Source: Saccharopolyspora sp. SCSIO 74807 (lineage in GTDB: Bacteria > Actinomycetota > Actinomycetes > Mycobacteriales > Pseudonocardiaceae). Taken from it: DNA of 64,000 nt. The notes below the pieces were generated by a model. The model saw only the letters and a program-made list of their open reading frames with translations. It made no database searches and was not told the DNA's origin. The stretch covers positions 2,110,501-2,174,500 of the forward strand of contig NZ_CP146100.1 of the NCBI RefSeq assembly GCF_037023755.1. Reading direction: 5' to 3'. Below are positions 1 through 64,000 of the stretch, piece after piece (position 1 is the first letter of the stretch; every line of letters starts with the position of its first letter). The translations under genes were made by a program, and so were the position numbers.

Positions 1-1926
1 GGCAACGCCTGGCTGCTGATCGCGCTGCCGCTGCTCGGCGCGGCGGTGCTGCTGCTGGCCGGGCGGCGCGCCAACGGGTGGGGGCACCTGCTCGGCTGCG
101 CCACCATGATCGCGGCCTTCGCCTACGGGGTGCTGCTGTTCACCTCCATCTCCGGTGACGTGGCCCCGGTGCGCGAGCTGCACCTGTTCTCGTGGATCCC
201 GGTGAACGCGCTGCAGGTGGACTTCGGCCTGCGGCTGGATCCGCTGTCGATGGTGTTCGTGCTGCTGATCACCGGAGTGGGCGCGCTGATCCACCTCTAC
301 TCGGTCGGCTACATGGCGCACGACCAGCAGGGGCGCGAGGGCCGGGACAACTCCGAGCGGCGGCGGTTCTTCGGCTACCTGAACCTGTTCGTGGCCGCGA
401 TGCTGATCCTGGTGCTGGGCAACAGCTTCGTGACGCTCTACCTCGGCTGGGAGGGCGTCGGGCTGGCGTCCTACCTGCTGATCGGGTTCTGGCAGCACCG
501 GCCGTCGGCGGCCGCGGCGGCGACCAAGGCGTTCGTGATGAACCGCGTCGGCGACGTCGGCCTGGCGCTGGCGATCTTCCTGCTGTTCGCGAAGCTCGGC
601 ACCACGCAGTACACCGAGGTCTTCGCCCGCGCGGACGAGCTCACGCCGGGCGTGCTGCTGGCGATCACGCTGTTGCTGCTGCTGGGCGCGTGCGGCAAGT
701 CCGGTCAGGTGCCGTTGCAGGCGTGGCTGCCGGACGCGATGGAAGGCCCGACGCCGGTGTCCGCGCTGATCCACGCGGCCACCATGGTCACCGCGGGCGT
801 GTACCTGATCGCGCGCGCCAACCCGCTGTTCACGCTCTCGCCGGACGGGCGGCTGGTGGTCACCGTCATCGGCGCGGTGACGCTGCTGGTCGGGTGCGTG
901 ATCGGCTGCGCTTACGACGACATCAAGAAGGTCCTCGCGTACTCCACGGTGAGCCAGATCGGCTACATGATCCTCGCCGTCGGGCTCGGCCCGGCCGGGT
1001 ACGCGCTCGGGATCATGCACCTGCTCACGCACGGGTTCTTCAAGGCCGGGCTGTTCCTCGGCGCCGGCTCGGTGATGCACGCGATGCGCGACGAGGTCGA
1101 CATGCGCAAGTTCGGCGGGCTGGCCAAGCACCTGCCGATCACGTTCGCCACCTTCGGGCTCGGCTACCTGGCGCTGATCGGGTTCCCGTTCCTGTCCGGC
1201 TACTACTCCAAGGACGCGATCATCGAGGCCGCGTTCGGCCAAGAAGGCTGGCAGGGCTGGGTGTTCGGCGGGGCGGCGCTGCTGGGCGCGGCGCTGACCG
1301 CGTTCTACATGACGCGGCTGATGCTGCTGACGTTCTTCGGCGAGAAGCGCTGGGAGAACCTGAAGTCCGCGGACGGTCAGGAATTCCACCCGCACGAATC
1401 CCCGCCGATCATGACCGGCCCGATGATCGTGCTGGCGATCGGCTCGATCGGCGCGGGCGCGTTCTTCGCGGTCGGCGACCGGCTCGTCACGTTCCTCGCG
1501 CCGTCGCTCGGTGAACTCCAGGAAGCGCACGGCGGGGCGCTGCCGCACTCGGTGATCCCGGTGCTGACCGTCGCGCTCTCGGCCGCGGGCGTGCTGGTGG
1601 CCTGGCTGGCCGTCGGGCGCAAGCAGGTGCCGGTCACCCGCCCGCAGCGGGTGTCGCCGGTGGTGCGGGCCGCGCGGGCCGACCTGGGCGGGAACCGGCT
1701 CAACGACCTCGTCGCGGTGAAACCGGCGTTCGGGCTCACCCGCGGTCTGGTCGCGTTCGACGACAAGGCCGTCGACGGCGCGGTGAACGGCCTGGCCGGT
1801 GCGCTGCAGGGCGGCTCCGGCTGGATGCGGCGCTGGCAGACCGGCTTCGTGCGCTCGTACGCGCTGTCGATGCTCTGCGGCGGCGTGATCCTGATCGCCG
1901 CGCTGATGGCGGTGGGGACGCCATGA
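1..1926 (+). CDS. nuoL: NADH-quinone oxidoreductase subunit L, 5' end outside window
   Basis: Distal proton-pumping membrane subunit of complex I, which couples NADH-to-menaquinone electron transfer to proton export. The reading frame is open at base 1 with hydrophobic sequence and no plausible start, so the first residues lie upstream of the window; 641 residues are visible. The antiporter-family membrane glutamate is seen at visible residue 151 (GWEGVG) and the conserved lysine at about residue 233 ([13 protein letters not shown]), followed by repeated transmembrane segments. A 70-bp gap separates it from nuoM. Gene order nuoL-nuoM-nuoN is the usual end of the bacterial nuo operon, so upstream nuo genes are expected beyond the left edge. 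Confidence 0.97.
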
Positions 1927-1996
1927 TCGCCGAGCGCCTTCTCGCGGTTCCCTCCGGAGAACTGCCCGTCATCGAGGCATCGAGGGAGGAGACCCG

Positions 1997-3574
1997 ATGA
2001 CCCTGCTCCTCGCGTTGATCCTGCTACCGCTGGCCGGGGCCGTGGCGGTGGGGCTGCTGCGGCACAACGCACCGGCCGCGAAGTGGACCGCGCTGGCGGT
2101 CTCGCTGGCCGAGTTCGCGCTCGCCGCGGGCGCCTGGTTCGCCTACGACCCGGCCGGGCCGCGGCTGCAGCTGGCCTCCTCGGTGGAGTGGATCCCGGCC
2201 TTCGACATCCGGCTGTCGTTCGCCGTGGACGGCATCGCGCTGGTGATGGTCGCGGTGATCGCGCTGCTGATGCCGCTGGTGCTCGGCTTCAGCTGGGGCG
2301 AGCGGCTGCCCGCGGGCCGCAGCCACGGCGGGTTCTTCGCGCTGCTGCTGGTGGAGCAGGCGCTGACGGTGGCGGTGTTCGCCGCGACCGACGTGTTCCT
2401 GTTCTACGTGCTGTTCGAGATCATGCTGATCCCGATGTACTTCCTGATCGGGGGGTACGGCGGCGAGCGCGGCAAGTACGCGGCGGTGAAGTTCTTCCTG
2501 TACTCGTTCCTCGGCGGCCTGATCATGCTGGGCTCCGCCATCGGCGCCTACGCCTACGCCGCGCAGGCCACCGGCCAGGGAACGTTCGACTGGGCCGCGC
2601 TGGTGCCGATCCTGGCGGACGCGCCGCTGAGCGTGCAGGTGTGGATCTTCCTCGGCTTCTTCACCGCGTTCGCGATCAAGGCGCCGCTGGTGCCGCTGCA
2701 CACCTGGCTGCCGGACGCGGCGCAGCAGGCGCCGATCGGCGTCGCGGTGATCGTCGTCGGCGTGCTGGACAAGGTCGGCACGTTCGGCTTCCTGCGCTAC
2801 AGCCTGCCGCTGACGCCGGAGGCCTCTCGGGTGCTGGCGCCGCTGGTGCTGGTGCTGGCGGTGCTCGGGGTGCTGTACGGCTCGCTGCAGGCGTTCGGGC
2901 AGACCGATCTCAAGCGGTTCATCGCCTACGTGTCCATCGCGCACTTCGGGTTCATCGCGCTGGGGATCTTCGCCTACACCTCGCAGGCGCAGGTCGGCGC
3001 GGTCTCGTACATGATCAACCACAGCATCGCGACCGGCCTGCTGATCCTGGTCATCGGCATGATCATCGCGCGCGGCGGGTCCACCCGGATCGCCGACTAC
3101 GGCGGCATGTCCAAGGTCACGCCGCTGCTGGCGGGCACGCTGCTGATCGCCGGGCTGAGCACGTTGTCGCTGCCCGGCACGAACTCGTTCATCAGCGAGT
3201 TCCTGGTGCTGCTGGGCGCCTTCCCGACCAGGCCCGTCTACACGGTGCTGGCCACGATCGGCATGGTGCTCGCCGCCGTCTACGTGCTGTGGCTCTACCA
3301 GCGGATCATGCAAGGCCCGGTGCGCGGCGACGCGCTGGTCGGCACCGCGGGCGGGCCGGGCGCGGTCACGGACCCGAACAAGACCGGCGCGCATCGGGCG
3401 CGGGTCACCGACCTCAAACCGCGCGAGATCGCCGTGCTCACTCCGCTGATCGTGCTGGTGCTGGCGCTGGGCTTCTACCCGAAGCCGGTGCTGGAGGTGA
3501 TCTCGCCCGCGGTCGGGGCGACCATGAGCGATGTCGGCGCGTCCGACCCCGTGACCTCGCAGGGAGGGAACTGA
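1997..3574 (+). CDS. nuoM: NADH-quinone oxidoreductase subunit M
   Basis: Antiporter-like membrane subunit of complex I. The 525-residue length is normal for the family. The ATG start follows a strong GGGAGGAG ribosome site. The membrane glutamate is at residue 141 (LFEIMLIP) and the conserved lysine at 228 (AIKAPLVPLHTWLPDA), the signature of the second proton channel. About 14 transmembrane helices are evident. nuoN begins two bases after its stop, so the two are co-transcribed and probably translationally coupled. Confidence 0.97.
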   Translation: MTLLLALILLPLAGAVAVGLLRHNAPAAKWTALAVSLAEFALAAGAWFAYDPAGPRLQLASSVEWIPAFDIRLSFAVDGIALVMVAVIALLMPLVLGFSWGERLPAGRSHGGFFALLLVEQALTVAVFAATDVFLFYVLFEIMLIPMYFLIGGYGGERGKYAAVKFFLYSFLGGLIMLGSAIGAYAYAAQATGQGTFDWAALVPILADAPLSVQVWIFLGFFTAFAIKAPLVPLHTWLPDAAQQAPIGVAVIVVGVLDKVGTFGFLRYSLPLTPEASRVLAPLVLVLAVLGVLYGSLQAFGQTDLKRFIAYVSIAHFGFIALGIFAYTSQAQVGAVSYMINHSIATGLLILVIGMIIARGGSTRIADYGGMSKVTPLLAGTLLIAGLSTLSLPGTNSFISEFLVLLGAFPTRPVYTVLATIGMVLAAVYVLWLYQRIMQGPVRGDALVGTAGGPGAVTDPNKTGAHRARVTDLKPREIAVLTPLIVLVLALGFYPKPVLEVISPAVGATMSDVGASDPVTSQGGN

Positions 3575-3575
3575 A

Positions 3576-5147
3576 GTGGGTGCCACTGACCAGGTCGCGG
3601 TCCTCGCGCAGCAGCAGATCAAGCCCCCGCCGATCGACTACGCGGCGATCACGCCGGTGCTGATCGTGCTCGGCGCCGCCTGCGTCGGCGTGCTCGTCGA
3701 AGCCTTCGTGCCGCGGCGCGGCCGCTGGAGCAGCCAGGTCGCGCTGAGCCTGCTGGCGCTGATCGCCGCCGGGATCGCGCTCGGCGTCTTCGCCGGCGGC
3801 AGCAGCACCACCGGCCTGACCACGCTGTCCGACTCGATCGCCGTGGACCCGCCGACGCTGTTCCTGTGGGGCACGCTGCTGGGCCTGGGGCTGGCGGCGA
3901 TCCTGCTGATCGCGGACCGCTCGGTGGAACCGGGCGGCGCGTTCGTCGCGGAGGCCGCGGCGCCCAAACCAGGGCCCGGCGCCGAGCGCGCTCCCACCGC
4001 CGGGATGCGCACCGAGGTGTTCCCGCTCGCCCTGTTCTCGCTGGGCGGGATGATGGTGTTCTGCGCTGCGAACGACCTGCTCACGATGTTCATCGCGCTC
4101 GAGGTGCTGAGTCTGCCGCTGTACCTGATGTGCGGGCTGGCCAAGCGGCGCAGGCTGCTGTCGCAGGAAGCCGCGGTGAAGTACTTCCTGCTCGGCGCGT
4201 TCGCGTCCGCGTTCTTCCTGTACGGGCTGGCGCTGCTGTACGGCTACGCCGGTTCGGTGCGGCTCGCGGCGATCGCCGAGGCCACCGCGGGTACCGACCG
4301 CTCGGACACGCTGCTGTTCGCCGGGCTGGGCCTGCTGGTGGTGGGCCTGCTGTTCAAGGGCTCGGTCGGCCCGTTCCACACCTGGACGCCGGACGTCTAC
4401 CACGGTGCGCCGACCGCGGTCACCGGATTCATGGCCGCCTGCACGAAGGTCGCCGCGTTCGGCGGGATCCTGCGGGTGCTGCAGGTCGCGTTCCAGGCTT
4501 CGAGCTGGGAGTGGCGCGGAGTGCTGTGGGCCGTGGCGATCGTCTCGATGGTGATCGGCGTGGTGCTCGGCCTGACCCAGAGCGACATCAAGCGCATGAT
4601 CGCGTACTCGTCCATCGCGCACGCGGGGTTCCTGCTGATCGGGGCGATCGCGCTCACCGACCGCGGGCTGTCCGGCACGATGTTCTACCTGCTGGCCTAC
4701 GGCTTCACCACGATCGCGGTGTTCGGCGTGATCAGCCTCGTGCGCACGGCGGATGGTGAGGCTACTCACCTTTCCGACTGGGCCGGGCTGGCGAAGCGGT
4801 CGCCGCTGCTGGCGGCGGTGTTCACGTTCCTGCTGTTCGCGCTGGCCGGGATTCCGCTGACGAGCGGTTTCGTCGGGAAATTCGTCGTTTTCGAGGCCGC
4901 GTTCGCGGACGGCATGGCGCCGCTGGTGGTGGTGGCCCTGGTGGCCAGTGCGGTTGCGGCGTTCTTCTACCTTCGTGTCATCGTGCTGATGTACTTCAGC
5001 GAACCGGCCGCGGACGGGCCCACCGTGAGCGTGCCGGGAGCGTTCACGACCGCGGCGATCACGCTGGGCGTGGTCGTGACGCTGTTGCTGGGCGTGCTGC
5101 CGACGGTGGCCCTGGACTGGGCCGGTGTGGGTGGTTTCGTGTCGTAG
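3576..5147 (+). CDS. nuoN: NADH-quinone oxidoreductase subunit N
   Basis: Third antiporter-like subunit of complex I, 523 residues, with a GTG start preceded by GGGAGGG at the end of nuoM. The membrane glutamate is at residue 176 (ALEVLSLPLYL) and the lysine at 261 (FKGSVGPFHTWTPD), then further helices. A hydrophilic Ala/Pro-rich loop at about residues 125-145 separates helices, common in actinobacterial NuoN. It closes the nuo genes; the next gene starts about 50 bp later on the same strand and is likely in the same transcript. Confidence 0.97.
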   Translation: MGATDQVAVLAQQQIKPPPIDYAAITPVLIVLGAACVGVLVEAFVPRRGRWSSQVALSLLALIAAGIALGVFAGGSSTTGLTTLSDSIAVDPPTLFLWGTLLGLGLAAILLIADRSVEPGGAFVAEAAAPKPGPGAERAPTAGMRTEVFPLALFSLGGMMVFCAANDLLTMFIALEVLSLPLYLMCGLAKRRRLLSQEAAVKYFLLGAFASAFFLYGLALLYGYAGSVRLAAIAEATAGTDRSDTLLFAGLGLLVVGLLFKGSVGPFHTWTPDVYHGAPTAVTGFMAACTKVAAFGGILRVLQVAFQASSWEWRGVLWAVAIVSMVIGVVLGLTQSDIKRMIAYSSIAHAGFLLIGAIALTDRGLSGTMFYLLAYGFTTIAVFGVISLVRTADGEATHLSDWAGLAKRSPLLAAVFTFLLFALAGIPLTSGFVGKFVVFEAAFADGMAPLVVVALVASAVAAFFYLRVIVLMYFSEPAADGPTVSVPGAFTTAAITLGVVVTLLLGVLPTVALDWAGVGGFVS

Positions 5148-5196
5148 AGTGCCCGCCCGTAGGGCGTTTCGGTGGGGGAGCGAAGGCGACGGTGAC

Positions 5197-6234
5197 GTGA
5201 GCAGCCCATCTGGTGATCCGATCAGGGACGTGTCGCGGGCGGCCCAGGCGGCGGCGAGCGGCTTCGACATCGCCGATCCGGCGCTGGCGGAGTCCGTCTC
5301 GGCGGGCATGGACCGCGTCGAAGCCTTGCTGCACGACTCGGTGCGCAGCGATTTCGACTTCGCCACCCGCACTTCGCTGCACCTGGTGGACGCGGGCGGC
5401 AAGCGGTTCCGCCCGCTGTTCACGCTGCTGGCCGCGCACTTCGCCGACCCGGCGCCGGACGCGGTGATCACCTCGGCGACGGTGATCGAGATGGTGCACC
5501 TGTCCACGCTCTACCACGACGACGTGATGGACGAGGCCACCATGCGCCGCGGCGCCACCAGCGCGAACGTTCGCTGGGACAACTCGGTGGCGATCCTGAC
5601 CGGCGACTTCCTGATGGCGCACGCTTCGCGGCTGGTGGCCGACCTCGGCCCTGACGCGGTGCGCCAGATCGCGATCACGTTCGAGGCGCTGGTCACCGGC
5701 CAGATGCGGGAGACCGTGGGTGCCCGCGAAGACGACGATCCGGTGCAGCACTACCTGCAGGTGATCTACGAGAAGACCGGTTCGCTGATCGCCACGGCGG
5801 GCCGGTTCGGCGGCAACGCCTCGGGGGCGCCGCCCGCGCACGTCGCGGCGCTGGAGGAGTTCGGCAAGCTCATCGGGATCGCGTTCCAGATCTCCGACGA
5901 CGTGATCGACATCGCCTCGCCCGCGACGGACTCCGGCAAGACCCCGGGCACCGACCTGCGGGAAGGCGTGCGGACGCTGCCGATGCTGTACGCGCTCAGC
6001 GCCGCGGACACCGATCCGCGGCTGCGGGAACTGCTGGCCGAGCCGTTGACCGCGGACGCCGACGTAGCCGAGGCGTTGAAGCTGCTGCGCGAATCCAGTG
6101 GCCTGGAGAGCGCGCGGGAGACGCTGGACGATTACGCCGAGCAGGCGCAGCGGGTGCTCAGCGCCCTGCCGGACTGCCCGGCCAGGGAGGCGTTGACGGC
6201 GCTCGTGCACTACGTCGTGGCCCGCACCCGATGA
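5197..6234 (+). CDS. trans-polyprenyl diphosphate synthase (menaquinone side chain)
   Basis: Condenses isopentenyl diphosphate units onto an allylic primer to make a long all-trans polyprenyl diphosphate. Both aspartate-rich motifs are present: DDVMD at residues 108-112, followed by RRG, and DDVID at about 234-238. The reading frame extends upstream to 5125, but that would overlap nuoN and add an unconserved tail; I chose the GTG at 5197, preceded by GGGGGAG, which gives 345 residues, normal for the family. Position directly after nuoN suggests it makes the isoprenoid tail of the menaquinone that complex I reduces. Chain length cannot be read from sequence alone; hepta- to nonaprenyl is likely. 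Confidence 0.9.
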   Translation: MSSPSGDPIRDVSRAAQAAASGFDIADPALAESVSAGMDRVEALLHDSVRSDFDFATRTSLHLVDAGGKRFRPLFTLLAAHFADPAPDAVITSATVIEMVHLSTLYHDDVMDEATMRRGATSANVRWDNSVAILTGDFLMAHASRLVADLGPDAVRQIAITFEALVTGQMRETVGAREDDDPVQHYLQVIYEKTGSLIATAGRFGGNASGAPPAHVAALEEFGKLIGIAFQISDDVIDIASPATDSGKTPGTDLREGVRTLPMLYALSAADTDPRLRELLAEPLTADADVAEALKLLRESSGLESARETLDDYAEQAQRVLSALPDCPAREALTALVHYVVARTR

Positions 6235-6364
6235 ACCGCTGAACGCATCCCCCGATCGTGAATTCGGGTGCCCGCCGGGATGCCTGGGTACAGGCCGCTG
6301 GCTCGGGGACGTAGCCTGGCTGGGCTCAGTGCCCCTAGGTGGCCTTTGAGGAGGGACGTCGCCG

Positions 6365-7723
6365 GTGGTGTGGCTGTTTACGCAGGTGTGGCTTTGGAGC
6401 ATAGCCGGGTTCCTGCTCGGATCGTTGATCACCTGGTTGCTGTTCGCCTGGCCCGCGCGCCGCAGGCTGCGTGCGGTGGCGCGGGACTACGACGACTACG
6501 TGGCCGCCACCGAGGCGCGCCGGGAACGCCAGGTGTGGCGGTCGCACGAACCGTCCGCGCCGCTCGACGAAACCGCGGTGGCCGAGCCGGTGCCGGGACC
6601 CGCCGAGGAGGAACGGTTCGACCCGGGCCGCGTGTGGGCTTCGCCGGAGGGCACCGCGCGGTTGCCGATCGCGGAAGCGGACGAGCCCGCTGCGCCGGAC
6701 GACCGGGCCGCGGTGTCGGTGCGCGCTGGCGGCGGCTCGCAGGTCGCCGACTTGGTGCTCGACGACTACGCCGAGCCCGGCAGGGCGGCTGACGCCGAAC
6801 AGCCGGAGCAGGCCCGCGCTGCGGAGCAAGACCGCAGCGATAGTTCTTCGGTGCGCGAGCGCGTCCGGGCTTGGGCCGAGGACGCCGACCCGGCTCAGCC
6901 CGGCGGTTGGTGGCCGAGCGCGGCACCGGGCGAGCACACCGGCCGCGCCGTGTCGAACGGCGCCGACCCCGCGTGGTCGAACGGGACCGACGCCGCGGGC
7001 ACGAACGGCGCCGATGCCTGGGACACCAGCGGTGTCGGCTCCGCGGGCACGAACGGCAGCGCAGCTCGGGCCGAGGACACCGTTTCGCTGAACCGCCCGG
7101 CGATCTCCGGGCTCGGCGGGAGCGCCGCCGCGTTCACCCGGAACCGGCCGGACGCGGACCCGGCGGCGGACCGCCCCGCCGAGTCCTCCAGCTCGTGGTT
7201 CCAGCAGAAGGAGCTGCCGGACTGGCCGGATCCGGGCGCACCGGCGGAGCCGGTGGCCGACGACACCGATCGGCAGGCGCCCGCGGACGAGCCGGGAACC
7301 GACGGCCGCGAGGGCCCGCCCGGTTTCGCCGACAACCTGCGCACGCTGGTCGAGAACCGTTCGCAGGACCTCGCCGCCGAGCGCCCCGGCGAGTCCGAAG
7401 TCACCACCCAGATCCCGATCGTCGACGAGTCCGAGCAGACGCCGCTGCCGCGCCGCACGCCCGGGGCCGGTCCCCGGCCGGGCAAGCGGGGTGCCCCGGA
7501 ATGGGCGCACGACCCGCAGGCCCAGGCCAACCGCAGGCGGGCGTCGCTGGCCGAGCCGCAGGAGCCGGAGCAGCAGGACGGCATGATCAAGGGGCACTTC
7601 GCCTCGCGGCAGTACCACACCCCGGACTCGCCGCAGTACGACCGGATCGTCGCCGAGGTGTGGTTCCGGACCACCGCCGATGCCGAAGAAGCCGGTTTCG
7701 AGCCGTGGGACGCCGAAGGCTGA
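6365..7723 (+). CDS. Membrane-anchored acidic protein with C-terminal sunset domain
   Basis: 452 residues with a GTG start eight bases after GAGGAGGGA. An N-terminal hydrophobic helix (residues 1-28) is followed by a basic patch, which suggests a single-pass anchor. Residues 45-400 are low-complexity, acidic, Ala/Gly/Pro-rich and probably disordered. Residues about 407-448 match the small sunset domain (IKGHFASRQYHTPDSP followed by VAEVWF and EEAGFEPW), which ends many actinobacterial proteins and whose function is unknown. No catalytic motif is visible. It stands alone between the nuo-linked genes and the Lrp regulator. Confidence 0.7.
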   Translation: MVWLFTQVWLWSIAGFLLGSLITWLLFAWPARRRLRAVARDYDDYVAATEARRERQVWRSHEPSAPLDETAVAEPVPGPAEEERFDPGRVWASPEGTARLPIAEADEPAAPDDRAAVSVRAGGGSQVADLVLDDYAEPGRAADAEQPEQARAAEQDRSDSSSVRERVRAWAEDADPAQPGGWWPSAAPGEHTGRAVSNGADPAWSNGTDAAGTNGADAWDTSGVGSAGTNGSAARAEDTVSLNRPAISGLGGSAAAFTRNRPDADPAADRPAESSSSWFQQKELPDWPDPGAPAEPVADDTDRQAPADEPGTDGREGPPGFADNLRTLVENRSQDLAAERPGESEVTTQIPIVDESEQTPLPRRTPGAGPRPGKRGAPEWAHDPQAQANRRRASLAEPQEPEQQDGMIKGHFASRQYHTPDSPQYDRIVAEVWFRTTADAEEAGFEPWDAEG

Positions 7724-7741
7724 GTTCCCGGCGCTGCCGTT

Positions 7742-8191
7742 TCACGGTTGCGGAGGCCGCTCCAGCAACCGCGAGAGCACGACCGTGGAGACCGTGCGGT
7801 TGATGAACTCCACGGCCCGCAACCGCTCCAGCGCGGTTTCCAGGTGGTGGATGTCGGCCGCCCGCAGGTGCACGATCGCGTCCGCCGGACCGGAGACGGT
7901 GTAGGCGGCCACCACTTCCGGCAGCGGTTCCAGCCCGCTGCGGATCCGATGCGTGGGCACGTTGCCGTGGCAGTGCACCTCGACGAACGCTTCGGTGCCC
8001 CAGCCCAGCGCCTCCGGATCGACCACGGCCGTGAACCCGCGCAGGATCCCCAGGTCCAGCAGTTTGTCCACGCGCCGCTTCACCGCGGGCGCGGAAAGCC
8101 CGACCGCCGTTCCGATTTCGGCGTAGCTCGCGCGCGCGTCGGAGACGAGCTGCGAAACGATTCGCTGGTCCAAGGAGTCCATGCGCAACAT
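7742..8191 (-). CDS. Lrp/AsnC family transcriptional regulator
   Basis: 149 residues: an N-terminal winged helix-turn-helix (residues 5-45, LDQRIVSQLVSDARASYAEI onward) and a C-terminal RAM/ligand domain with a GPAD-type turn. Such proteins bind amino acids and act as dimers or octamers. An alternative ATG at 8182 gives MDSLDQR, the more usual N-terminus of the family. It is divergent from the neighbouring dimethylarginine-hydrolase-like gene with about 65 bp between starts, so it probably controls that gene and itself in response to arginine, a methylated arginine or a related amino acid. Confidence 0.9.
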   Translation of the reverse strand: MLRMDSLDQRIVSQLVSDARASYAEIGTAVGLSAPAVKRRVDKLLDLGILRGFTAVVDPEALGWGTEAFVEVHCHGNVPTHRIRSGLEPLPEVVAAYTVSGPADAIVHLRAADIHHLETALERLRAVEFINRTVSTVVLSRLLERPPQP

Positions 8192-8220
8192 TCTGGCGCA
8201 TGGAAAGCAATGCAGCGTTG

Positions 8221-8249
8221 TTGAATGCCGTCAAAGCCGCGTCTAGATT
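8221..8249 (+). promoter_or_regulatory. Putative sigma-70-type promoter giving a leaderless mRNA
   Basis: A TTGAAT -35 (8221-8226), 17-bp spacer and TAGATT -10 (8244-8249) predict transcription starting about 8256, essentially on the ATG at 8257. There is no Shine-Dalgarno sequence before that ATG, which agrees with leaderless translation. The site overlaps the region where the divergent Lrp/AsnC regulator would bind. Confidence 0.5.
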
Positions 8250-8256
8250 TCGCATC

Positions 8257-9114
8257 ATGACCGACACAGCCGCTCTCGCGGTCACGCCCGTCCAGCAGCG
8301 CACCACCACCCGCCGCAGCTACGTGATGTGCCCTCCGGAGCACTTCGCCGTGGAGTACGCGATCAACCCGTGGATGGATCCGGACGAGCCGGTGGACACC
8401 AGCGTGGCGATGCAGCAGTGGCTCGAATTGCGCCGCACCTACCAGCGGTTGGGGCATTCGGTGCAGGTCAGGCCCGCGCACCCGGGTCTGCCGGACATGG
8501 TGTTCGCGGCCAACACCGGTGTCGTGATCGGCGGTCGCGCCCTCGGCGCCCGGTTCCGCGCCCCGGAGCGCGCCGCGGAGGCCGAGCACTTCCGCCGCTG
8601 GTTCACCGAATGCGGGCACCGCGAGATCGTGATGCCGTCCCGGGTCAACGAAGCGGAAGGCGACTTCGCCTGGACCGGCGGTCTGCTGCTCGCCGGGTCG
8701 GGGTTCCGCACGGAACCGGCCGCGCACGCCGAGGCGCAGGAGGCGCTCGGGGTGCCGGTGGTGTCCTTGCAGCTGGTCGACAGCCGGTTCTACCACCTGG
8801 ACACCGCGTTGTTCGTGCTGGAGCAGGGGGCGCAGCCGCAGATCGCCTACTACCCCGAGGCGTTCTCCGCGGGGTCCCGCCGGGTGCTGGAGCGGCTGTA
8901 CCCGGACGCGGTGATCGCCGACGAGGCCGATGCGTCCTGCCTGGGCCTCAATGGCGTCTCGGACGGCCGCAACGTGGTGCTGCCGCTGGAGGCGACCGGC
9001 CTGGCCGCGCAGTTGCGCGCACGCGGCTATGAGCCGGTGCTGCTCGACGTCTCGGAGCTGCGCAAGTCCGGCGGCGGCCCGAAGTGCTGCACGATGGAGC
9101 TGCACAGCTTCTAG
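8257..9114 (+). CDS. Dimethylarginine dimethylaminohydrolase / amidinotransferase-fold hydrolase
   Basis: 285 residues in the amidinotransferase superfamily, which attacks guanidinium carbons with a cysteine. A catalytic-type histidine is at about residue 180 (FYHLDTALFVL), an acidic motif EGDFAW lies near 132, and the cysteine pair is at 277-278 (GPKCCTMEL). These fit DDAH-like enzymes that release citrulline or ornithine from (methylated) arginine. The frame opens at 8200 but the ATG at 8257 fits the leaderless promoter and homolog length better. The divergent Lrp/AsnC gene is its likely regulator. Exact substrate is not determined; an ornithine- or arginine-degrading role is possible. Confidence 0.85.
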   Translation: MTDTAALAVTPVQQRTTTRRSYVMCPPEHFAVEYAINPWMDPDEPVDTSVAMQQWLELRRTYQRLGHSVQVRPAHPGLPDMVFAANTGVVIGGRALGARFRAPERAAEAEHFRRWFTECGHREIVMPSRVNEAEGDFAWTGGLLLAGSGFRTEPAAHAEAQEALGVPVVSLQLVDSRFYHLDTALFVLEQGAQPQIAYYPEAFSAGSRRVLERLYPDAVIADEADASCLGLNGVSDGRNVVLPLEATGLAAQLRARGYEPVLLDVSELRKSGGGPKCCTMELHSF

Positions 9115-9247
9115 GGAGGAGTCGCGTGCGGTGCCGGCTGCTCGGCCGCAAGCGTCTTCGCCGCTTCCCCGAACCCGCTCGCAGCGGCCCGCAGCCGCTC
9201 GCGTCTGCGAAGCGCCGACGGTTCCCCGCAACCGCCGGCGCGGGCGG

Positions 9248-10162
9248 TCACTCCTCCAGCACGGCCTGCACGCCGAGTTCGATGTCGATCGTGGAACCGA
9301 CGATCGCGATGCCGGTGGACAGGGCGGTCTTCCAGTTCACCGCGTAATCCTCGCGGCGGAGCGTGGTCGTGGCCTTGCACGCCGCCCGCTGGTGCGGGTC
9401 GAAACCGGTTCCGGGGGCGTTCCAGTACCGCTGCCCGAGGTAGGCGGTGTCGAGCTGCACGGGACTGCTGGTGCCGCGCAGCGTGAACATCCCGTCGATC
9501 AGCCAGCGGTCCCCGCGCACCTGCTGGAACTTGCTGCTGGTGAAGTACAGCTTCGGGTACTTCTCCACGTCCAGGAAGTCGCTGGAGCGCAGGTGGTTGT
9601 CGCGCATGTCGACGCCGGTGTCGATGCTGTCCGCGTCGATCACCACGTCGATCCGCGAGTCCTCGAACCGCGGCGCGATCTGGATGCGGCCCTCGAAGTT
9701 GTTGAACCGGCCGCGGATCTTCGACATGCCCACGTGCTGGGCCACGAAGTGCATCTCGGTGTGCATCGGGTCGAAGTTCCACACCCCGGGCTGCGGCAGC
9801 GCGAGCGACTCGTCCTGTTCCAGCTGCACCCCGCCGAGCGAGGTGTGCTGGTTGACCCGCACCTCGATGCGGGTGCTCTTGCGCTTGTAGCCCCCCGCGT
9901 TGATGGAGATCTTGTGCTCCCCCGGCTGGACGGTGGCCAGGAACGATCCGTAGGTGTCGGTGTCTGCTTGGGCGATCACCTGGCCGAGCCGGTCGTTGAT
10001 CGTGACGGTGGCGCCCGGCAGCAGCCTGCCCTGCTCGTCGTGCACCTGGCAGCTGATCACACCGCCGTCGAGGGGGGTTTCGGGAAGGTAGCCGGCGTTG
10101 CCCGCACCGGGGCGGGGCGCGGCGCCGTTGCTCGATCGGCGTTTGCGCAGTCTGGCGAACAT
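9248..10162 (-). CDS. YceI family protein with N-terminal carboxypeptidase-regulatory-like domain
   Basis: 304 residues in two parts. Residues about 33-112 form a beta-sandwich of the carboxypeptidase-regulatory/Cna-B type (VISCQVHDEQGRLLPGATVT). Residues about 125-303 are a YceI lipocalin-like barrel, with WNFDPMHTEMHFVAQHVGMS and DVRDNHLRSSDFLD-like motifs (here MRDNHLRSSDFLDV). YceI proteins bind polyisoprenoids or amphiphiles. There is no signal peptide: the N-terminus is basic (MFARLRKRR), so it may be cytoplasmic. This two-domain form is common in actinobacteria and its ligand is unknown. Confidence 0.85.
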   Translation of the reverse strand: MFARLRKRRSSNGAAPRPGAGNAGYLPETPLDGGVISCQVHDEQGRLLPGATVTINDRLGQVIAQADTDTYGSFLATVQPGEHKISINAGGYKRKSTRIEVRVNQHTSLGGVQLEQDESLALPQPGVWNFDPMHTEMHFVAQHVGMSKIRGRFNNFEGRIQIAPRFEDSRIDVVIDADSIDTGVDMRDNHLRSSDFLDVEKYPKLYFTSSKFQQVRGDRWLIDGMFTLRGTSSPVQLDTAYLGQRYWNAPGTGFDPHQRAACKATTTLRREDYAVNWKTALSTGIAIVGSTIDIELGVQAVLEE

Positions 10163-10468
10163 CTCTTCGTTCCTTTCCGCTCTCCCGCCACCCCCCGGGC
10201 GGGAAAGTCGTGCGACTAGGTGGCGCGGGTCATGCTAGGCCCGGTCGATCTTGCGCATCCGGTCCCGTGCGGGCTGATCGTTCCGGTGCAGGTCAGCGTT
10301 GCAACGTGCACAGCGGACGAAAAAACTCCGGTTCCGCCGGCGGGTGGCCTGCGGCACGTCCCGGTAGCGGAACTTCGCCCCCGCACCGCTCGTTTCCCAA
10401 GTGGACCCGGCGCTGGGCGCGGGTCGTGGCACGCGGCACCCGGAGGCGAAGGACGAGTGGGCGAGACC
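10163..10468. other. 306-bp intergenic region between divergent yceI-like and htpX
   Basis: It must hold the promoters and ribosome sites of two divergent genes. I see no clear -10/-35 pair or strong palindrome. An in-frame extension of htpX runs back to 10220 but has no protease-like or membrane sequence and is not counted as coding. Confidence 0.5.
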
Positions 10469-11353
10469 ATGCGCGGACACGGATTCGGCGGGCACCTCAA
10501 CGGTCTGAAGACCGCGGTGCTGCTCGGCGGCCTGAGTGCGCTGGTCGTGCTGATCGGCGGGCTGTTCGGGCGGGTCGGCCTCGTCGTGGGGCTGCTGGTG
10601 GCGCTGGGGATGAACGGGTACTCGTACTTCAACTCGGCGAAGCTGGCGTTGCGCTCGATGCACGCGCAGCCGGTCTCGGAGGCGCAGCAGCCCGCCATGT
10701 ACCGGATCGTGCGGGAGCTGGCGACCTCGGCGCGGCAACCGATGCCGACGCTCTACATCAGCCCCACCAAGGCGCCGAACGCGTTCGCCACCGGCCGAAA
10801 TCCGCGCAACGCCGCGGTGTGCTGCACCACCGGAATCCTGGAGCTGCTGGACGAGCGGGAGCTGCGCGCGGTGCTCGGGCACGAGCTCTCGCACGTGTAC
10901 AACCGGGACATCCTGATCTCCAGCGTGGCCGGTGCGCTGGCGTCGGTGGTGACGTTCCTGGCGAACTTCGGGATGTTGTTCGGCATGTTCGGCGGCGACG
11001 ACGAGGACCGGCCGAGCCCGGTGGCGATGCTGCTCGTCGCGCTGCTGGGGCCGGTCGCGGCCGCGGTGGTGCAGATGGCGGTGAGCCGCTCGCGGGAGTA
11101 CCAGGCGGACGCGTCGGGCTCGGAGCTCACCGGTGACCCCCTGGCGTTGGCCTCGGCGCTGCGCAAGCTGGAGCGCGGTACGCAGCAGGCGCCGCTGGCA
11201 CCGGAGCCGCAGCTGGTTTCGCAATCGCACCTGATGATCGCGAACCCGTTCCGGCCGGGTGAGCGGATGGCGCGGATGTTCTCCACGCACCCGCCGATCA
11301 GCGACCGGGTGCAGCGCTTGGAAGGCATGGCGGGTCGGCGCTCGGCGCCATGA
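10469..11353 (+). CDS. htpX: M48 family zinc metalloprotease HtpX
   Basis: Membrane protease that degrades misfolded membrane proteins under stress. 294 residues from the ATG at 10469; a GTG at 10457 is an alternative start. Two N-terminal helices (residues 15-60) precede the HELSH zinc motif at residues 138-142, with the third ligand glutamate at 210 (SREYQAD). Two further hydrophobic segments lie between (about 150-200). It ends with the [11 protein letters not shown] motif typical of HtpX. Monocistronic; the next gene converges on it. Confidence 0.93.
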
Positions 11354-11402
11354 TTCCGCCCCGGAACCCTGATTCGGTCCGACGCCGCAGACCCGCTCCG
11401 GT

Positions 11403-12284
<882 letters not shown>

Positions 12285-12487
12285 CCGGCATCCCTCCAGC
12301 GCCCGTTCGGTCGCTCACCACCGTAGAGGAATCCCGACGGCCGGATGGCAGTTTCCACCAGGACTCGTTGCCGTGGGCGGGCAGAACTGGTGAAACGTTC
12401 AACCGCCCGCCGAGCGACACATCCCGCGGGGTCTCCGCATCCCACTCGGGGTGCTCCGGGCGGTTCCCGGAGCCTCGAACGCCCGGA

Positions 12488-12520
12488 CCGGGTGCCGCCT
12501 GTCCCCCGAGCGGCACCCGG
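12488..12520 (-). terminator. Hairpin downstream of the yajQ-like gene
   Basis: Perfect 11-bp arms CCGGGTGCCGC (12488-12498) and GCGGCACCCGG (12510-12520) with an 11-nt loop, 18 bases past the stop of the leftward yajQ-like gene. There is no long U run, as is usual in high-GC actinobacteria. Confidence 0.65.
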
Positions 12521-12537
12521 CCCGGGCGCGCGGATCT

Positions 12538-13029
12538 TCAGCGGAAGTTCTCGAACTGCAGCGCGACCTCGAAGTCCGACGACTTCAGCAGCTGGATCAC
12601 GTCCTGCAAGTGGTCCTTCTTCTTGCCGGACACCCGCAGCTGGTCGCCCTGGATCTGGGCCTGCACGCCCTTCGGCGCCTCGTCGCGGATCTTCTTGGAG
12701 ATCTTCTTCGCGACGTCCTGCTCGATGCCCTGCTTGACCTTGCCGGTGACCCGGTACACCTGGCCGGAGTTGGCGGGATCGCCGACGTCGAACGCCTTCA
12801 ACGAGACCCCGCGCTTGATCAACTTCTCCTTGAACACGTCGATCGCGGCCCGGCAGCGCTCCTCGGTCTCGGACTCCAGCGTGATCGCCTCCTGCCCGGA
12901 CCACTCGATCTTGGTACCGGTGCCGCGGAAGTCGAAACGGTTGGACAGCTCCTTGCTCGCCTGGTTCAGCGCGTTGTCCACCTCCTGCCGGTCCACCTTG
13001 CTCACCACGTCGAACGACGGGTCTGCCAC
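12538..13029 (-). CDS. YajQ family cyclic-di-GMP/nucleotide-binding protein
   Basis: 163 residues, full length for the family (two ferredoxin-like folds). It begins [20 protein letters not shown], the standard YajQ N-terminus, and includes the EEAITLESE-type strand (here [11 protein letters not shown]). In Xanthomonas and Pseudomonas, family members bind cyclic di-GMP and act as transcriptional co-regulators; in actinobacteria the role is unproved. It sits just upstream of tRNA-Tyr on the other strand. Confidence 0.92.
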
Positions 13030-13154
13030 CGCACAACCTCCTGCTGACGTCAGTCACTTCGCCCGGCCACGCTACCGGCCCGCCCCCCTCGCCGAGCCGT
13101 TCGCCGCGCTTCTGTACCCTTGAGCCCGCAAGCCAGCAGGCGCTGGTTCGCACC

Positions 13155-13235
13155 GCCGGGTTGCCCGAGTGGCCAAAGGGAGCTGACTGTAAATCAGCCG
13201 CGCAAGCTTCAGAGGTTCGAATCCTCTACCCGGCA
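13155..13235 (+). tRNA. tRNA-Tyr (anticodon GTA)
   Basis: Acceptor arms GCCGGGT (13155-13161) and ACCCGGC (13228-13234) pair perfectly. The anticodon stem GCTGA/TCAGC closes a CTGTAAA loop with anticodon GTA, a 12-13 nt variable region follows (class II, as expected for tRNA-Tyr), and the T arm is AGAGG-TTCGAAT-CCTCT. CCA is not encoded. Its 3' half is repeated at 14134, 18053 and 47573, so this is the attachment site of the downstream island; it is the only copy with the 5' half and the only functional gene. Confidence 0.97.
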
Positions 13236-13244
13236 CACCAGCCA
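13177..13244 (+). repeat. att copy 1: 3' part of tRNA-Tyr
   Basis: A 68-bp stretch, from the D-arm end of tRNA-Tyr to nine bases past the gene, that recurs base for base at 14134-14201 and in shorter form at 18053 and 47573. This is the attachment-site sequence targeted by the tyrosine integrase. Confidence 0.9.
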
Positions 13245-13245
13245 C

Positions 13246-13287
13246 AACGGCCCGGTGACCTGCACAGACAGGGCACCGGGCCGTTTT
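13246..13287 (+). terminator. tRNA-Tyr terminator
   Basis: AACGGCCCGGTG (13246-13257) pairs with CACCGGGCCGTT (13274-13285) and the right arm runs into a TTTT tract: a Rho-independent terminator directly after the tRNA. A related hairpin at 47639-47667 follows att copy 4. Confidence 0.85.
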
Positions 13288-13329
13288 GTGTTGCCGCGCG
13301 GCCGTAGCGCCGCTAGGCAGGGCCGACGT

Positions 13330-13361
13330 AATGCGCTTGCATTGCGTAATGCGTTTGCATT
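13330..13361 (+). promoter_or_regulatory. Tandem palindromic operators of the toxin-antitoxin operon
   Basis: Two 14-bp palindromes AATGC-N4-GCATT lie at 13330-13343 (AATGCGCTTGCATT) and 13348-13361 (AATGCGTTTGCATT), 18 bp apart centre to centre. A possible promoter, TTGCAT (13337-13342) and TACGCT (13361-13366) with an 18-bp spacer, is embedded in them and predicts a start at or near the toxin ATG. Ribbon-helix-helix antitoxins typically bind such tandem sites to autoregulate. Confidence 0.7.
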
Positions 13362-13372
13362 ACGCTGTGCCT

Positions 13373-13654
13373 ATGGCTCAGTTCAAGGAGGTGAAAGAGA
13401 GCGAGAGGTCCGCACAGCACATCGCTCGGCATGGCGTGACGCTGAAAGAGACCCGAGAAGCCATCCTCGAACGTCCGCACTGGATGGTCTCTGGGCGGGG
13501 CAACACCACGCTGATTTACGGACGCACCTATGCAGGGCGCTACCTGTTCGTGGTGGTAGCGCCTGCCAACGGCCACCCTGGTGCGGCTTACATCGTGACC
13601 GCACGCGATATGACGCCGAGCGAGAAGCAAACGTTCCTGCGGAAGGCGCGATAA
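13373..13654 (+). CDS. BrnT-like toxin
   Basis: 93 residues, starting at ATG 13373 almost on the predicted transcription start; the frame is open further upstream but that would run through the operators. The core HIARHGVTLKETREAIL, RGNTTLIYGRTYAGRYLFVV and YIVTARDMTPSEKQ matches the BrnT/RelE-like ribonuclease toxin family. Toxin precedes antitoxin, as in brnTA, with two bases between stop and start. In this position the pair would stabilise the island by post-segregational killing. Confidence 0.8.
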   Translation: MAQFKEVKESERSAQHIARHGVTLKETREAILERPHWMVSGRGNTTLIYGRTYAGRYLFVVVAPANGHPGAAYIVTARDMTPSEKQTFLRKAR

Positions 13655-13656
13655 CT

Positions 13657-14010
13657 ATGACGGCAACGAAGAAAAAGGATCAAGGTCAAGCGAGGTCGAC
13701 CGAAGAGCTCGATGAGCTGGCCGCCTACTACGACGCACATGACACCTCCGAAGAGATGGAACAAGGGCAGTGGGTCGAACCACAGCCGATGAAGACGACA
13801 TCTCTGCGGCTTCCGGCCGATGTGGTCGAGGCGTTGAAGAAGCTCGCTCAAGCACGGGGGGTCCGGTACACCGCTCTGCTGCGAGAGATCGTTGAGCAGG
13901 CTGTGTATGAAACCCACTCGGTGCACAGCGACGAGCTAGCAGAGATTAACCAGCGCCTCGCTCGCATCGAGGCCGAACTCGACTCGAAACCCGCTACGAC
14001 CGAGCGCTGA
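13657..14010 (+). CDS. Ribbon-helix-helix (CopG/BrnA-type) antitoxin
   Basis: 117 residues. An acidic, flexible N-terminus (residues 1-44) probably masks the toxin, and residues 45-84 form a ribbon-helix-helix (MKTTSLRLPADVVEALKKLA). A C-terminal coiled-coil-like tail follows (ELAEINQRLARIEAELD). The DNA-binding half should recognise the tandem palindromes upstream of the toxin gene. The antitoxin is longer than typical BrnA and has the DNA-binding domain in the middle. Confidence 0.8.
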   Translation: MTATKKKDQGQARSTEELDELAAYYDAHDTSEEMEQGQWVEPQPMKTTSLRLPADVVEALKKLAQARGVRYTALLREIVEQAVYETHSVHSDELAEINQRLARIEAELDSKPATTER

Positions 14011-14133
14011 CCCGATCAACCACCGACGGCTCGCGGGCACCCGGCCGTGGGCCGACCGCCGGGCGGAGTCGTCTGGCCGATCACCGGCCATGGCAACCTG
14101 TGCTCGGCCTTGACTGGCAGGCCAGGTGTGGTC

Positions 14134-14201
14134 AGGGAGCTGACTGTAAATCAGCCGCGCAAGCTTCAGAGGTTCGAATCCTCTACCCGGCACACCAGCC
14201 A
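14134..14201 (+). repeat. att copy 2
   Basis: Exact 68-bp copy of 13177-13244. It lacks the tRNA 5' half (no acceptor or D arm), so it is not a tRNA gene. About 90 bp of flank to its right also resemble the flank of att copy 3 at 18091-18190. Confidence 0.9.
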
Positions 14202-14202
14202 A

Positions 14203-14247
14203 GAACGGCCCCTGACCAGCGGTGACGCGGTAAGGGGCCGTTCTCTT
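14203..14247 (+). terminator. Hairpin right of att copy 2
   Basis: GAACGGCCCCT (14203-14213) pairs with AGGGGCCGTTC (14233-14243), followed by a T-rich tract. The same structure in decayed form (one arm mismatch) is at 18093-18134, where it lies beyond the 3' end of the integrase gene. Confidence 0.6.
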
Positions 14248-14390
14248 TGGTCCGGCTGAGTCCGAAACAGTCCGGTGTTCTACGGCCATCTGGTCCCCCG
14301 GTGGTCCCCGGCGGGGGGCGTTCGAGCGGACTGGCGACCGCGCTGTGGTGACGCAGCCGCCAGTCCGTGGAAAGCAGTCCCGAGGCGTGG

Positions 14391-14564
14391 CTACTTGTTC
14401 TTGCAGCCCCATCCGCCCCAACCGCCGTGACCCCAGCCACCGCCGTGACCCCAGCCACCGCCATGGCCCCAGCCACCGCCATGGCCCCAGCCACCGCCAT
14501 GGCCCCAGCCACCGTTCTTGCGGCCGCCGCCGATGTAGACAAACGTGCTCTTGACGTTACTCAT
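14391..14564 (-). CDS. 57-residue peptide with HGGGWG repeats
   Basis: A short gene with a good ribosome site (GAAAGGAC, six bases before the ATG at 14564) and a TAG stop. The product has a 17-residue leader (MSNVKSTFVYIGGGRKN), then five exact GGWGHG hexamers (residues 18-47), then GWGGWGCKNK with the only cysteine. The hexamers create four HGGGW units and one HGGW. HGGGW is the copper-binding core of the mammalian prion octarepeat, so Cu(II) binding is a reasonable inference, not shown. Five 18-bp DNA repeats encode it (14422-14511). A modified-peptide precursor or an adhesive/structural peptide are alternatives. No maturation or export gene adjoins it. Confidence 0.75.
   Translation of the reverse strand: MSNVKSTFVYIGGGRKNGGWGHGGGWGHGGGWGHGGGWGHGGGWGHGGWGGWGCKNK
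14422..14511 (-). repeat. Five 18-bp tandem repeats inside the HGGGWG peptide gene
   Basis: Consensus CCGCCATGGCCCCAGCCA on the plus strand. Two units carry the variant CCGCCGTGACCCCAGCCA, which changes only a synonymous His codon and Gly codon, so the peptide repeat is kept while the DNA drifts: a sign of selection on the protein. Confidence 0.9.
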
Positions 14565-15074
14565 GATGTTGTCCTTTCAGCGTCGTTCAACATCCCGTTC
14601 GGCCGACTCGGCCGAATGCTTCTCCGCATGGAAAGCCTGCCGCACACTTCCCGAGCGGGCTTACCCTCAGGCCAGATCCCGCGATGGTTACGGCGACCCA
14701 CCCTCGACTTCATCGCACTGCCGCCGGATGTGCCCAGAGGACTTAAGGCTCTGATACCAACAAGTCGGGCAGTAGAGACGACGGCCGTCAGGCGCTTTGG
14801 GGCCGACAGCTTTTCCGTTCCAGTCGTGCCAAATTCCGGCGGCTAACGATAAGTGGCGCCAGCGGCCGTACTCACAGCGGTGTTGACTTCGATTTCCACG
14901 ATGATCTCCGGGCGCCGAGTGACGACCGCAGCAGAACCGTTGTTCTCCTGGGCAACCAGTGCGGCAGATGCTGTCGGCCTGCGGCGAGTCGGCGCGCACG
15001 TCACCGCCTCAGAGGGGCAAGATTGATGGGTGTGTGGGGGCGTTTCCGACCGCGGCGCGTTCTCAGGAGGTGTG
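14565..15074. other. 510-bp stretch upstream of the HGGGWG gene and the PAS-GGDEF-EAL gene
   Basis: Should contain the divergent promoters of both neighbours. The only recognisable content is a fragment of a DNA ligase gene at 14853-14912. A 103-codon minus-strand frame at 14688-14999 has several CxxC pairs, but it crosses the ligase fragment in a different frame and has no ribosome site, so I do not call it a gene. Confidence 0.5.
14853..14912 (-). pseudogene. Fragment of an ATP-dependent DNA ligase gene (C-terminus)
   Basis: On the minus strand this encodes PEIIVEIEVNTAV and then, after a one-base deletion, EYGRWRH, matching the end of the ligase at 44562-45518 (PDIVVEIEADTAIEFGRWRH). At DNA level 50 of 60 positions agree with 44601-44661, with the single deletion. 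Sequence outside this block does not match. It indicates that an earlier element at this site also carried a ligase gene. Confidence 0.75.
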
Positions 15075-17177
15075 ATGCAGAAGCAACCTGATGTCGGGGC
15101 CGGTGCTGGAGGCGATCACTCGGGGATCGCGCGGTTGCAGGCGGAGTCCGAGGCTCGGTTGGGGCTGCTTGCTGCGGGTATGCGGGAGTACGCGATCGTC
15201 GTGCTCGATGCGGTTGGTCGGGTGAGCAGCTGGGATGACGGGGCCGAACACGTGCTGGGTTATCGGGCCGAGGAGATTATCGGTGAGCATGTCTCGACGT
15301 TGTCCCCGGCGGAACAAGTCGCTGCTGAGCACGCGGAGTGGCGGCTGGCTCGGGCCGCCGAGGCTGGCAGCCTCGTAGATGAGGGGTGGTGTCGGCGGCG
15401 GGACGGCACCCGCTTCTGGGCGCATATGGTGCTGATCGCGCGTCGATTCTCGGATGGCAGCGTGTGCGGCTTTCTCCAGGTCCTGCGCGATGAGACCGAA
15501 GCCGGTGTCCGCCAGCAGCGGTCCAGTCGACGGTTCAGTGACCTGTTCGACCTCACCCCTGCCGGGATCGCGCTGTTCGACGAGGCCGGGCATGTGCTGG
15601 ACGCCAACGAGGCGCTGTGCAGCCTGCTGGGGTACCGGATGCATGACCTGAGCGCCATGCCCGCCGTGGGGTTGCTGCACCCGAACGACCGGGACACCAG
15701 CCTCATCAGCGAGGGGGCGGCGGCGCGTGTGGCGCTGAACCAGCCGCAGGTGCAGCAGCGGGTGCTGCTGCGCTCGGATGGTCATCCCGTGCCCTGTGAG
15801 GTGCGCACTACGTCGTCGGTGGCCGACGACGGAGGCAGGTTCTGGCTCGTGGTCTTCCAGGACATCACCGAGCGGCAACGTCACGCGGAGACGCTGCGGT
15901 ATCAGGCCTCCCACGACGAGCTGACCGGGCTGCTCAATCGCACCGGCCTCAACGAATTGCTCGACACCGCGTTGCACGGCGGAGCCGATCGGGTCGCCGT
16001 GCTCTTCTGCGACCTGGACAATTTCAAACGCGTCAACGACGCACTTGGGCATGAGGCCGGCGACGAACTACTCACGGCCGTGGCGCGGCGCCTGGCGGAC
16101 GGTTTGCCGCCCGGATGCACTCCGGCCAGGCTCTCCGGCGACGAATACTTGATCGTGTGCTCCGACGTCGAGACCGTCGGTGGCCTGGAGTCCTTCACCA
16201 CGTGGGTGGCCGAGCTGCTGCGCACGTCCGTGCCGCTACGCGGCCAACTGGTCACCGTGTCGGCCTCGATCGGGGCCTCCATGCTCGATCAGGACACCGC
16301 CGGAACAAACCTCCTGCGCTACGCCGACACGGCGATGTTCCAGGCCAAAAGCCGAGGGCCCGGTCGTATCGCGCTGGCCAACCCAGGTTTGATCGGTACG
16401 CGGGAAGGACAGCTGGGTTTGGAAGAGCAGCTGCGCGAGGCCATCAACAGCGACTCTCTGAGCCTGCATTACCAGCCGATTGTGGACCGGGCAGGTTCCA
16501 TTGCCATGGCCGAGGCACTGGTGCGTTGGCAGCACCCGGAGCGCGGCCTGCTGGCCCCCGCAGTCATCCTACCCGTGGCTGAGCAAGGCAACCTCCTCCG
16601 CGCGCTGGATCGACGAGTCCTGCGTGCCGCCCTGAGCGAGGCCACCAGCTGGCACGCCCCGAACGGGCATCCCGTATCTGTCGCGGTCAACCTGTCCGAT
16701 CTGCTGCCGCACGATCCGGAGTTCACCGACGAGATCACCGCGGCCATCACCGAGACCGGAATTCGCAGTGACCGCCTCATCCTGGAAATGGTCGAAACAT
16801 CCCTGGTCGACCTGCCCACACGGCCCCGCGAGGCCATGATCGAACTGGCAGAACGCGGTGTGCGCTTCGCCCTGGACGACTTCGGCACCGGATATTCCTC
16901 GCTGGCCCGCCTCAAAGACCTGCCCGCCCAGATCATCAAACTGGACCGCCAGTTCGTCACCGGCGTGGAAACCGATCCCGCCGACCTCGCCATCGCCCAA
17001 GCCATGATCGGTATGGGCCACGCCATGGGCCGCAGCTGCGTGGCCGAAGGCGTCGAAACCACCGGTCAGTTCCACGCCCTCGACGAGCTCGGCATCGATC
17101 TTTACCAGGGCTGGCTGTTCTCACATCCCCTTTCCACCACAGAATTCCGCACCTTCCTCAGTTCGCAGAAGCCGTAA
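15075..17177 (+). CDS. PAS-PAS-GGDEF-EAL cyclic di-GMP signalling protein
   Basis: 700 residues from the ATG at 15075, preceded by AGGAGG. Order: PAS (about 35-135), second PAS (about 145-265), GGDEF (about 275-440), EAL (about 450-695). The cyclase signature reads SGDEY at 354-358, a variant of GGDEF that may still be active. The phosphodiesterase site is intact: EAL at 480-482, DDFGTGYSS from 601, IKLDRQFV and AEGVETT, so c-di-GMP hydrolysis is likely. No transmembrane segments; PAS domains would sense a soluble cofactor or ligand. In streptomycetes c-di-GMP delays sporulation through BldD. This is island cargo, so it could let the element influence host development. Confidence 0.9.
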   Translation: MQKQPDVGAGAGGDHSGIARLQAESEARLGLLAAGMREYAIVVLDAVGRVSSWDDGAEHVLGYRAEEIIGEHVSTLSPAEQVAAEHAEWRLARAAEAGSLVDEGWCRRRDGTRFWAHMVLIARRFSDGSVCGFLQVLRDETEAGVRQQRSSRRFSDLFDLTPAGIALFDEAGHVLDANEALCSLLGYRMHDLSAMPAVGLLHPNDRDTSLISEGAAARVALNQPQVQQRVLLRSDGHPVPCEVRTTSSVADDGGRFWLVVFQDITERQRHAETLRYQASHDELTGLLNRTGLNELLDTALHGGADRVAVLFCDLDNFKRVNDALGHEAGDELLTAVARRLADGLPPGCTPARLSGDEYLIVCSDVETVGGLESFTTWVAELLRTSVPLRGQLVTVSASIGASMLDQDTAGTNLLRYADTAMFQAKSRGPGRIALANPGLIGTREGQLGLEEQLREAINSDSLSLHYQPIVDRAGSIAMAEALVRWQHPERGLLAPAVILPVAEQGNLLRALDRRVLRAALSEATSWHAPNGHPVSVAVNLSDLLPHDPEFTDEITAAITETGIRSDRLILEMVETSLVDLPTRPREAMIELAERGVRFALDDFGTGYSSLARLKDLPAQIIKLDRQFVTGVETDPADLAIAQAMIGMGHAMGRSCVAEGVETTGQFHALDELGIDLYQGWLFSHPLSTTEFRTFLSSQKP

Positions 17178-17291
17178 CAATTGCCAAAGCCCTCTGACCC
17201 ACCGGCACGATGACTCCGACCGGAGCCCGGAACCGCACTTACGGCGACTTGCCGGGCTGCCGCTGCAACGGCACCCGGCTAGGCTGCACGT

Positions 17292-17864
17292 ATGGCTGAA
17301 CGCCTGGTCACGGACCGGTTGGTGCTGCGGAGTTGGGAGATCGACGACGCGCCCGCGGCGTTGGAGATTTACGGAGACGCCGACGTCGCCCGCTGGCTCA
17401 GTCCGATCATGGACCAGGTGCCCAACCTCGCTGCAATGCGGGTGCTGGTGCGGCAGTGGATCGTCGAAGATCTGCGCGCACCACCGCCCACCGGACGGTG
17501 GTGCATTCAGCGTCGAGAGGACGCGGCGATGCTCGGTGGGGCGACGCTGCTGTATTTGCCTCCAGGGGGCGAAGACCTTGAGCTGGGCTGGCACCTGGAT
17601 CCCTCCGTATGGGGGCAGGGATATGCCAGTGAGAGCACGTATGCGTTGGCACAGTGGGCTTTCCGTCACGACGTCGACGAGGTCTTCGCGGTCGTACGGC
17701 CGGAAAACACGCGCGCGACCAGCTTGGTCCGCCGCAACGGCATGGAATGGGTGGGCGAGACCAGCAAGTACTTCGGGCTGACGATGGAGCTGTACCGGCT
17801 CCGGCCCGCTGACCTTGACCAGGCGCGACAAAGCGCGCTGCCGACGGGTTTCGAGACCGAGTGA
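17292..17864 (+). CDS. GNAT family N-acetyltransferase (RimJ/RimL type)
   Basis: 190 residues. Opening TDRLVLRSWEIDDAPAALE and the acetyl-CoA loop region WGQGYASESTYALAQWAF, then ENTRATSLVRRNGMEWVG, are classic for this family, which acetylates N-termini or small amines. Substrate cannot be told. It lies between the signalling protein and att copy 3, with its own start about 110 bp after the previous stop. Confidence 0.85.
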   Translation: MAERLVTDRLVLRSWEIDDAPAALEIYGDADVARWLSPIMDQVPNLAAMRVLVRQWIVEDLRAPPPTGRWCIQRREDAAMLGGATLLYLPPGGEDLELGWHLDPSVWGQGYASESTYALAQWAFRHDVDEVFAVVRPENTRATSLVRRNGMEWVGETSKYFGLTMELYRLRPADLDQARQSALPTGFETE

Positions 17865-17907
17865 ACCCCGACGGTGCACTGCGACAAATCTGGCTAGAAT
17901 CACAAGC

Positions 17908-18105
17908 ATGTCACCGGGTTTCGATGGAGCCTCTTGGGCTGTAGTCGTAGGGCTAGAAAGTAGGCCCGATGGCATTCTGCGCCAAACCCGTACCCAGATT
18001 CGCCCGGATGTCGATGTTTTCGCTGTTCAAGGCGCCGCACCCTGTGGCGCACGCTTCAGAGGTTCGAATCCTCTATCCGGCACACCAGCCAAGAACGACC
18101 CCTGA
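17908..18105 (+). pseudogene. Possible gene 5' end cut by att copy 3
   Basis: A TAGAAT -10 box (17895-17900) sits seven bases before an ATG that opens a 65-codon frame beginning MSPGFDGASWAVVVGLE and running straight through the att sequence (from about residue 49 it is tRNA-derived). The front half looks protein-like while the back half is not, as expected if recombination at the att site removed the rest. No -35 is clear and no family is recognised. Confidence 0.3.
18053..18091 (+). repeat. att copy 3, left end of the integrative element
   Basis: Shares GCTTCAGAGGTTCGAATC and on through CACCAGCCAA with the other att copies, with a C-to-T change in the acceptor-stem part (CTATCCGG). It lies 110 bp from the end of the integrase gene, as in AICE attP organisation. 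Confidence 0.85.
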
Positions 18106-18200
18106 TAAGCGGTGACGCATTCAGGGGCCGTCCTCTTTGGTCCGGTTGAGTCCGGAACAGTCCGGTGTTCTACGGCCATCTGGCCTCCGGTGGGACGTTC

Positions 18201-19559
18201 CTACTGGCCTTTTAGGGCCAGTTCGACGCGGTCCCGGGCGGTCTGCTCGCCCCCGTCCAGGCATTTGGCGTACACGCGCAACAGGACGCCCACCGAATGT
18301 CCGGCCCACTCGGCGACGCGGGTGGGTTCGACTCCACCGTTGAGCCAGGTGGACACCGCGGCATGGCGCAGGTCATAAGGTCGTTTGGCGAGCGGTGATT
18401 CGTGAAAGGCATCGGTGAAGGTCGCCGCTCGCGCCCGGGCCCAGGCGCGGCCGTAGACGCTGCTGCTAATGCCGCCGTGGTCGCGTTGCCCCCGGAACAG
18501 CCTTCCGTCTCTGGCAGTGCCGTAGTGATCGAGATGAGTCCGCAGGATATCGGTGAGTTCGGGACAGCACGGCACGGTCCGCCCGGTGTCGTCCTCGCGG
18601 TGCTTGAGGCTCCGTTCTTCGGCGCGCGTGCGGCTGTCGGTCCACTCCTTCGCGATCTCGGGCGTGGCCCTGCTGAGGTGGATCTCGCCCCACCCTGTGG
18701 CCGGAAGGGCGAGGTTGGTTTCGCGGACGTTGGATGCCTCTTCTGGGCGCAGTGCGGCGAAGTAGAGCAATGCGAAGAAGGCGTGGAGCCGTGGCTTGTC
18801 CTCGTGCACGGCGCGAAGGAGCGTTCGGGCTTGGACGGGGTTGGCCACTGAGCGACGGTCGACCTGCCGGAGCGTCGTCTTGTTCTTCTTGACCTTGACC
18901 TCATCGATGGGGTTGCTCGTGAGCAGCTTCTTTTCAATGGCGTACTGAATCGCATTGGCCAGCGTGGTGCGTCGCAGTCGAATGGTGTTCGCTGCGGCCC
19001 GGCTGCCGTCTATCTTCGTGTTGATTGCCGCAATCACTTCCCGAAACACGTCGGGGTCCTCCAGGGCGCTCACCTTGCGGCTGTGGTTGGCCAACCAGTG
19101 CAGTGCGCTGCGAACGTCCTCCGGATGCGTGTTGTCACGCATAGCCGGGTTGAATGCGTGCTGAAGCGCCCTGTTAAGGGTCTTCCTGTCGGGCATTCCC
19201 CGGTCGGTGGTCGTCATGGCGACGGTGACGGGTGTCAACGATTGCGCGATGCTGCGCCGATGCTTGGGCGAGGCGTCCGGCCACTTCATGTCGACGTAGG
19301 CGCAGGCGAAGTCGTGCCACGTCATGGTTTCCGTGGTCTGGAGCATGGTGATGGGCAGGCCGGTTTCAAGGTCGAACGCGACACCTTCCTTGGCGGCTAT
19401 GAGCAGGCGGGAGCGAAAGCTTTCGGCCAGAGCCAAGGTTGTGTACGTCTGCTTGAACCGTGGTTTCGTCGCTACCCGCCAGGCGACCCGGTAATTCGTC
19501 GTCGTCTTCCTCTTTCGCTTCTCGATCGCGTGGATCCGAACGTCGTAGGTGGTGTTCAT
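18201..19559 (-). CDS. int: Tyrosine recombinase integrase of the AICE
   Basis: 452 residues from ATG 19559, whose A is shared with the excisionase stop (TGATG). Catalytic residues are in place: R271 (ALRPEEAS), R398-H399 (YDLRHAAVSTWL), H421 (AGHSVGV) and nucleophile Y430 (VYAKCLDG). The usual first His of the H-x-x-R box is Tyr, common in actinobacterial integrases. It has a typical N-terminal SAM-like DNA-binding domain. It should recombine attP with the tRNA-Tyr 3' end; att copy 3 is 110 bp past its stop. Confidence 0.93.
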   Translation of the reverse strand: MNTTYDVRIHAIEKRKRKTTTNYRVAWRVATKPRFKQTYTTLALAESFRSRLLIAAKEGVAFDLETGLPITMLQTTETMTWHDFACAYVDMKWPDASPKHRRSIAQSLTPVTVAMTTTDRGMPDRKTLNRALQHAFNPAMRDNTHPEDVRSALHWLANHSRKVSALEDPDVFREVIAAINTKIDGSRAAANTIRLRRTTLANAIQYAIEKKLLTSNPIDEVKVKKNKTTLRQVDRRSVANPVQARTLLRAVHEDKPRLHAFFALLYFAALRPEEASNVRETNLALPATGWGEIHLSRATPEIAKEWTDSRTRAEERSLKHREDDTGRTVPCCPELTDILRTHLDHYGTARDGRLFRGQRDHGGISSSVYGRAWARARAATFTDAFHESPLAKRPYDLRHAAVSTWLNGGVEPTRVAEWAGHSVGVLLRVYAKCLDGGEQTARDRVELALKGQ

Positions 19560-19747
19560 CAGGCGGCCTCTTCCAGGTCGTCTTGCCAGCGGTCGGCTTC
19601 GATGCGGCGGATGCGGAGCCCACCGTTTGGCAGCTTGATGCAGCGGGGACCGATGCCCTTCGCGCGCCACTCGTAGAAGGTGGAGCGCGCAATGCGGAGT
19701 TCGGCGCAGAACTCGGCGACGGTGAGTGGTGTGCTCTTCGTGCTCAA
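19559..19747 (-). CDS. xis: Excisionase / AlpA-like helix-turn-helix protein
   Basis: 62 residues with a MerR/excisionase-type HTH (LTVAEFCAELRIARSTFYEW). The frame is open upstream, but a GGGAG ribosome site lies just before a TTG at 19747, giving the normal small size. It overlaps the integrase start by one base, so it is co-translated with the integrase; such proteins bend the att DNA to direct excision. Confidence 0.8.
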   Translation of the reverse strand: MSTKSTPLTVAEFCAELRIARSTFYEWRAKGIGPRCIKLPNGGLRIRRIEADRWQDDLEEAA

Positions 19748-19796
19748 TTGGCTCCCGTGTCGGACCGTGGTGATTGCCGTCGGTGCGGTTGGCGCA

Positions 19797-21140
19797 TCAC
19801 GCGGCGTTGTCCGTATCGGAAGGTGTGGCCGTCCCAGCCGTCCCAAGCGTCCCGATGCTGGTCAGGCTGGGACGGCTTGGTTCGGTGGGACGGCTTGAGC
19901 CGTCCCAGGACGGGTCTGCGGGGTGGTCGGGCGGTTCGTGCTCGTCGAGATCGACGAACTGCTCCGGTGAGTCCCGTGCGGGGGTGTTGGGACGACTTGA
20001 GCCGTCCCAGAGGGTCAAGGTGTCCCGCGCTGACCTGGGTTGGGACGCTTGGGACGGCTGGGACGGCTCCCCCTCGGGTGGGCAGTAGCGGGTCCAGGCG
20101 TCGGCGAAGTCGGCGCGTCGGTAGCCCTTGGCTTGGGAGCCGTCGGGGAAGCGGACGTTGCCGGATTTGATGTCGAACTCGGCCAGCAGCTTGGCGAGCC
20201 TGGCTTGGGTAAGTCCGTTAGCGCCGTAGTCGCGCCACGGTGATTCCGGGTCGGCGTTGAGCGCTCGGATGAGGTCGGAGCTGGAGATCTCGGTCTGCTC
20301 GCCGAAGATGGTGCGGCAGTCGATCAGCAACCGGGTGCGCAGGGTTCCTTCGTTGTCGCCCTGGGCTTCGGCGATGAGCGCGAGTGCGGCTTGCCGGGCG
20401 CGGTCGGGCCAGTCGCCTCCGGCGTGGTCGGCGACGACGATCAGGGGTTCCCAGGTGTCGGCCGCGCGGTCTTCGATCGGCATGGACGGTGTCGCTCGTT
20501 CCAGCACGGAGAGATCGGCGCGGAGCCAGGAGCCGATCTGCTCGGCCAGTTCCAGGAGCGCGGAGCGGTCGCGCCGGTGCCGGTAGGGCAGTACTGACTC
20601 GCCGGGTGCGCGGCGGCGCATTCGCACGATGACGGCGCGGTCTTCGATGGTGTCGGGCATGGTGCCGATCCCGGCCAGGGCGGCCATGGCGAAGGTGGGG
20701 ATGGACTCGACTCGGTTGGTGGCGGCGTCGTAGCGCTTGGCTGGCCGGTTGCGTTGGTGTCCGGCGTTGAGCAGTCCGCGCAGGTCTTCGTTCGCCTCGG
20801 CGTTGGTGCCGAAGATGGTGTCGGCTTCGTCGACGAGCATCGTCGGTGGGTCGTCGGTGATGGAGCGGTAGACCGCGGCGGTGCTGGCGTTGACGGTCAG
20901 GAACGGGTCGTGGCTGGTGGCTTCGACAACGTCGAGCAGCCGGGATTTGCCGCAGCGCTTCTCGGGGGCGCGGATGACCAGCCGTGGGGCGTGTGCCCAG
21001 GCGGGTTGTGCGTGGGTGGCGGCGATCCAGAGCACGACGGCATTGGTGGCGTGGGTGCTGGGCAGGATCACGTACCGCGTGAGGGCGTCGTGCAGCTCGT
21101 CGAGCAGTGCGTCTCCGGGCCAGGCGGGTTGAGGTGTCAT
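19797..21140 (-). CDS. DUF3631 P-loop replication protein
   Basis: 447 residues. Residues 58-66 (APEKRCGKS) form a Walker A loop and 101-107 (MLVDEAD) a Walker B; DUF3631 follows. The C-terminal 100 residues are Ser/Pro/Asp-rich with repeated SRP motifs. Start at ATG 21140 has a GGAGAA ribosome site; an ATG at 21173 overlapping the previous stop is the alternative. In AICEs this protein follows a primase-polymerase and is thought to act as helicase or initiator in replication of the excised circle; that role is inferred. Confidence 0.8.
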   Translation of the reverse strand: MTPQPAWPGDALLDELHDALTRYVILPSTHATNAVVLWIAATHAQPAWAHAPRLVIRAPEKRCGKSRLLDVVEATSHDPFLTVNASTAAVYRSITDDPPTMLVDEADTIFGTNAEANEDLRGLLNAGHQRNRPAKRYDAATNRVESIPTFAMAALAGIGTMPDTIEDRAVIVRMRRRAPGESVLPYRHRRDRSALLELAEQIGSWLRADLSVLERATPSMPIEDRAADTWEPLIVVADHAGGDWPDRARQAALALIAEAQGDNEGTLRTRLLIDCRTIFGEQTEISSSDLIRALNADPESPWRDYGANGLTQARLAKLLAEFDIKSGNVRFPDGSQAKGYRRADFADAWTRYCPPEGEPSQPSQASQPRSARDTLTLWDGSSRPNTPARDSPEQFVDLDEHEPPDHPADPSWDGSSRPTEPSRPSLTSIGTLGTAGTATPSDTDNAA

Positions 21141-21169
21141 CAGGGGTTCTCCAGGGGGCGGGGTTGTGG

Positions 21170-22180
21170 TCATGCGGTGCGGCTGAGGCCGTGCAGGGAG
21201 TCGGGGCCGTCCTGGGTGCCGCGGCGCCAGCCGCGGGAGGCGTTTTTGCGGGCCGTGGTCTCTTCGAGCGGTTTGCCGGTGTGGTGGCGGCGGCGAAGGG
21301 CGGCGTTCACGAGCGCGTCGATGGCCTCGTGTTCGTCCCAGGGGGCGGTGTCGTGGGTGGCGAGGTTGGCCAGGCGTCGGGCGGAGGCGTAGAGGAGTTT
21401 CCAGCGCTCGCCGTCGCGCGTTTCGACCTTGCTCAGTTCGTCTTCCCAGATCTGGCGCCAATAGCCGGGAGAGTGGTTGCCCGCCCGAATCCGCGCGAGG
21501 TTGGGAGCCTTCCTCGGCACCACCACTGGTTTCGGCGGGGCGACGCGCGGCCGCAGCCAGTCGGGCAGCGGCGCGATGTCGACGGCGTGGGACACCCGCG
21601 CGTACCGGCCGGAGCTGTCTTCGGGTGGCGCGGTGATCTCGCTGCCGGGTGCGACGACGTAGCCGCCGTGGGCGCGCAGGTCGATTTGGTGCCCGACGCG
21701 GCCGGTGGCGTCGCTGGTGACCTCCAGCCCATTCGGGGCGCGGAAGTACAGGTGGCGCCCGCCGCTGGGGGTTTCGATGGTCAGCGTTTCCGGCCAGGCC
21801 ACACCTTCGGCCGCGGTGAGGGCGTGCAGGGCTTCCAACCCGTCCGCGGCGAGGGTGGGCACGTCGTGCGTGGCCGGTTGGGGTGTCTTGGGCTTGCGGT
21901 CGAGGTCGAGCACGACCAACCCGGACGGTCCGGTGCTGATGCCGACGTTGGCGCGGGGCGTGTGTGTCCACCAACGCCGGAGCATGGCCGGATTCGTGGT
22001 CGCGGCGAGGTAGCCGTGGCAGGGCCGCACTGCGGTCCGGCAGCGGCATTCGCTGGGAGTGCACTGGTCGGCTTTGCACGGCAGGCAGTTGCCGAACGGT
22101 TTCTTGCTGGACGGGCGCAGCGGGAACACGTGCAGCCCGTGCCGGGCGAACCAGGCGGCCCGGTCAAACGATGTCGTCAT
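21170..22180 (-). CDS. Bifunctional DNA primase/polymerase (prim-pol)
   Basis: 336 residues from ATG 22180 behind a perfect AGGAGGAC site; an upstream ATG at 22204 overlaps the preceding stop. The catalytic acidic pair is DLD at 92-94, with SGGRHLYF at about 139-146 and DLRAHGGYVVAPGS from 167. A cysteine cluster (C32, C35, C40, C45, C47, C54) near the N-terminus may bind zinc. Provides primer and DNA synthesis for replication of the excised AICE, with the DUF3631 protein next to it. Confidence 0.88.
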   Translation of the reverse strand: MTTSFDRAAWFARHGLHVFPLRPSSKKPFGNCLPCKADQCTPSECRCRTAVRPCHGYLAATTNPAMLRRWWTHTPRANVGISTGPSGLVVLDLDRKPKTPQPATHDVPTLAADGLEALHALTAAEGVAWPETLTIETPSGGRHLYFRAPNGLEVTSDATGRVGHQIDLRAHGGYVVAPGSEITAPPEDSSGRYARVSHAVDIAPLPDWLRPRVAPPKPVVVPRKAPNLARIRAGNHSPGYWRQIWEDELSKVETRDGERWKLLYASARRLANLATHDTAPWDEHEAIDALVNAALRRRHHTGKPLEETTARKNASRGWRRGTQDGPDSLHGLSRTA

Positions 22181-22200
22181 GCTGTCCTCCTCGGAGTGGC

Positions 22201-22812
22201 TCATGCGGCGTGGTCGGGCGGCGGCAGATCGCGGATGCGCTGTGGCCGCCCGGTCGGCAGCGCCGGGACGCGACGGGCCTGCTTCGCGCGCTTGGTCCGA
22301 TACATGCGGCGGTCAGCCGCGCCGAGCAGGTCGCCGAGCGGAGTTCCGGCTTCGGCGACGGCGTGCCCGACGCTGCCGAGTGCGGTGATCGAGCGGCCGT
22401 CTACATCGAGGGGTTCGATGAGTGCGGCGGCGATCTCTGCGGCCCGTTGCCGGGCGTGCGCCCGGTTCGGGATGCGGCCGAGGTGCACGGCGAACTCGTC
22501 GCCGTGCAGTCGCACGGCTCGTTCGCCGGGCTCGGTGGCCGCGGCGAGTCGGGCGCCGACGGCGGCCAGGACGTGGTTGCCGTAGTTGTGGCCGTGGGTG
22601 TCGTTGATGGCTTTGAACTGGTCCAGGTCGATCAGCAGCACCCCGACCAGCTCCGAGCGGCCCGTGCGTCGGGCGTGGCGCCGCAGGGCGGCGCGGTTGC
22701 CGAGCCCGGTCAGCTCGTCGGTGTGCAGACGACGATGCAGCGTGAGGGTGGTGGCGGTGGTGATGGCCGCCCATCCGGCGGTCGCCAGCGCCACGGTGAT
22801 CTCTGCGAACAT
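22201..22812 (-). CDS. Small membrane-linked GGDEF-domain protein
   Basis: 203 residues: one hydrophobic helix (residues 5-24), then directly a GGDEF domain (DELTGLGNR 32-40, LIDLDQFKAIND from 60, HGDEF 103-107). The first glycine of the signature is histidine, so cyclase activity is uncertain; the domain could instead bind GTP or c-di-GMP. It sits inside the replication operon with ATGA-type coupling to the primase gene, an unusual place for a signalling protein, which suggests a link between c-di-GMP and element replication or transfer. Confidence 0.8.
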   Translation of the reverse strand: MFAEITVALATAGWAAITTATTLTLHRRLHTDELTGLGNRAALRRHARRTGRSELVGVLLIDLDQFKAINDTHGHNYGNHVLAAVGARLAAATEPGERAVRLHGDEFAVHLGRIPNRAHARQRAAEIAAALIEPLDVDGRSITALGSVGHAVAEAGTPLGDLLGAADRRMYRTKRAKQARRVPALPTGRPQRIRDLPPPDHAA

Positions 22813-22899
22813 GCGATGCGCCTCCTACGCAGGGGGTGACGTGGTCCCGCCCGGCTGTCTCTGGCCGGAGTTCGACGGGCGGGACCGCGGCTCTTTCGG

Positions 22900-23157
22900 T
22901 CAGCGGTTGCGACGGTTCTCGCGCTGCACGCGCCGGTAGGCGTTCCACGCCTTCAGACCGATCCGTGGCCGCAGTCCGGTGCCTTCGCAGGGCGGGCAGT
23001 GGCGGATCGCGCGGATGAACGGGGAACGCAGCTTGCCGGTGCCCTCACAGGTCCGGCACGCCTTGAACGGCCAGATCTTGCAGCTCGCGACGTAACCCAG
23101 AGTGAACATAAGCAGGATGGCGAGCAGGAAGACGGTGGTGGAGCCGTCGGGTGTCAC
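22900..23157 (-). CDS. Membrane protein with two CxxCxGxG zinc motifs
   Basis: 85 residues from a GTG at 23157 with AGGAGG upstream. A transmembrane helix (about residues 8-28) precedes CRTCEGTGK and CPPCEGTGL, the paired motif of the DnaJ cysteine-rich domain, and a basic tail (RRVQRENRRNR). Short proteins of this kind are frequent in AICE transfer regions; function unknown, possibly a membrane-bound partner of the Tra complex. Confidence 0.7.
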   Translation of the reverse strand: MTPDGSTTVFLLAILLMFTLGYVASCKIWPFKACRTCEGTGKLRSPFIRAIRHCPPCEGTGLRPRIGLKAWNAYRRVQRENRRNR

Positions 23158-23201
23158 GGATGCCTCCTGGGCGGTTTTGGGCACAGGTCGGCCCGGCGCC
23201 T

Positions 23202-23301
23202 CTAGGCACTAGGGCGCTGGTGATGGCGGGGAGGGGTGTCTAGCGGGGTCTCTAGACCTAGAGGCGGCAGGCTCTAGGTCTAGAGACCCGCCGGGGGCTA
23301 G
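23202..23301. repeat. CTAG-rich region with perfect 17-bp inverted repeat at the 3' end of tra
   Basis: Eight CTAG tetramers occur in 100 bp, although CTAG is normally rare in GC-rich actinobacterial DNA. The core is an exact inverted repeat: GGGTCTCTAGACCTAGA (23246-23262), a 10-nt spacer, and its complement (23273-23289). The last CTAG overlaps the tra stop codon. It may be the tra terminator, the cis-acting locus of transfer (clt) bound by Tra, or an operator; clt lies beside tra in streptomycete plasmids, which favours that reading. Confidence 0.6.
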
Positions 23302-25556
23302 GCGGCGCCGCTACCGCGGTTACGCTCTGCTACTTCAGTGGTGACCTCGGCGCGGGTGATGCCGATGCGGCTGGCACCCTTGCCGTCGTCGGTGGTGCCC
23401 CAGACTTGGGCGGTGCGGATGCCGTGCCGTTTGAGCGCGGCGGTCAGATCGGCGGCTTCCCGGTAGGTGCCGTACACCTCCGGGCGCAGCTCGTAGAGCC
23501 GAGCGATGACACGCTCGTTCCAGACCTTTTTCTCGGTCTCGGGAACCACGGTCAGGATGTCTTCGAGCAGCGTGTCCCGGCGGGAGTCCTCTTCGGACTG
23601 AAGGGCTTCGCCGATGGCATGGCCCGACAATGTTCCGGCCTGCTCCCGCAGGTGCCGGGCGTAGGCGGCGATCTTCTCCGAGGCGGGTCCGTCGAGTCCG
23701 GCGACAGAGCGGACGATCTGTGCATCGCTGCCTTCGCCGACGAGGTAGCCGATGCCCTTGTCTTCCCACGCGAAGGTCGTGGCACGTACGCCCTGCTTGT
23801 ACTTGGAGGTTCCGAGGACCATGTCGTTTTCGGTCTGTCCCTGGACTTTCAGGCACAGCCGGGTGGAGGCGTTCGCGGAAATCCCCGTTGGCAGGGACTT
23901 GGCGTCGGGGCGTTGGGTGGCGAGCATGAGCACGATCCCCAGCGCCGGACCCCGCTTCACGAGGTCGGTGCAGATCTCTTCCAGTTCTTCGCCGTAGTCG
24001 GGGTGCTCGAACCACACCTGGCACTCGTCGACGCCGATGACGATCGGTTGCAATCCGAGCGAGGGCTTGCTGGCCAGGTTGGGAGTGACTTTGTTCTCCG
24101 GGCACATGCCCTGCTTGGCCAGATCCCGGATCAGCTTCGCCCGCCGCCGCAACTCCTTACGCAGCCCGCGCATGTCCGCCACGGCCTTGTCGATCTCCTC
24201 CGGCTCGTCACCGACCCCGTGGACATGGGTGACCTTCTCCAGAGGGTCGAGGTCGCCGGTGCCCTTGAGGTCATAGGTGTGCAGCTGCGACCGCGGGTCC
24301 AATGCGGCGATCAGCAGCAACTCACGCAGCGCGAAGGTCTTGCCCATGCGTGGGATCGCGCCGATCACGATGCTGGTGAACATCAGCCGGAGGTCGACCC
24401 ACCGGCCGCGCTGGTCGGTCCCGAACGGCTGCGATTGGAACAAGTCCACTTGCGCGCCTTTGCGCAGCTTCCATGCCGGTTGTGCGGCCTTGCGCATGTC
24501 CTGATCCCCGACCCACAACACCAACCGGCCCGCGTGCTCCGAGTTGTCGGATTCGGGCCACACGCACCCCACGGGGCGGCGCAGTCCGGAGGCGAGTTTG
24601 GCGCGGCGCTCCATGATGTCGCCGGGGATCACCCCGGGCGGCAGGTCGATGTCCGCACGCCACCCTTTGCCGTCGCGGGCGATCGGGCGGGGGAACCCGA
24701 CCCCGGAACCGCCCTTGCCCAGTGCTTGGTTGATCAGCGAAATCCCGAGCGAAGCCAGCGCCGTTTCGACCGCCCCCGAGGTGAGCTTGGGGGCCTTGGT
24801 CGACTCGACTGCCCGGCTGGCGATGGGCTTGTCCGAGGGGGCTCCCAACCAGCCGAGCCCGCCGATCATGGCGGCCACCGACACCCACTGCACCAACGAC
24901 GGCAACAGCTCGTAGCCCAGCACGATTGCGGTGATGCCGGCGGCGCCGAGCCCGGCCGCCAAGGCCGCGCGGGCACGGACACGGCCGTCCCGCTGCTGCG
25001 AGAGCTTCAAGTACTCGGCGGCATCTTCGCGGCGGGCGGAGGCGTGCCGGACGGGGCGGCCTTCGGCGTCGCCGATCCACCGGGACACCGCCTGGATCAG
25101 CCGCAGCGTGCCCTGTGGAACCCGAGCGAGGAGCCGTCCGAGATACACCGGGCACCGCACCGCGTGATAAGCGCTGGTGTGCCCGGCATAGCCGAGCGCC
25201 CACCGTGCCGCGGCCTGGAACTCCTGCGGGTCCTTGGCCCACGCGGGCAGGATCGGCAACCGCTTCTCCGACCGCGCCAACGAGTTACTGGCCTCGGACT
25301 TCGCCTCCGGCTGGTCCACCTGCGGCGACTCGACAACCTCGCCATCGATCACCGGCGACTCGCCCGACTCCCCCGCGGTCGGCTCCGCGGCGGCCGGTTC
25401 GTCCTCGGGCGCCTCGGTCTCGCGGGCTTTGTCATCCGGTCCGGCCGCGCCCCTGTTGGGAGCGTCGATGCGTTCGGACGGCAACCGCAGCACCCGCGCG
25501 GTCTCGGGTTCCTGCTCGGCCTGGTCCTGGTGTTCCTCGCCGTGGTGCTGGTTCAT
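23298..25556 (-). CDS. FtsK/SpoIIIE-like conjugal DNA translocase (Tra)
   Basis: 752 residues from ATG 25556 (overlaps the previous stop as ATGA, AGG-type site upstream). An acidic N-terminus (1-95) precedes two membrane helices (about 198-240), then the motor: Walker A GAIPRMGKT at 399-407 and Walker B IVIGVDEC at 505-512, and a winged C-terminal region (about 640-740). AICE Tra proteins pump double-stranded plasmid DNA between mycelia as hexamers after recognising short repeats (clt). The CTAG-rich repeat at its 3' end may be that site. Confidence 0.9.
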   Translation of the reverse strand: MNQHHGEEHQDQAEQEPETARVLRLPSERIDAPNRGAAGPDDKARETEAPEDEPAAAEPTAGESGESPVIDGEVVESPQVDQPEAKSEASNSLARSEKRLPILPAWAKDPQEFQAAARWALGYAGHTSAYHAVRCPVYLGRLLARVPQGTLRLIQAVSRWIGDAEGRPVRHASARREDAAEYLKLSQQRDGRVRARAALAAGLGAAGITAIVLGYELLPSLVQWVSVAAMIGGLGWLGAPSDKPIASRAVESTKAPKLTSGAVETALASLGISLINQALGKGGSGVGFPRPIARDGKGWRADIDLPPGVIPGDIMERRAKLASGLRRPVGCVWPESDNSEHAGRLVLWVGDQDMRKAAQPAWKLRKGAQVDLFQSQPFGTDQRGRWVDLRLMFTSIVIGAIPRMGKTFALRELLLIAALDPRSQLHTYDLKGTGDLDPLEKVTHVHGVGDEPEEIDKAVADMRGLRKELRRRAKLIRDLAKQGMCPENKVTPNLASKPSLGLQPIVIGVDECQVWFEHPDYGEELEEICTDLVKRGPALGIVLMLATQRPDAKSLPTGISANASTRLCLKVQGQTENDMVLGTSKYKQGVRATTFAWEDKGIGYLVGEGSDAQIVRSVAGLDGPASEKIAAYARHLREQAGTLSGHAIGEALQSEEDSRRDTLLEDILTVVPETEKKVWNERVIARLYELRPEVYGTYREAADLTAALKRHGIRTAQVWGTTDDGKGASRIGITRAEVTTEVAERNRGSGAA

Positions 25557-26419
25557 GGGGACACCTCCGGAGGGTCGGTGTGCAGCAGGTGAGTCAGGGC
25601 GGCGCCCATGCCGAGCACCGCTACGGGCAGGCAGGCGACCACCGTGGTGATCCACCACGGGGCTGCGGTCATGCCTGCGGCGGTCATCAGGTGATAAGCG
25701 ATCTGGCCGAGCGCGCCAAGTCCGAGCGAGCCGAGCGCGGAGACCTTGGCGAACCGCCGAGCCCGATACGGCACCCGCCCGGACAGCCACACGCGCAGGG
25801 CGTAGGCGGCATAGGTCTCGACCCCGATCGGCAGCGTGATCGCCGTGTTCACCTCGAACCCGGACCAAATGCCGGGAAGCGGGTGCACGATCCCGAACCC
25901 GGTCAGGCCACCGAGGCCGACCCAGCCGGACCAGATCGCCACAAACGCGGGCAACGCCAACAACAACACCGGCCACCGCGGCACCGGCCTACCGACCACC
26001 GGCGGCCCCGGGCTCGCGTGATCGCTGACCTGCTCCGAGCCGACCGACTTCGGATCGCTGTCCGGCGTCGGTTGCTCCGGCTTGTCGGTGTCGGCGGAAC
26101 CGGACTCGGCAGGCTCCGGTTCCGGGTCTTGCTCGTCGTCGTGACCGTCGGCGAGTGGCTGCGTCGGCTCGTCGCTGGACTCCTGCGAGTCCGCCGACGA
26201 GACCAAGTGCAGTCGCCCCGGATTCGACGTGTCCGGCTCTGCCGTGGCTGTGCCGAGCATGTTCAGCACCGCGTTGGCCTTCTTCGCGCCGATCCGCAGT
26301 TCGGACATCAGCCGGTTCCGCGATGGAACCTCGCCGAGGTCGGTGGTGAGCCGTTCGGCCTGCGGCAGCAGGTCTTCGACCGGGACCGGGTAGGCGCTTT
26401 TCGTCGTCGCCGTCGTCAT
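25553..26419 (-). CDS. Spread-type membrane protein with N-terminal HTH
   Basis: 288 residues, ATG 26419 with GGGAGGTG upstream. Residues about 10-60 resemble a small helix-turn-helix (LTTDLGEVPSRNRLMSELRI), residues 65-150 are acidic and disordered, and the last 130 residues carry four membrane helices reminiscent of DUF2637-type SpdB proteins. Adjacent to tra and overlapping it, so probably helps intramycelial spread of the element. The HTH-plus-membrane arrangement could also sense and signal. Confidence 0.65.
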   Translation of the reverse strand: MTTATTKSAYPVPVEDLLPQAERLTTDLGEVPSRNRLMSELRIGAKKANAVLNMLGTATAEPDTSNPGRLHLVSSADSQESSDEPTQPLADGHDDEQDPEPEPAESGSADTDKPEQPTPDSDPKSVGSEQVSDHASPGPPVVGRPVPRWPVLLLALPAFVAIWSGWVGLGGLTGFGIVHPLPGIWSGFEVNTAITLPIGVETYAAYALRVWLSGRVPYRARRFAKVSALGSLGLGALGQIAYHLMTAAGMTAAPWWITTVVACLPVAVLGMGAALTHLLHTDPPEVSP

Positions 26420-26655
26420 CGGGTCACCTCCCAGTTCAATCGCGGCGCCGGAACCTGTTCGGCGAGGTAGTCGACGGACACGATCGCGGCACGCAGCAGC
26501 GCGACCAAGGCGAACGCGCACAGGGCGGTGGTGCGTACGAGCCCGGAGCACAGCGACAGAGCGATCAGCAGCGCGATCGGCAGAACCAACTGCCGCAGCC
26601 CTCGGCAGGTCGTCCGCACGGGCGGGGCGACGAGCCGGTACAGGCGCATTAGCAT
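26416..26655 (-). CDS. Small membrane protein of the transfer region
   Basis: 79 residues from ATG 26655, seven bases after AGGAGGA. Two hydrophobic segments (about 22-40 and 43-62) between basic and polar ends. Its stop overlaps the next start (ATGA). Likely a Spd-like partner; no family recognised. Confidence 0.65.
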   Translation of the reverse strand: MLMRLYRLVAPPVRTTCRGLRQLVLPIALLIALSLCSGLVRTTALCAFALVALLRAAIVSVDYLAEQVPAPRLNWEVTR

Positions 26656-26691
26656 CGGATTCCTCCTGATTGATCAGGCATTGGTTGGGAG

Positions 26692-26733
26692 CCCCGGCCC
26701 AGCTCGGTTCTTGGCGGGACGGCTGGGCCGGGG
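26692..26733 (-). terminator. Strong hairpin after the NUDIX gene
   Basis: Perfect 12-bp arms CCCCGGCCCAGC (26692-26703) and GCTGGGCCGGGG (26722-26733) immediately after the NUDIX stop. In the middle of a leftward operon it may reduce expression of the transfer genes below that of the regulatory genes. Confidence 0.6.
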
Positions 26734-26739
26734 GCGCCA

Positions 26740-27168
26740 CTAGCTGTGGATGCGGCGCAGGGCGTCGCGGACGATGTCGGTGTGGTCGAACGCCAGCGGG
26801 CTGGTCAGGGCTTGGGTGACCGGCACCCACTGGGCATCGCGGGCGTCGTCTCCGGCCCGGGCCTGCGGCATGGTCGACAAACGGGCGGTGTAGGCCACGG
26901 AGATGACGCGGCCTCGGGGGTCGCGGTGTGGCTCGTCGTAGACGCCGACCCGGATCAGGTGCTCGGCGGCAAGGCCGGTTTCTTCGCGCAGTTCGCGCCG
27001 CGCAGCGTCGGCGAACCGCTCCCCGGCGTCGACATAGCCACCGGGCAACGCCCAGCACCCGGCGAACGGATCCCAGCCACGGCGGATCAACAACACATGA
27101 TCAATGCCGCCGCGCTCGGCGAACAGCACGACATCGGTAGTCAGACTGGCGTTCGTGATCTCAGACAA
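26740..27168 (-). CDS. NUDIX hydrolase
   Basis: 142 residues with a complete NUDIX box at residues 43-65 (GGYVDAGERFADAARREL then REETG). Hydrolyses a nucleoside diphosphate linked to another moiety. NUDIX genes are a regular part of AICEs (as in pSAM2, where one lies in the pra-traSA region and has been linked to regulation of transfer), but the substrate is unknown. Preceded by small genes of the same operon. Confidence 0.88.
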   Translation of the reverse strand: MSEITNASLTTDVVLFAERGGIDHVLLIRRGWDPFAGCWALPGGYVDAGERFADAARRELREETGLAAEHLIRVGVYDEPHRDPRGRVISVAYTARLSTMPQARAGDDARDAQWVPVTQALTSPLAFDHTDIVRDALRRIHS

Positions 27169-27221
27169 GACAGTGCCTTTCCAGCTCAGGATGTGTTCGG
27201 GCCGTGATGCGGGACTCGGAG

Positions 27222-27410
27222 TCAGTCAAAGGTGATGTCGCCGGTGATGACCCCGGCCTGGATGCCGACCACCGCCGACCCGCGCTGGACGTTGACCACG
27301 CTGCCGCCGGGCTCGGTAATCGCCGGGTCGTCGTGGTGCCTGCCCGCTTCGATGTCCTCGGCGGAGTAGGTACGACCGCCGATCTGGATGGTGAAGTCGT
27401 TGCTGCTCAT
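27222..27410 (-). CDS. 62-residue protein of unknown function
   Basis: ATG 27410 follows GAAAGGAC, the same ribosome-site style as the HGGGWG peptide gene. The product (MSSNDFTIQIGGRTYSAEDI ...) is beta-rich with repeated Gly-Val turns near the end (SAVVGIQAGVITGDITF), suggesting a small beta-helix or multimer. No family recognised. Confidence 0.55.
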   Translation of the reverse strand: MSSNDFTIQIGGRTYSAEDIEAGRHHDDPAITEPGGSVVNVQRGSAVVGIQAGVITGDITFD

Positions 27411-27456
27411 GACGGTCCTTTCACACTCAGTGGCCACAGTGGACAGATGAGGATGG

Positions 27457-27921
27457 TCAGAGAACGGCGGTGATCAGGGCTGCGACGGCGAGCCAGAGCC
27501 AGTGCCAGGCTTGGTCGAGCACGTAGGCACCGGTGCCCAGGCTCGGGTTGTCGTCGTGGCCGGTCCGCGGCGTGCCGACCCGGTAGAACTCGCCATTGCC
27601 GACCCGCTCAGCCAGCGCAGCGAGCGTGAAGCGCCGATCCGCCCAGTAGTGGGTCACGGCGCTGACCACCTGGCCGGTGACGAACCCGGCAGCAGTGATC
27701 GGCAGACCCAGCACCGCCCACAGCAGCCCGACCGTCCCGGCGGTCACTGCGGTGTAGGACAGGACGTGCTTGGCGCAGCTCCACCGGCCCAGCCCGTCCG
27801 GGCGCCCCTTGTTCGCTGCCTGGTGCGAGGTCTGCACCCAGTGATCAGCCACGTGGTGCGCCACCAGCAGCGCGGGCAACGTCGCGGCAAAGGTCACCGC
27901 GGGTCCAAGGTGGTCGATCAT
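27457..27921 (-). CDS. DUF3307-like membrane protein
   Basis: 154 residues, four hydrophobic segments, with conserved His/Asp motifs HHVADHW (about 22-28), HYWADRR (about 91-97) and LDQAWHW (about 135-141) characteristic of DUF3307 proteins. Function unknown; the His/Asp residues could bind metal. Starts one base into the previous stop (TGATG). Confidence 0.7.
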   Translation of the reverse strand: MIDHLGPAVTFAATLPALLVAHHVADHWVQTSHQAANKGRPDGLGRWSCAKHVLSYTAVTAGTVGLLWAVLGLPITAAGFVTGQVVSAVTHYWADRRFTLAALAERVGNGEFYRVGTPRTGHDDNPSLGTGAYVLDQAWHWLWLAVAALITAVL

Positions 27922-28208
27922 CAGGCAGCCTCCCCGTCCTGCGGAACGGACGGGCCGTCGCTCTCGGCGGTCACCAGCCGCAGCACCGCGTTCCCGGCCC
28001 GCCGCTCGTAGCGGCGCAGACGGGTCCGCTCGCCCGAGCGCAGCACCGACCAGTCGCCAGGCGAAGCCGCAGGCTCCGGCGCTCCCAACTCCTCGGCCAC
28101 CACGGCGTCCCAGTAGTCCCGCACACGCAGGCGGTCCTCTTCTGGCAACTCGGCTTCGATCCCAGCCAGTTCGGCGGCGGTGGGAACTTCGCGGGCGGGC
28201 TCATTCAT
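27921..28208 (-). CDS. 95-residue hypothetical protein, first gene of the leftward AICE operon
   Basis: ATG 28208 has a perfect AGGAGGAC site. An acidic helical protein (ELAGIEAELPEEDRLRVRDY ...) with no recognised domain. About 25 bases lie between the predicted transcription start and this ATG, so it is the first gene read from the promoter at 28240-28268. Confidence 0.65.
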   Translation of the reverse strand: MNEPAREVPTAAELAGIEAELPEEDRLRVRDYWDAVVAEELGAPEPAASPGDWSVLRSGERTRLRRYERRAGNAVLRLVTAESDGPSVPQDGEAA

Positions 28209-28239
28209 GCCGTCCTCCTGGTGTCGATTTACGCTCATA

Positions 28240-28268
28240 TTGATAGTGAACTGGCAGTGGATTGTCAA
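28240..28268 (-). promoter_or_regulatory. Strong sigma-70-like promoter of the AICE core operon
   Basis: On the minus strand: TTGACA -35 (28268-28263), exact 17-bp spacer, TATCAA -10 (28245-28240). It is the best consensus promoter I see in the window and faces the replication/transfer genes. Repeats AGTGGATTG (28256-28264 and 28279-28287) and TGGCAGTG (28252-28259 and 28286-28293) overlap or abut it and probably are operators for the divergent XRE protein. Confidence 0.75.
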
Positions 28269-28345
28269 CGGTTCCGGTAGTGGATTGGCAGTGAAGTGAT
28301 CGGCTCAGCTAGGCTTGCCGCAGGTCACGACGGGCGGGAGGCCCC

Positions 28346-28675
28346 TTGAACGAGGACTGGCGTGCGGTCGGCCAAGCCATCGGCGAGCGGCTGGACGAGC
28401 GCGGCATGACGATGACCGATCTGGCGGGGCAGGCTGAGGTCTCGCTGACGACGGTGCGCGAGCTGGTGCACGTCCTGAGCACCCGTCGGCGGAACCCCCG
28501 GACGCTGAGCCGCATCTCGAAGGCCCTCGGGTGGCCGGAGGACCACCTACAGAAGGTCTTGCGCGGCGGGGAGGTGTCCACTCCGGACAACGATTCGGAG
28601 ACCCTGGAGGCTCTTCGCTCTGAGCTGCGATCGCTGCGGAAGCGCGTGGAGCACCTGGAACAGCGCCTGGGCTAG
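28346..28675 (+). CDS. XRE-type helix-turn-helix regulator
   Basis: 109 residues from a TTG behind GGGAGG. HTH at residues 7-65 (IGERLDERGMTMTDLAGQAE ...), then a C-terminal heptad region (LEALRSELRSLRKRVEHLEQ) that should form a coiled-coil dimer. Divergent from the AICE operon, with shared repeats in the 137-bp gap: the likely repressor that keeps replication and transfer genes off, like KorSA in pSAM2 in role though of a different type. Confidence 0.8.
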   Translation: MNEDWRAVGQAIGERLDERGMTMTDLAGQAEVSLTTVRELVHVLSTRRRNPRTLSRISKALGWPEDHLQKVLRGGEVSTPDNDSETLEALRSELRSLRKRVEHLEQRLG

Positions 28676-28875
28676 CCGAGGACGTTCTGCAGGAACGTCG
28701 CCAGCCCGGTGACCACGGTCCCGAGGAACCCGGCGAGCTGGCCGGCCAAGTGCGCGGCTCCGACCGGATCCTTCACGACCAGCGTCACGACCGCCAGCGT
28801 CACCAGCGTGCCGAGAACTTTCGGCAGCAACCCTCCGCCGCTGGTGCCGGGCATGGGGAACGACTGCTTGGCCAT
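28672..28875 (-). CDS. 67-residue hydrophobic small protein
   Basis: ATG 28875 follows AGGAGAAAG. Sequence MAKQSFPMPGTSGGGLLPKV leads into two hydrophobic stretches (about 20-36 and 44-64). Similar small membrane peptides are common in Pseudonocardiaceae near XRE regulators; no function known. It converges on the XRE gene, overlapping its last bases. Confidence 0.65.
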   Translation of the reverse strand: MAKQSFPMPGTSGGGLLPKVLGTLVTLAVVTLVVKDPVGAAHLAGQLAGFLGTVVTGLATFLQNVLG

Positions 28876-29013
28876 GGCTTTCTCCTCTCTGCACTGTGGA
28901 CTCGGAACGCCGGGGTTGGTTGCTCCCGGACTCCGTCTCCGTTGCCATGACTCAAGACTCCGCGCCGCAGCGCTCTTACGGCAGCGCACACGTGGGGGCG
29001 CATTGGCGCACAG

Positions 29014-29043
29014 GGGGCACACGCCACATGTCGTTTGTGCCCC
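29014..29043. promoter_or_regulatory. Inverted repeat upstream of the HTH-TPR regulator
   Basis: GGGGCACA (29014-29021) and TGTGCCCC (29036-29043) flank 14 bp, 47 bp before the regulator ATG and between divergent genes. A plausible operator for the regulator itself; a stem-loop is possible too. Confidence 0.4.
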
Positions 29044-29089
29044 TTGCGGTTGGCCCGCATGTTTTACTACTCGGCGGAGGCAATCGATC

Positions 29090-30463
29090 ATGGCTGAGAG
29101 GGAACCGAACCGCCGTCTAGCTGCGCTGATGCGCGAAGCAGGCATGACCAACAAGGGTCTGGCCAAGCGCATGGCCGACCTCAGCAACATCGACGGCGGG
29201 GAACCGATCGCTCCTACGCACACCAACGTCGAGAAGTGGCTGAGCGGGGCGACCAGACGGCCGAAGGCGCGAACCTGTCATGTCCTGGTCAGGGTGCTTA
29301 GCCACGCGGTCGGGCGGCCGGTGACGGTCGATGACGTCGGCTACGGCGAAGTGCCGGCCGAGAACGTCGACGACACGCTTGAGTACCCGGAGACCGTCAG
29401 CGACTCGATCACGACGTTGACCAGGCTCGCCGAGTTCGAGCTGAGGCCGTCGGGCCAGTCGGACAAGCTGCTCGTCGTTCCGGCGGCGTGGAGCAACCTG
29501 CTGGTCAAGTGGATGTTCGGCAGCGATGAAGAGCGTTCGAGGCCGGTGGAGCCGCGGCCGATCAGCGAGTTCGACGTCCAGGCCGTGCACGACGCGACGG
29601 CGATGTTCGCAGGCTATGACTACCGCTACGGCGGAGGTCGGCCCAAGCCGCTGGTCGCGCAGTACCTCGAAAGCGAAGTCCTTCCGCTGCTGCCGCACGT
29701 CTCCCCGGGCACCGAGCTCGGGCAGCGGTACTTCCAAGAGGTCGCCGCGCTGACTCGATTGGCCGGGTGGACTTGTTACGACACTGGACAGCACGCGCTC
29801 GCGCAGCGCTACCTGCACCAGGCTTTCCGGCTCGCGCGGGCCGCAGGGGATCGGCCGCTGGCCGGTCGCATCCTCGCGGGCATGAGCCACCAGGCGAACT
29901 TCCTGGGCTACTACGAGCAGGCCGTGCACCTGGCGCGCGCTGCCGCGCAGGGCGCACGTGGGCAGGCGACGCCGACGGCGATGGCGCTGTTCCACTCAAT
30001 GGAGGCTCGCGCGCTGTCCTCACAGGGCAATGAGCAGGAAACCACTGCGGCGATGTTGGAGGCAGAGAAGCAGCTCAGCGCCAGCAACCCCGAGAATGAT
30101 CCCGAGTGGATCAAGTACTTCGACACTGCCGAGCTGAACGCCGAGTTCGCCCACTGCTTCCGCGACCTCGAAAAGCCGGAGCTGGCGACCGAGCACGCGT
30201 CCAAGTCCATCGAGGCATCCGAAAGCCTCTACGTACGCAGCCTGTCCTTCTGCCGCACCGTCCTGGCCACGTCGTACCTTCAGGCAAACGAGGTCGAACA
30301 GGCGGTGAAGATCGCCCGCGAGGTGGTTAACACCGCGGCAGGGCTGAAGTCCTACCGAGTCAACTCCTACCTCGACGAGTTCCGAGTTCGTCTACGCCAG
30401 TCCTCAGACTCGGCGGCAGCTAGCGAGTTTGAAGAGTATGCAGCAGCCCTTGGCAAGACCTAG
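29090..30463 (+). CDS. HTH regulator with TPR-like C-terminal region
   Basis: 457 residues from ATG 29090 after GGCGGAGG. Residues 1-75 are an XRE-type HTH (RRLAALMREAGMTNKGLAKR). The remaining 380 residues are alpha-helical TPR-type repeats (for example LAQRYLHQAFRLARAAGDRP). Such actinobacterial proteins sense peptides or small ligands with the TPR region. It lies at the boundary between AICE core and cargo and is a candidate activator of the element (role of Pra in pSAM2). Not followed by a cognate small gene. Confidence 0.8.
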   Translation: MAEREPNRRLAALMREAGMTNKGLAKRMADLSNIDGGEPIAPTHTNVEKWLSGATRRPKARTCHVLVRVLSHAVGRPVTVDDVGYGEVPAENVDDTLEYPETVSDSITTLTRLAEFELRPSGQSDKLLVVPAAWSNLLVKWMFGSDEERSRPVEPRPISEFDVQAVHDATAMFAGYDYRYGGGRPKPLVAQYLESEVLPLLPHVSPGTELGQRYFQEVAALTRLAGWTCYDTGQHALAQRYLHQAFRLARAAGDRPLAGRILAGMSHQANFLGYYEQAVHLARAAAQGARGQATPTAMALFHSMEARALSSQGNEQETTAAMLEAEKQLSASNPENDPEWIKYFDTAELNAEFAHCFRDLEKPELATEHASKSIEASESLYVRSLSFCRTVLATSYLQANEVEQAVKIAREVVNTAAGLKSYRVNSYLDEFRVRLRQSSDSAAASEFEEYAAALGKT

Positions 30464-30486
30464 CAAGGCGAACACTTAAAGTAAAA

Positions 30487-31653
30487 TTAGCTCCCAGAAA
30501 CTACGATTGCGCGCAAGAAGTCAAGCGTTTGTGAAAACTGCCCGGTGATTAATAGAAGGGCAAGGACCAGTAGCCCTAGGCCGACAAACAGCAATCTTGA
30601 GTACTTTTGAATTGCGCTGTCGACGATTTCTAAGGCTACAGCCAGTCTCGAGTACCTTGAGGTTGCGACTACATCGTCATGCAGTATTAACTCTTGCGCA
30701 TTTTCGCACGCGAGTACTGGATTGTTCGAGACTGCTAGGGAGAGCGCTGCCAAGCAAAATTCCCCGTATTGGGGATCTGGCTCACCGTCTACGATGCCGA
30801 TTGATCTCTTGCGTATCAGGTGTGCAAGATTTCTCGCTGTTTCGCTTACCTGTTCAAAGTCTTGCTTCGTGAGCTTTGTCTTTAATCCTGACACCGATCG
30901 GGTCAGTGACTTTGCGAGCTTGAATGCGTTCGTGTGCTGGCGCGATCGCCATCTCGGCACGTTCAATGAATGAATTGTCGAGGACTTCAAGCTGGTCCTC
31001 TGAGCGAGGACAAAGTACGAAAGCGAACTCTCGGCCATGACTCGGCTCGGGTTTAGGTACCGTCGGTAAATTAGTGTACAAATAAGGAAAATCGCGCAGA
31101 TGGTGAATGTGGATCTGTAGTCGTGGAAGAGTCGATCCATAAATCGGTTCATTGTGTCAGGCTGCGCGTACTCCGCCGCCGTTATAGCGGAGGCGTTGAA
31201 CAGGGCGAACTGGATCGAAGCGACGCAAACACAAACCAGCGCGTTCTTTCCAAGTTCTAGCCTAGCCGCAAGTTCGATAAACGAGTCCGGCAAAGGGCCT
31301 ATCCACTTTTCCCATGAACCTGCAGCATTCTTGATGCCCCGCGCGTAGTCTGCAGATTTTGTGAAGTAGATCGCCGGGGGGATGAAAGTGAGCACGGTCG
31401 CTAAAGATGCTAGCCCAATTGTTTTTTCGTTGAGACCGGCGTCATGCTTCGACATAATGCTGTAGGAAATGAACCCGAACGCTGTCGCGTAAATAGCGGG
31501 CGGGAGAAGTGACAGTGCTAACCACGCTAACTTAATGGTCAATCGGTCCCGAAGTTGAAATCTGACGTATGCTCCCATGCCAGCTTCGGGGATCATATTT
31601 AAGAGAGCAAGGAACTCGATTATGATCAGTGCCTGTGCTTCGAGTTCGTTCAA
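30487..31653 (-). CDS. AT-rich multi-pass membrane protein of unknown function
   Basis: 388 residues; base composition and codon use are clearly lower in GC than all neighbours, so it was acquired from another source. About five hydrophobic segments (near residues 10-25, 40-65, 80-98, 140-160, 175-195) are followed by a 150-residue cytosolic helical region and a final helix pair near 355-380. No family recognised. A lone, AT-rich membrane gene in an island's cargo is typical of phage-defence or exclusion genes, but no motif supports this directly. Confidence 0.7.
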   Translation of the reverse strand: MNELEAQALIIIEFLALLNMIPEAGMGAYVRFQLRDRLTIKLAWLALSLLPPAIYATAFGFISYSIMSKHDAGLNEKTIGLASLATVLTFIPPAIYFTKSADYARGIKNAAGSWEKWIGPLPDSFIELAARLELGKNALVCVCVASIQFALFNASAITAAEYAQPDTMNRFMDRLFHDYRSTFTICAIFLICTLIYRRYLNPSRVMAESSLSYFVLAQRTSLKSSTIHSLNVPRWRSRQHTNAFKLAKSLTRSVSGLKTKLTKQDFEQVSETARNLAHLIRKRSIGIVDGEPDPQYGEFCLAALSLAVSNNPVLACENAQELILHDDVVATSRYSRLAVALEIVDSAIQKYSRLLFVGLGLLVLALLLITGQFSQTLDFLRAIVVSGS

Positions 31654-31790
31654 AATTCCTCCGGATTGTGCGCCTGCTTGCTCATGTCAAGCTGGCAAGG
31701 TGCGTTGATCACGGCTCTGGAGGGTAGCCGCTGCAACGAGACCTACATGGAGGATTGAGACAGATCGGCATCGCTGTCGATGCTGTCTGG

Positions 31791-32684
31791 CTAAAAGGTG
31801 CGCCACCGACGAGGGTGTTCACTGTCGTGCAGGTCTGCGACCCTCCGATGCACCTCATCGTCGACTTCATTTGACTGCCCGAGCTGCTGGGCAAGCCACG
31901 TAGTCATATTGAGCTCGCGGATGGCCCGGACTACGGGGAACCCTTGCCACTGCAACGGATCGAATCCGTAAGCATCGACGTAGGTGGTGTACTCGTCGTC
32001 GCTGACCCAGCCCATGGCTTGGTAGCGGACAGCTTCGACGCAGGCGTCCCACTCGCGCGGCCCCCAGCAGAAGTCTTCGAAGTCGATGACCCGCACGGTC
32101 CCGCTGCGGTCCCGCATGAGGTTGGCCTTGTGGTAGTCGCCGTGCACTGGGCCGAAGCCGAGTTGGAAGCTCAGGCTGGCGAACTGTTCGTCAAGCTCGG
32201 CCTTACGGCTGCTGAGGAACGCGCGTTCGTCGTCGGACAGCGCCGAGCCGATGTTCTTGAGGCGGCTCTCAACCTTCGGCATGGGCTCGAAGAACGGCAG
32301 AGCGAGGTCTGAGGGCTCGGGGATGGAGTGCAGCCGACGAAGCATGTCGCCGAGTTCGCCGGAAGTGACCGGCTGGTCGCTTTCCTGGATGAACTCCCAG
32401 AAGGTCACCACCAGGTCTCCGACGGCCACGAACTCCCGATCGGTCGGAGCGAGCCGGACAGCGGGCAGCTGGTGCGCGGCAAGCCAGCTGGCCACGCGGG
32501 TTTCCTTGCGGGCGGCGGTGACCGAGCGGCCGACACGGGCAATGATCGGGGCGGTGGAGAGACGGAACATGGCGTTCTCGCCCATCCGGACAAGCTCGGC
32601 GCCGCGGGGGTCCACTCCTGCGGCTTCGCTCGCGGTCTCCAGAACTTGGCGGGTGGTCTGCGGCGTGAACGTCGCGTTCTCCAT
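31791..32684 (-). CDS. Aminoglycoside/choline-kinase-fold phosphotransferase
   Basis: 297 residues from ATG 32684 (GAGGAG upstream; a TTG one codon earlier is possible). Brenner-type catalytic loop HGDYHKANLM at 181-190 and metal-binding DFED at 201-204. Family members phosphorylate small hydroxyl metabolites or antibiotics. It is a paralog of the kinase at 35144 (similar layout and the shared C-terminal IRELxMTT motif). Resistance is possible but unproved. Confidence 0.8.
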   Translation of the reverse strand: MENATFTPQTTRQVLETASEAAGVDPRGAELVRMGENAMFRLSTAPIIARVGRSVTAARKETRVASWLAAHQLPAVRLAPTDREFVAVGDLVVTFWEFIQESDQPVTSGELGDMLRRLHSIPEPSDLALPFFEPMPKVESRLKNIGSALSDDERAFLSSRKAELDEQFASLSFQLGFGPVHGDYHKANLMRDRSGTVRVIDFEDFCWGPREWDACVEAVRYQAMGWVSDDEYTTYVDAYGFDPLQWQGFPVVRAIRELNMTTWLAQQLGQSNEVDDEVHRRVADLHDSEHPRRWRTF

Positions 32685-32864
32685 CAAGCGCTGCTCCTCA
32701 TCGGCTCGCTTAAGGCTACGGGCAGGCCGAACGGCTGCCTAGGCGGCGCCCTCGGCCTGAACAGGTGGAAACCGGTCAGCGGTGCTGTATCGGGGCCAAC
32801 ACCGCCGACCGGGGATCGAGACGGCCCACGGCTGGGCCTGACAGGTGGGTCGCGGTCACGGGGT

Positions 32865-33323
32865 TCAAGCGGCTAACCAGGACACATGTCGCGGATTCCT
32901 CGGCGCACGCCTGTCGGGGTCGGCCGACGGCCAGCACGGGAACCGCTCAAGCACACTCGCTAGCTCGAAGTCGCGAGCGGTCTCCTTGTTCGCCAGGGCT
33001 TCGAACACCTCGGTCGCGTCGGGCTCCTTTGCCTGCGCCGCAGGCGAACCGGCCATCCGGCCGTATTCGACCGCCAACGCGGCGCAGCACGCAGCGCACG
33101 ACGACCGGCCAAGGTCCTGAGGTGGCTCCACGTTTCGGCGGCCGTGGACCTTGCCCGGAATGAGGTGGCCGCAGACGGCCACCGGCCGAGCACCGCACCA
33201 CTCCCACCGACTCACGGCGTGCCATTGCGATTCCGTGATGCTCGCCGCCCACACCCGTCCCGTCATCAACGACTCCACGGCCTGACCGGGTTCTGTAGGA
33301 ACGTGCCGGTCATTGCACGTCAC
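32865..33323 (-). CDS. Hypothetical protein with a Cys/His cluster
   Basis: 152 residues from a GTG at 33323 overlapping the end of the previous gene; an ATG at 33266 is an alternative start. A possible zinc site CGARPVAVCGHLIPGKVHG followed by CAACCAAL lies in the middle. No family recognised. Coupled to the 101-residue protein upstream. Confidence 0.5.
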   Translation of the reverse strand: MTCNDRHVPTEPGQAVESLMTGRVWAASITESQWHAVSRWEWCGARPVAVCGHLIPGKVHGRRNVEPPQDLGRSSCAACCAALAVEYGRMAGSPAAQAKEPDATEVFEALANKETARDFELASVLERFPCWPSADPDRRAPRNPRHVSWLAA

Positions 33324-33615
33324 TTCCCTCGATGACCTGCGGACCTGCATTGAGCACTGGTTTCGTCGCCGCTGCGGCTGCTCGGGCGGCGCATTGCATA
33401 CACGGCATTCCGCAGCGTCCGACCTCCTCGACCTCGACGATGTCGAACTTGTTCCGGCACAGGGACCAGACCGACGGGCCATCGGTGAAAACAGCCTGGT
33501 GAACCACCCGCTTGGACTCGCCGACGACTCCCGGGACGTAACGAAAGCGGTAGTCCGCCAACGAGAACTCGACATCCGTCCGCGCCTTTCCATGCTCGAC
33601 CTCTTCGTACGACAT
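33310..33615 (-). CDS. 101-residue hypothetical protein
   Basis: ATG 33615 behind GGGGAGGT. Begins MSYEEVEHGKARTDVEFSLA; contains CRNKFDIVEVEEVGRCGMPCMQCAARAA, where four cysteines could bind zinc. Divergent from the HTH/TPR gene at 33828, so the three genes (two small leftward, regulator rightward) may form a regulatory unit. Confidence 0.6.
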   Translation of the reverse strand: MSYEEVEHGKARTDVEFSLADYRFRYVPGVVGESKRVVHQAVFTDGPSVWSLCRNKFDIVEVEEVGRCGMPCMQCAARAAAAATKPVLNAGPQVIEGSDVQ

Positions 33616-33774
33616 GGATCGACTACCTCCCCACTGATCGGCGAGCCGCTACCTAGGCGTCGTTGCTCACGCTGCGTACAGATTGGCGCCGGAGCCTGGT
33701 GGGCGGGACGGCGGATTGCGGGGCCGTCAAGGGGAATGGAGGGGGAGGATTGAGGGAAGATCGAGCTGCGCCAT

Positions 33775-33812
33775 CACGGTTACTGTTTGTGTGAGGGAAC
33801 TCCCAAACCGTG
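33775..33812. promoter_or_regulatory. Inverted repeat CACGGTT / AACCGTG before the second HTH-TPR gene
   Basis: Seven-base arms at 33775-33781 and 33806-33812, 24 bp apart, just upstream of the preferred ATG at 33828. Likely autoregulatory operator; weak evidence. Confidence 0.35.
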
Positions 33813-33827
33813 GATGAGGGGTCGTCC

Positions 33828-35147
33828 ATGCCAGAGGCTAATGAGCTGCTGCGTCGTGCTCGGGAGGGCGTCGAGTCACCGAACGCCTCCGGGGAACCAT
33901 TGACGCGCCAGGAGCTTGCCGAGCTGGTCAATGCGTGGATCTACGAGAACACCGAAGCCAACATCGCGGAGATCGACGCCAACTACGTCGGCAAGCTTGA
34001 GCAGGGAAAGATCCGCTGGCCGCAGGACGAGCATCGACGTGCAGCGCTGCGCGCGACGCTGGGTGTGGACACCGACAGCGAGCTTGGGTTCCGGCGCCCG
34101 CGGCGGGAGCACCGTCACGAGGACAACGTGGACAGGCAACAGTTCTTACGCACGATCGGAGTCGGCGCGGCCGCGATTGGCAGCGCGCGCGTCATCGACA
34201 TGTTCGCGTTCACCGAGCCGACTCCCGTCCCGCCCGTGGTCGGGGCGAGCGAGGTCGCCGAAGTGCGTGCCGCAGCGCAAGCTTTCGGGAGCTGGGATGC
34301 CCGCTATGGCGGGGGTTTCGTCCGTGAAGCGGTGATGGCTCAACTGCGGTTCGCAGTGCAGCTCCTCAACGCGCGGTGCTCCGAGCGGACGCGGGCCGAC
34401 CTGCTTTCCGCAGTGGGCTACCTCGGCCACGTCACCGGCTTCATGGCATTCGACGCCTACGCGCACGACGATGCGCGTCGGATGTTCCGGTTCGCGTTGG
34501 GCTGCGCCGAAGATGCCGGTGACTGGCACTTGCGCGCCAAGATCCTGTCCTCGATGGCGCGACAGGCGATTTGGTGCGGCGACCCCGACTCGGGTCTGAC
34601 CTTCTCCGAGATGGCGCTGGTTCGTTCTGACCGGCTCGCGGCCACGGAGCAGGCGATGCTGCACACGGCCCGCGCGCGGGCATTGGGCAAGCTTCAACGA
34701 TTCCAGGAGACGGCGATGGCCGTCGGCAACGCCGATGAAGCGTTCGGACATGCTGAACCGGCGAATGATCCGCCGTGGATGGCGTACTACGACGCTGCTC
34801 AACATGCTGGCGACACCGGTCATGCGCTGTGGGAATTGGCCGTCCAGGGCCGTTTCATCACTGACGCAACCACGCGGTTGGAAATGGCGGTGCGCGGGCA
34901 CGGGGACACTGCGGCTCGGTCGCGCGCGATCAGCCAGACCAAGCTTGCGTCCCTGGTCATGGTCACTGGCGATCCGGTCGAAGCGGCGGGCTTGGGAAGC
35001 GGCGCGTTGGAAGCGGCTACGCCGATCAAGTCGCGGCGTGCTGCGGACGATCTCCGCGTGCTGAGCGGGTACGCACGTGCTCATCAGGAGGTCGATGAGG
35101 TCACGGAGCTGCGTGGTCGGATCGCATCGGCGGTGGCCACGGTATGA
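33828..35147 (+). CDS. HTH regulator with TPR-like region (second copy type)
   Basis: 439 residues from ATG 33828, six bases after GAGGGG (a GTG at 33810 is in frame). Unlike a simple XRE protein it has a split HTH (EPLTRQELAELVNAWIYENT ... YVGKLEQGKIRWP), a basic linker and an all-helical TPR-like domain from about residue 130. This family often sits directly upstream of a metabolic gene it governs. Its stop overlaps the start of the phosphotransferase at 35144 (ATGA), so they are one operon. Confidence 0.8.
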   Translation: MPEANELLRRAREGVESPNASGEPLTRQELAELVNAWIYENTEANIAEIDANYVGKLEQGKIRWPQDEHRRAALRATLGVDTDSELGFRRPRREHRHEDNVDRQQFLRTIGVGAAAIGSARVIDMFAFTEPTPVPPVVGASEVAEVRAAAQAFGSWDARYGGGFVREAVMAQLRFAVQLLNARCSERTRADLLSAVGYLGHVTGFMAFDAYAHDDARRMFRFALGCAEDAGDWHLRAKILSSMARQAIWCGDPDSGLTFSEMALVRSDRLAATEQAMLHTARARALGKLQRFQETAMAVGNADEAFGHAEPANDPPWMAYYDAAQHAGDTGHALWELAVQGRFITDATTRLEMAVRGHGDTAARSRAISQTKLASLVMVTGDPVEAAGLGSGALEAATPIKSRRAADDLRVLSGYARAHQEVDEVTELRGRIASAVATV

Positions 35148-36025
35148 GCGTCGGAACTGCGGATGTGCTGCGGCAAGCGTGCGCTCAGGTCGGCTTGGAT
35201 CATGCGTCGGCGGAGCTGATCCGTGATGGTGAGAACGTTCTGTACCGCCTGTCTGGTGGTGTCGTCGCACGCATTGCCCGCGTTGGCCAAATGGCTGCGG
35301 CGCGGAAGGAATTGCTGGTGACGCGCTGGCTTGCGGGTGCCGGGGTCTCGGTCGTGCGCCCGTGGGGTGACCGGGACGAGCCGGTCCTCATCGGACAGCG
35401 GCCGGTGACGTTCTGGCACGAACTTCCGTCGCACGAGCAGGGCACCACGACCGATGTCGCCGCGCTGCTGCGCGACCTGCACAGCCTGGCTTCGCCGGAC
35501 TCGCTGGAACTGCCCGCACTCGCGCCGTTCGTGCGGTTGGCCGAGCGCATCGAGGCCGCGAGTTCGCTCGCTCCAGCTGATCGCGACTGGCTGCAGAAGC
35601 GGCTGTCCGAGCTGCAGGACGCCTATGCCGAGCTGCCCGCAGGCATTCCGTGGCGGTTGGTGCACGGGGATGCTTGGCGCGGCAACGTCGCCGCGACATC
35701 GACCGGTGTGGTGCTGCTCGATTTCGAGCGCTGTGCCTACGGGCCGCCGGAGTGGGACCTGGTCTCCACTGCGGTCTCGCACGTGACCACGGGCTGGCTC
35801 AACGCAGAGACCTGGAAGCAGTACTGCCGCACCTACGGCTACGACGTCACCACCTGGGACGGCTTCGAGGTCCTGCGCGACATCCGCGAACTCCGCATGA
35901 CCACCATGGCCGCCCAGGTCGCCGAGAAGAACCCTGCGACTGGCGAACAGCTCGCTCACCGGCTGGCATGTCTTCAGGGGCGCAACGGCCCACGTCCATG
36001 GGATGGGTGGCGTGCGGTGCCTTGA
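35144..36025 (+). CDS. Aminoglycoside/choline-kinase-fold phosphotransferase
   Basis: 293 residues, ATG overlapping the regulator stop. Catalytic loop HGDAWRGN at 174-181 and DFER at 193-196, so the second metal ligand Asp/Glu position is conserved in part. Related to the kinase at 31791, sharing the ENxxxRLS motif near residue 30 and the ending IRELRMTTMAAQ. The pairing regulator-kinase may be a small-molecule signalling or resistance unit. Confidence 0.8.
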   Translation: MSVGTADVLRQACAQVGLDHASAELIRDGENVLYRLSGGVVARIARVGQMAAARKELLVTRWLAGAGVSVVRPWGDRDEPVLIGQRPVTFWHELPSHEQGTTTDVAALLRDLHSLASPDSLELPALAPFVRLAERIEAASSLAPADRDWLQKRLSELQDAYAELPAGIPWRLVHGDAWRGNVAATSTGVVLLDFERCAYGPPEWDLVSTAVSHVTTGWLNAETWKQYCRTYGYDVTTWDGFEVLRDIRELRMTTMAAQVAEKNPATGEQLAHRLACLQGRNGPRPWDGWRAVP

Positions 36026-36051
36026 TCCCGCACTCACATGACGAGTGAGCG

Positions 36052-37188
36052 TCAACCGTGCTGCTGGCGGTCCGGGCCGAGGAACGCGACGTTGTGGTCC
36101 GTGATGCCGGTGAGGGCGAGATCGGCGCTGATCTCGCCGAGCACGGGCGCGAGTTGGAAGCCGTGCCCGGAGAATGCGGCAGCGATGACCAGTGCCTCGC
36201 TCATGCCTGGTGCGCCAAGCATCCCGTGCCCGTCGGCGGTGTACGCCTCGCCGTAGGTCGCCGTGCGGATCGGGCTGGGGAAGAGTCCGGGCATGACCTG
36301 CTGGACGGCCTCACGAGCCCGTGCGACCTGGTCGGCGGGAACGTCGCGCGGCAGTGTCTCGGGGTAGTCGATCTCGGCTTTGTCCTGTTCGCGCGGCACG
36401 ATCTTGGCACCGTCTGCTCCGGGACAGCAGGACATGGCCGGGTCACCGACCCGCATGGCCACCGGGGTCCGTTCCGGCAGGAAGGTCCCGGGCGTGCGGC
36501 GGGCGAACCAGAGAACATCGACCTTGCTCACGGTCACGTCGCGCGACGGGATCACCGGAAACCCCTGGAGCCACGGGCCTGGAGCGAGGATGACGCGGTC
36601 GTAGTGCTGCCGACCGTGCTCGGTGACCACGGTCGCCGAGTCACCGTCATCCTCGACATCCACGACGGGCGTGTACCGGTGGATCTGCGCGCCGAGCGCT
36701 TCCGCGCGGGATGCGGCTGCGAGCACGCTGACCTCGGGGCGCAGCAGCCCGCCCTCCGGGTCCAGCACCATTGCTTCTCCGTCGCGGAGCGGATGTTCCG
36801 GCACCCGACGTGCGGCCTCGGCTGCTTCCAACCACTCAAGCGGTAGATCTTGTGCCTCGGCGATGTCCTGGACTGCGCGAAGTCCGGCGTGCTCCGCGGG
36901 GCCGACGGTGACGCACCCAGTCCGGTGAAATAGCCGATGTCCGCTGTCGTCTTCGAGTTCCTGCCACAACTCCCGAGCGCGCCGCAGCAGCGGCACGTAC
37001 TGCGGACCCCGCCGAGGCGCGGCCCGCAGAATCCGGCTTTCCCCACCGGCCGCGCCGCGATCATGCCCCGGGGCATAGCTGTCGTAGCCCACTGCCGACA
37101 CGCCTTGCTTGGCGAGCTGCCACAACGCCATCGCCCCGACACTGCCCACACCAACCACGGCAACGGTCGGTTGGTTCCTGCTGCTCAT
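36052..37188 (-). CDS. FAD-dependent sarcosine / N-methyl-amino-acid oxidase (SolA-like)
   Basis: 378 residues. N-terminal dinucleotide-binding VGVGSVG (12-18), GYDSYAPGHDRGAAGGESRI following as in monomeric sarcosine oxidase and N-methyltryptophan oxidase, and FSGHGFQLAPVLGE near the end, which binds covalent FAD; a cysteine pair (SCCPGADG) lies where the flavin-linking Cys is found in this family. It oxidises N-methyl groups to formaldehyde. Start ATG 37188 preferred; a GTG at 37212 is possible. Confidence 0.88.
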   Translation of the reverse strand: MSSRNQPTVAVVGVGSVGAMALWQLAKQGVSAVGYDSYAPGHDRGAAGGESRILRAAPRRGPQYVPLLRRARELWQELEDDSGHRLFHRTGCVTVGPAEHAGLRAVQDIAEAQDLPLEWLEAAEAARRVPEHPLRDGEAMVLDPEGGLLRPEVSVLAAASRAEALGAQIHRYTPVVDVEDDGDSATVVTEHGRQHYDRVILAPGPWLQGFPVIPSRDVTVSKVDVLWFARRTPGTFLPERTPVAMRVGDPAMSCCPGADGAKIVPREQDKAEIDYPETLPRDVPADQVARAREAVQQVMPGLFPSPIRTATYGEAYTADGHGMLGAPGMSEALVIAAAFSGHGFQLAPVLGEISADLALTGITDHNVAFLGPDRQQHG

Positions 37189-37261
37189 CCCGTAGACCTC
37201 AGAGTCGGTGACTTCGGTGCCCTCCCAGCCACGATAGGTAGTGGTCTGATCGTTCCTGCAC

Positions 37262-37609
37262 TTGCTGCGCCTTGATTGGCGATCTTGCCTGCGCAACGAG
37301 CAGTATGAACGGGTGTTCGATTTGGAGGCTCCGGCGCCGGGCTATCTCGATCAGGATCGTCCGGTGCGTCCGCCGCGGCCGGTGTGGGTGGATCTGCCGG
37401 GGCTGTTCGGTGCCGGGGATGTGGTGTTCGGGTCGGGGTGGGCTGTGGGCGAGCAGGTGCCGGGTGAGTTGTGTTGTTGGGGGCGGGCGTCCACGGGTGC
37501 GTGGATTGCGTTGGTGCGGTACCGGCTTGCTCGTGCTGATGGTTCGGGTGGCGGGATGATGTTGACGCACTGGTTGCCGTCCCGCCTGGTGCGACCGCGC
37601 GATATGTGA
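37262..37609 (+). CDS. Hypothetical protein
   Basis: 115 residues if begun at TTG 37262; a GTG at 37313 (VFDLEAPAPGYL) is a more natural start. Codon use is coding-like. The product is Pro/Gly/Trp-rich, beta-type (VWVDLPGLFGAGDVVFGSG ...). Not recognised. Divergent from the oxidase gene. Confidence 0.45.
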   Translation: MLRLDWRSCLRNEQYERVFDLEAPAPGYLDQDRPVRPPRPVWVDLPGLFGAGDVVFGSGWAVGEQVPGELCCWGRASTGAWIALVRYRLARADGSGGGMMLTHWLPSRLVRPRDM

Positions 37610-37696
37610 CACGCGCGATCAGAGGTCGGTGGCGCGTAGGTCGGGGCGGATAGCTGGCGTAGTGCACGTATTCCGAAGCTGCCGTATTCGCCGCGT

Positions 37697-38347
37697 TCAG
37701 GCGCGGACGGCCACGCCGAGGAGGTAGTCGCTGCCGATGTGGGTGCGCCAGCTCTCGGAGACAGTGAGGCCGTGGCGGGGGAGTTCGGCGAGGAATTCTC
37801 CCGCGGTGAACCGGTCTTCGGTGGGGTGGTCGAACAGCAGTTGGTAGGTGCGGCGGGCGAGTGCGGTGGCGGTGACCTCGTCGAAGTAGAACCGCCCGCC
37901 GGGTTTGAGCACGCGGGCGACTTCGGCGAGGGCGTCTCGCCAGTTGGGGATGTGGTGGATGATCGCGAAGTCGAATACCGCGTCGTAGCTGGCGTCCTGG
38001 CCGCTGCCGAAGGGCGCGAAGGCGGTGCGCAGGTCGGTGGCGCTGCCTTGGGCGAGGTGTACGCGACCGGCGCGGCGGGCCAGGCGCTTGCGGGCTCGGG
38101 CGATCATCGCTGGGTCTAGGTCGACAGCGTCGACGTGGGCGGCGCCGAAGCGGTCGAGGATGAGCCGGGTGCCATAGCCGGGACCGCAGCCGAGTTCGGC
38201 CACCCGGCCGCCGGGGACACGTCCGCCGAGGTCGACGAGCTCTCGGGCTTCGTAGCGCTGGAGCCACCGCCGGGGTGGGGAGTTGACCAGCATGGTTTCG
38301 ATCCGGTTCATCAACATGGTGGCCGTCACTCTCGATTCATCGTCCAA
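37697..38347 (-). CDS. Class I SAM-dependent methyltransferase
   Basis: Up to 216 residues; possible starts TTG 38347, GTG 38329 or ATG 38317. SAM-binding motif VAELGCGPGYGT, acidic VDAVDLDPAMI and DFAIIHHIPNW are typical of the UbiE/COQ5-type group. It is divergent from the CmtR-type repressor gene with only 19 bp between outermost starts, so the metal sensor probably controls it too. Substrate unknown. Confidence 0.85.
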   Translation of the reverse strand: MDDESRVTATMLMNRIETMLVNSPPRRWLQRYEARELVDLGGRVPGGRVAELGCGPGYGTRLILDRFGAAHVDAVDLDPAMIARARKRLARRAGRVHLAQGSATDLRTAFAPFGSGQDASYDAVFDFAIIHHIPNWRDALAEVARVLKPGGRFYFDEVTATALARRTYQLLFDHPTEDRFTAGEFLAELPRHGLTVSESWRTHIGSDYLLGVAVRA

Positions 38348-38378
38348 GTCTGTTTATTATCGGACTATGGCGATGAAT
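38335..38378. promoter_or_regulatory. Inverted repeats at the metal-sensor promoter
   Basis: ATTCATCG (38335-38342) is repeated inverted as CGATGAAT (38371-38378), and a shorter pair AGTC/GACT frames an AT-rich TTTATTAT box between them. The ATG of the sensor lies inside the right arm, suggesting a leaderless or very short-leader transcript repressed by the ArsR-type sensor. Confidence 0.45.
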
Positions 38379-38765
38379 AGCACGGGAGCGTGTCCCGCGT
38401 CGAGCACGGGGGCGGATGTTGCTCCGGCGGTGGCGTTGTTCCACAGCCTCTCGGATCCGACCAGGCTGGCGATTGTCCAGCGGTTGGCCGGTGGAGAGGT
38501 CCGGGTGGCGGACCTGGTCCGCGAGTTGGGGTTGGCGCAGTCGACGGTGTCGGCGCACGTGGCCTGTCTGCGTGACTGCGGCCTGGTGGTGGGCCGCCCG
38601 CAGGGCCGGCAGATGTTCTACGCCCTGGCACGTCCGGAGCTGATGGACCTGCTGGCGTCGGCGGAGACCCTGCTGGCGGCAACCGGTAGCGCGGTGGCGT
38701 TGTGCCCCACCTACGGCGCCGGCGCACAGGCAGCCGTCGAGGAGACCGAGGAGGTCGGGCGATGA
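38367..38765 (+). CDS. ArsR-family cadmium/lead sensor, CmtR type
   Basis: 132 residues with a winged HTH (LFHSLSDPTRLAIVQRLAGG ... ELGLAQSTVSAHVACLRDCG). Cysteines at 67 and 71 in HVACLRDC and at 113 in ALCPTYG match the three Cd/Pb ligands of mycobacterial CmtR (Cys57, Cys61, Cys102). Metal binding should release DNA and allow expression of the efflux ATPase, whose start overlaps its stop (ATGA). Confidence 0.87.
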   Translation: MAMNSTGACPASSTGADVAPAVALFHSLSDPTRLAIVQRLAGGEVRVADLVRELGLAQSTVSAHVACLRDCGLVVGRPQGRQMFYALARPELMDLLASAETLLAATGSAVALCPTYGAGAQAAVEETEEVGR

Positions 38766-40723
38766 GTGACGCTTGCGGTTGCGGCGGCGACGAGCCCCGC
38801 ACTGGCGAGGAAGCTGCCGAACACGAACCGGAACGCCTGTGGGAGGTCTTCGAGCTGCAGGCCGCCGCCGTATCGGGGGTACTGCTAGCGGCGGCGTGGA
38901 TTTCCGCGTGGGTGGGCGCGCCGGAGATCGCGGTGACGGTGCTGGAGTGGCTGGCGCTGGCCGCCGGCGCTTACACCTTCGTGCCCTCCACGCTGAAGCG
39001 GCTGGTCAAGGGCAAGATCGGGGTCGGCACGCTGATGACGATCGCCGCAGTGGGTGCGGTGATCCTCGGTGAGGTCGGCGAAGCCGCCATGTTGGCGTTC
39101 TTGTTCTCCATCAGCGAAGGGCTGGAGGAGTACTCGTTGGCCCGCACCCGACGTGGGCTGCGTGCGCTGCTGGACTTGGTGCCCGAACAGGCCACAGTGA
39201 AGCGCGACGGTGTCGAATCTGTCGTCGCTCCTGACGAGCTGCGCGTCGGCGACACCATGCTCGTTAAGCCCGGTGAGCGGATCGCCACCGACGGCATCAT
39301 CCGTACCGGGCGTACTGCCCTGGATACCTCGGCGATCACTGGCGAGTCCGTGCCGGTGGAAGCCGGACCCGACCACGAGGTGTTTGCTGGGTCGATCAAC
39401 GGCACCGGGTTCCTGGAAGTCGAGGTCACCACCGCCGCCGAGGACAACTCACTGGCCCGCATCGTGGCCATTGTGGAGGCCGAGCAGTCCCGCAAGGGCG
39501 CCAGCCAGCGCCTGGCCGACCGCATCGCCAAACCCCTGGTGCCCGGGATCATGGTCGCCGCCGCGCTCATCGCCGTGATCGGCAGCGTGTTCGGCGACCC
39601 GGTCACCTGGATCGAGCGGGCCCTGGTCGTGCTGGTGGCCGCCTCACCGTGTGCGCTGGCGATCTCGGTGCCGGTCACGGTCGTCGCGGCAGTGGGCGCG
39701 GCCAGCAAGCTCGGCGTGCTGGTCAAGGGCGGTGCCGCGCTGGAAGGGCTCGGCAGAATCCGCGGGATCGCGCTGGACAAGACCGGCACCCTCACCCGCA
39801 ACCAGCCCGCCGTCATCGACGTCGCCACCACAAGCGCTGCCACCCGCGAACAGGTCCTGGCCACCGCCGCCGCGCTGGAGGCACGTAGCGAACACCCCCT
39901 GGCCAGAGCGATCCTGGCCGCCGTGGACGACCTCACCCCCGCCACGGAGGTCGAGGCGGTCACCGGCGCCGGACTGGTCGGCACTTTCAACGGAGCCACC
40001 GCCCGGCTAGGCCGCCCCGGCTGGCTGGACGCCGGGGACGTGTCCGGCGAGGTGGCCCGGATGCAGCAGGCCGGCGCCACCGCGGTCCTGGTCGAGCACG
40101 ACGGCGCCGTCATCGGCGCCATCGCCGTGCGCGACGAGCTGCGGTCGGAGGCCCGTGAGGTCGTCGACCGGCTCCACGCCAACGGCTATGAGGTCGCGAT
40201 GCTCACCGGTGACAACCACGCCACCGCCGCCGCCCTGGCGGCCGAGGCCGGCATCACCGATGTGCACGCCGAACTGCGCCCGGAGGACAAGGCCCGCCGC
40301 ATCGAGGCACTGCGCGGCCAGCGGCCGACGGCGATGGTCGGCGACGGCGTCAACGACGCCCCCGCCCTGGCCACCGCCGACCTGGGCATCGCGATGGGCG
40401 CGATGGGCACCGACGTGGCCATCGAAACCGCCGACGTCGCGCTGATGGGCGAAGACCTGCGGCACCTGCCCCAGGCGCTGGAGCATGCGCGACAGGCGCG
40501 GCGGGTCATGTTGCAAAACGTCGCCCTGTCCCTCGGGCTGATCATTGTGCTGATGCCGCTGGCCCTGTTCGGCATCCTCGGCCTAGCCGCAGTGGTGGCC
40601 GTGCACGAGCTCGCCGAGGTCGTTGTCATCGCCAACGGCGTCCGCGCAGGCCGCACCCGCCCCCTGCCTGCAGCACAGCAGTCGCTGGGAACAGCCCGTC
40701 CCGCGATCGAGGCGCGCGCGTGA
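38762..40723 (+). CDS. Heavy-metal P1B-type ATPase (Cd/Zn/Pb efflux)
   Basis: 653 residues. TGES actuator motif 193-196, SPC membrane motif 295-297, phosphorylation site DKTGT 339-343, HPLA-type SEHPLARA, GDGVNDAP hinge, and a membrane HELAEVVVIANGVRA near 620. SPC rather than CPC is the P1B-4 group pattern. The N-terminus has a short Cys-rich CGCGG instead of a full metal-binding domain. With the CmtR-type sensor this is a metal-resistance operon, analogous to mycobacterial cmtR-ctpG; exact metal is inferred from the sensor. Confidence 0.92.
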   Translation: MSDACGCGGDEPRTGEEAAEHEPERLWEVFELQAAAVSGVLLAAAWISAWVGAPEIAVTVLEWLALAAGAYTFVPSTLKRLVKGKIGVGTLMTIAAVGAVILGEVGEAAMLAFLFSISEGLEEYSLARTRRGLRALLDLVPEQATVKRDGVESVVAPDELRVGDTMLVKPGERIATDGIIRTGRTALDTSAITGESVPVEAGPDHEVFAGSINGTGFLEVEVTTAAEDNSLARIVAIVEAEQSRKGASQRLADRIAKPLVPGIMVAAALIAVIGSVFGDPVTWIERALVVLVAASPCALAISVPVTVVAAVGAASKLGVLVKGGAALEGLGRIRGIALDKTGTLTRNQPAVIDVATTSAATREQVLATAAALEARSEHPLARAILAAVDDLTPATEVEAVTGAGLVGTFNGATARLGRPGWLDAGDVSGEVARMQQAGATAVLVEHDGAVIGAIAVRDELRSEAREVVDRLHANGYEVAMLTGDNHATAAALAAEAGITDVHAELRPEDKARRIEALRGQRPTAMVGDGVNDAPALATADLGIAMGAMGTDVAIETADVALMGEDLRHLPQALEHARQARRVMLQNVALSLGLIIVLMPLALFGILGLAAVVAVHELAEVVVIANGVRAGRTRPLPAAQQSLGTARPAIEARA

Positions 40724-40740
40724 CAGCCCGGCCACCACAC

Positions 40741-40776
40741 CGGTGAGGGCCAGCCGCACTCGGCTGACCCTCACCG
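40741..40776. terminator. Bidirectional terminator between the ATPase and zinc-ribbon genes
   Basis: CGGTGAGGG (40741-40749) pairs with CCCTCACCG (40768-40776), with inner AGCCG/CGGCT; followed by TTTC on the plus strand. Its right arm overlaps the stop of the leftward gene, so it serves both converging genes. Confidence 0.75.
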
Positions 40777-42978
40777 TTTCCGCTGTTGCGCTTGATCGTG
40801 GGCGCGGGCTCGTAGGAAGGCGTGCCAGTCTCGTTTGGTGCGGTGTACCCACTGCACGGCCGCAGTCTCGCTGAGCCCGAGCAGCGACGAGAGCACTGCT
40901 GCGGGCAGATCGCTGGCCAGGCTGAGCAGGGCTGAGTTGCGGCTGATCCGGGCGGGGAGCTCGTGGGCGGTGAGCTTGGAGACCAGGCTGGCCGCGGCCA
41001 GTGGCCGGCCTGCTTGTTGCCCGGGAAACAGCCAGTTCGCGGGTGTGCCCGACCGTCCGACCAGGGAGGTGGTCGTGGCGGTGGCGATGTGCTGGGCAAG
41101 CAGAGAGCCGAGGGCTGGTGGCAGGACGAGGCTGTGGCCGTTGATCCGCAGCTGTGGCTCGTCGCTGAGGTCGAGGTTGTTGGTGGTCAGTTCGACGATC
41201 CGGGTTACATGGAGCCCGTAGACGAGTACGAGTGTGCCGGCGATCCGGACGTCGAGCGGTACGTCCTGGTCGTGTAGGCAGCGGTGCAGGAGGTGCCCGT
41301 AGTCGTCCTCGGTGAGGAAGTCCTGCGGATCCGTTCTGCGGTGACGGGGCAGGTCGAGCTCGCCAACGAGTCGCCGTCTCCGTGCCCAACGCAGGAAGTG
41401 GCGGGACTGCAGGCGGTTCCCGCCCGCGGACAGCCATTCGTCGACGTCAGCCTGGGTGAGCTCGGCCAGACTGGTGTTTCTCTCATCCGCCCAGGTCAGC
41501 AGGCTGATGGCCACGGTGATCAGCATGCGGGCACGGGCACCGCTGTGTTCGGTGAATCGCTTGTGTTCAGCGCGCTGGCGGGCGCTGCGCAGGACCGACC
41601 AGTGGGCGTAGGGGCCGATGATGCGGCGGTGGTGCTCGGGAAGCGCCTGGACCGCGCGCTCGGCCCAGGCGTCGGCTGCGGCCAGGGCTTCGTTGCGCTT
41701 GGGCAGGATGCCCAGATGGACGAGCATGGCGCGCAACGCGATGACCGCGTGACCTGGTGGCAGAGCATCAAGGGCGTCGTGGCTGATGTCGTCGCGGCCG
41801 ACCAGGTCGCGCAGGATCTCGGCACCGCTGTTGTCGCGGCGCAGCCATTCCAGGACCGATCGGGCGCGTTCGGCCCGCGTCAGCGAGGCGAGCAGCGGCT
41901 GCAGTGCCGCGGGTACTTCGCCGTGGCTGTCGGCAAACTTCAGCCGAAGCCGCTCGGCGGCCACACAACGCACGCATCGCCCCTGGTGGAACAGCTCTTC
42001 GGCGCCGGATCCGCATGTGCGGCAGGCGTAGTCGATGTCCGAGCCTGAGCACGGTCCGCACGCGTCGCGCCCGACGGGGTCGACTCCGATGAGGGGCCGG
42101 ATGTGCCCGCAGTTCGGGCACAGCTGCGGGTTGGCTCGGCTGGTGCGATAGCAGTCCCGGCAGACGCCGCCGATGGGCCAGTAGGCCGCGACCGGGCGCA
42201 GTCGACCGCAGCGAGCGCACGGCGGAGTGGGAACCTCCACGCAGGAGCGGCACACCGGCTGGCCGGTGGTGATCCTGCGGCACGGCCGCCGCCGGCCGCA
42301 GCGCGAACACTGCGCGATGGTGTGGTTGCAGCGCTTACACAGCTCCCGGTCGCCATCGGGGTCGCGCTTGTTGATGACCCGGACCTCGCCGCATTGACCG
42401 CAGCGACGCCGAGGGCGCGTGGTCGACTCGTAGCAGCGCGGGCACAGCGGTCCATCCGGACCGTGTGCGGCGGCGATGTCAACCTGGCTGCAACCGCTGC
42501 AGCGGTGCTGAGGGTTCGTGTGGCAGCTGGAGCACAGGGCGGAGCCGTCGGGCTGCCGCTTTTGCGGCCGCCGACGTTTCCCGCACCGTGCACACGGCTC
42601 ATGTCGCGCGGGATCACGGACCCAGCAGGTATCGCAGATCCGTCCGCCGGTTCCCTGTAGCGGCAACGGCTTGTCGGTGCGACCGCACCCTGCGCAGGGC
42701 ACCAGCACGACGGCAAACCCGCGTGCGGCCAGGTTCTGCACCAGCCTCACCAGCACTGTCGGGCACTCCGGCGAGCCAGCGACCAGCGCGTCGGGGGTGG
42801 CCTGCAGGTGCGCGTCGAGGTTGCGCAGCCCGGTGTAGCCGTCAGCGTTGACCGCGACGAGGATCTCGCGCGCCTGGCCCCGGTCAACACCTGGAAGGCG
42901 GGCTACCAGATGGTCGAGCACCCGGGCACGCGCGGCCAGGGTGGCCGCGACCCGTTCCCGGGTCGTGGTTTTCGCCAT
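40771..42978 (-). CDS. Degenerate tyrosine recombinase with eight zinc ribbons
   Basis: 735 residues. Residues 95-338 carry eight successive C-x2-C / C-x2-C ribbons of about 30 residues (cysteines 95/98/115/118, 129/132/149/152, 160/163/179/182, 193/196/214/217, 224/227/243/246, 254/257/273/276, 287/290/307/310, 319/322/335/338). The C-terminal 250 residues have a tyrosine-recombinase fold, but the first catalytic Arg is His (YGLHVTRIVEL) and no HxxR or nucleophile Tyr is evident, so it is probably a DNA-binding partner of the active recombinase upstream. Start overlaps the XRE stop (TGATG). Confidence 0.8.
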   Translation of the reverse strand: MAKTTTRERVAATLAARARVLDHLVARLPGVDRGQAREILVAVNADGYTGLRNLDAHLQATPDALVAGSPECPTVLVRLVQNLAARGFAVVLVPCAGCGRTDKPLPLQGTGGRICDTCWVRDPARHEPCARCGKRRRPQKRQPDGSALCSSCHTNPQHRCSGCSQVDIAAAHGPDGPLCPRCYESTTRPRRRCGQCGEVRVINKRDPDGDRELCKRCNHTIAQCSRCGRRRPCRRITTGQPVCRSCVEVPTPPCARCGRLRPVAAYWPIGGVCRDCYRTSRANPQLCPNCGHIRPLIGVDPVGRDACGPCSGSDIDYACRTCGSGAEELFHQGRCVRCVAAERLRLKFADSHGEVPAALQPLLASLTRAERARSVLEWLRRDNSGAEILRDLVGRDDISHDALDALPPGHAVIALRAMLVHLGILPKRNEALAAADAWAERAVQALPEHHRRIIGPYAHWSVLRSARQRAEHKRFTEHSGARARMLITVAISLLTWADERNTSLAELTQADVDEWLSAGGNRLQSRHFLRWARRRRLVGELDLPRHRRTDPQDFLTEDDYGHLLHRCLHDQDVPLDVRIAGTLVLVYGLHVTRIVELTTNNLDLSDEPQLRINGHSLVLPPALGSLLAQHIATATTTSLVGRSGTPANWLFPGQQAGRPLAAASLVSKLTAHELPARISRNSALLSLASDLPAAVLSSLLGLSETAAVQWVHRTKRDWHAFLRARAHDQAQQRKR

Positions 42979-43295
42979 CAGTCCGGCCGCCGGATCGTGC
43001 TGCGCCGCACCGGCGGCGCGGCCGCGCGCCCCTGCTCGGCGGTCTTGCGACGCTCCTCGTTGACGACCTGGACTTCGATGAGGTCGCCTGGCTGGCAGCC
43101 GAGGATGTCGCACAACGCCGCCAGCACGTCCATCGACAGCCGCTGCGGCGGCTGGGCCACCAGGCGGTAGACCTGCTCGCGGGACAGGTGAATTCCCCGC
43201 TCGGCCAGCAACGGAACGAGGTCGGAGGTCTGAAACATCCCCTGCTCGGCCATCCGTAGCCGCAGGTGCCAGTCAATGCCCATCTTCTTGATCAC
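42978..43295 (-). CDS. XRE-type helix-turn-helix protein of the recombinase module
   Basis: 105 residues from a GTG at 43295 that overlaps the recombinase stop (GTGA). HTH at about residues 8-70 (RMAEQGMFQTSDLVPLLAER ... LSMDVLAALCDILGC) and a basic tail. Translationally coupled on both sides, so it is part of a fixed three-gene unit; it may repress the module or help assemble the recombination complex. Confidence 0.85.
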   Translation of the reverse strand: MIKKMGIDWHLRLRMAEQGMFQTSDLVPLLAERGIHLSREQVYRLVAQPPQRLSMDVLAALCDILGCQPGDLIEVQVVNEERRKTAEQGRAAAPPVRRSTIRRPD

Positions 43296-44410
43296 GAGGT
43301 GCTCTCCCACAGGTCGCTGTTGCGTGACCGCAGCGCGCTGGTCAGCAGCCGGTTGCGGTACTCGTCGGAAACCCCGGAGTACAGGGCGGTTGTCGAGGCG
43401 TAGGAATGGCCCACCTGGTCCTGGACGAACTTCTCCGGGTAGCCGAACTCGATCAGGTGCGTGACGTAGGAATGGCGCAGGCAATGCAGATCCAGCTCCG
43501 GGTCCAGACCGGCCTCGTCGCGCACGACCGCGAAGAGCTGGTCAATCTTGCGGTAACTCAACCGGCCCCGCCGCTCGGTGATCCACACCGCGGGGTGCTT
43601 GCCGGGGCTAAACAGCGGCCGCAATTCAGCCACCCACTGCTCCAACACCGGCACGACCCAGTCCATCTCCGGCACCAGCAACACCGTGCGCCGCTTCGGC
43701 GGGCCACCCCGTGAGGACTTGCCCCAGCGCACGAACACCCCGCCGAACTGGCCAAACTCCCGCACTTTCGGGTTGCGGCGGAAGTCGACCACATCCAGGC
43801 CCCAGGCCTCGCGGCGTCGCAGTCCGAAGGCATAGATGGTCTTGAGCATCACCGCACCCCGCTGGGCAGCCAGAGCGCCCTTACGGCCTCGGGCCCGGAT
43901 GTGCTCCACCCTGCCGTCAGCGGCGTCGAACAGCTCCTGAACCTCGTCGTAGCTCAACGGCCGACGTCCCGGCCGCCCCTCGAACTCCGCGGCGTGCACG
44001 ACACTGTTCTCCGGATGCAGCAGCTGTCGCGGCACCTCCGCGAACTTCTCGCTGCACAGCTCGGTCCACCCATAACGGGCATCGACCAGGTAGTCGAGAA
44101 ACATCCGCAGGTCCGTCTGATAGCCCCGCGCGGTCGACACCGCGATCGGCCGCGAACCGGACCGCAGGTGATCGAAGAACGCCTCGACCTCACCCACATT
44201 CCACTGCCAGGGGTACAGCTCGGAGAACCGGTGCAGGCGCCGCAGCAGATCAAGCCGCCGCTTGATCGTCTCGTCCCGTAAGAACCGGACACGCTGCTGA
44301 CGCGCCCAACCCTCCAACATCGCCGCGAACACCGCCGGCGCCGGGTCGAGATGCACCACCCCGTCGGTCAGCACCGAGCGCGCGGTACCCGGCAAATCCA
44401 CCTGATCCAC
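43292..44410 (-). CDS. Active tyrosine recombinase of a three-gene module
   Basis: 372 residues. Catalytic residues R198 (FGLRRREAWGLDV), H309-x-x-R312 (HCLRHSYVTHL), H335 (GHSYAST) and Y344 (LYSGVS) are all present, with an N-terminal core-binding domain (30-115). Together with the XRE protein and the zinc-ribbon partner it resembles transposon-type recombinase sets such as Tn554 or RIT elements, and probably brought in the cadmium operon next door. Distinct from the AICE integrase. Confidence 0.9.
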   Translation of the reverse strand: MDQVDLPGTARSVLTDGVVHLDPAPAVFAAMLEGWARQQRVRFLRDETIKRRLDLLRRLHRFSELYPWQWNVGEVEAFFDHLRSGSRPIAVSTARGYQTDLRMFLDYLVDARYGWTELCSEKFAEVPRQLLHPENSVVHAAEFEGRPGRRPLSYDEVQELFDAADGRVEHIRARGRKGALAAQRGAVMLKTIYAFGLRRREAWGLDVVDFRRNPKVREFGQFGGVFVRWGKSSRGGPPKRRTVLLVPEMDWVVPVLEQWVAELRPLFSPGKHPAVWITERRGRLSYRKIDQLFAVVRDEAGLDPELDLHCLRHSYVTHLIEFGYPEKFVQDQVGHSYASTTALYSGVSDEYRNRLLTSALRSRNSDLWESTS

Positions 44411-44561
44411 GATGTTGCATTAAACACAACATTGTGGCTCCTGATCTAGCAGGACTGCTGTTTTCCCTGCACACCCCAACGACGGCAGGAGTCGACCGCG
44501 CGCTACTCTCCCCGCTGACCTGCTGCTCAGCGCGGTATCCAGCGATGCATCAATGTTGCAT
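44411..44561. repeat. ATGTTGCAT direct repeats upstream of the recombinase
   Basis: ATGTTGCAT occurs at 44412-44420 and 44553-44561, and its inverse core CAACAT at 44427-44432, within the AT-rich gap between recombinase start and ligase stop. Could be recombinase core sites or an operator for the XRE protein. Confidence 0.4.
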
Positions 44562-45518
44562 CTATCCCAATTGGTCCTTGATGCGCAGGACGTGGGGGCG
44601 GTGGCGCCAGCGGCCGAACTCGATGGCGGTGTCAGCTTCGATCTCTACGACGATGTCCGGGTGTACGGGTAGGTAGGTGATCGGCTCGGTGCCGGGGAGA
44701 CCGGCGGCTACTCCCGGAAGTTCCCGCGGCTCTGGGTGTTCTTCGTCTGGGCGTAGGGCGGTAGTGAGTTCGGCACGGAGGTTGCTCGGGACTGGCAGGG
44801 AGATGCCGCTCGCGCGCCATCCGGCAGTGGTCGGGTGGCCGAGGACGAGGGTGTCGGGGCCTGCCACGCCGAGCACGACGGCCTCGGTGGTGATCCGGTG
44901 GCGGATCTTGAGCCAGCCGCTTCGGGCGCCAGGGGCGTAGCGGGAGGTCAGCGGCTTGGCCATGACGCCTTCGATGCCCGCCGCAGCGAAGGCGGGGTCC
45001 ATCCATTCCAGGGCGGTACCGCGGTCGGTGGTCATTTCCACGAGCTGGAGGTGCGGCCGTGGCGGGCCGAGCAGGCGTTCCAGCTCGTCGCGGCGTTGCT
45101 CGTAGGGCCACTGGCGCAGGTCGCGGTCCTCGGTGGCGAGCAGGTCGAAGACGACGAGGTACGCCGTGATGCCCGCCCGCGCGCGTCGCTGTGGCCCGCC
45201 CTGCAAGGCGGTGAACTCCAGCCGCCCGTTGTGCAGCGCGACCAGTTCGCCATCGACCACGGCACCCGCGCCGATCTCGGCGACCGCGGCAGAAACCTCC
45301 GGGAACCGGGAAGCCAGCAAAGCACCGCGCCGCGAGTGCAGCACGCCGGTCTCGGCGAACCCGACCGCGCGCCACCCGTCGAGCTTTGGCTCAAACGCCC
45401 AACCCACACCCGTGGGCATGTCCCGCGCACTGTGGGCCACCGCCACCGACACGGGCGGATGCAACACCGCCACGCCCGCAGCGTGCACCGGCTCCCAACA
45501 CCGCGCAGGAGCGACCAT
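44562..45518 (-). CDS. ATP-dependent DNA ligase (LigC/LigD-ligase-domain type)
   Basis: 318 residues. Nucleotidyl-lysine motif EPKLDGWR with K45, DGELVA (89-94), EGVMAKPL and GWLKIR complete the nucleotidyltransferase motifs, followed by an OB fold ending VEIEADTAIEFGRWRHRPH. It resembles the stand-alone actinobacterial ligases of end-joining or base-excision repair. As cargo of an AICE it may seal the element circle or repair transferred DNA. A second, decayed copy of its 3' end lies at 14853-14912. Confidence 0.9.
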   Translation of the reverse strand: MVAPARCWEPVHAAGVAVLHPPVSVAVAHSARDMPTGVGWAFEPKLDGWRAVGFAETGVLHSRRGALLASRFPEVSAAVAEIGAGAVVDGELVALHNGRLEFTALQGGPQRRARAGITAYLVVFDLLATEDRDLRQWPYEQRRDELERLLGPPRPHLQLVEMTTDRGTALEWMDPAFAAAGIEGVMAKPLTSRYAPGARSGWLKIRHRITTEAVVLGVAGPDTLVLGHPTTAGWRASGISLPVPSNLRAELTTALRPDEEHPEPRELPGVAAGLPGTEPITYLPVHPDIVVEIEADTAIEFGRWRHRPHVLRIKDQLG

Positions 45519-45909
45519 TTACCCTGCTCACTACCGTGTTCGGCCTGCTGGGGAGCTGGCCGTCGCGGTCACGCGGGCCGGCCGGTGCACCCCGGCGCGG
45601 CCCGCCCTCATTCGCCGACGCCACGTCCAACAACGCTGCTCCCGGCGAGCTGACGGAGGAAAGTGGGAGATCAGGCAGAGTTCCTGTAGAAGCCCCATCC
45701 TCGTAGATGGTTCCGGGCTGGGCAGGTGGGGGAATGCCCGCCCGGAACCGCCACTGATCGTGACCAGTAGGGAATGACGTTGCCAAGAGTCGACGATCCG
45801 TAAGGCAGCGGCCTTTCATCATTTGTGGCTATTGACGTCACAAGCAGGCACAGGGCAGCGCTCGGATAACGCTCGATGGGGTGGATCTGGAGGAAGTTTC
45901 TAGTCCTGC
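45519..45909. other. 391-bp region without a recognised gene
   Basis: Holds the promoter side of the ligase. A strong hairpin (GGTTCCGGG 45709-45717 with CCCGGAACC 45741-45749, extended inward by GGGCA/TGCCC) is the only clear structure; it lacks a U run. No convincing open frame. Confidence 0.5.
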
Positions 45910-46116
45910 ATGTCCACAAATGATCTGGTATGGGCGAATCACCACGGTCGGGGCGGTGGTTGGTTCGACGCGCGTGTTGCGCACTGCGTGGTGTGTGGAA
46001 CAACGCCCGGGGCGGCTCTGGCGAGCTTGGGGTGCGCCAGAGCTGCCCTGCTCACGAGCGCGTGCTCGCCTGCTGCCGGACAGAGCCGTGACCTGGCCGA
46101 AAGGAAGTCATCGTGA
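45910..46116 (+). CDS. 68-residue hypothetical protein
   Basis: ATG 45910; a GGAGGAA site lies about 14 bases upstream, rather far. The product opens MSTNDLVWANHHGRGGGWFD and has CVVCGTTPGAALASLGCARA, a possible metal-binding CxxC. Its stop overlaps the GTG start of the next gene (GTGA), which supports translation of both. Not recognised. Confidence 0.45.
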   Translation: MSTNDLVWANHHGRGGGWFDARVAHCVVCGTTPGAALASLGCARAALLTSACSPAAGQSRDLAERKSS

Positions 46117-46337
46117 TCGAGCAGACCGACGTGGATCTTGTTGTCGAGTTGCGCTCCCTATTGCTACTTGCTGAAACCGACGAGAACGAGGCGTTGGATC
46201 GGCTGCACGCGCTCATCGACACCCATGGGCGCGCCACTGTGGGTGCGGCGTTGACCGTCGCGGCCCCGACCGAACTTGCCAGATTGGCCGCTCCGGACAC
46301 GGCCCGCATCCCTGAACAGCCGAGCACAAAGGCTTAG
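46113..46337 (+). CDS. 74-residue hypothetical helical protein
   Basis: GTG 46113 follows AAAGGAAG. The sequence (MIEQTDVDLVVELRSLLLLA ... RLHALIDTHGRATVGAALTV) is acidic and alpha-helical without a known motif. Coupled to the preceding small gene. Confidence 0.55.
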   Translation: MIEQTDVDLVVELRSLLLLAETDENEALDRLHALIDTHGRATVGAALTVAAPTELARLAAPDTARIPEQPSTKA

Positions 46338-46599
46338 GGTGCGCGGGGGCCGGTTGCCCCTGCATCTGATCCACAACACCGGCAGAAGCAGTGACGTTCC
46401 CGGGCAACCGGCCCCATCCCAGCGTACCGACACCGACCCCGCTGATTCCTCGAAATACGGGTGCGAGCGGGCCAACCACCCCAACGGCTGGACACGTCAA
46501 CGCAACGCCGTACCCGGTTGGCGGAGGTGAACACCTCCGGCCTCATTTGTCAGGAAGCGCGTCTTCTGCGGCGGGGTCTCTCGTTGATGTTCGTGCTGA

Positions 46600-47052
46600 G
46601 TGGAAGCCCACCGAGTGTCAGCGGGGACCGCCCCTTTGGAGCGAGGACGTCGGCATGACCTTGCGGTCGTCGTCAACGCGACGTTCCCTGGCGATGTGAG
46701 CGGGGAACTAGATGATCCGATCGAGTCGTGTCGCCTTGCTGCTGCCGCACTGCGGTCCGCAGCCAGATCGGGCTACTTGCGTGTCGCGATCCCCCTGGAC
46801 GAGCTACGGGAGATTTCCGAACGGCTGTGTGACGTCACGAACTCGCTTTATGATCTCTCTACGGTGCTGTCCGAGCAGTCGTTGCACCGGGAAGAAGCTG
46901 CCGACCGTGAACAACGCGGGACGGAAACCCCGTTGACGCACGCTGTCGCCGCGGTGGCCGGGCTACACGGCGCCCTCGGAGAGGCATCGGTCCATGCGTC
47001 GAAGTTCCGGCACGCTCTCGTGCGCAGTAACGGCCCGGGCACCGAGGATTAG
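46600..47052 (+). CDS. Hypothetical protein, start uncertain
   Basis: Up to 150 residues from a GTG at 46600; a TTG near residue 13 or an internal GTG could be the true start. The central part is helical (YLRVAIPLDELREISERLCD VTNSLYDL) and looks like a coiled-coil dimer. No family recognised. It lies near the right end of the AICE. Confidence 0.45.
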   Translation: MEAHRVSAGTAPLERGRRHDLAVVVNATFPGDVSGELDDPIESCRLAAAALRSAARSGYLRVAIPLDELREISERLCDVTNSLYDLSTVLSEQSLHREEAADREQRGTETPLTHAVAAVAGLHGALGEASVHASKFRHALVRSNGPGTED

Positions 47053-47260
47053 CCCGGCAAGAAGCTCCGTGAGTGAGCTGTGTTGCGAGTTTCCGCTGAC
47101 CGGGGCACAGCAGGGCAAGCTGGCTACGTCACTCGTATGCGCGTACCCAACCGCTTCCAGCGCGGCCAGGATCGCTGGTTCCTCCGGGCGGTTGGTGGCG
47201 CCTACCCGCGCGACGAGGGGCCGCGCGGGCAAGGCGCATCAAGCATCACCGATGCTCCGC

Positions 47261-47467
47261 TCACCAGCTGTGCTTCTGCAGGTCGCTGGCGCGAACCTCC
47301 TCTGTGTAGCCGTTGTCGAACTTCACGGTGGCGTACGAGTCGAACAGTCCTGTGCGGGTATCGACGACCTCGCCACTGGTGCCCTGTCGTACGTGGCTGC
47401 CGAAGATCCCGCTGCCGCCAACGTCGGTGTTCGCCACAACCTGATCGTGGTTCTCCCAGTTCCCCAT
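47261..47467 (-). CDS. 68-residue hypothetical protein near the right end of the AICE
   Basis: ATG 47467 with a GGGAGAG about 12 bases upstream. Product begins MGNWENHDQVVANTDVGGSG and ends NGYTEEVRASDLQKHSW; the middle (GEVVDTRTGLFDSYATVKFD) suggests a small SH3-like beta barrel. Not recognised further. Confidence 0.55.
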   Translation of the reverse strand: MGNWENHDQVVANTDVGGSGIFGSHVRQGTSGEVVDTRTGLFDSYATVKFDNGYTEEVRASDLQKHSW

Positions 47468-47572
47468 GCGACGCAGTCTCTCCCGGCGGTCAAGACAAGG
47501 CGCCGTCCCCATGTGGTCCCCTGTGGACCTGAAGGCAAACGAAACCGCAGCTCGCACCGGGTCTGTTCGGCC

Positions 47573-47632
47573 GACTGTAAATCAGCCGCGCAAGCTTCAA
47601 AGGTTCGAATCCTCTACCCGGCACACCAGCCA
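47573..47632 (+). repeat. att copy 4, right end of the island
   Basis: Matches the tRNA-Tyr 3' end from GACTGTAAATCAGCC onward, with one G-to-A change in the T arm (TTCAAAGG). The sequence that follows (CCAGCCAC, then CCGGTGACCTGC) resembles the native tRNA downstream flank at 13240-13262, so the ancestral chromosome resumes here. Confidence 0.9.
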
Positions 47633-47638
47633 CGACGC

Positions 47639-47667
47639 CCCGGTGACCTGCCGAAACGGTCACCGGG
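47639..47667 (+). terminator. Hairpin right of att copy 4
   Basis: CCCGGTGACC (47639-47648) pairs with GGTCACCGGG (47658-47667), counterpart of the tRNA-Tyr terminator at 13246, probably the original terminator displaced by the island. Confidence 0.65.
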
Positions 47668-47702
47668 TCATTGTGCGCTGTCCGACAAGGAAATCCGCTG
47701 TG

Positions 47703-47936
47703 ATGGGTCTCGCGCGTAAACCCGCTGCACGTCCGTTGAGCGTCGTCCTGTCCGGTGTGGCCGTGTTCGTCGCGGGACTCGTGTGGTCCTTATCGGTCCA
47801 CACTCCCGGCACGGGGGTTCACTTCGGAGCCGCAACACTGATCACGATGGGCGAACTCGCCATCCTCATCGGGATCGTGATCGGAATCAGAGCGTTCATC
47901 ACGTCACGCCGCCGCAAGGACACCGACGACCCCTGA
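47703..47936 (+). CDS. Small two-helix membrane protein
   Basis: 77 residues from ATG 47703 (AAGGAAA upstream; a GTG one codon earlier is possible). Two hydrophobic helices (about 12-30 and 42-65) separated by a short loop, with a basic C-terminal tail (TSRRRKDTDDP). No family recognised. First gene after the island. Confidence 0.6.
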   Translation: MGLARKPAARPLSVVLSGVAVFVAGLVWSLSVHTPGTGVHFGAATLITMGELAILIGIVIGIRAFITSRRRKDTDDP

Positions 47937-48132
47937 CTCCTTCGCCGGGAGTTCTGGTGGCACGGGGTCCGATCAGCAGGCTGCGGGAGGCTCCTGCACC
48001 GCTCTCGCGAACGGATTACTCGCTGATTAGCGAGCTCTCGCACCCCGAGGCGGGGAGCATGGTCGCGGTGAGATGCCGGGAGGTCGGCGAAATCGGGCGC
48101 CGCCTCGGCGTCGAGTTGAAACACTCGACGCC

Positions 48133-48831
48133 ATGATGTCGCCGCTGGCCCCCGGTCGTTACCTCGACAGCATCGCCGTGGACGGCGCCGAGATCGGCCG
48201 GCTGTGCCGGTTGCACCCTGCGCAGACCGTGCCGAGCTGTCCGGACTGGACCGGCGCGGATCTGCTCGCGCACCTGACCGGTTTCACCCGCTGGCTGCGC
48301 GGCTTGTACGACGGGAAGGGCGACATCGCGGCTCCGGTTCCCGTTATCGATCCCGGGGCTTGCACGCTGGAGTGGGATCGGACTCTCGAGGAGCTGCTCT
48401 CGCTGCTGCGCGGGACCGATCCGCAGGCAGCGGTGCCGAACTGGTCGATCGGGCCGCAGACCGCGAAGTTTTGGCTGCGCCGCTGCGCGCAGGACGTGGC
48501 GATTCACCGCTGGGACGCGGCGCGGCTGATCAGTCGCAGTCCGGACCCGGTGCCTGCCGACATCGCGCTCGACGGCGTCGATGAGTACCTGCACGTGTTC
48601 ATCGGCACCGCGCTCGCCGGTGGCGCGACACCCGAGGCGGAGGCCACGATCGTCCTCGAAATGACCGATCTCGACCGGCACGTCCGCCGCGATCTGCCGC
48701 GCCCGGGCCCGGTGACCACCCTGCGCGGCGCTGCTTCCGACCTGCTGCTCGGACTGTGGCACCGGCGTGACCCGCTGGGCCTGTTCGTCAGCGGCGACCG
48801 GGAGCTCGTCGCCGCGTGGCCGCGCATTTGA
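48133..48831 (+). CDS. Mycothiol-dependent maleylpyruvate isomerase family protein
   Basis: 232 residues. The N-terminal DinB-like MDMPI domain is recognisable (CPDWTGADLLAHLTGFTRWL with the conserved Trp and His, and FWLRRCAQDVAIHRWDA carrying the second and third metal-type His positions), and a C-terminal domain follows. Family members use mycothiol as cofactor for isomerisation or transfer. Substrate unknown; not in a catabolic operon. ATG 48133 or 48136. Confidence 0.8.
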   Translation: MMSPLAPGRYLDSIAVDGAEIGRLCRLHPAQTVPSCPDWTGADLLAHLTGFTRWLRGLYDGKGDIAAPVPVIDPGACTLEWDRTLEELLSLLRGTDPQAAVPNWSIGPQTAKFWLRRCAQDVAIHRWDAARLISRSPDPVPADIALDGVDEYLHVFIGTALAGGATPEAEATIVLEMTDLDRHVRRDLPRPGPVTTLRGAASDLLLGLWHRRDPLGLFVSGDRELVAAWPRI

Positions 48832-49087
48832 TTCGGACGGGCGCCGTCAGCTTGGACTCGTATCTTGCCGGCAAGGTCTCGACCTGCGCCGCGGGTGAAT
48901 CGGTCATTGTGGCCGGTGTCGGTGCAGCTGGGGAACAGCGCGCCTGCCGGCGCCATTTCAGCAGTGCTCGCGTTCCTTTCCGCGGTGGTGAACGTGTGCA
49001 AGCACGAGAACGGCTCGAGCTACGTGTACTTGATCGGTGCGCCGCCGTTCACGCCGGTGGTCTGCAATCCGTTCGGGCAACGGCGCT

Positions 49088-49456
49088 ATGAGTCATCCGG
49101 TCAAACAACGGATCGCGGTCGGCGTGCTGCTCGTGCTCTGCGGCGGTGTTGTGGCGTTGGCTGCGCTGAACCTGTTCGACTTGATCAGAACACCGAACTT
49201 GGTCGTTGCGGGCGCGGCAATCGTCGTGAGCCTCGTGGTGCTGGGCCTGGTCATGGGGTGGGTGCCAACTCGGCGACGCCGCAATTGGTCAGCACCCCCG
49301 AGACGTCGGCTAGAACGAGCTCAGCGAAGCTGTGCATTGTCTGATTCGTCGGTGTTCGGGGCGGTGCAGCGCTGGGTGCGCTGCAGTCGGTCACGGGGTG
49401 CCATCACTCGCGTGACCTGCGAGAGGACTCCGCAGGTTGGCCCAACGAGTGGGTGA
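49088..49456 (+). CDS. Small membrane protein, C-terminus uncertain
   Basis: 122 residues from ATG 49088. Two membrane helices (about 9-30 and 37-58) then a basic, low-complexity tail that may not be coding in origin. No ribosome site is obvious. The 255 bp before it holds nothing recognised. Confidence 0.4.
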   Translation: MSHPVKQRIAVGVLLVLCGGVVALAALNLFDLIRTPNLVVAGAAIVVSLVVLGLVMGWVPTRRRRNWSAPPRRRLERAQRSCALSDSSVFGAVQRWVRCSRSRGAITRVTCERTPQVGPTSG

Positions 49457-49659
49457 CAACCGGACGCCGCCGTTGCTACGCCCGGTGGTGAGGTTCACCG
49501 CCAGCTGGGTGGACACATCCTCGGCGGAGCTCGGAGACTGGGAACCAAGACAGCCGACAGCGACCTCCACCGCGACCGACTGTCTCTTCTTTTGAGCAAA
49601 GCCTGTATCGATTCAGCAATGGCGCTGCCTCATCACTCCGCTTCCCCGAGAGGAGAACT

Positions 49660-50940
49660 GTGCCCATAGCGCTGCTCGCACTCGCCCTCGGCGCATTCGG
49701 TATCGGCACGACCGAATTCGTCATGATGGGCGTGCTGCCGCAGGCCGCCGCCGACCTCGGCGTTTCGATATCCACTGCCGGGAACCTGATCACCGGCTAC
49801 GCGCTGGGGGTCGTGATCGGGGCGCCGACCCTCACGCTGCTGGGCAACCGGCTACCCAGGAAGACCGTCCTGATGGGAACCATGGGGCTGTTCACCGCGG
49901 GCAATGCGCTGTTCGCGCTGGCGCCGAGCGCCGGAGTGGGCATGGCGTTCCGCTTCGTGGCCGGGCTGCCGCACGGCGCCTTCTTCGGCGTCGGGGCCGT
50001 GGTCGCAGCCGGCCTCGTGCGCAAGGCCGACCGGGCCAAGGCCGTTTCGATGATGTTCATGGGCCTGACGCTGGCCAACGTCGTCGGCGTCCCGCTGGGC
50101 ACGCTGCTGGGCCAGCAGGTCGGCTGGCGCGCCACGTTCGCCGTCGTCGCCGCGGTCGGCGTCCTCGCCATCGCCGCCATCGCCCGCTTGCTGCCCGCCA
50201 TGGGCAGGCCGGGGCCGGAGGAGACCTCGGTGCGCGGCCAGCTCGCCGCCTTCCGCAAGCCGCAGGTGTGGCTGGCGCTGGCGATCGTCACCTTCGGTCT
50301 GGGCGGCACGTTCGCGTGCCTGAGCTACCTGACGCCCATCCTCACCGGCGTGTCCGGTTACTCCGAGACCGGCGCGACGGTGCTGCTGATGGTGGCCGGG
50401 CTCGGCATGACGGTCGGCAACGTCCTCGGCGGCCGGGTGGCCGACAAGGCGCTGGTGCCCGGCCTCTACGCCGCGCTGATCGGCGTCGCGGCGGTGCTCG
50501 GTGCGTTCACGGTCACTTCGGGCAACCAGGTGGCCGCCGCGGTGACGGTCTTCCTGATCGGTGTCGGCGGCTTCATGGTCGCGCCGATCATGCAAGCGAT
50601 GATCATGGAGAAGGCCGGTGGAACGCCGCTGCTGGTCTCGGCGGCCGTGCAGTCCGCCTTCAACATCGCGAACTCCATCGGCGCCTGCCTGGGCGGTCTC
50701 GCCATCGCCCACGGGCTCGGGCTGACCGGTCCCAGCATGGTCGGGTCCGCGTTGACCATGCTCGGGCTGGGGCTGGCCGTGGTGTCGGCGAGCGTGGACC
50801 GCAAGGTCCCCGCCCGGTCGGTGTCCGACGAGTCGGTGTCCGAGGAGGCCGCGTCCGAGGAGACGGTGGCCGAGGGGTCCGGGACCGACGAGCTCGCGCC
50901 GGCCCGGCCGCAGCGCGAACCGGAGCTGGCCGCGGTCTGA
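49660..50940 (+). CDS. MFS transporter, drug:H+ antiporter-1 (AraJ-like) type
   Basis: 426 residues from a GTG behind GAGAGGAGAA. Twelve membrane helices, with the family motif GIGTTEFVMMGVLP in helix 1 and GNRLPRKT in the loop 2-3. Probably exports sugars, arabinose-like compounds or drugs. The last 40 residues are Ser/Glu-rich with near repeats (SVSDESVSEEAASEETV), an acidic cytoplasmic tail unusual for the family. Confidence 0.9.
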   Translation: MPIALLALALGAFGIGTTEFVMMGVLPQAAADLGVSISTAGNLITGYALGVVIGAPTLTLLGNRLPRKTVLMGTMGLFTAGNALFALAPSAGVGMAFRFVAGLPHGAFFGVGAVVAAGLVRKADRAKAVSMMFMGLTLANVVGVPLGTLLGQQVGWRATFAVVAAVGVLAIAAIARLLPAMGRPGPEETSVRGQLAAFRKPQVWLALAIVTFGLGGTFACLSYLTPILTGVSGYSETGATVLLMVAGLGMTVGNVLGGRVADKALVPGLYAALIGVAAVLGAFTVTSGNQVAAAVTVFLIGVGGFMVAPIMQAMIMEKAGGTPLLVSAAVQSAFNIANSIGACLGGLAIAHGLGLTGPSMVGSALTMLGLGLAVVSASVDRKVPARSVSDESVSEEAASEETVAEGSGTDELAPARPQREPELAAV

Positions 50941-50953
50941 GCGGCGAATTCAC

Positions 50954-50985
50954 GAATGGCGGGCGGCTGCGGTCGCCCGCCATTC
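50954..50985 (+). terminator. Terminator of the MFS gene
   Basis: Perfect 12-bp arms GAATGGCGGGCG (50954-50965) and CGCCCGCCATTC (50974-50985), 14 bases past the stop. Confidence 0.75.
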
Positions 50986-51102
50986 GGCTGTTCGCGCCCG
51001 GTGCAGCCCGTTTCCGTTTCCCCGGATCAGCCCTCTCTGCGATCGGCTTGGTTGTTCTAAAGTGCGGTGCAGCTCGGGGGATGCCATGTCGAGGGGGAAC
51101 GC

Positions 51103-51960
51103 GTGGACAGTCCGTGGGGACTGAACGGCCCGGATTACCTGCTGGCGTACGCGCTGGTCCTGGCCATGTTGTGCGTATGCCTGTTCGCGGTCCGCGCGCA
51201 GGCGAAGGAGAAGCAGGTCTGGGCGGGCGAGAAAACGGATCCCGGTCTCTACGCCAGGGCATACCTCAACGGCGCGTCGGGACGGGTGGCCGACACCGCG
51301 TTGGCGGGATTGATCGAACTCGGGGCGGTTCGGGTGAACCGGCGCCGCGAGCTCTACAGCACCGGCCGCAGGCCCGCCGACGACGTGCAGCGCCAACTGC
51401 TGGAGGGGCTCGGTGACCGCAGCACCGTCAGCCGAGTTCGCGCGCAGTTCAAGGAGAGCGAGTACTGCGACTCGCTGCTGCACCTGCTGCGCGAAGACCG
51501 CCTGATCGTCTCCGCCCGCCATCGCACGATGTTGCTGGTCCTGCTGTGGGGCTTTCCGGTGTTGATGCTGATCAACGTGGTGCGGGCGGTCAACGGGGCA
51601 GAGCTCGGCTTCCCGATCGGCGGCCTGATCATCGAGTTGGCGATCACGCTTTTCGTGTGGCTGTTCGCGGCCGGGAAATGCGGGCACCCGATGCCCACGG
51701 ACGCCGGGGACGCCGTTGTGCGGCCGAGCACGGGCAAGCACGCCGAGAGCGGCACGCAGGACCACGCTTCCCGGTTGCCGGAGGATGACGCCGCCAACCA
51801 GGTCGCCGCGTACGGCCTGAGCGCCTACCCGGACCGGACGATCGCGGAGCTGCTGGAGCCGCCGAACTCCGCTCGCGGCGGACGAGCGGGCGGCGTCGGT
51901 GGTGGCGGTGGCTGCGGCGGTGGCGGTGGTGGTGGCTGCGGCGGAGGAGGCGGCGGTTGA
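51103..51960 (+). CDS. TIGR04222-type membrane protein with Gly/Cys C-terminal tail
   Basis: 285 residues from a GTG at 51103. One N-terminal helix (about 10-28), a soluble middle (RAYLNGASGRVADTALAGLI), two helices (about 145-190), and a tail of almost only Gly with two Cys. The tail has the look of a substrate for the DUF692/MNIO enzyme encoded by the next gene, which overlaps by four bases (start at 51957). MNIO enzymes oxidise cysteines in precursor peptides; this protein is therefore a likely membrane-anchored precursor or peptide-bearing target. That link is inferred. Confidence 0.8.
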   Translation: MDSPWGLNGPDYLLAYALVLAMLCVCLFAVRAQAKEKQVWAGEKTDPGLYARAYLNGASGRVADTALAGLIELGAVRVNRRRELYSTGRRPADDVQRQLLEGLGDRSTVSRVRAQFKESEYCDSLLHLLREDRLIVSARHRTMLLVLLWGFPVLMLINVVRAVNGAELGFPIGGLIIELAITLFVWLFAAGKCGHPMPTDAGDAVVRPSTGKHAESGTQDHASRLPEDDAANQVAAYGLSAYPDRTIAELLEPPNSARGGRAGGVGGGGGCGGGGGGGCGGGGGG

Positions 51961-52769
51961 CCGCCTCGGAATCACCGGTGCTGGGTGTCGGGATCGGCTG
52001 GCGGGCCGAAATCGATCTCACCGTGGAACGGCTGCGGACCGATTTCGTCGAGTTCATTGCCGAGGACGTCGACCCGCGCCGCATCCCGGAGTCGCTGCGC
52101 CTGCTGCTGCAACGGGGAACGCCCGCCTTGCCGCACGCCGTGTCGCTGTCGCTGGCCGGAGCGGAACCGCTGCGGACCGAGCGGGTGCGGCACCTGGCGC
52201 GAGTGGCCGCGGCGGTCGACGCGCCGCTGGTCAGCGACCACGTCGCATTCACCCGCGCCGGCGAGTGGGAAGCCGGGCACATCCTCCCGCCACCGCGCAC
52301 CCGCGAATCGCTGGACGTGCTGGTCGACAACGTGCGGCGCGCCCAGGACGAGCTCCCGGTCCCGCTGGCCCTGGAGCACGTGGCCGCGCTGGTGGAATGG
52401 CCGGGTGCCGAGTTCGGCGAAGCGGAGTTCCTCGCCAGGCTCGTCGAGCGCACCGGCTGCCTGCTGATCGTGGACGTCGCCAACCTCTACGCCAACGCGC
52501 ACAACCTCGGCACCGACCCCGCTGCGTTCCTGGACACCGTGCCGCTGGAACGAGTCGCTTACGTGCACGTCGGTGGCGGTGTCTGGCGCGACGGCACCTA
52601 CCACGACACGCACGCTCACCCGGTGTTGCCGGAAGTGCTGGAACTGCTCTGCGAGCTGGGTGCGCGCACCCGGCCGCGCGGGGTGCTGCTGGAACGGGAC
52701 GACCGGTTCCCCGATGACGACGAGCTGGCCGCCGAGCTCGCCGCGATTCGCCGGGCGGTGGCGCGGTGA
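51957..52769 (+). CDS. DUF692 / multinuclear non-heme iron oxidase (MNIO, MbnB-like)
   Basis: 270 residues, TIM-barrel family. Candidate iron ligands are H60, D94/H95, E140, D173/N176, H182, H204, D217/H219 and E246 (LEHVA, VDVANLYANAHNLG, YVHVGGG, HDTHAHP, LLERDDRFP). Relatives such as MbnB convert cysteine to oxazolone-thioamide or related groups. Start ATGA/TTGA-type overlap with the Gly/Cys protein (TTG at 51957) and a partner gene starting four bases before its stop form one translation unit. Confidence 0.9.
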   Translation: MTASESPVLGVGIGWRAEIDLTVERLRTDFVEFIAEDVDPRRIPESLRLLLQRGTPALPHAVSLSLAGAEPLRTERVRHLARVAAAVDAPLVSDHVAFTRAGEWEAGHILPPPRTRESLDVLVDNVRRAQDELPVPLALEHVAALVEWPGAEFGEAEFLARLVERTGCLLIVDVANLYANAHNLGTDPAAFLDTVPLERVAYVHVGGGVWRDGTYHDTHAHPVLPEVLELLCELGARTRPRGVLLERDDRFPDDDELAAELAAIRRAVAR

Positions 52770-53089
52770 GCCGGGAGCGGCTGGCGGCCCAGCAAGCGGA
52801 ACTGCTGGGCGCGTTGCTCGGTCAGCGCCAGGACCCGCCGGGGTTCGACCGCGCGCAGTTGCGGGTTCAGCAGCAGGCGTTCCTGGACAAGCGGCGGCGA
52901 GTCGTCGCGCGGCTGCGTCCGGACTTGCCGGAACTGCTCGGCGACCGGTTCCGGTCGTTGTTCGAGCGCTACGCCGCGGAGCAGCCGCGCGCGGCCGGTT
53001 CCAAAGCTCGCGCGGATGCCGCGGAATTCGCCGGTTGGCTTTCCCGGCGCGGGGAGCTGCGCCGCCGGAGGTGGCTGCCGCGCCGCTGA
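52766..53089 (+). CDS. MNIO partner protein (MbnC/DUF2063-like role)
   Basis: 107 residues, all-helical, Arg-rich (LRVQQQAFLDKRRRVVARLR ... LLGDRFRSLFERYAAEQP). Its GTG start overlaps the MNIO stop. The YrxR/PELLG pattern is like the N-terminal part of DUF2063-type partner proteins that present substrates to MNIO enzymes. Shorter than the usual 200-250 residue partner. Confidence 0.7.
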   Translation: MSRERLAAQQAELLGALLGQRQDPPGFDRAQLRVQQQAFLDKRRRVVARLRPDLPELLGDRFRSLFERYAAEQPRAAGSKARADAAEFAGWLSRRGELRRRRWLPRR

Positions 53090-53110
53090 CCGCGGTCTTC
53101 GTGCGGCCGC

Positions 53111-53146
53111 GGCGGCGTGCGCGCGTGGCTGCGCGCGCACGCCGCC
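53111..53146. terminator. Terminator between MNIO operon and the leftward membrane gene
   Basis: Perfect 15-bp arms GGCGGCGTGCGCGCG (53111-53125) and its complement (53132-53146), between two converging genes. Confidence 0.75.
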
Positions 53147-53156
53147 GGGAAGCGGT

Positions 53157-53627
53157 TCACCTGCGCCGGAGCGCTCTGGCGATCAGTCGGCCGATGACCA
53201 GGTAGACCAGCGCCGCCACCCCGTAGTTGAGCACGACGCCCAGCAGCGCGTCGTTCGGCGTGAACACGTCGCCCAAGCCCAGCACCAGCGTCTTGGCCAG
53301 GGTGTAGACGGCGGAGACGAATTGGTTTCCCTGGTTCGCGTCGAAAACGACGAACAGGATGTGCAGCACGAAAGCCAGCACGATCACGCTGGTGAGGACG
53401 TCGACGATGTTGGCGAGCGTATTGGCGCCGGAGTCGCCGCGGTCGCCGCGCCCGTCCCTGGAGCGGCCTTCCGGTGGCCGGTCGTAATAGCCGTCCGGCG
53501 GCGCACCGTGATCGTACTGGTGCGGCGGGTAAGGATTCTGGTCGTACCCGTAATGCGGTCCGCGCCCGGGCGGGGGCGGATTTCCGTACTGCGGGTACTG
53601 ATTAGGGCCGCGCTGGGGATGGTTCAT
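53157..53627 (-). CDS. Membrane protein with Tyr/Pro-rich N-terminus
   Basis: 156 residues from ATG 53627. Residues 1-45 are rich in Asn, Gln, Pro, Tyr and Gly (GPNQYPQYGNPPPPGRGPHY), probably disordered and condensate-prone; three membrane helices follow (about 70-92, 100-120, 128-148) and a basic tail. No family recognised. Faces the LCP gene. Confidence 0.65.
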   Translation of the reverse strand: MNHPQRGPNQYPQYGNPPPPGRGPHYGYDQNPYPPHQYDHGAPPDGYYDRPPEGRSRDGRGDRGDSGANTLANIVDVLTSVIVLAFVLHILFVVFDANQGNQFVSAVYTLAKTLVLGLGDVFTPNDALLGVVLNYGVAALVYLVIGRLIARALRRR

Positions 53628-53947
53628 GGGCGGCGATTGTGCGGACCGCTGACAGGCGGCAACAACCCCGCGCCGGTCGCGCGCGAAGTGGGCGGGACGG
53701 CGCAGTAACGCGCGACGAACGCGAAAATCGTTCGGCATCCCCGCCTGTGCCAGCGGAAACGATTGTTGAAATCCGCAACAGATTAGTCGATGAATGCAAC
53801 GAGTTATTCCTGCGTGATGGCCGCGTTTGCGCATCGTTGCTTTTCCGTGTGGTTTTCGTCCTAACTCGGCACGCGCATTTTGGCCATGCTTGCGCGCCGC
53901 ACGGCACAGGACAACGGTGCGCCGCTGGGCGCGAATTCGAGGGCGGA
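53628..53947. other. 320-bp divergent promoter region
   Basis: Lies between the leftward membrane gene and the LCP gene and is less GC-rich around 53700-53880. An inverted repeat TGTTG (53764-53768) / CAACA (53776-53780) could be an operator; no firm -10/-35 found. Confidence 0.45.
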
Positions 53948-54967
53948 ATGACTTACACAGCGCGACAGCCGAATGACGCACCGCCGCGGCGAACTCGCCG
54001 GAAACGGCGTACCGGACGAAACGTCCTGATCGTCCTCGTCGTGCTGCTGCTGGCCCTGGCCGGCTTCGGCCTGTACGTGGACATGTCGTTGAAGCGGGAG
54101 GACGCGTTGCCCGCGGGCGGCGAACGGCCCGCTGCCGGTCCCGGCACGAACTGGCTGCTGGTGGGTTCGGACAGCCGCGAAGGGCTCGACGCCGAGCGGC
54201 AGGCCGAACTGGGCACCGGCGATGCGGCCGGTAGGCGCACCGACACGATGATGCTGGTGCACATCCCGGAAAGCGGCGGGGAGCCGACGATGGTGAGCCT
54301 GCCGCGCGACTCCTACGTGCGGATTCCGGGCAAGGGCAAGGACAAGCTCAACGCAGCCTTCGCCTACGGCGGGCCGGAGCTGCTCAGCCGGACCGTCGAG
54401 GGCGCCACCGGAGTGCGCATCGATCACTACGCGGAGATCGGCCTCGGCGGCTTCGCCGACATCACCGACGCCGTCGGCGGCGTCGACCTGTGCGTCAAGG
54501 AGCGGATGACCGACCCGAAGGCGAGCTTGGACCTGCAGCCCGGTTGCCAGACCGTGAACGGCCCGCAGGCGCTGGGCTACGTGCGCAGCCGTGCGTCCTC
54601 CCGCGGCGACCTCGACCGCGTCGAGCACCAGCGGGAATTCCTCGCCGCGCTGACCGAGCGGGCGTCGAGTCCGCAGGTGCTGCTCAACCCGTTCCGGTTG
54701 TTCCCGCTGATCACCGACACCTCCGGGGCGTTCCTGGTCGGTCGCGACGAGCACGTGTGGCATCTGGGCGCCCTGGCGTTCGCGATGAACGGGATCGCCT
54801 CCGGCAAGGGCATCACGACCACGGTGCCGATGAGCGGTTTCGGCGAGAGCAGCGACGGCGCGTCGGTGATCAAGTGGGATGCGGAGAAGGCCGCCCAGCT
54901 GTTCGGCGCGCTGGCGAAGGACGAGCCGGTGCCCGCGGGCGCGGCGGGCGCCGGGTTCGGCGGCTGA
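53948..54967 (+). CDS. LytR-CpsA-Psr (LCP) family cell-wall ligase
   Basis: 339 residues from ATG 53948. A basic cytoplasmic N-terminus and one helix (about 24-48), then the extracellular LCP domain: NWLLVGSDSREGL, RTDTMMLVHI, MVSLPRDSYVRIPG, DKLNAAFAYGGPELL and VGGVDLCV. LCP proteins transfer teichoic-acid or arabinogalactan-type polymers from lipid carrier to peptidoglycan. Conserved Arg/Asp for pyrophosphate binding are present. Stand-alone. Confidence 0.92.
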   Translation: MTYTARQPNDAPPRRTRRKRRTGRNVLIVLVVLLLALAGFGLYVDMSLKREDALPAGGERPAAGPGTNWLLVGSDSREGLDAERQAELGTGDAAGRRTDTMMLVHIPESGGEPTMVSLPRDSYVRIPGKGKDKLNAAFAYGGPELLSRTVEGATGVRIDHYAEIGLGGFADITDAVGGVDLCVKERMTDPKASLDLQPGCQTVNGPQALGYVRSRASSRGDLDRVEHQREFLAALTERASSPQVLLNPFRLFPLITDTSGAFLVGRDEHVWHLGALAFAMNGIASGKGITTTVPMSGFGESSDGASVIKWDAEKAAQLFGALAKDEPVPAGAAGAGFGG

Positions 54968-54973
54968 ACCCGC

Positions 54974-55005
54974 GGCCGGGCCCGCGTCGTCGCGCGGGCC
55001 CGGCC
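54974..55005. terminator. Bidirectional terminator between LCP and TetR genes
   Basis: Perfect 13-bp arms GGCCGGGCCCGCG (54974-54986) and CGCGGGCCCGGCC (54993-55005) between converging genes. Confidence 0.75.
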
Positions 55006-55611
55006 TCAGTCGTCGCGCGCACCGGTGTCGAGCACCGCGACCGCCGCGTTCGTGACCAGCTCGCGGTCCTGCTCGGAAAGGCGCGGACCGACGTCGGCCT
55101 CCGGCGGTCGGTTCAGCGCCAGCGAGTCGATGTCGCCGGTGGAGATGATCGCGCCGCGCACCGTGCCGATCGCGCACCGGGCCAGCAGCAGGTCGGCCGG
55201 GTCGTCGGAGGCTGCCAAGGCGTTCTCCAGCGCCCGGACGTCGGCGAACATGTCGTCCTTGGCCAGCAGCACACTGCGTGCCGAAGCGTCGTAGAGGGTG
55301 CCGCGGATGATGTGCCGGTGGTCGTCGAAGAGGTCGACGACCCGGCGCAGCAGCCGCCGCGAGGATTCGCTGCCGTCCTCGGCCGCCCGCACGCACGCGC
55401 CGAGCTCGTCGACGACCGGCGCGACGAGCTCGCGCAGCAGGTCCTCCTTGGCCGGGAAGTGGTAGTACAGCGCGGCTTTCGTCATCTCCAGGCGCTCGGC
55501 GATGTCCCGGATCGACGTGCCCGCGTAGCTGCGCTCGGTGAACAGCTCGCGGGCCGCTTGCAGCACCCGCGCCCGGGTGCGGGCCGCGGAGCTACCGGTC
55601 GTTCGTGCCAT
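55006..55611 (-). CDS. TetR family transcriptional regulator
   Basis: 201 residues; N-terminal HTH (ARVLQAARELFTERSYAGTS, then ALYYHFPAKEDLLREL) at about 12-60. It is divergent from the methyltransferase gene, with 98 bp between starts that contain a partly palindromic ACCGACCGTCCGAT typical of TetR operators at 55674-55687. Probably represses itself and the methyltransferase; the ligand is unknown. Confidence 0.9.
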   Translation of the reverse strand: MARTTGSSAARTRARVLQAARELFTERSYAGTSIRDIAERLEMTKAALYYHFPAKEDLLRELVAPVVDELGACVRAAEDGSESSRRLLRRVVDLFDDHRHIIRGTLYDASARSVLLAKDDMFADVRALENALAASDDPADLLLARCAIGTVRGAIISTGDIDSLALNRPPEADVGPRLSEQDRELVTNAAVAVLDTGARDD

Positions 55612-55709
55612 TTCGGACCTCCTCGAGGGGCAGAGGCTAGCGGACAGGGTCAGCTTGACGGCCGGAGTAATCTACCGACCGTCCGATTAATACAGCCAGG
55701 GAGCGATGC

Positions 55710-56426
55710 ATGACCAATCGGTCCGGAGCCGGAATCGACATCGGAAGCGTCGACTTCGAGTCCTTCTACCGAGGTGAAGGCGGGTTCGCCGACATCGAGT
55801 TCGACCGCGCGCCGTGGGACATCGGCGAGCCCCAGCCGGTGCTCGTGCAGCTGGAGCGGGACGGCGGCATCACCGGCCGCGTGCTCGACGCCGGATGCGG
55901 GCCCGGCGACAACGCGATCTTCCTCGCCGAGCGCGGCTATTCCGTGACCGGTGTGGACGGATCGGCGACGGCGCTCGGAACGGCGCGTGAACGCGCGGCC
56001 GCCCGCGGGGTCCGGGCCGACTTCCAGGTCGCCGACGCGACCACCATGGAAGGGGTTCCGCAGGAGTTCGACACCGTCCTGGACAGCGCCCTCTACCACT
56101 GCCTGCCCGCGGAGTCGCGCGCCGCGTACGGCGCAGCGCTGCACCGGGTCACCAAACCCGGCGCCAAGCTGCACGTGCTCTGCTTCGCCGACGTCGAAGA
56201 CGCACCGGCGCCCGCGACGGTCAGCCAGGACGACCTGCGCACGAACCTCGGCGAGCACTGGCGGATCAACGCGATCGAGCAGGTCCGCTACTCCGGGGCG
56301 TTCGACCCGGAAACCGCGGCGCGCCATTTCGAGCAATTCATGCCCTTCGACGCCGGTGCGGCGATCACCGACGACAACGGCCGGTTCACCTTCCCGATGT
56401 GGCACTTGCAGGCCGAACGGGCCTGA
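55710..56426 (+). CDS. Class I SAM-dependent methyltransferase
   Basis: 238 residues. SAM motif VLDAGCGPGDNAIFLAE, acidic GVDGSATAL and DSALYHCLP are clear. The WDIGEPQPVL lead-in is typical of small-molecule or thiopurine-like methyltransferases. Likely regulated by the divergent TetR gene; substrate unknown. Confidence 0.88.
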   Translation: MTNRSGAGIDIGSVDFESFYRGEGGFADIEFDRAPWDIGEPQPVLVQLERDGGITGRVLDAGCGPGDNAIFLAERGYSVTGVDGSATALGTARERAAARGVRADFQVADATTMEGVPQEFDTVLDSALYHCLPAESRAAYGAALHRVTKPGAKLHVLCFADVEDAPAPATVSQDDLRTNLGEHWRINAIEQVRYSGAFDPETAARHFEQFMPFDAGAAITDDNGRFTFPMWHLQAERA

Positions 56427-56459
56427 CTTCCGGCGAGAAGCGGCGCACCGCGCCGGCCC

Positions 56460-56496
56460 GGCCGGGCATCCGCGATTCCGCGGGTGCCCGGCCGTT
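56460..56496 (+). terminator. Terminator of the methyltransferase gene
   Basis: Perfect 15-bp arms GGCCGGGCATCCGCG? no: left arm 56460-56474 and right arm 56479-56493 pair around a 4-nt loop with one G:T-type mismatch, followed by GTTT. Confidence 0.65.
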
Positions 56497-56610
56497 TCGC
56501 GTGCGACCCCGCGCACGAATGGGCTCAGCGGGTGAAAACCGCACGGAAGCGGCTTCCCTGATCGTCGACGTCACCACAATTGCGCGACATCGACTGCCAC
56601 GGGGGTCCGA

Positions 56611-58290
56611 TTGAACAACGGGACAACGCCGTCGGCCGCGGTCACCGCGGACGACGCAGCCGGGCTGGCGCGGCAGCGGGAGCGGAACACGCAGCGGCTG
56701 GCCACGGCCACGGGACATGTCCCCAAGCTTTCGGACGCGGTGATCGGTGCCTACCTGCGCAGTCCCCAGCAGGCGCTGCCGCCCGAACCGGGAGTGGACG
56801 CGGCCGCGGTGCTGGGCCATTCACTGGCCGCCCGGTACCGGCGCGGCCTCCGCGACCTGGTGCTGCTGGTGTTCAGCCTGGTCATGGGCGTGGCGCTGTA
56901 CTACGCGGATGCGGGGCTCGTGTGGTTCTGGCTCGGTTTCATCGCCGTTTGGCTGCTCGTGCGGCTGCTGGCGCGGGTTTTCCGGCGCAGGCGCGTGCCG
57001 GAGCGGTTACGCGCCGGGGTGGCGCATGTGATCGTCGCGTTCCTGCTGTGGTCACTGCTGGCGTCGGACTTGGAAGACCCGCTGGACGACGCGTTCGAGA
57101 TCGACGACTCGCTGTACGCGCTGCCCGATTCGGCGCTGTCGTCGTTGCTCGTGATCGGGTGGCTGGCGGGCTTGTTCGCCGTGCTGGTGAGTGATCAGCT
57201 GCTCATCTCGGGCGGCACCGACTCGCCGGTCGCGCGGCTGGGCAAAGCCGTGCGAACGGTGGGGACGCGGCGTCACGGCCGCCTGCTGGGTGAGATGTCC
57301 GCCCGCCCGGATTCCGGGAACGTCCTGGTGCAATCCGGGTGGAGCGCCTTCCCGGGACACGGTGACCGGCTGAACCAGTGGTCGATGGTGATCCCGCTGC
57401 ACAAGGAGGGCCTGCCGGAAGGCGAAGCCGGTGGTGCCGACGTGCGGCCGCTCGACCTGTACCGCGCGGTCGCCGCGGAACTGCGCCAGATGCACACGTC
57501 CGACCTGCTGGTTCCGGGTTCGCGGCTGCGCGGGCTCACCGTCGACCCGGTGGTCGCGGTGCACGCGGGAACGATGTCGGCCCACGCCGAGAGCCCGCTC
57601 GGCCGGACGCTGCTGCCCGACCGGGGCGGGCGCCCGGTGCCCGCGGTTGCTCCGGAGCTGGTCGAGCAGATCGCCGACCGCGGGCCGGAGTGGGCGCGGC
57701 ACTTCCAGCGCAGCTCGGTCGCCGGGTGGGAATCGGACGTCGTGGTGTCCACCTTCTTCCACGTCGGCTGCGACGACCGGACGCTCTACCTGGAGTGGAG
57801 CGCCTACTGCCTGCTGCCGATCGACAGCAGGCACAGCGGTCCGGCCGCTTCCGGCGGCTCGGTGCGCGCGGCGGCGCTGGAGCTGCTGCGGTTCCCGTCG
57901 AGCCTGCCCTCCCGGGTGCGCACCGCGGCCGGTGGGCTGCGCCGGATGGTGCTGCCGGAGCACGGCGCCTCGCGGGAAGCCGACTACGGCAGCGTGCAGA
58001 GCATCCGCGAGGTGGTCGCAGCCACCGAATTCGGCAACGAGTTCCAGGAGTTGGACGGCCTGCGCTACGTCAAGCTGATCGAACGGAGAACGCTGTCGGC
58101 GGTGCACCGCCACCTGCACGACAACGGTTTCTCCACCGACGAGTTCGAAGCGCGGCGCAACGCGGTCATCAACACCACGGTCATCAACGGCGGCACCTTC
58201 ACCGGCGCGAACACCTTCGGCGCGAACTCGGCGGCCCGGGTCGAGACCGCGAACGCCGCACAACCCGCCGAGCCGCAGGAGGAGTCATGA
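56611..58290 (+). CDS. Large membrane protein with C-terminal GGTFTGANTFG motif
   Basis: 559 residues from a TTG at 56611 with GGGGG upstream. Helices near 85-105, 108-125, 135-150 and 180-200 form a membrane core; residues 210-500 are soluble (SGWSAFPGHGDRLNQWSMVI). The tail VINTTVINGGTFTGANTFG is beta-solenoid-like and closely matches a segment of the next protein. No family recognised; start overlaps nothing, stop overlaps the next ATG (ATGA). Confidence 0.7.
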   Translation: MNNGTTPSAAVTADDAAGLARQRERNTQRLATATGHVPKLSDAVIGAYLRSPQQALPPEPGVDAAAVLGHSLAARYRRGLRDLVLLVFSLVMGVALYYADAGLVWFWLGFIAVWLLVRLLARVFRRRRVPERLRAGVAHVIVAFLLWSLLASDLEDPLDDAFEIDDSLYALPDSALSSLLVIGWLAGLFAVLVSDQLLISGGTDSPVARLGKAVRTVGTRRHGRLLGEMSARPDSGNVLVQSGWSAFPGHGDRLNQWSMVIPLHKEGLPEGEAGGADVRPLDLYRAVAAELRQMHTSDLLVPGSRLRGLTVDPVVAVHAGTMSAHAESPLGRTLLPDRGGRPVPAVAPELVEQIADRGPEWARHFQRSSVAGWESDVVVSTFFHVGCDDRTLYLEWSAYCLLPIDSRHSGPAASGGSVRAAALELLRFPSSLPSRVRTAAGGLRRMVLPEHGASREADYGSVQSIREVVAATEFGNEFQELDGLRYVKLIERRTLSAVHRHLHDNGFSTDEFEARRNAVINTTVINGGTFTGANTFGANSAARVETANAAQPAEPQEES

Positions 58291-58664
58291 GCCCTGCGGC
58301 GCGACCTCCTGCCGAGGAACCGAAGAACACGACGATCGTGCAAGGCGGGAACTTCACGGGCGCGAACACCATCGGAGATCACAACGAGGTGCACGTCGGT
58401 TCGGTCGTGTACAACGCCGCAGCCGGTGAGCTCGACTCGCTGCGCGCGAAGGTCGGCGAACTGGGCGCGGAACTGACCGGGTCGGCGCGCGAGGAGTTCC
58501 GGGAAGCGCGGCGGCACCTCGAGGTGCTGCAAGAGGAACTCGCCGACGACGAACCGCGGCCGCATCGGCTGAAGTCCCGCTGGGAGCAGCTGGAACCGCT
58601 GGTGCGCAGCCGCGCGGAGCTGCCGTCGGTGGCCACCATCGACAACATGGTCCGGATGCTCTGA
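58287..58664 (+). CDS. Small protein sharing the GGxFTGANTxG motif
   Basis: 125 residues. Residues about 12-40 (EPKNTTIVQGGNFTGANTIG, then DHNEVHVGS) repeat the motif at the end of the upstream protein; the rest is helical (LRAKVGELGAELTGSAREEF). ATGA-coupled to that gene, so the two products are probably subunits that meet through this beta element. Comparable Asn/Gly motifs link effector and sensor proteins in some actinobacterial conflict systems. Confidence 0.65.
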   Translation: MSPAARPPAEEPKNTTIVQGGNFTGANTIGDHNEVHVGSVVYNAAAGELDSLRAKVGELGAELTGSAREEFREARRHLEVLQEELADDEPRPHRLKSRWEQLEPLVRSRAELPSVATIDNMVRML

Positions 58665-58767
58665 GCGCCGCGGGCACTGATGCGCCCCGAGATCGCAGCC
58701 GGGCGCCGGGATCATCGATGAGCCCCGGGAACTCCGACGCCCCCCCCGGGAGCACCGATTAGCCCGC

Positions 58768-59031
58768 ATGATCAGTAATCGGCTGAGTACCATGCCGCGA
58801 GTGGCACGAGAGTACGACGCCCAGCTGCTCGAATCGGTGGCCGTCCGGCGCGGACGGTTGCGGGAGTCGTTGCTGTGGGGGCGTGCGCGCCGCCAGCGGG
58901 CGACCGTCGACAACCTGAAGCGCTTCGCGATCAGCCTCATCGTGGCCGCGGTGGCCTGCGCGGGCTGCGTCGGCTTCTCGTTCCTGGAGAACGCGCTGAC
59001 GCAGCAGAAGCAGAGCCAGGTGGTGCGATGA
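58768..59031 (+). CDS. Small single-helix protein at the start of the type VII locus
   Basis: 87 residues from ATG 58768 (an ATG at 58792, MPRVAREYDAQLLES, is an equal candidate). A basic N-terminal half and one helix (about 52-72). Its stop overlaps the eccD start (ATGA), so it belongs to the secretion operon; role unknown. Confidence 0.65.
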   Translation: MISNRLSTMPRVAREYDAQLLESVAVRRGRLRESLLWGRARRQRATVDNLKRFAISLIVAAVACAGCVGFSFLENALTQQKQSQVVR

Positions 59032-60341
59032 ACCCCGCAGCGGCCACGGGCACGCTCACCCGCGTCACCCTCGCCGCGCCCTGGCGGCGGGTGGACCTGG
59101 TCATCCCGTCCGAGACGGCGCTGGGCGAGCTGTTGCCGGAGATCGTGCGGCTGCTCGGTTACCGCACCGTCGAGTCGCCGCAGTCGTACCGGCTTTCGCT
59201 GTTCGACGGCACGGTCGTGGAACTCGACCAGAGCCCGCGCTCGGCGGACATCGCCGATGGTGCGCTGCTGCGCGTGGACCGGATCAGCGATGCGCCGATG
59301 CCCGCGGTCGTGCACGACGTGACCGACGAAGTCGCCGACGACCTGGAACGGCGGCCGGGCCGCTGGGGCGACGCGGCTCGGCGCTGGGTGGCTACCGGCG
59401 TCATCGCCGCGGCCGGGGCGTGGGCGGTGGCGATGGCGCTGCCGGTCGTGCCGCCCGTTGCCGCGCTCGCGGCCGGGTTGGTCGTGCTGATCGCGGGTAG
59501 TGCGCTCGGGATCGGCGGGGTGCGCGCGGCCGGGACGGCCGTGCTGCTGGCGGGCGCTGCGGTCGCGGCCACCGCGGTGCCGCAGTGGTCGCCGGAATGG
59601 CCGCAGCGCTTGGTCGCGTGGATCGCGTTGGCCGGCCTGACCGTGCTGGGCGCCAGTGCGGCGAACCGGCGGCCGCGTTCCGGGCTGACCGGGGCGGGAG
59701 CGCTGTTCGGGCTGCTGGCGTTGTGGGTCGTTCCGCCCGTGCTCGGGTTTCCGCTGCTGTGGACGGCGACGGTGCTGGCGTTGGCCAGCACCGTCCTGTT
59801 GGGACTGCTGCCGCGGATCGCATTGGTGACCTCCGGGCTGACCAGGCTCGATGATCAGCAGCTCGGTGAGCGGCCCGCGAGCCGGGGGTCCGTCCGGGCC
59901 GCGGTGGACTCGGCGCACCGCGGACTGGCGCTGGCCGTGCTGTGCACTGCCGCCTCGGCCGCGGTGGCGGGCTGGGTGCTCGCGCACGGCGCCAATGCTT
60001 GGGCCCTTGCATTGGCCTGCCTGCTGGGGGTGAGCACTTTCCTGCGCACCCGCGCCTGTCCGCTGGTCGTGGAAGTCGCGGCGCTGACCGCGGCGACGCT
60101 GGTAGTGGTGGCCGGGCTGGTGAGCCGATGGGCCGAGGCGCTGCCCGCCCAGTGGTGGGGTGCCGCGCTGGTCGCCCTGCTGGTGCTCGCGGCCGGATTC
60201 GTGGCGTTGACCTACCGGCCGCCCGCGCACGTGCAGGCGCGTGCCCGGCAGATCGCCGACCGCGTCGAAGGGATCGCGGTGATCGCGATGGTGCCGGTCG
60301 CGGTCGGCGTGTTCGGGCTCTACTCGCAGTTGCTGAACTAG
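59028..60341 (+). CDS. eccD: Type VII secretion integral membrane protein EccD
   Basis: 437 residues. An N-terminal ubiquitin-like (YukD) domain (about 10-88, LTRVTLAAPWRRVDLVIPSE) and about 11 membrane helices are the EccD layout; EccD forms the membrane vestibule of the ESX translocon. Shorter than mycobacterial EccD (about 500). Followed by a MinD-like ATPase gene and eccC. Confidence 0.88.
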   Translation: MNPAAATGTLTRVTLAAPWRRVDLVIPSETALGELLPEIVRLLGYRTVESPQSYRLSLFDGTVVELDQSPRSADIADGALLRVDRISDAPMPAVVHDVTDEVADDLERRPGRWGDAARRWVATGVIAAAGAWAVAMALPVVPPVAALAAGLVVLIAGSALGIGGVRAAGTAVLLAGAAVAATAVPQWSPEWPQRLVAWIALAGLTVLGASAANRRPRSGLTGAGALFGLLALWVVPPVLGFPLLWTATVLALASTVLLGLLPRIALVTSGLTRLDDQQLGERPASRGSVRAAVDSAHRGLALAVLCTAASAAVAGWVLAHGANAWALALACLLGVSTFLRTRACPLVVEVAALTAATLVVVAGLVSRWAEALPAQWWGAALVALLVLAAGFVALTYRPPAHVQARARQIADRVEGIAVIAMVPVAVGVFGLYSQLLN

Positions 60342-60396
60342 TTCCGCGGCCTCGCCGGCTCCCCCGCACACCCGCAACCAGGAAAGGCGCTCGAAA

Positions 60397-62049
60397 GTGT
60401 CCACATCGGATCGCACGCCGGAACCGCCCGCCGGGCGGCCGTGGCGAGGTGGCGCGACCGACCGGCCGCCGTGGGAGCAGGACGCCGACGCGACCCAGCA
60501 GGTGCGGCCGGATCAGCTGCCGGGAGCCGCCGGTAGCGACCGGGCGTCCGAAGCTGCCGGGGCTCCGGAATCCGCTCCGGAGACGTCCGGAGCGCAGTCC
60601 GGGCAGCAGCCGCAGTCCGGGCAGGACGCTGTGCAGAGCCCAGCGGAGGCGCAAGGTCAGGGCGCGGAGCGCACCCAGCGGATCGACCCGAGCCGGTTCC
60701 AAGGTCAACGGGCGCAGGAGGAGCGGACGCGGCCGGACCAGCCGCTTGCTGGCGGGCATCCGGAGGCCGACCCGGCGGGCCGCGGCCAGGCGGGCCGCCC
60801 CGGCTCGACCCATTCCGGCTCGACCCATTCCGGCTCGACCCATTCCGGCACGAACAGCTCCGGCCCCGTCCAGGCCCAGCCGCACCAAGGTTGGTCACCG
60901 CACGGCCGAACCCACCCGTACCCGGAACATCCCGACCAGCCGCCGCAGCTCCAGCCCGGCCAAGGGCCGCCGACCCCGAATCCGCCGAGCCCGAATCCGC
61001 CGAATTGGGCTCATCCGCAATCCCAGCCCGGCCCGTTCGCGGCACCGGCCGCGCCGGGACCGAATCCGGCTGCGACGGACCCGTCCGGTCCGCAACAACC
61101 CGGTCCCCAGCAACCCGGGTTCCAGCCACCCGGGCCCCAGCAACCCGCGCCGCAGCAACCCGCGCCGAACCAGCCGCCGAAGCGCAGCGAACTCACCGGG
61201 CAGGCACCGCGCGGCGACAGCACCGCCCGCCGCGTCACCAGGGCCGTGGCGCGCGTGTTCGGCAGCTCGAAGCAGCCGCGCGAACTCGAAGAAGTCCTCG
61301 CGGCCGTGCAGGCCCCGATCACCACCGGGCGCCGCATCGCGGTGACCTCGGTGCGCGGCGGTGCGGGCAAGACCGCCGTCGCGGCACTGCTCGGTTCGGT
61401 GTTCGCGACCCGCCGGACCGAGCCGGTGCTGGCGCTGGACGCCGAACCGGAATCCGGCTCGCTGGCTTGGCGGCTCGGCGTGGACACCGCGATGACGCTG
61501 CCCGGCCTGGCTCCCGCGCTGCGCACCGCCAGCGGGCAGAGCCTCGGCAGCATCGAGCGGTTGCTGCCGCGCACCTCGCGCGGGTTGTGGGTCGCGCCCG
61601 GATCGTCCGGCGCGCAGCACCAGCTCGCGCGGGACGTGACGCGGGCGCTGTCCCGGCTGTTCGCGGTCGCGGTGCTGGATTGCGGAACGGGGCTGAACGC
61701 TCCGGCGACCAGCGCGGTGCTCTCCGACGCGCATTCGGTGGTCGTCGTGACCCCTGCGACCCCGGACGGAGTGCGCACGACCGCGGACGCGCTGGCGCGC
61801 ATCGGCCCGGCCGCCCTCCAACACGTCGTGGTGGCGTTGAACGCCGCGGACCAGCAGGGCGTCGCGACGCTGAAGCGAGGTCCAGCGGAGGCGCTGTTCT
61901 CCCGCCTCGGCCTTCCCGTCGTGGTGCTGCCCTACGACCGGCACGTCGCGTCCGGCGGCACCATCGACCCGGGGCGGCTCGCCGAGCCCACGATCACCGC
62001 GGGCTCCCGGCTCGCGGCCTGGTCGTTGCGCCGGTCGCGGACGCTGTAG
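60397..62049 (+). CDS. Type VII-associated MinD/ParA-like ATPase with Pro-rich N-terminus
   Basis: 550 residues from a GTG. Residues 1-270 are disordered and rich in Pro, Gln and Gly, with a perfect tandem repeat HSGSTHSGSTHSG near 130-145; residues 300-545 are a MinD-type ATPase with VRGGAGKTA at 319-327 (deviant Walker A). Similar proteins (EspI group) regulate or position ESX secretion in mycobacteria. Lies between eccD and eccC in one operon. Confidence 0.82.
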   Translation: MSTSDRTPEPPAGRPWRGGATDRPPWEQDADATQQVRPDQLPGAAGSDRASEAAGAPESAPETSGAQSGQQPQSGQDAVQSPAEAQGQGAERTQRIDPSRFQGQRAQEERTRPDQPLAGGHPEADPAGRGQAGRPGSTHSGSTHSGSTHSGTNSSGPVQAQPHQGWSPHGRTHPYPEHPDQPPQLQPGQGPPTPNPPSPNPPNWAHPQSQPGPFAAPAAPGPNPAATDPSGPQQPGPQQPGFQPPGPQQPAPQQPAPNQPPKRSELTGQAPRGDSTARRVTRAVARVFGSSKQPRELEEVLAAVQAPITTGRRIAVTSVRGGAGKTAVAALLGSVFATRRTEPVLALDAEPESGSLAWRLGVDTAMTLPGLAPALRTASGQSLGSIERLLPRTSRGLWVAPGSSGAQHQLARDVTRALSRLFAVAVLDCGTGLNAPATSAVLSDAHSVVVVTPATPDGVRTTADALARIGPAALQHVVVALNAADQQGVATLKRGPAEALFSRLGLPVVVLPYDRHVASGGTIDPGRLAEPTITAGSRLAAWSLRRSRTL

Positions 62050-62062
62050 GGAGGAGGCGCAG

Positions 62063-64000
62063 TTGACCACCCGCCTGGTGCACCGGCCGGCGCGCGCGGT
62101 GCGCCCGCTGCAAGCGCAGGAACCGCTGGACCTGGACCCGCCGCCGCTGCTGCCCGAGGGCAAGACCGCCGCCGGTGTGCAGGGACTGCTGCCGATGGCC
62201 GGGGCGGCCGCGTCGATGACCATGATGATGGTCTTCCGCGGCACCGGGTTCGCCGCGCTCGGCGCCTGCGTGATGCTGGTGTCGGTGTGCGCGGCCGGGC
62301 TGTTCTACGTCACCCAGCGCGGGCAGGCCACCCGCAAGCGCCGCCAGCAGCGCGAGCGCTACCTGGACCACCTCGAACAGCTCCGGGACCAGCTGCGCGA
62401 CTGGGAGCGGGACTTCCAGCGCCGCGCCGCCGCACCCGACCCGCCCGCCGCGGAACTGCTGGACCTGGTCGGCGATCCGGCGCGGCTGTGGGAACGCCGC
62501 CGCCGCGACCCGGACTTCCTGCGGGTCCGGCTGGGCACCGGGCACCAGCCGGTGCGGGAACTGCGGATGCGGGTGGAGGGCAACCCGGTCAACCCGCCGG
62601 ACCCGTTCATGCTCGCCGAGGCCGAGGCGCTGCGCCGCCGCTTCGGTACCGTCCCGCACCTGCCGCTGCGGGCGAACTTGGACCGCGCGGGCGATGTTTC
62701 GCTGATCGGCGCAGACCGGGCCGAGGTGCTCGACGCCGCGCGGACGCTGCTGGTGCAGGTCGCGGCCACGCACGCACCGGACGACGTCACCATCGCGGTG
62801 ATCGCACCGCCGGAGCGGGAACCGGAATGGGCGTGGGTGCGCTGGCTACCGCACGCGCTGGACCGCGGCTCCATCGGTCCCGCAGGCCCGCAACCGCTGT
62901 TCGCGCCGGACGCGCAACGTCTCGCCGCGCTGCTCGCCGACGACCTCTCCGACCGGGCCACCCGCGCCGCGCAGGCGCTCCGGCACGGTTCCGGGCAGTC
63001 CGAGTCGGTGACCCGCTCGCGGCTGCTGGTGATCGACGACGCCTACGGCGGCGTCGCCGGTGCGCTGTCCACACCGGACCAGGGCGTGGGCCTGGACCGG
63101 CTCGGGGTGACGGTGCTGCACCTGCTGGCCGACCGGCTGCACGAGCCGAGCGAGATCTCCAGCCGGATCACCGTGGGCGACGGGCTCACCGTGGAGCAGC
63201 TCTCCCCGGCCGCTTCGATCAGCGGTGCGCTGGAGCCGACTTCGCAGGCGTTCGCCACCGGACTCGCCCGGGAACTCGCTCCGCTCCGGCTGTCCGCGGA
63301 CTCCTACGACGACGGTTCCGGCACGCCGCCGGCGGATTTCCTGTCGCTGCTGGGCATCGACGACCCGGCGCGCCTGGACCCGGACAAGTTGCGCAGCAGG
63401 CGCGGCGAGCGGGACTTCCTGCGGGTGCCGATCGGCGTCACCGGGCTGGGCAGCCCGACGCTGCTGGATCTGAAGGAGTCCGCGCAGCTCGGCATGGGCC
63501 CGCACGGGCTGTGCGTCGGCGCCACCGGTTCCGGCAAGAGCGAGCTGCTGCGCACGCTGGTGCTGGCGCTGGCGGTCACGCACCCGCCGGAGCAGGTCAG
63601 CATGGTGCTGGTCGACTACAAGGGCGGCGCCACGTTCGCCCCGTTCGAGAACCTGCCGCACGTGGCGGGGCTGATCACGAACCTGGAGTCGGACTCCTCG
63701 CTGGTGGAGCGGATGTACGCCAGCCTCGACGGCGAGGTGCAGCGCAGGCAGCAGCTGCTGGCCGACGCGGACAAGAGCGTGGACATCACCCAGTACGCGA
63801 TGCGCCGCGCGGCGCTGGGCGAACCGCCGGAACTGCCACCGCTGCAGCACCTGTTCGTGGTCATCGACGAGTTCGGCGAGCTGATGACCGCGAAACCGGA
63901 GTTCATCGAGCTGTTCCTGCGCATCGGCCGGATCGGCCGGTCCGGCGGGGTGCACCTGCTGCTGTCCAGCCAGCGCATCGAAGGCGGCAAGCTGCGCGGG
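62063..64000 (+). CDS. eccC: Type VII secretion ATPase EccC, 3' end outside window
   Basis: Open reading frame from a TTG at 62063, four bases after GGGAGGAGG, to the window end: 646 codons without a stop. Two membrane helices near 38-75, a long linker, and the first FtsK/SpoIIIE ATPase domain with GATGSGKS at 486-493, VLVDYKGGATF and VVIDEFGEL. The second and third ATPase domains lie beyond the window. EccC recognises WXG100 substrates and powers secretion. Confidence 0.92.
   Translation, partial: MTTRLVHRPARAVRPLQAQEPLDLDPPPLLPEGKTAAGVQGLLPMAGAAASMTMMMVFRGTGFAALGACVMLVSVCAAGLFYVTQRGQATRKRRQQRERYLDHLEQLRDQLRDWERDFQRRAAAPDPPAAELLDLVGDPARLWERRRRDPDFLRVRLGTGHQPVRELRMRVEGNPVNPPDPFMLAEAEALRRRFGTVPHLPLRANLDRAGDVSLIGADRAEVLDAARTLLVQVAATHAPDDVTIAVIAPPEREPEWAWVRWLPHALDRGSIGPAGPQPLFAPDAQRLAALLADDLSDRATRAAQALRHGSGQSESVTRSRLLVIDDAYGGVAGALSTPDQGVGLDRLGVTVLHLLADRLHEPSEISSRITVGDGLTVEQLSPAASISGALEPTSQAFATGLARELAPLRLSADSYDDGSGTPPADFLSLLGIDDPARLDPDKLRSRRGERDFLRVPIGVTGLGSPTLLDLKESAQLGMGPHGLCVGATGSGKSELLRTLVLALAVTHPPEQVSMVLVDYKGGATFAPFENLPHVAGLITNLESDSSLVERMYASLDGEVQRRQQLLADADKSVDITQYAMRRAALGEPPELPPLQHLFVVIDEFGELMTAKPEFIELFLRIGRIGRSGGVHLLLSSQRIEGGKLRG

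Follow-up and report, generated by a model that had tools for sequence, protein, structure and literature searches.

Mobile copy of a Trp/Gly-repeat peptide gene in Saccharopolyspora, with relatives encoded beside an ABC exporter and a VioD-like monooxygenase

The closest described counterparts of the peptide gene reported here are the RiPPs, with which its family shares a short precursor, a leader followed by a variable core and, next to the gene, an ABC exporter together with a putative tailoring oxidase; the same scheme would accommodate orphan paralogues that are processed in trans. We know of no RiPP class in which the core is a Trp/Gly repeat and a VioD-like FAD monooxygenase (FMO) is present, and a search of open-licence PubMed Central found none. 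A second point of comparison is the prion octarepeat, whose period is eight residues. Its Cu(II)-binding unit is HGGGW (PMC6721516), and tandem HGGGW pentads also occur in the peptide encoded here; this peptide, however, repeats with a period of six residues (GGWGHG, 18 bp), HGGGW is not conserved in its family, and the likeness is compositional only. VioD itself adds a hydroxyl group at C5 of an indole ring (PMC9705886). As to its genomic setting, the gene is carried by an element that resembles actinomycete tRNA-att integrative and CIME-like elements in its integrase, Prim-Pol protein, weak FtsK/TraB-like gene, tRNA-Tyr repeats, empty site and extra inner att copy, but differs from them in that its cargo includes the peptide gene.

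The window, that is, the whole stretch of DNA analysed, comprises 64,000 nucleotides of a Saccharopolyspora genome. The peptide gene and its immediate surroundings have the following features:
14391..14564, minus strand: Trp/Gly/His repeat peptide gene, 57 amino acids (open reading frame and translation; paralogues and orthologues)
14421..14514, minus strand: 18-bp tandem array, 5.2 copies, encoding the GGWGHG units (TRF)
14572..14578, minus strand: Shine-Dalgarno sequence GAAAGGA, 7 nt upstream of the ATG (sequence; similar sites in relatives)
14327..14367, minus strand: 17-bp hairpin directly 3' of the stop codon, terminator- or stabiliser-like, without a T run (folding)

The gene is real and intact, with an ATG start and the ribosome site that the first-pass annotation of this DNA had described. 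Its translation reads MSNVKSTFVYIGGGRKN (the leader begins MSNVKSTFVYI...), then five GGWGHG units, then the C terminus GGWGGWGCKNK, which holds the single Cys also noted before. The count of five exact hexamers proved right: GGWGHG is found five times when all six frames of the window are read, each time in one and the same frame, as in the peptide gene, and in none of 100 order-1 Markov shuffles, while the 21-base repeat pattern GGNTGGGGNCAYGGNGGNTGG has one match in the window and none in 100 dinucleotide shuffles. The 18-bp units match one another at 97% and vary at two third-codon positions only (GGC CAT three times, GGT CAC twice). The description of this variation as synonymous thus stands, but as the proof of selection it had been taken for it is weak, given an almost uniform array with no more than two variable sites; pS and pN in the leaders of relatives (below) are better evidence. 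The hairpin after the stop codon has a fold z-score of -4.06, and 0 of 200 shuffles of the 90-base stretch were equally stable. A 5' hairpin around the Shine-Dalgarno sequence (GATGTTG/CAACATC) was dropped, its stability being no better than that of shuffles (z 0.75). Searches of the Pfam and NCBIfam libraries matched no family to the peptide at E<=1, in agreement with the earlier remark that no family name fits, and tblastn with the relatives' exporter, monooxygenase, kinase and PLP decarboxylase gave no match in the window at E<=1e-4, so that the earlier statement that no maturation gene is near is correct as far as this copy goes. By tblastn the window peptide gave no match at E<=1 in phage and plasmid collections and hence no sign of such a home for the family, a weak result with the low-complexity filter on.

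The DNA of the sister strain G424 matches window positions 11775-14220 and then resumes at 47570. Because of this jump, and because tRNA-Tyr repeats lie at the bounds, 14202-47572 is an integrated element with a clean empty site in the relative, as its proposed location in an island had implied. The element and its flanks comprise:
14202..47572, no strand assigned: integrated element, about 33.4 kb (empty site in sister strain G424)
13177..13244, plus strand: 3' part of tRNA-Tyr and adjoining bases, repeated at the element ends (ARAGORN, blastn)
14134..14201, plus strand: attL-like direct repeat, 68 bp identical to 13177-13244 (ARAGORN, blastn, sister strain)
47573..47651, plus strand: attR-like direct repeat, 96% over 79 bp (blastn, sister strain)
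18047..18091, plus strand: inner att-like remnant beside the integrase (blastn)
15030..17177, plus strand: PAS-GGDEF-EAL protein, same segment as the peptide gene (Pfam)
17292..17864, plus strand: GNAT acetyltransferase, same segment as the peptide gene (Pfam)
18201..19670, minus strand: tyrosine integrase of the element (PF00589 just under the Pfam cut-off; weak XerC match)
21170..22204, minus strand: Prim-Pol replication protein of the element (Pfam)
23298..25976, minus strand: FtsK/EccC/TraB-like ATPase of the element, weak (NCBIfam below cut-offs; without Pfam match)
38702..40723, plus strand: Cd-family heavy-metal P-type ATPase, same element (TIGR01512/TIGR01525 above cut-off)

Direct repeats of a tRNA 3' end (the tRNA-Tyr gene itself occupies 13155-13236 according to ARAGORN), an integrase and an empty site in a relative are thus found together, as in tRNA-integrated mobile elements. 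The peptide gene is located 190 bp in from the left end, within a 3.8-kb segment that the inner att-like copy divides from the integrase; since 14157-14293 and 18047-18183 match each other at 92% over 137 bp, this segment is bounded by att sequences, and its arrangement is that of what we take to be an accreted cis-mobilisable (CIME-like) segment. Also on the element are a second recombinase and an ArsR-family regulator, which accompanies the P-type ATPase about 24 kb from the peptide gene. The window copy is a mobile, orphan precursor gene brought in by this tRNA-Tyr integrative element. Just outside, between tRNA-Tyr and attL, the stretch 13245-14133 has att repeats on either side and occurs in both strains; it encodes a BrnT-like toxin (13286-13654), which scores under the Pfam cut-off, and a protein that by reading is a likely antitoxin. 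ARAGORN also reports a tRNA-Phe at 14121-14193; this call shares bases with the tRNA-Tyr att repeat and most likely represents that fragment rather than a tRNA-Phe gene.

The host genome (6.69 Mb) contains at least four members of the family: the window copy and copies at 5.65 Mb (MSNVKSVFVYINNRRRHGNGWGWGN...), 6.02 Mb (MSNVKNVFVSIGNRHHG...) and 5.08 Mb (MRVKSIFRFGSGGWGWGHGG...). A profile search gave matches in nine of the 390 family genomes, and of these nine G023 did not show the leader and was dropped; the congeners G001-G004 have one or two copies each, and further copies occur in other Pseudonocardiales. Weak matches (L005-L008, L020) that gave no GW peptide with a leader in scans were likewise discarded, and a peptide-alignment scan of named genomes matched 271 stretches, none confirmed at E<=1e-3, probably because the query is of low complexity. 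Common to the 27 tabulated Trp-core members are a Trp/Gly core and a short leader. The leader motif M-x(0-2)-[IV]-K-x-x-F is found in 22 of them, the window copy included, and missing in five, while the cores vary; a conserved leader before a variable core is the arrangement of RiPP precursors, and the earlier suggestion of a modified-peptide precursor is supported as a possibility. Over leader codons 2-11, the 15 pairs of six members gave a pooled pS of 0.43 and pN of 0.15 (three of the 15 pairs were reversed and three identical), and the window and host operonic leaders differ mostly synonymously (pS 0.85, pN 0.09 over 10 codons). Sites like GAAAGGA also precede the relatives' peptide genes, and long stems are predicted after the peptide stop codon in all 15 loci folded, the window included, of which the window's was compared with shuffles.

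What persists across the family, judging from the tabulated members, is Trp and Gly, not the His site. His is absent from five of the 27 members and HGGGW occurs in three, with four copies in the window peptide and one in each of the other two (the L137 peptide, outside the 27, has two). The first-pass annotation had put Cu or Ni binding through a prion-like HGGGW forward as one of its two inferences; the Cu(II) sites are not conserved in the relatives, and we reject such binding as the main function of the family while retaining it as a rival reading, chemically possible for the window copy. The family is apparently undescribed: no account of it was found in open-licence PubMed Central full text, where the repeat letters were also used as a query.

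At 5.65 Mb in the host, and in the congener orthologues, the peptide gene is followed after about 80 bp by a gene for an MsbA-type ABC exporter and then by one for an FMO, the putative tailoring enzyme that is missing beside the window copy. In operonic copies generally, a spacer of about 80-250 bp that contains a hairpin separates the peptide gene from the ABC gene, and the FMO gene adjoins the exporter gene in co-directional or convergent orientation, its start overlapping the ABC stop codon in L040, L044 and L053. In the host, one match to the FMO was reported at E<=1e-40, beside the exporter at 5.65 Mb (four of 17 first-look candidates were scored). Among solved structures the FMO is nearest to VioD both by sequence (3e-44; 4e-56 with a profile) and by fold (Foldseek ranks 1-4, TMq 0.71-0.73, for a model with mean pLDDT 79), and a VioD-like fold is thus predicted for it. 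It nevertheless differs from VioD and from salicylyl-CoA 5-hydroxylase: identity to VioD in the fold comparison is 26-27%, the NCBIfam scores stay below both cut-offs (205.7 bits against 620 for the VioD model NF053547, with the G003 copy; 377 bits, the higher of the two, against 1078 for salicylyl-CoA 5-hydroxylase), and its genetic neighbours are a peptide and an exporter. A role of the host FMO in aromatic catabolism is possible, because 3-4 kb beyond it there are genes for a muconolactone isomerase and a catechol dioxygenase; its other neighbours in G001, G003 and G004 differ from the host's. Among the neighbours read, no leader-binding protein, protease or cyclase was recognised.

Several further genes were recorded around these loci. 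Close to the operonic locus the host, further downstream, and some other Saccharopolyspora encode a CobW-family GTPase (L009, L030, L034, L041, L061), and none was seen among the ORFs read in the operonic regions of G001, G002, G003 and G004. An HlyD-family secretion protein (Pfam) is encoded upstream of the peptide in L053 (2392-3132), and ORFs upstream of the peptide in L137 (3-716) and L141 (3478-4197), which have no ABC gene within 1.5 kb, are HlyD-family-like by reading. In L010, L011 and L028 there are mycofactocin genes at a distance of roughly 5 kb from the operonic copy, identified by NCBIfam in L010 (mftB and mftC) and by sequence likeness in the other two. Within about 5 kb of the 5.08-Mb copy of the host (L129, peptide at 5944-6078) are another Cd-family P-type ATPase, clipped by the end of that locus sequence, a DDE transposase and a gene of the penicillinase-repressor family that scores weakly as CopY, and about 3.2 kb from the corresponding peptide gene of G424 lies a tRNA-dependent cyclodipeptide synthase gene (L131, 3002-3688, above cut-off).

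The association between core composition and partner enzyme was followed from the exporter side. The N-terminal part of the exporter was searched in named genomes, which gave 129 stretches and 39 confirmed loci, a set that reflects the reach of two peptide patterns and tblastn and is no full census; core classes were read by eye from the small ORF upstream of each exporter, and partner enzymes assigned by directed tblastn. By core, the 39 loci comprise 18 Trp (L054 among them visible only in part), seven Tyr/Asn-rich, 11 basic (Arg/Lys/His/Ser/Thr), two Asp/Arg-rich and one clipped before the core but with a monooxygenase (L040). The FMO is present at 16 of the 18 Trp-core loci, and as the other two (L056, L070) end inside the exporter, at 16 of 16 that can be judged; it is absent from all six Tyr-core loci with enough flank (L048 being too short) and from all 13 basic or Asp/Arg loci, hence from 19 of 19 testable non-Trp loci. 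A Fisher test of 16/0 against 0/19 gives p 2.5e-10, a value to be read with the relatedness of the loci in mind (11 of the 16 Trp loci are from Saccharopolyspora). A protein-kinase homologue follows the exporter at 11 of 11 basic loci (four confirmed as Pfam protein kinases) and at none of the 28 others, that is, at 11 of the 13 charged-core loci. In the exporter tree the Tyr-core clade (94/84) is nested within a group of 24 rows (100/100) in which each of the other 17 rows has the FMO, so that the FMO and Trp were probably lost together, once. L056 and L070 fall outside this group, L070 with the kinase-bearing basic-core loci.

A second sample was drawn from the side of the enzyme, of which homologues at E<=1e-40 occur in 299 of the 390 family genomes. 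Taking the best match of each of 30 genomes, 18 loci have an adjoining exporter, three (L137, L141, L147) have a Trp-core peptide next to the FMO and no such ABC gene within 1.5 kb, and nine have neither within that distance. Eleven further regions included six already seen, one (L170) with an interrupted exporter and no peptide found, and four new FMO and ABC loci with an intact exporter and readable upstream DNA. All four encode a Trp-core peptide upstream of the exporter, detected by the scan in L164 and L171 and by reading the frames in L166 and L167, which the scan had missed.

The reading that we favour, with moderate confidence, is that the window gene codes for a precursor, served in trans, of a Trp/Gly-repeat peptide that is exported and probably oxidised at its indole rings. 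We infer that the gene is expressed; the leader, of about 10-16 residues, would mark the precursor and direct it to monooxygenase and exporter, the low-complexity core (GGWGHG)n would be the product part, and the GC-rich hairpin after the peptide gene probably sets high expression of the precursor against low expression of the exporter. The FMO would most likely hydroxylate the indole rings of the core Trp residues, after which the ABC protein would export the finished peptide from the cell. The window copy would supply a variant core, most likely processed by the exporter/monooxygenase pair at 5.65 Mb on the same chromosome, and the product could be an extracellular peptide that is aromatic and cross-linkable, or one used in competition. 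Some findings run counter to this. The window core is built of GGWGHG and the operonic core of GWGWGN/H, and the window leader has GGG where the host operonic copy has NNR, which makes recognition in trans uncertain; a peptide-oxidising FMO also has to be reconciled with the wide occurrence of its homologues and the nine of 30 loci that lack both ABC gene and peptide.

These last two observations also speak for the most serious competitor, which we consider possible though not probable, in which the ABC protein exports an unmodified peptide, for example a membrane-active or adhesive one, and the FMO is a small-molecule hydroxylase of the aryl-CoA type. The best NCBIfam score of the FMO, that for salicylyl-CoA 5-hydroxylase, and the muconolactone isomerase and catechol dioxygenase genes downstream of the host FMO point the same way. 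Against it, the FMO tracks Trp cores across the loci, adjoins the peptide without the ABC gene at three loci, overlaps the ABC stop codon with its start at three others and is missing where the core is Tyr-rich, though the exporter is closely related, and in G001, G003 and G004 its other neighbours are not those of the host. Metal binding, with the four HGGGW of the window copy holding Cu(II) as in the prion octarepeat (PMC6721516) and the gene carried as Cu or Ni defence cargo, seems improbable to us. The P-type ATPase and ArsR-family regulator of the element, the metal-related genes near the 5.08-Mb copy and the CobW-family GTPase near some operonic loci are what speaks for it; the window ATPase, however, is 24 kb distant and of the Cd family, CobW was not seen among the ORFs read in the four congener regions, His and HGGGW are not conserved, and it is an exporter and a flavoenzyme that recur as partners.

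A regulatory leader ORF acting as a Trp- or Gly-dependent attenuator of a downstream gene might be suspected from the Trp-rich operonic copies, about 80-250 bp ahead of the ABC gene with a hairpin between, and from an orphan at 2.47 Mb in G001 that has a co-directional gene 366 bp downstream. We reject it as very improbable: the next downstream ORF is not co-directional at the window copy and at five of the six other orphans checked (L129, L131, L133, L025, L027), and loci with other cores (Tyr, Arg/Lys) share the same layout. Finally, the window copy itself could be a functionless hitch-hiker that was swept into the end of the element and whose repeat is expanding neutrally, a reading compatible with any of those for the family. 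This copy is strain-specific, has no partner genes nearby and has a nearly uniform repeat, but its start codon, Shine-Dalgarno sequence, leader, hairpin and reading frame are all intact and its leader differs from the host operonic one mostly at synonymous sites, which makes us doubt that it is mere passenger DNA.

If the favoured reading of an exported, indole-oxidised peptide is true, these genes would add a new class to the modified or exported peptides of actinobacteria, one easily overlooked because Trp/Gly products are short and of low complexity, and the VioD-fold flavoenzyme family would gain a plausible peptide substrate. The tempting prion/copper analogy is corrected as well, with Trp and Gly persisting in the family rather than the His site. 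The system would be RiPP-like and exported, and residue-matched enzymes on one exporter lineage would be more unusual, suggesting that this lineage swapped cargo composition and tailoring enzyme together. A wider scheme along these lines, which we offer tentatively and think rather unlikely as a whole, is that one ABC exporter lineage serves compositionally opposite cores, each with an enzyme suited to its residues: an indole-type flavin hydroxylase for Trp/Gly cores, a protein kinase for Ser/Thr/Arg/Lys cores, and neither of the two for Tyr/Asn/Gly cores. The exports would be disordered and rich in stickers, forming adhesives, coats or condensates tuned by residue-matched modification, and spare precursors would travel on mobile elements.

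Among the loci with other cores, a basic, Ser/Thr/Arg/Lys-rich peptide followed by a related ABC exporter and a kinase homologue was recorded in L057, L058, L060, L062, L063, L065, L066, L067, L068, L069 and L071, in hosts that include Streptomyces, Kitasatospora, Pseudonocardia, Geodermatophilaceae, Anaeromyxobacter and one actinobacterial MAG. Tyr/Asn/Gly-rich peptides precede the exporter in L045, L046 and L048-L052 (at about 4620-4900), from Pseudonocardiales and actinobacterial MAGs, and MoeA-type genes adjoin the peptide locus in L045. In L059 and L064, Asp/Arg/Cys-rich peptides stand before an exporter with a Pro-rich C-terminal tail of, by reading, about 300 residues.
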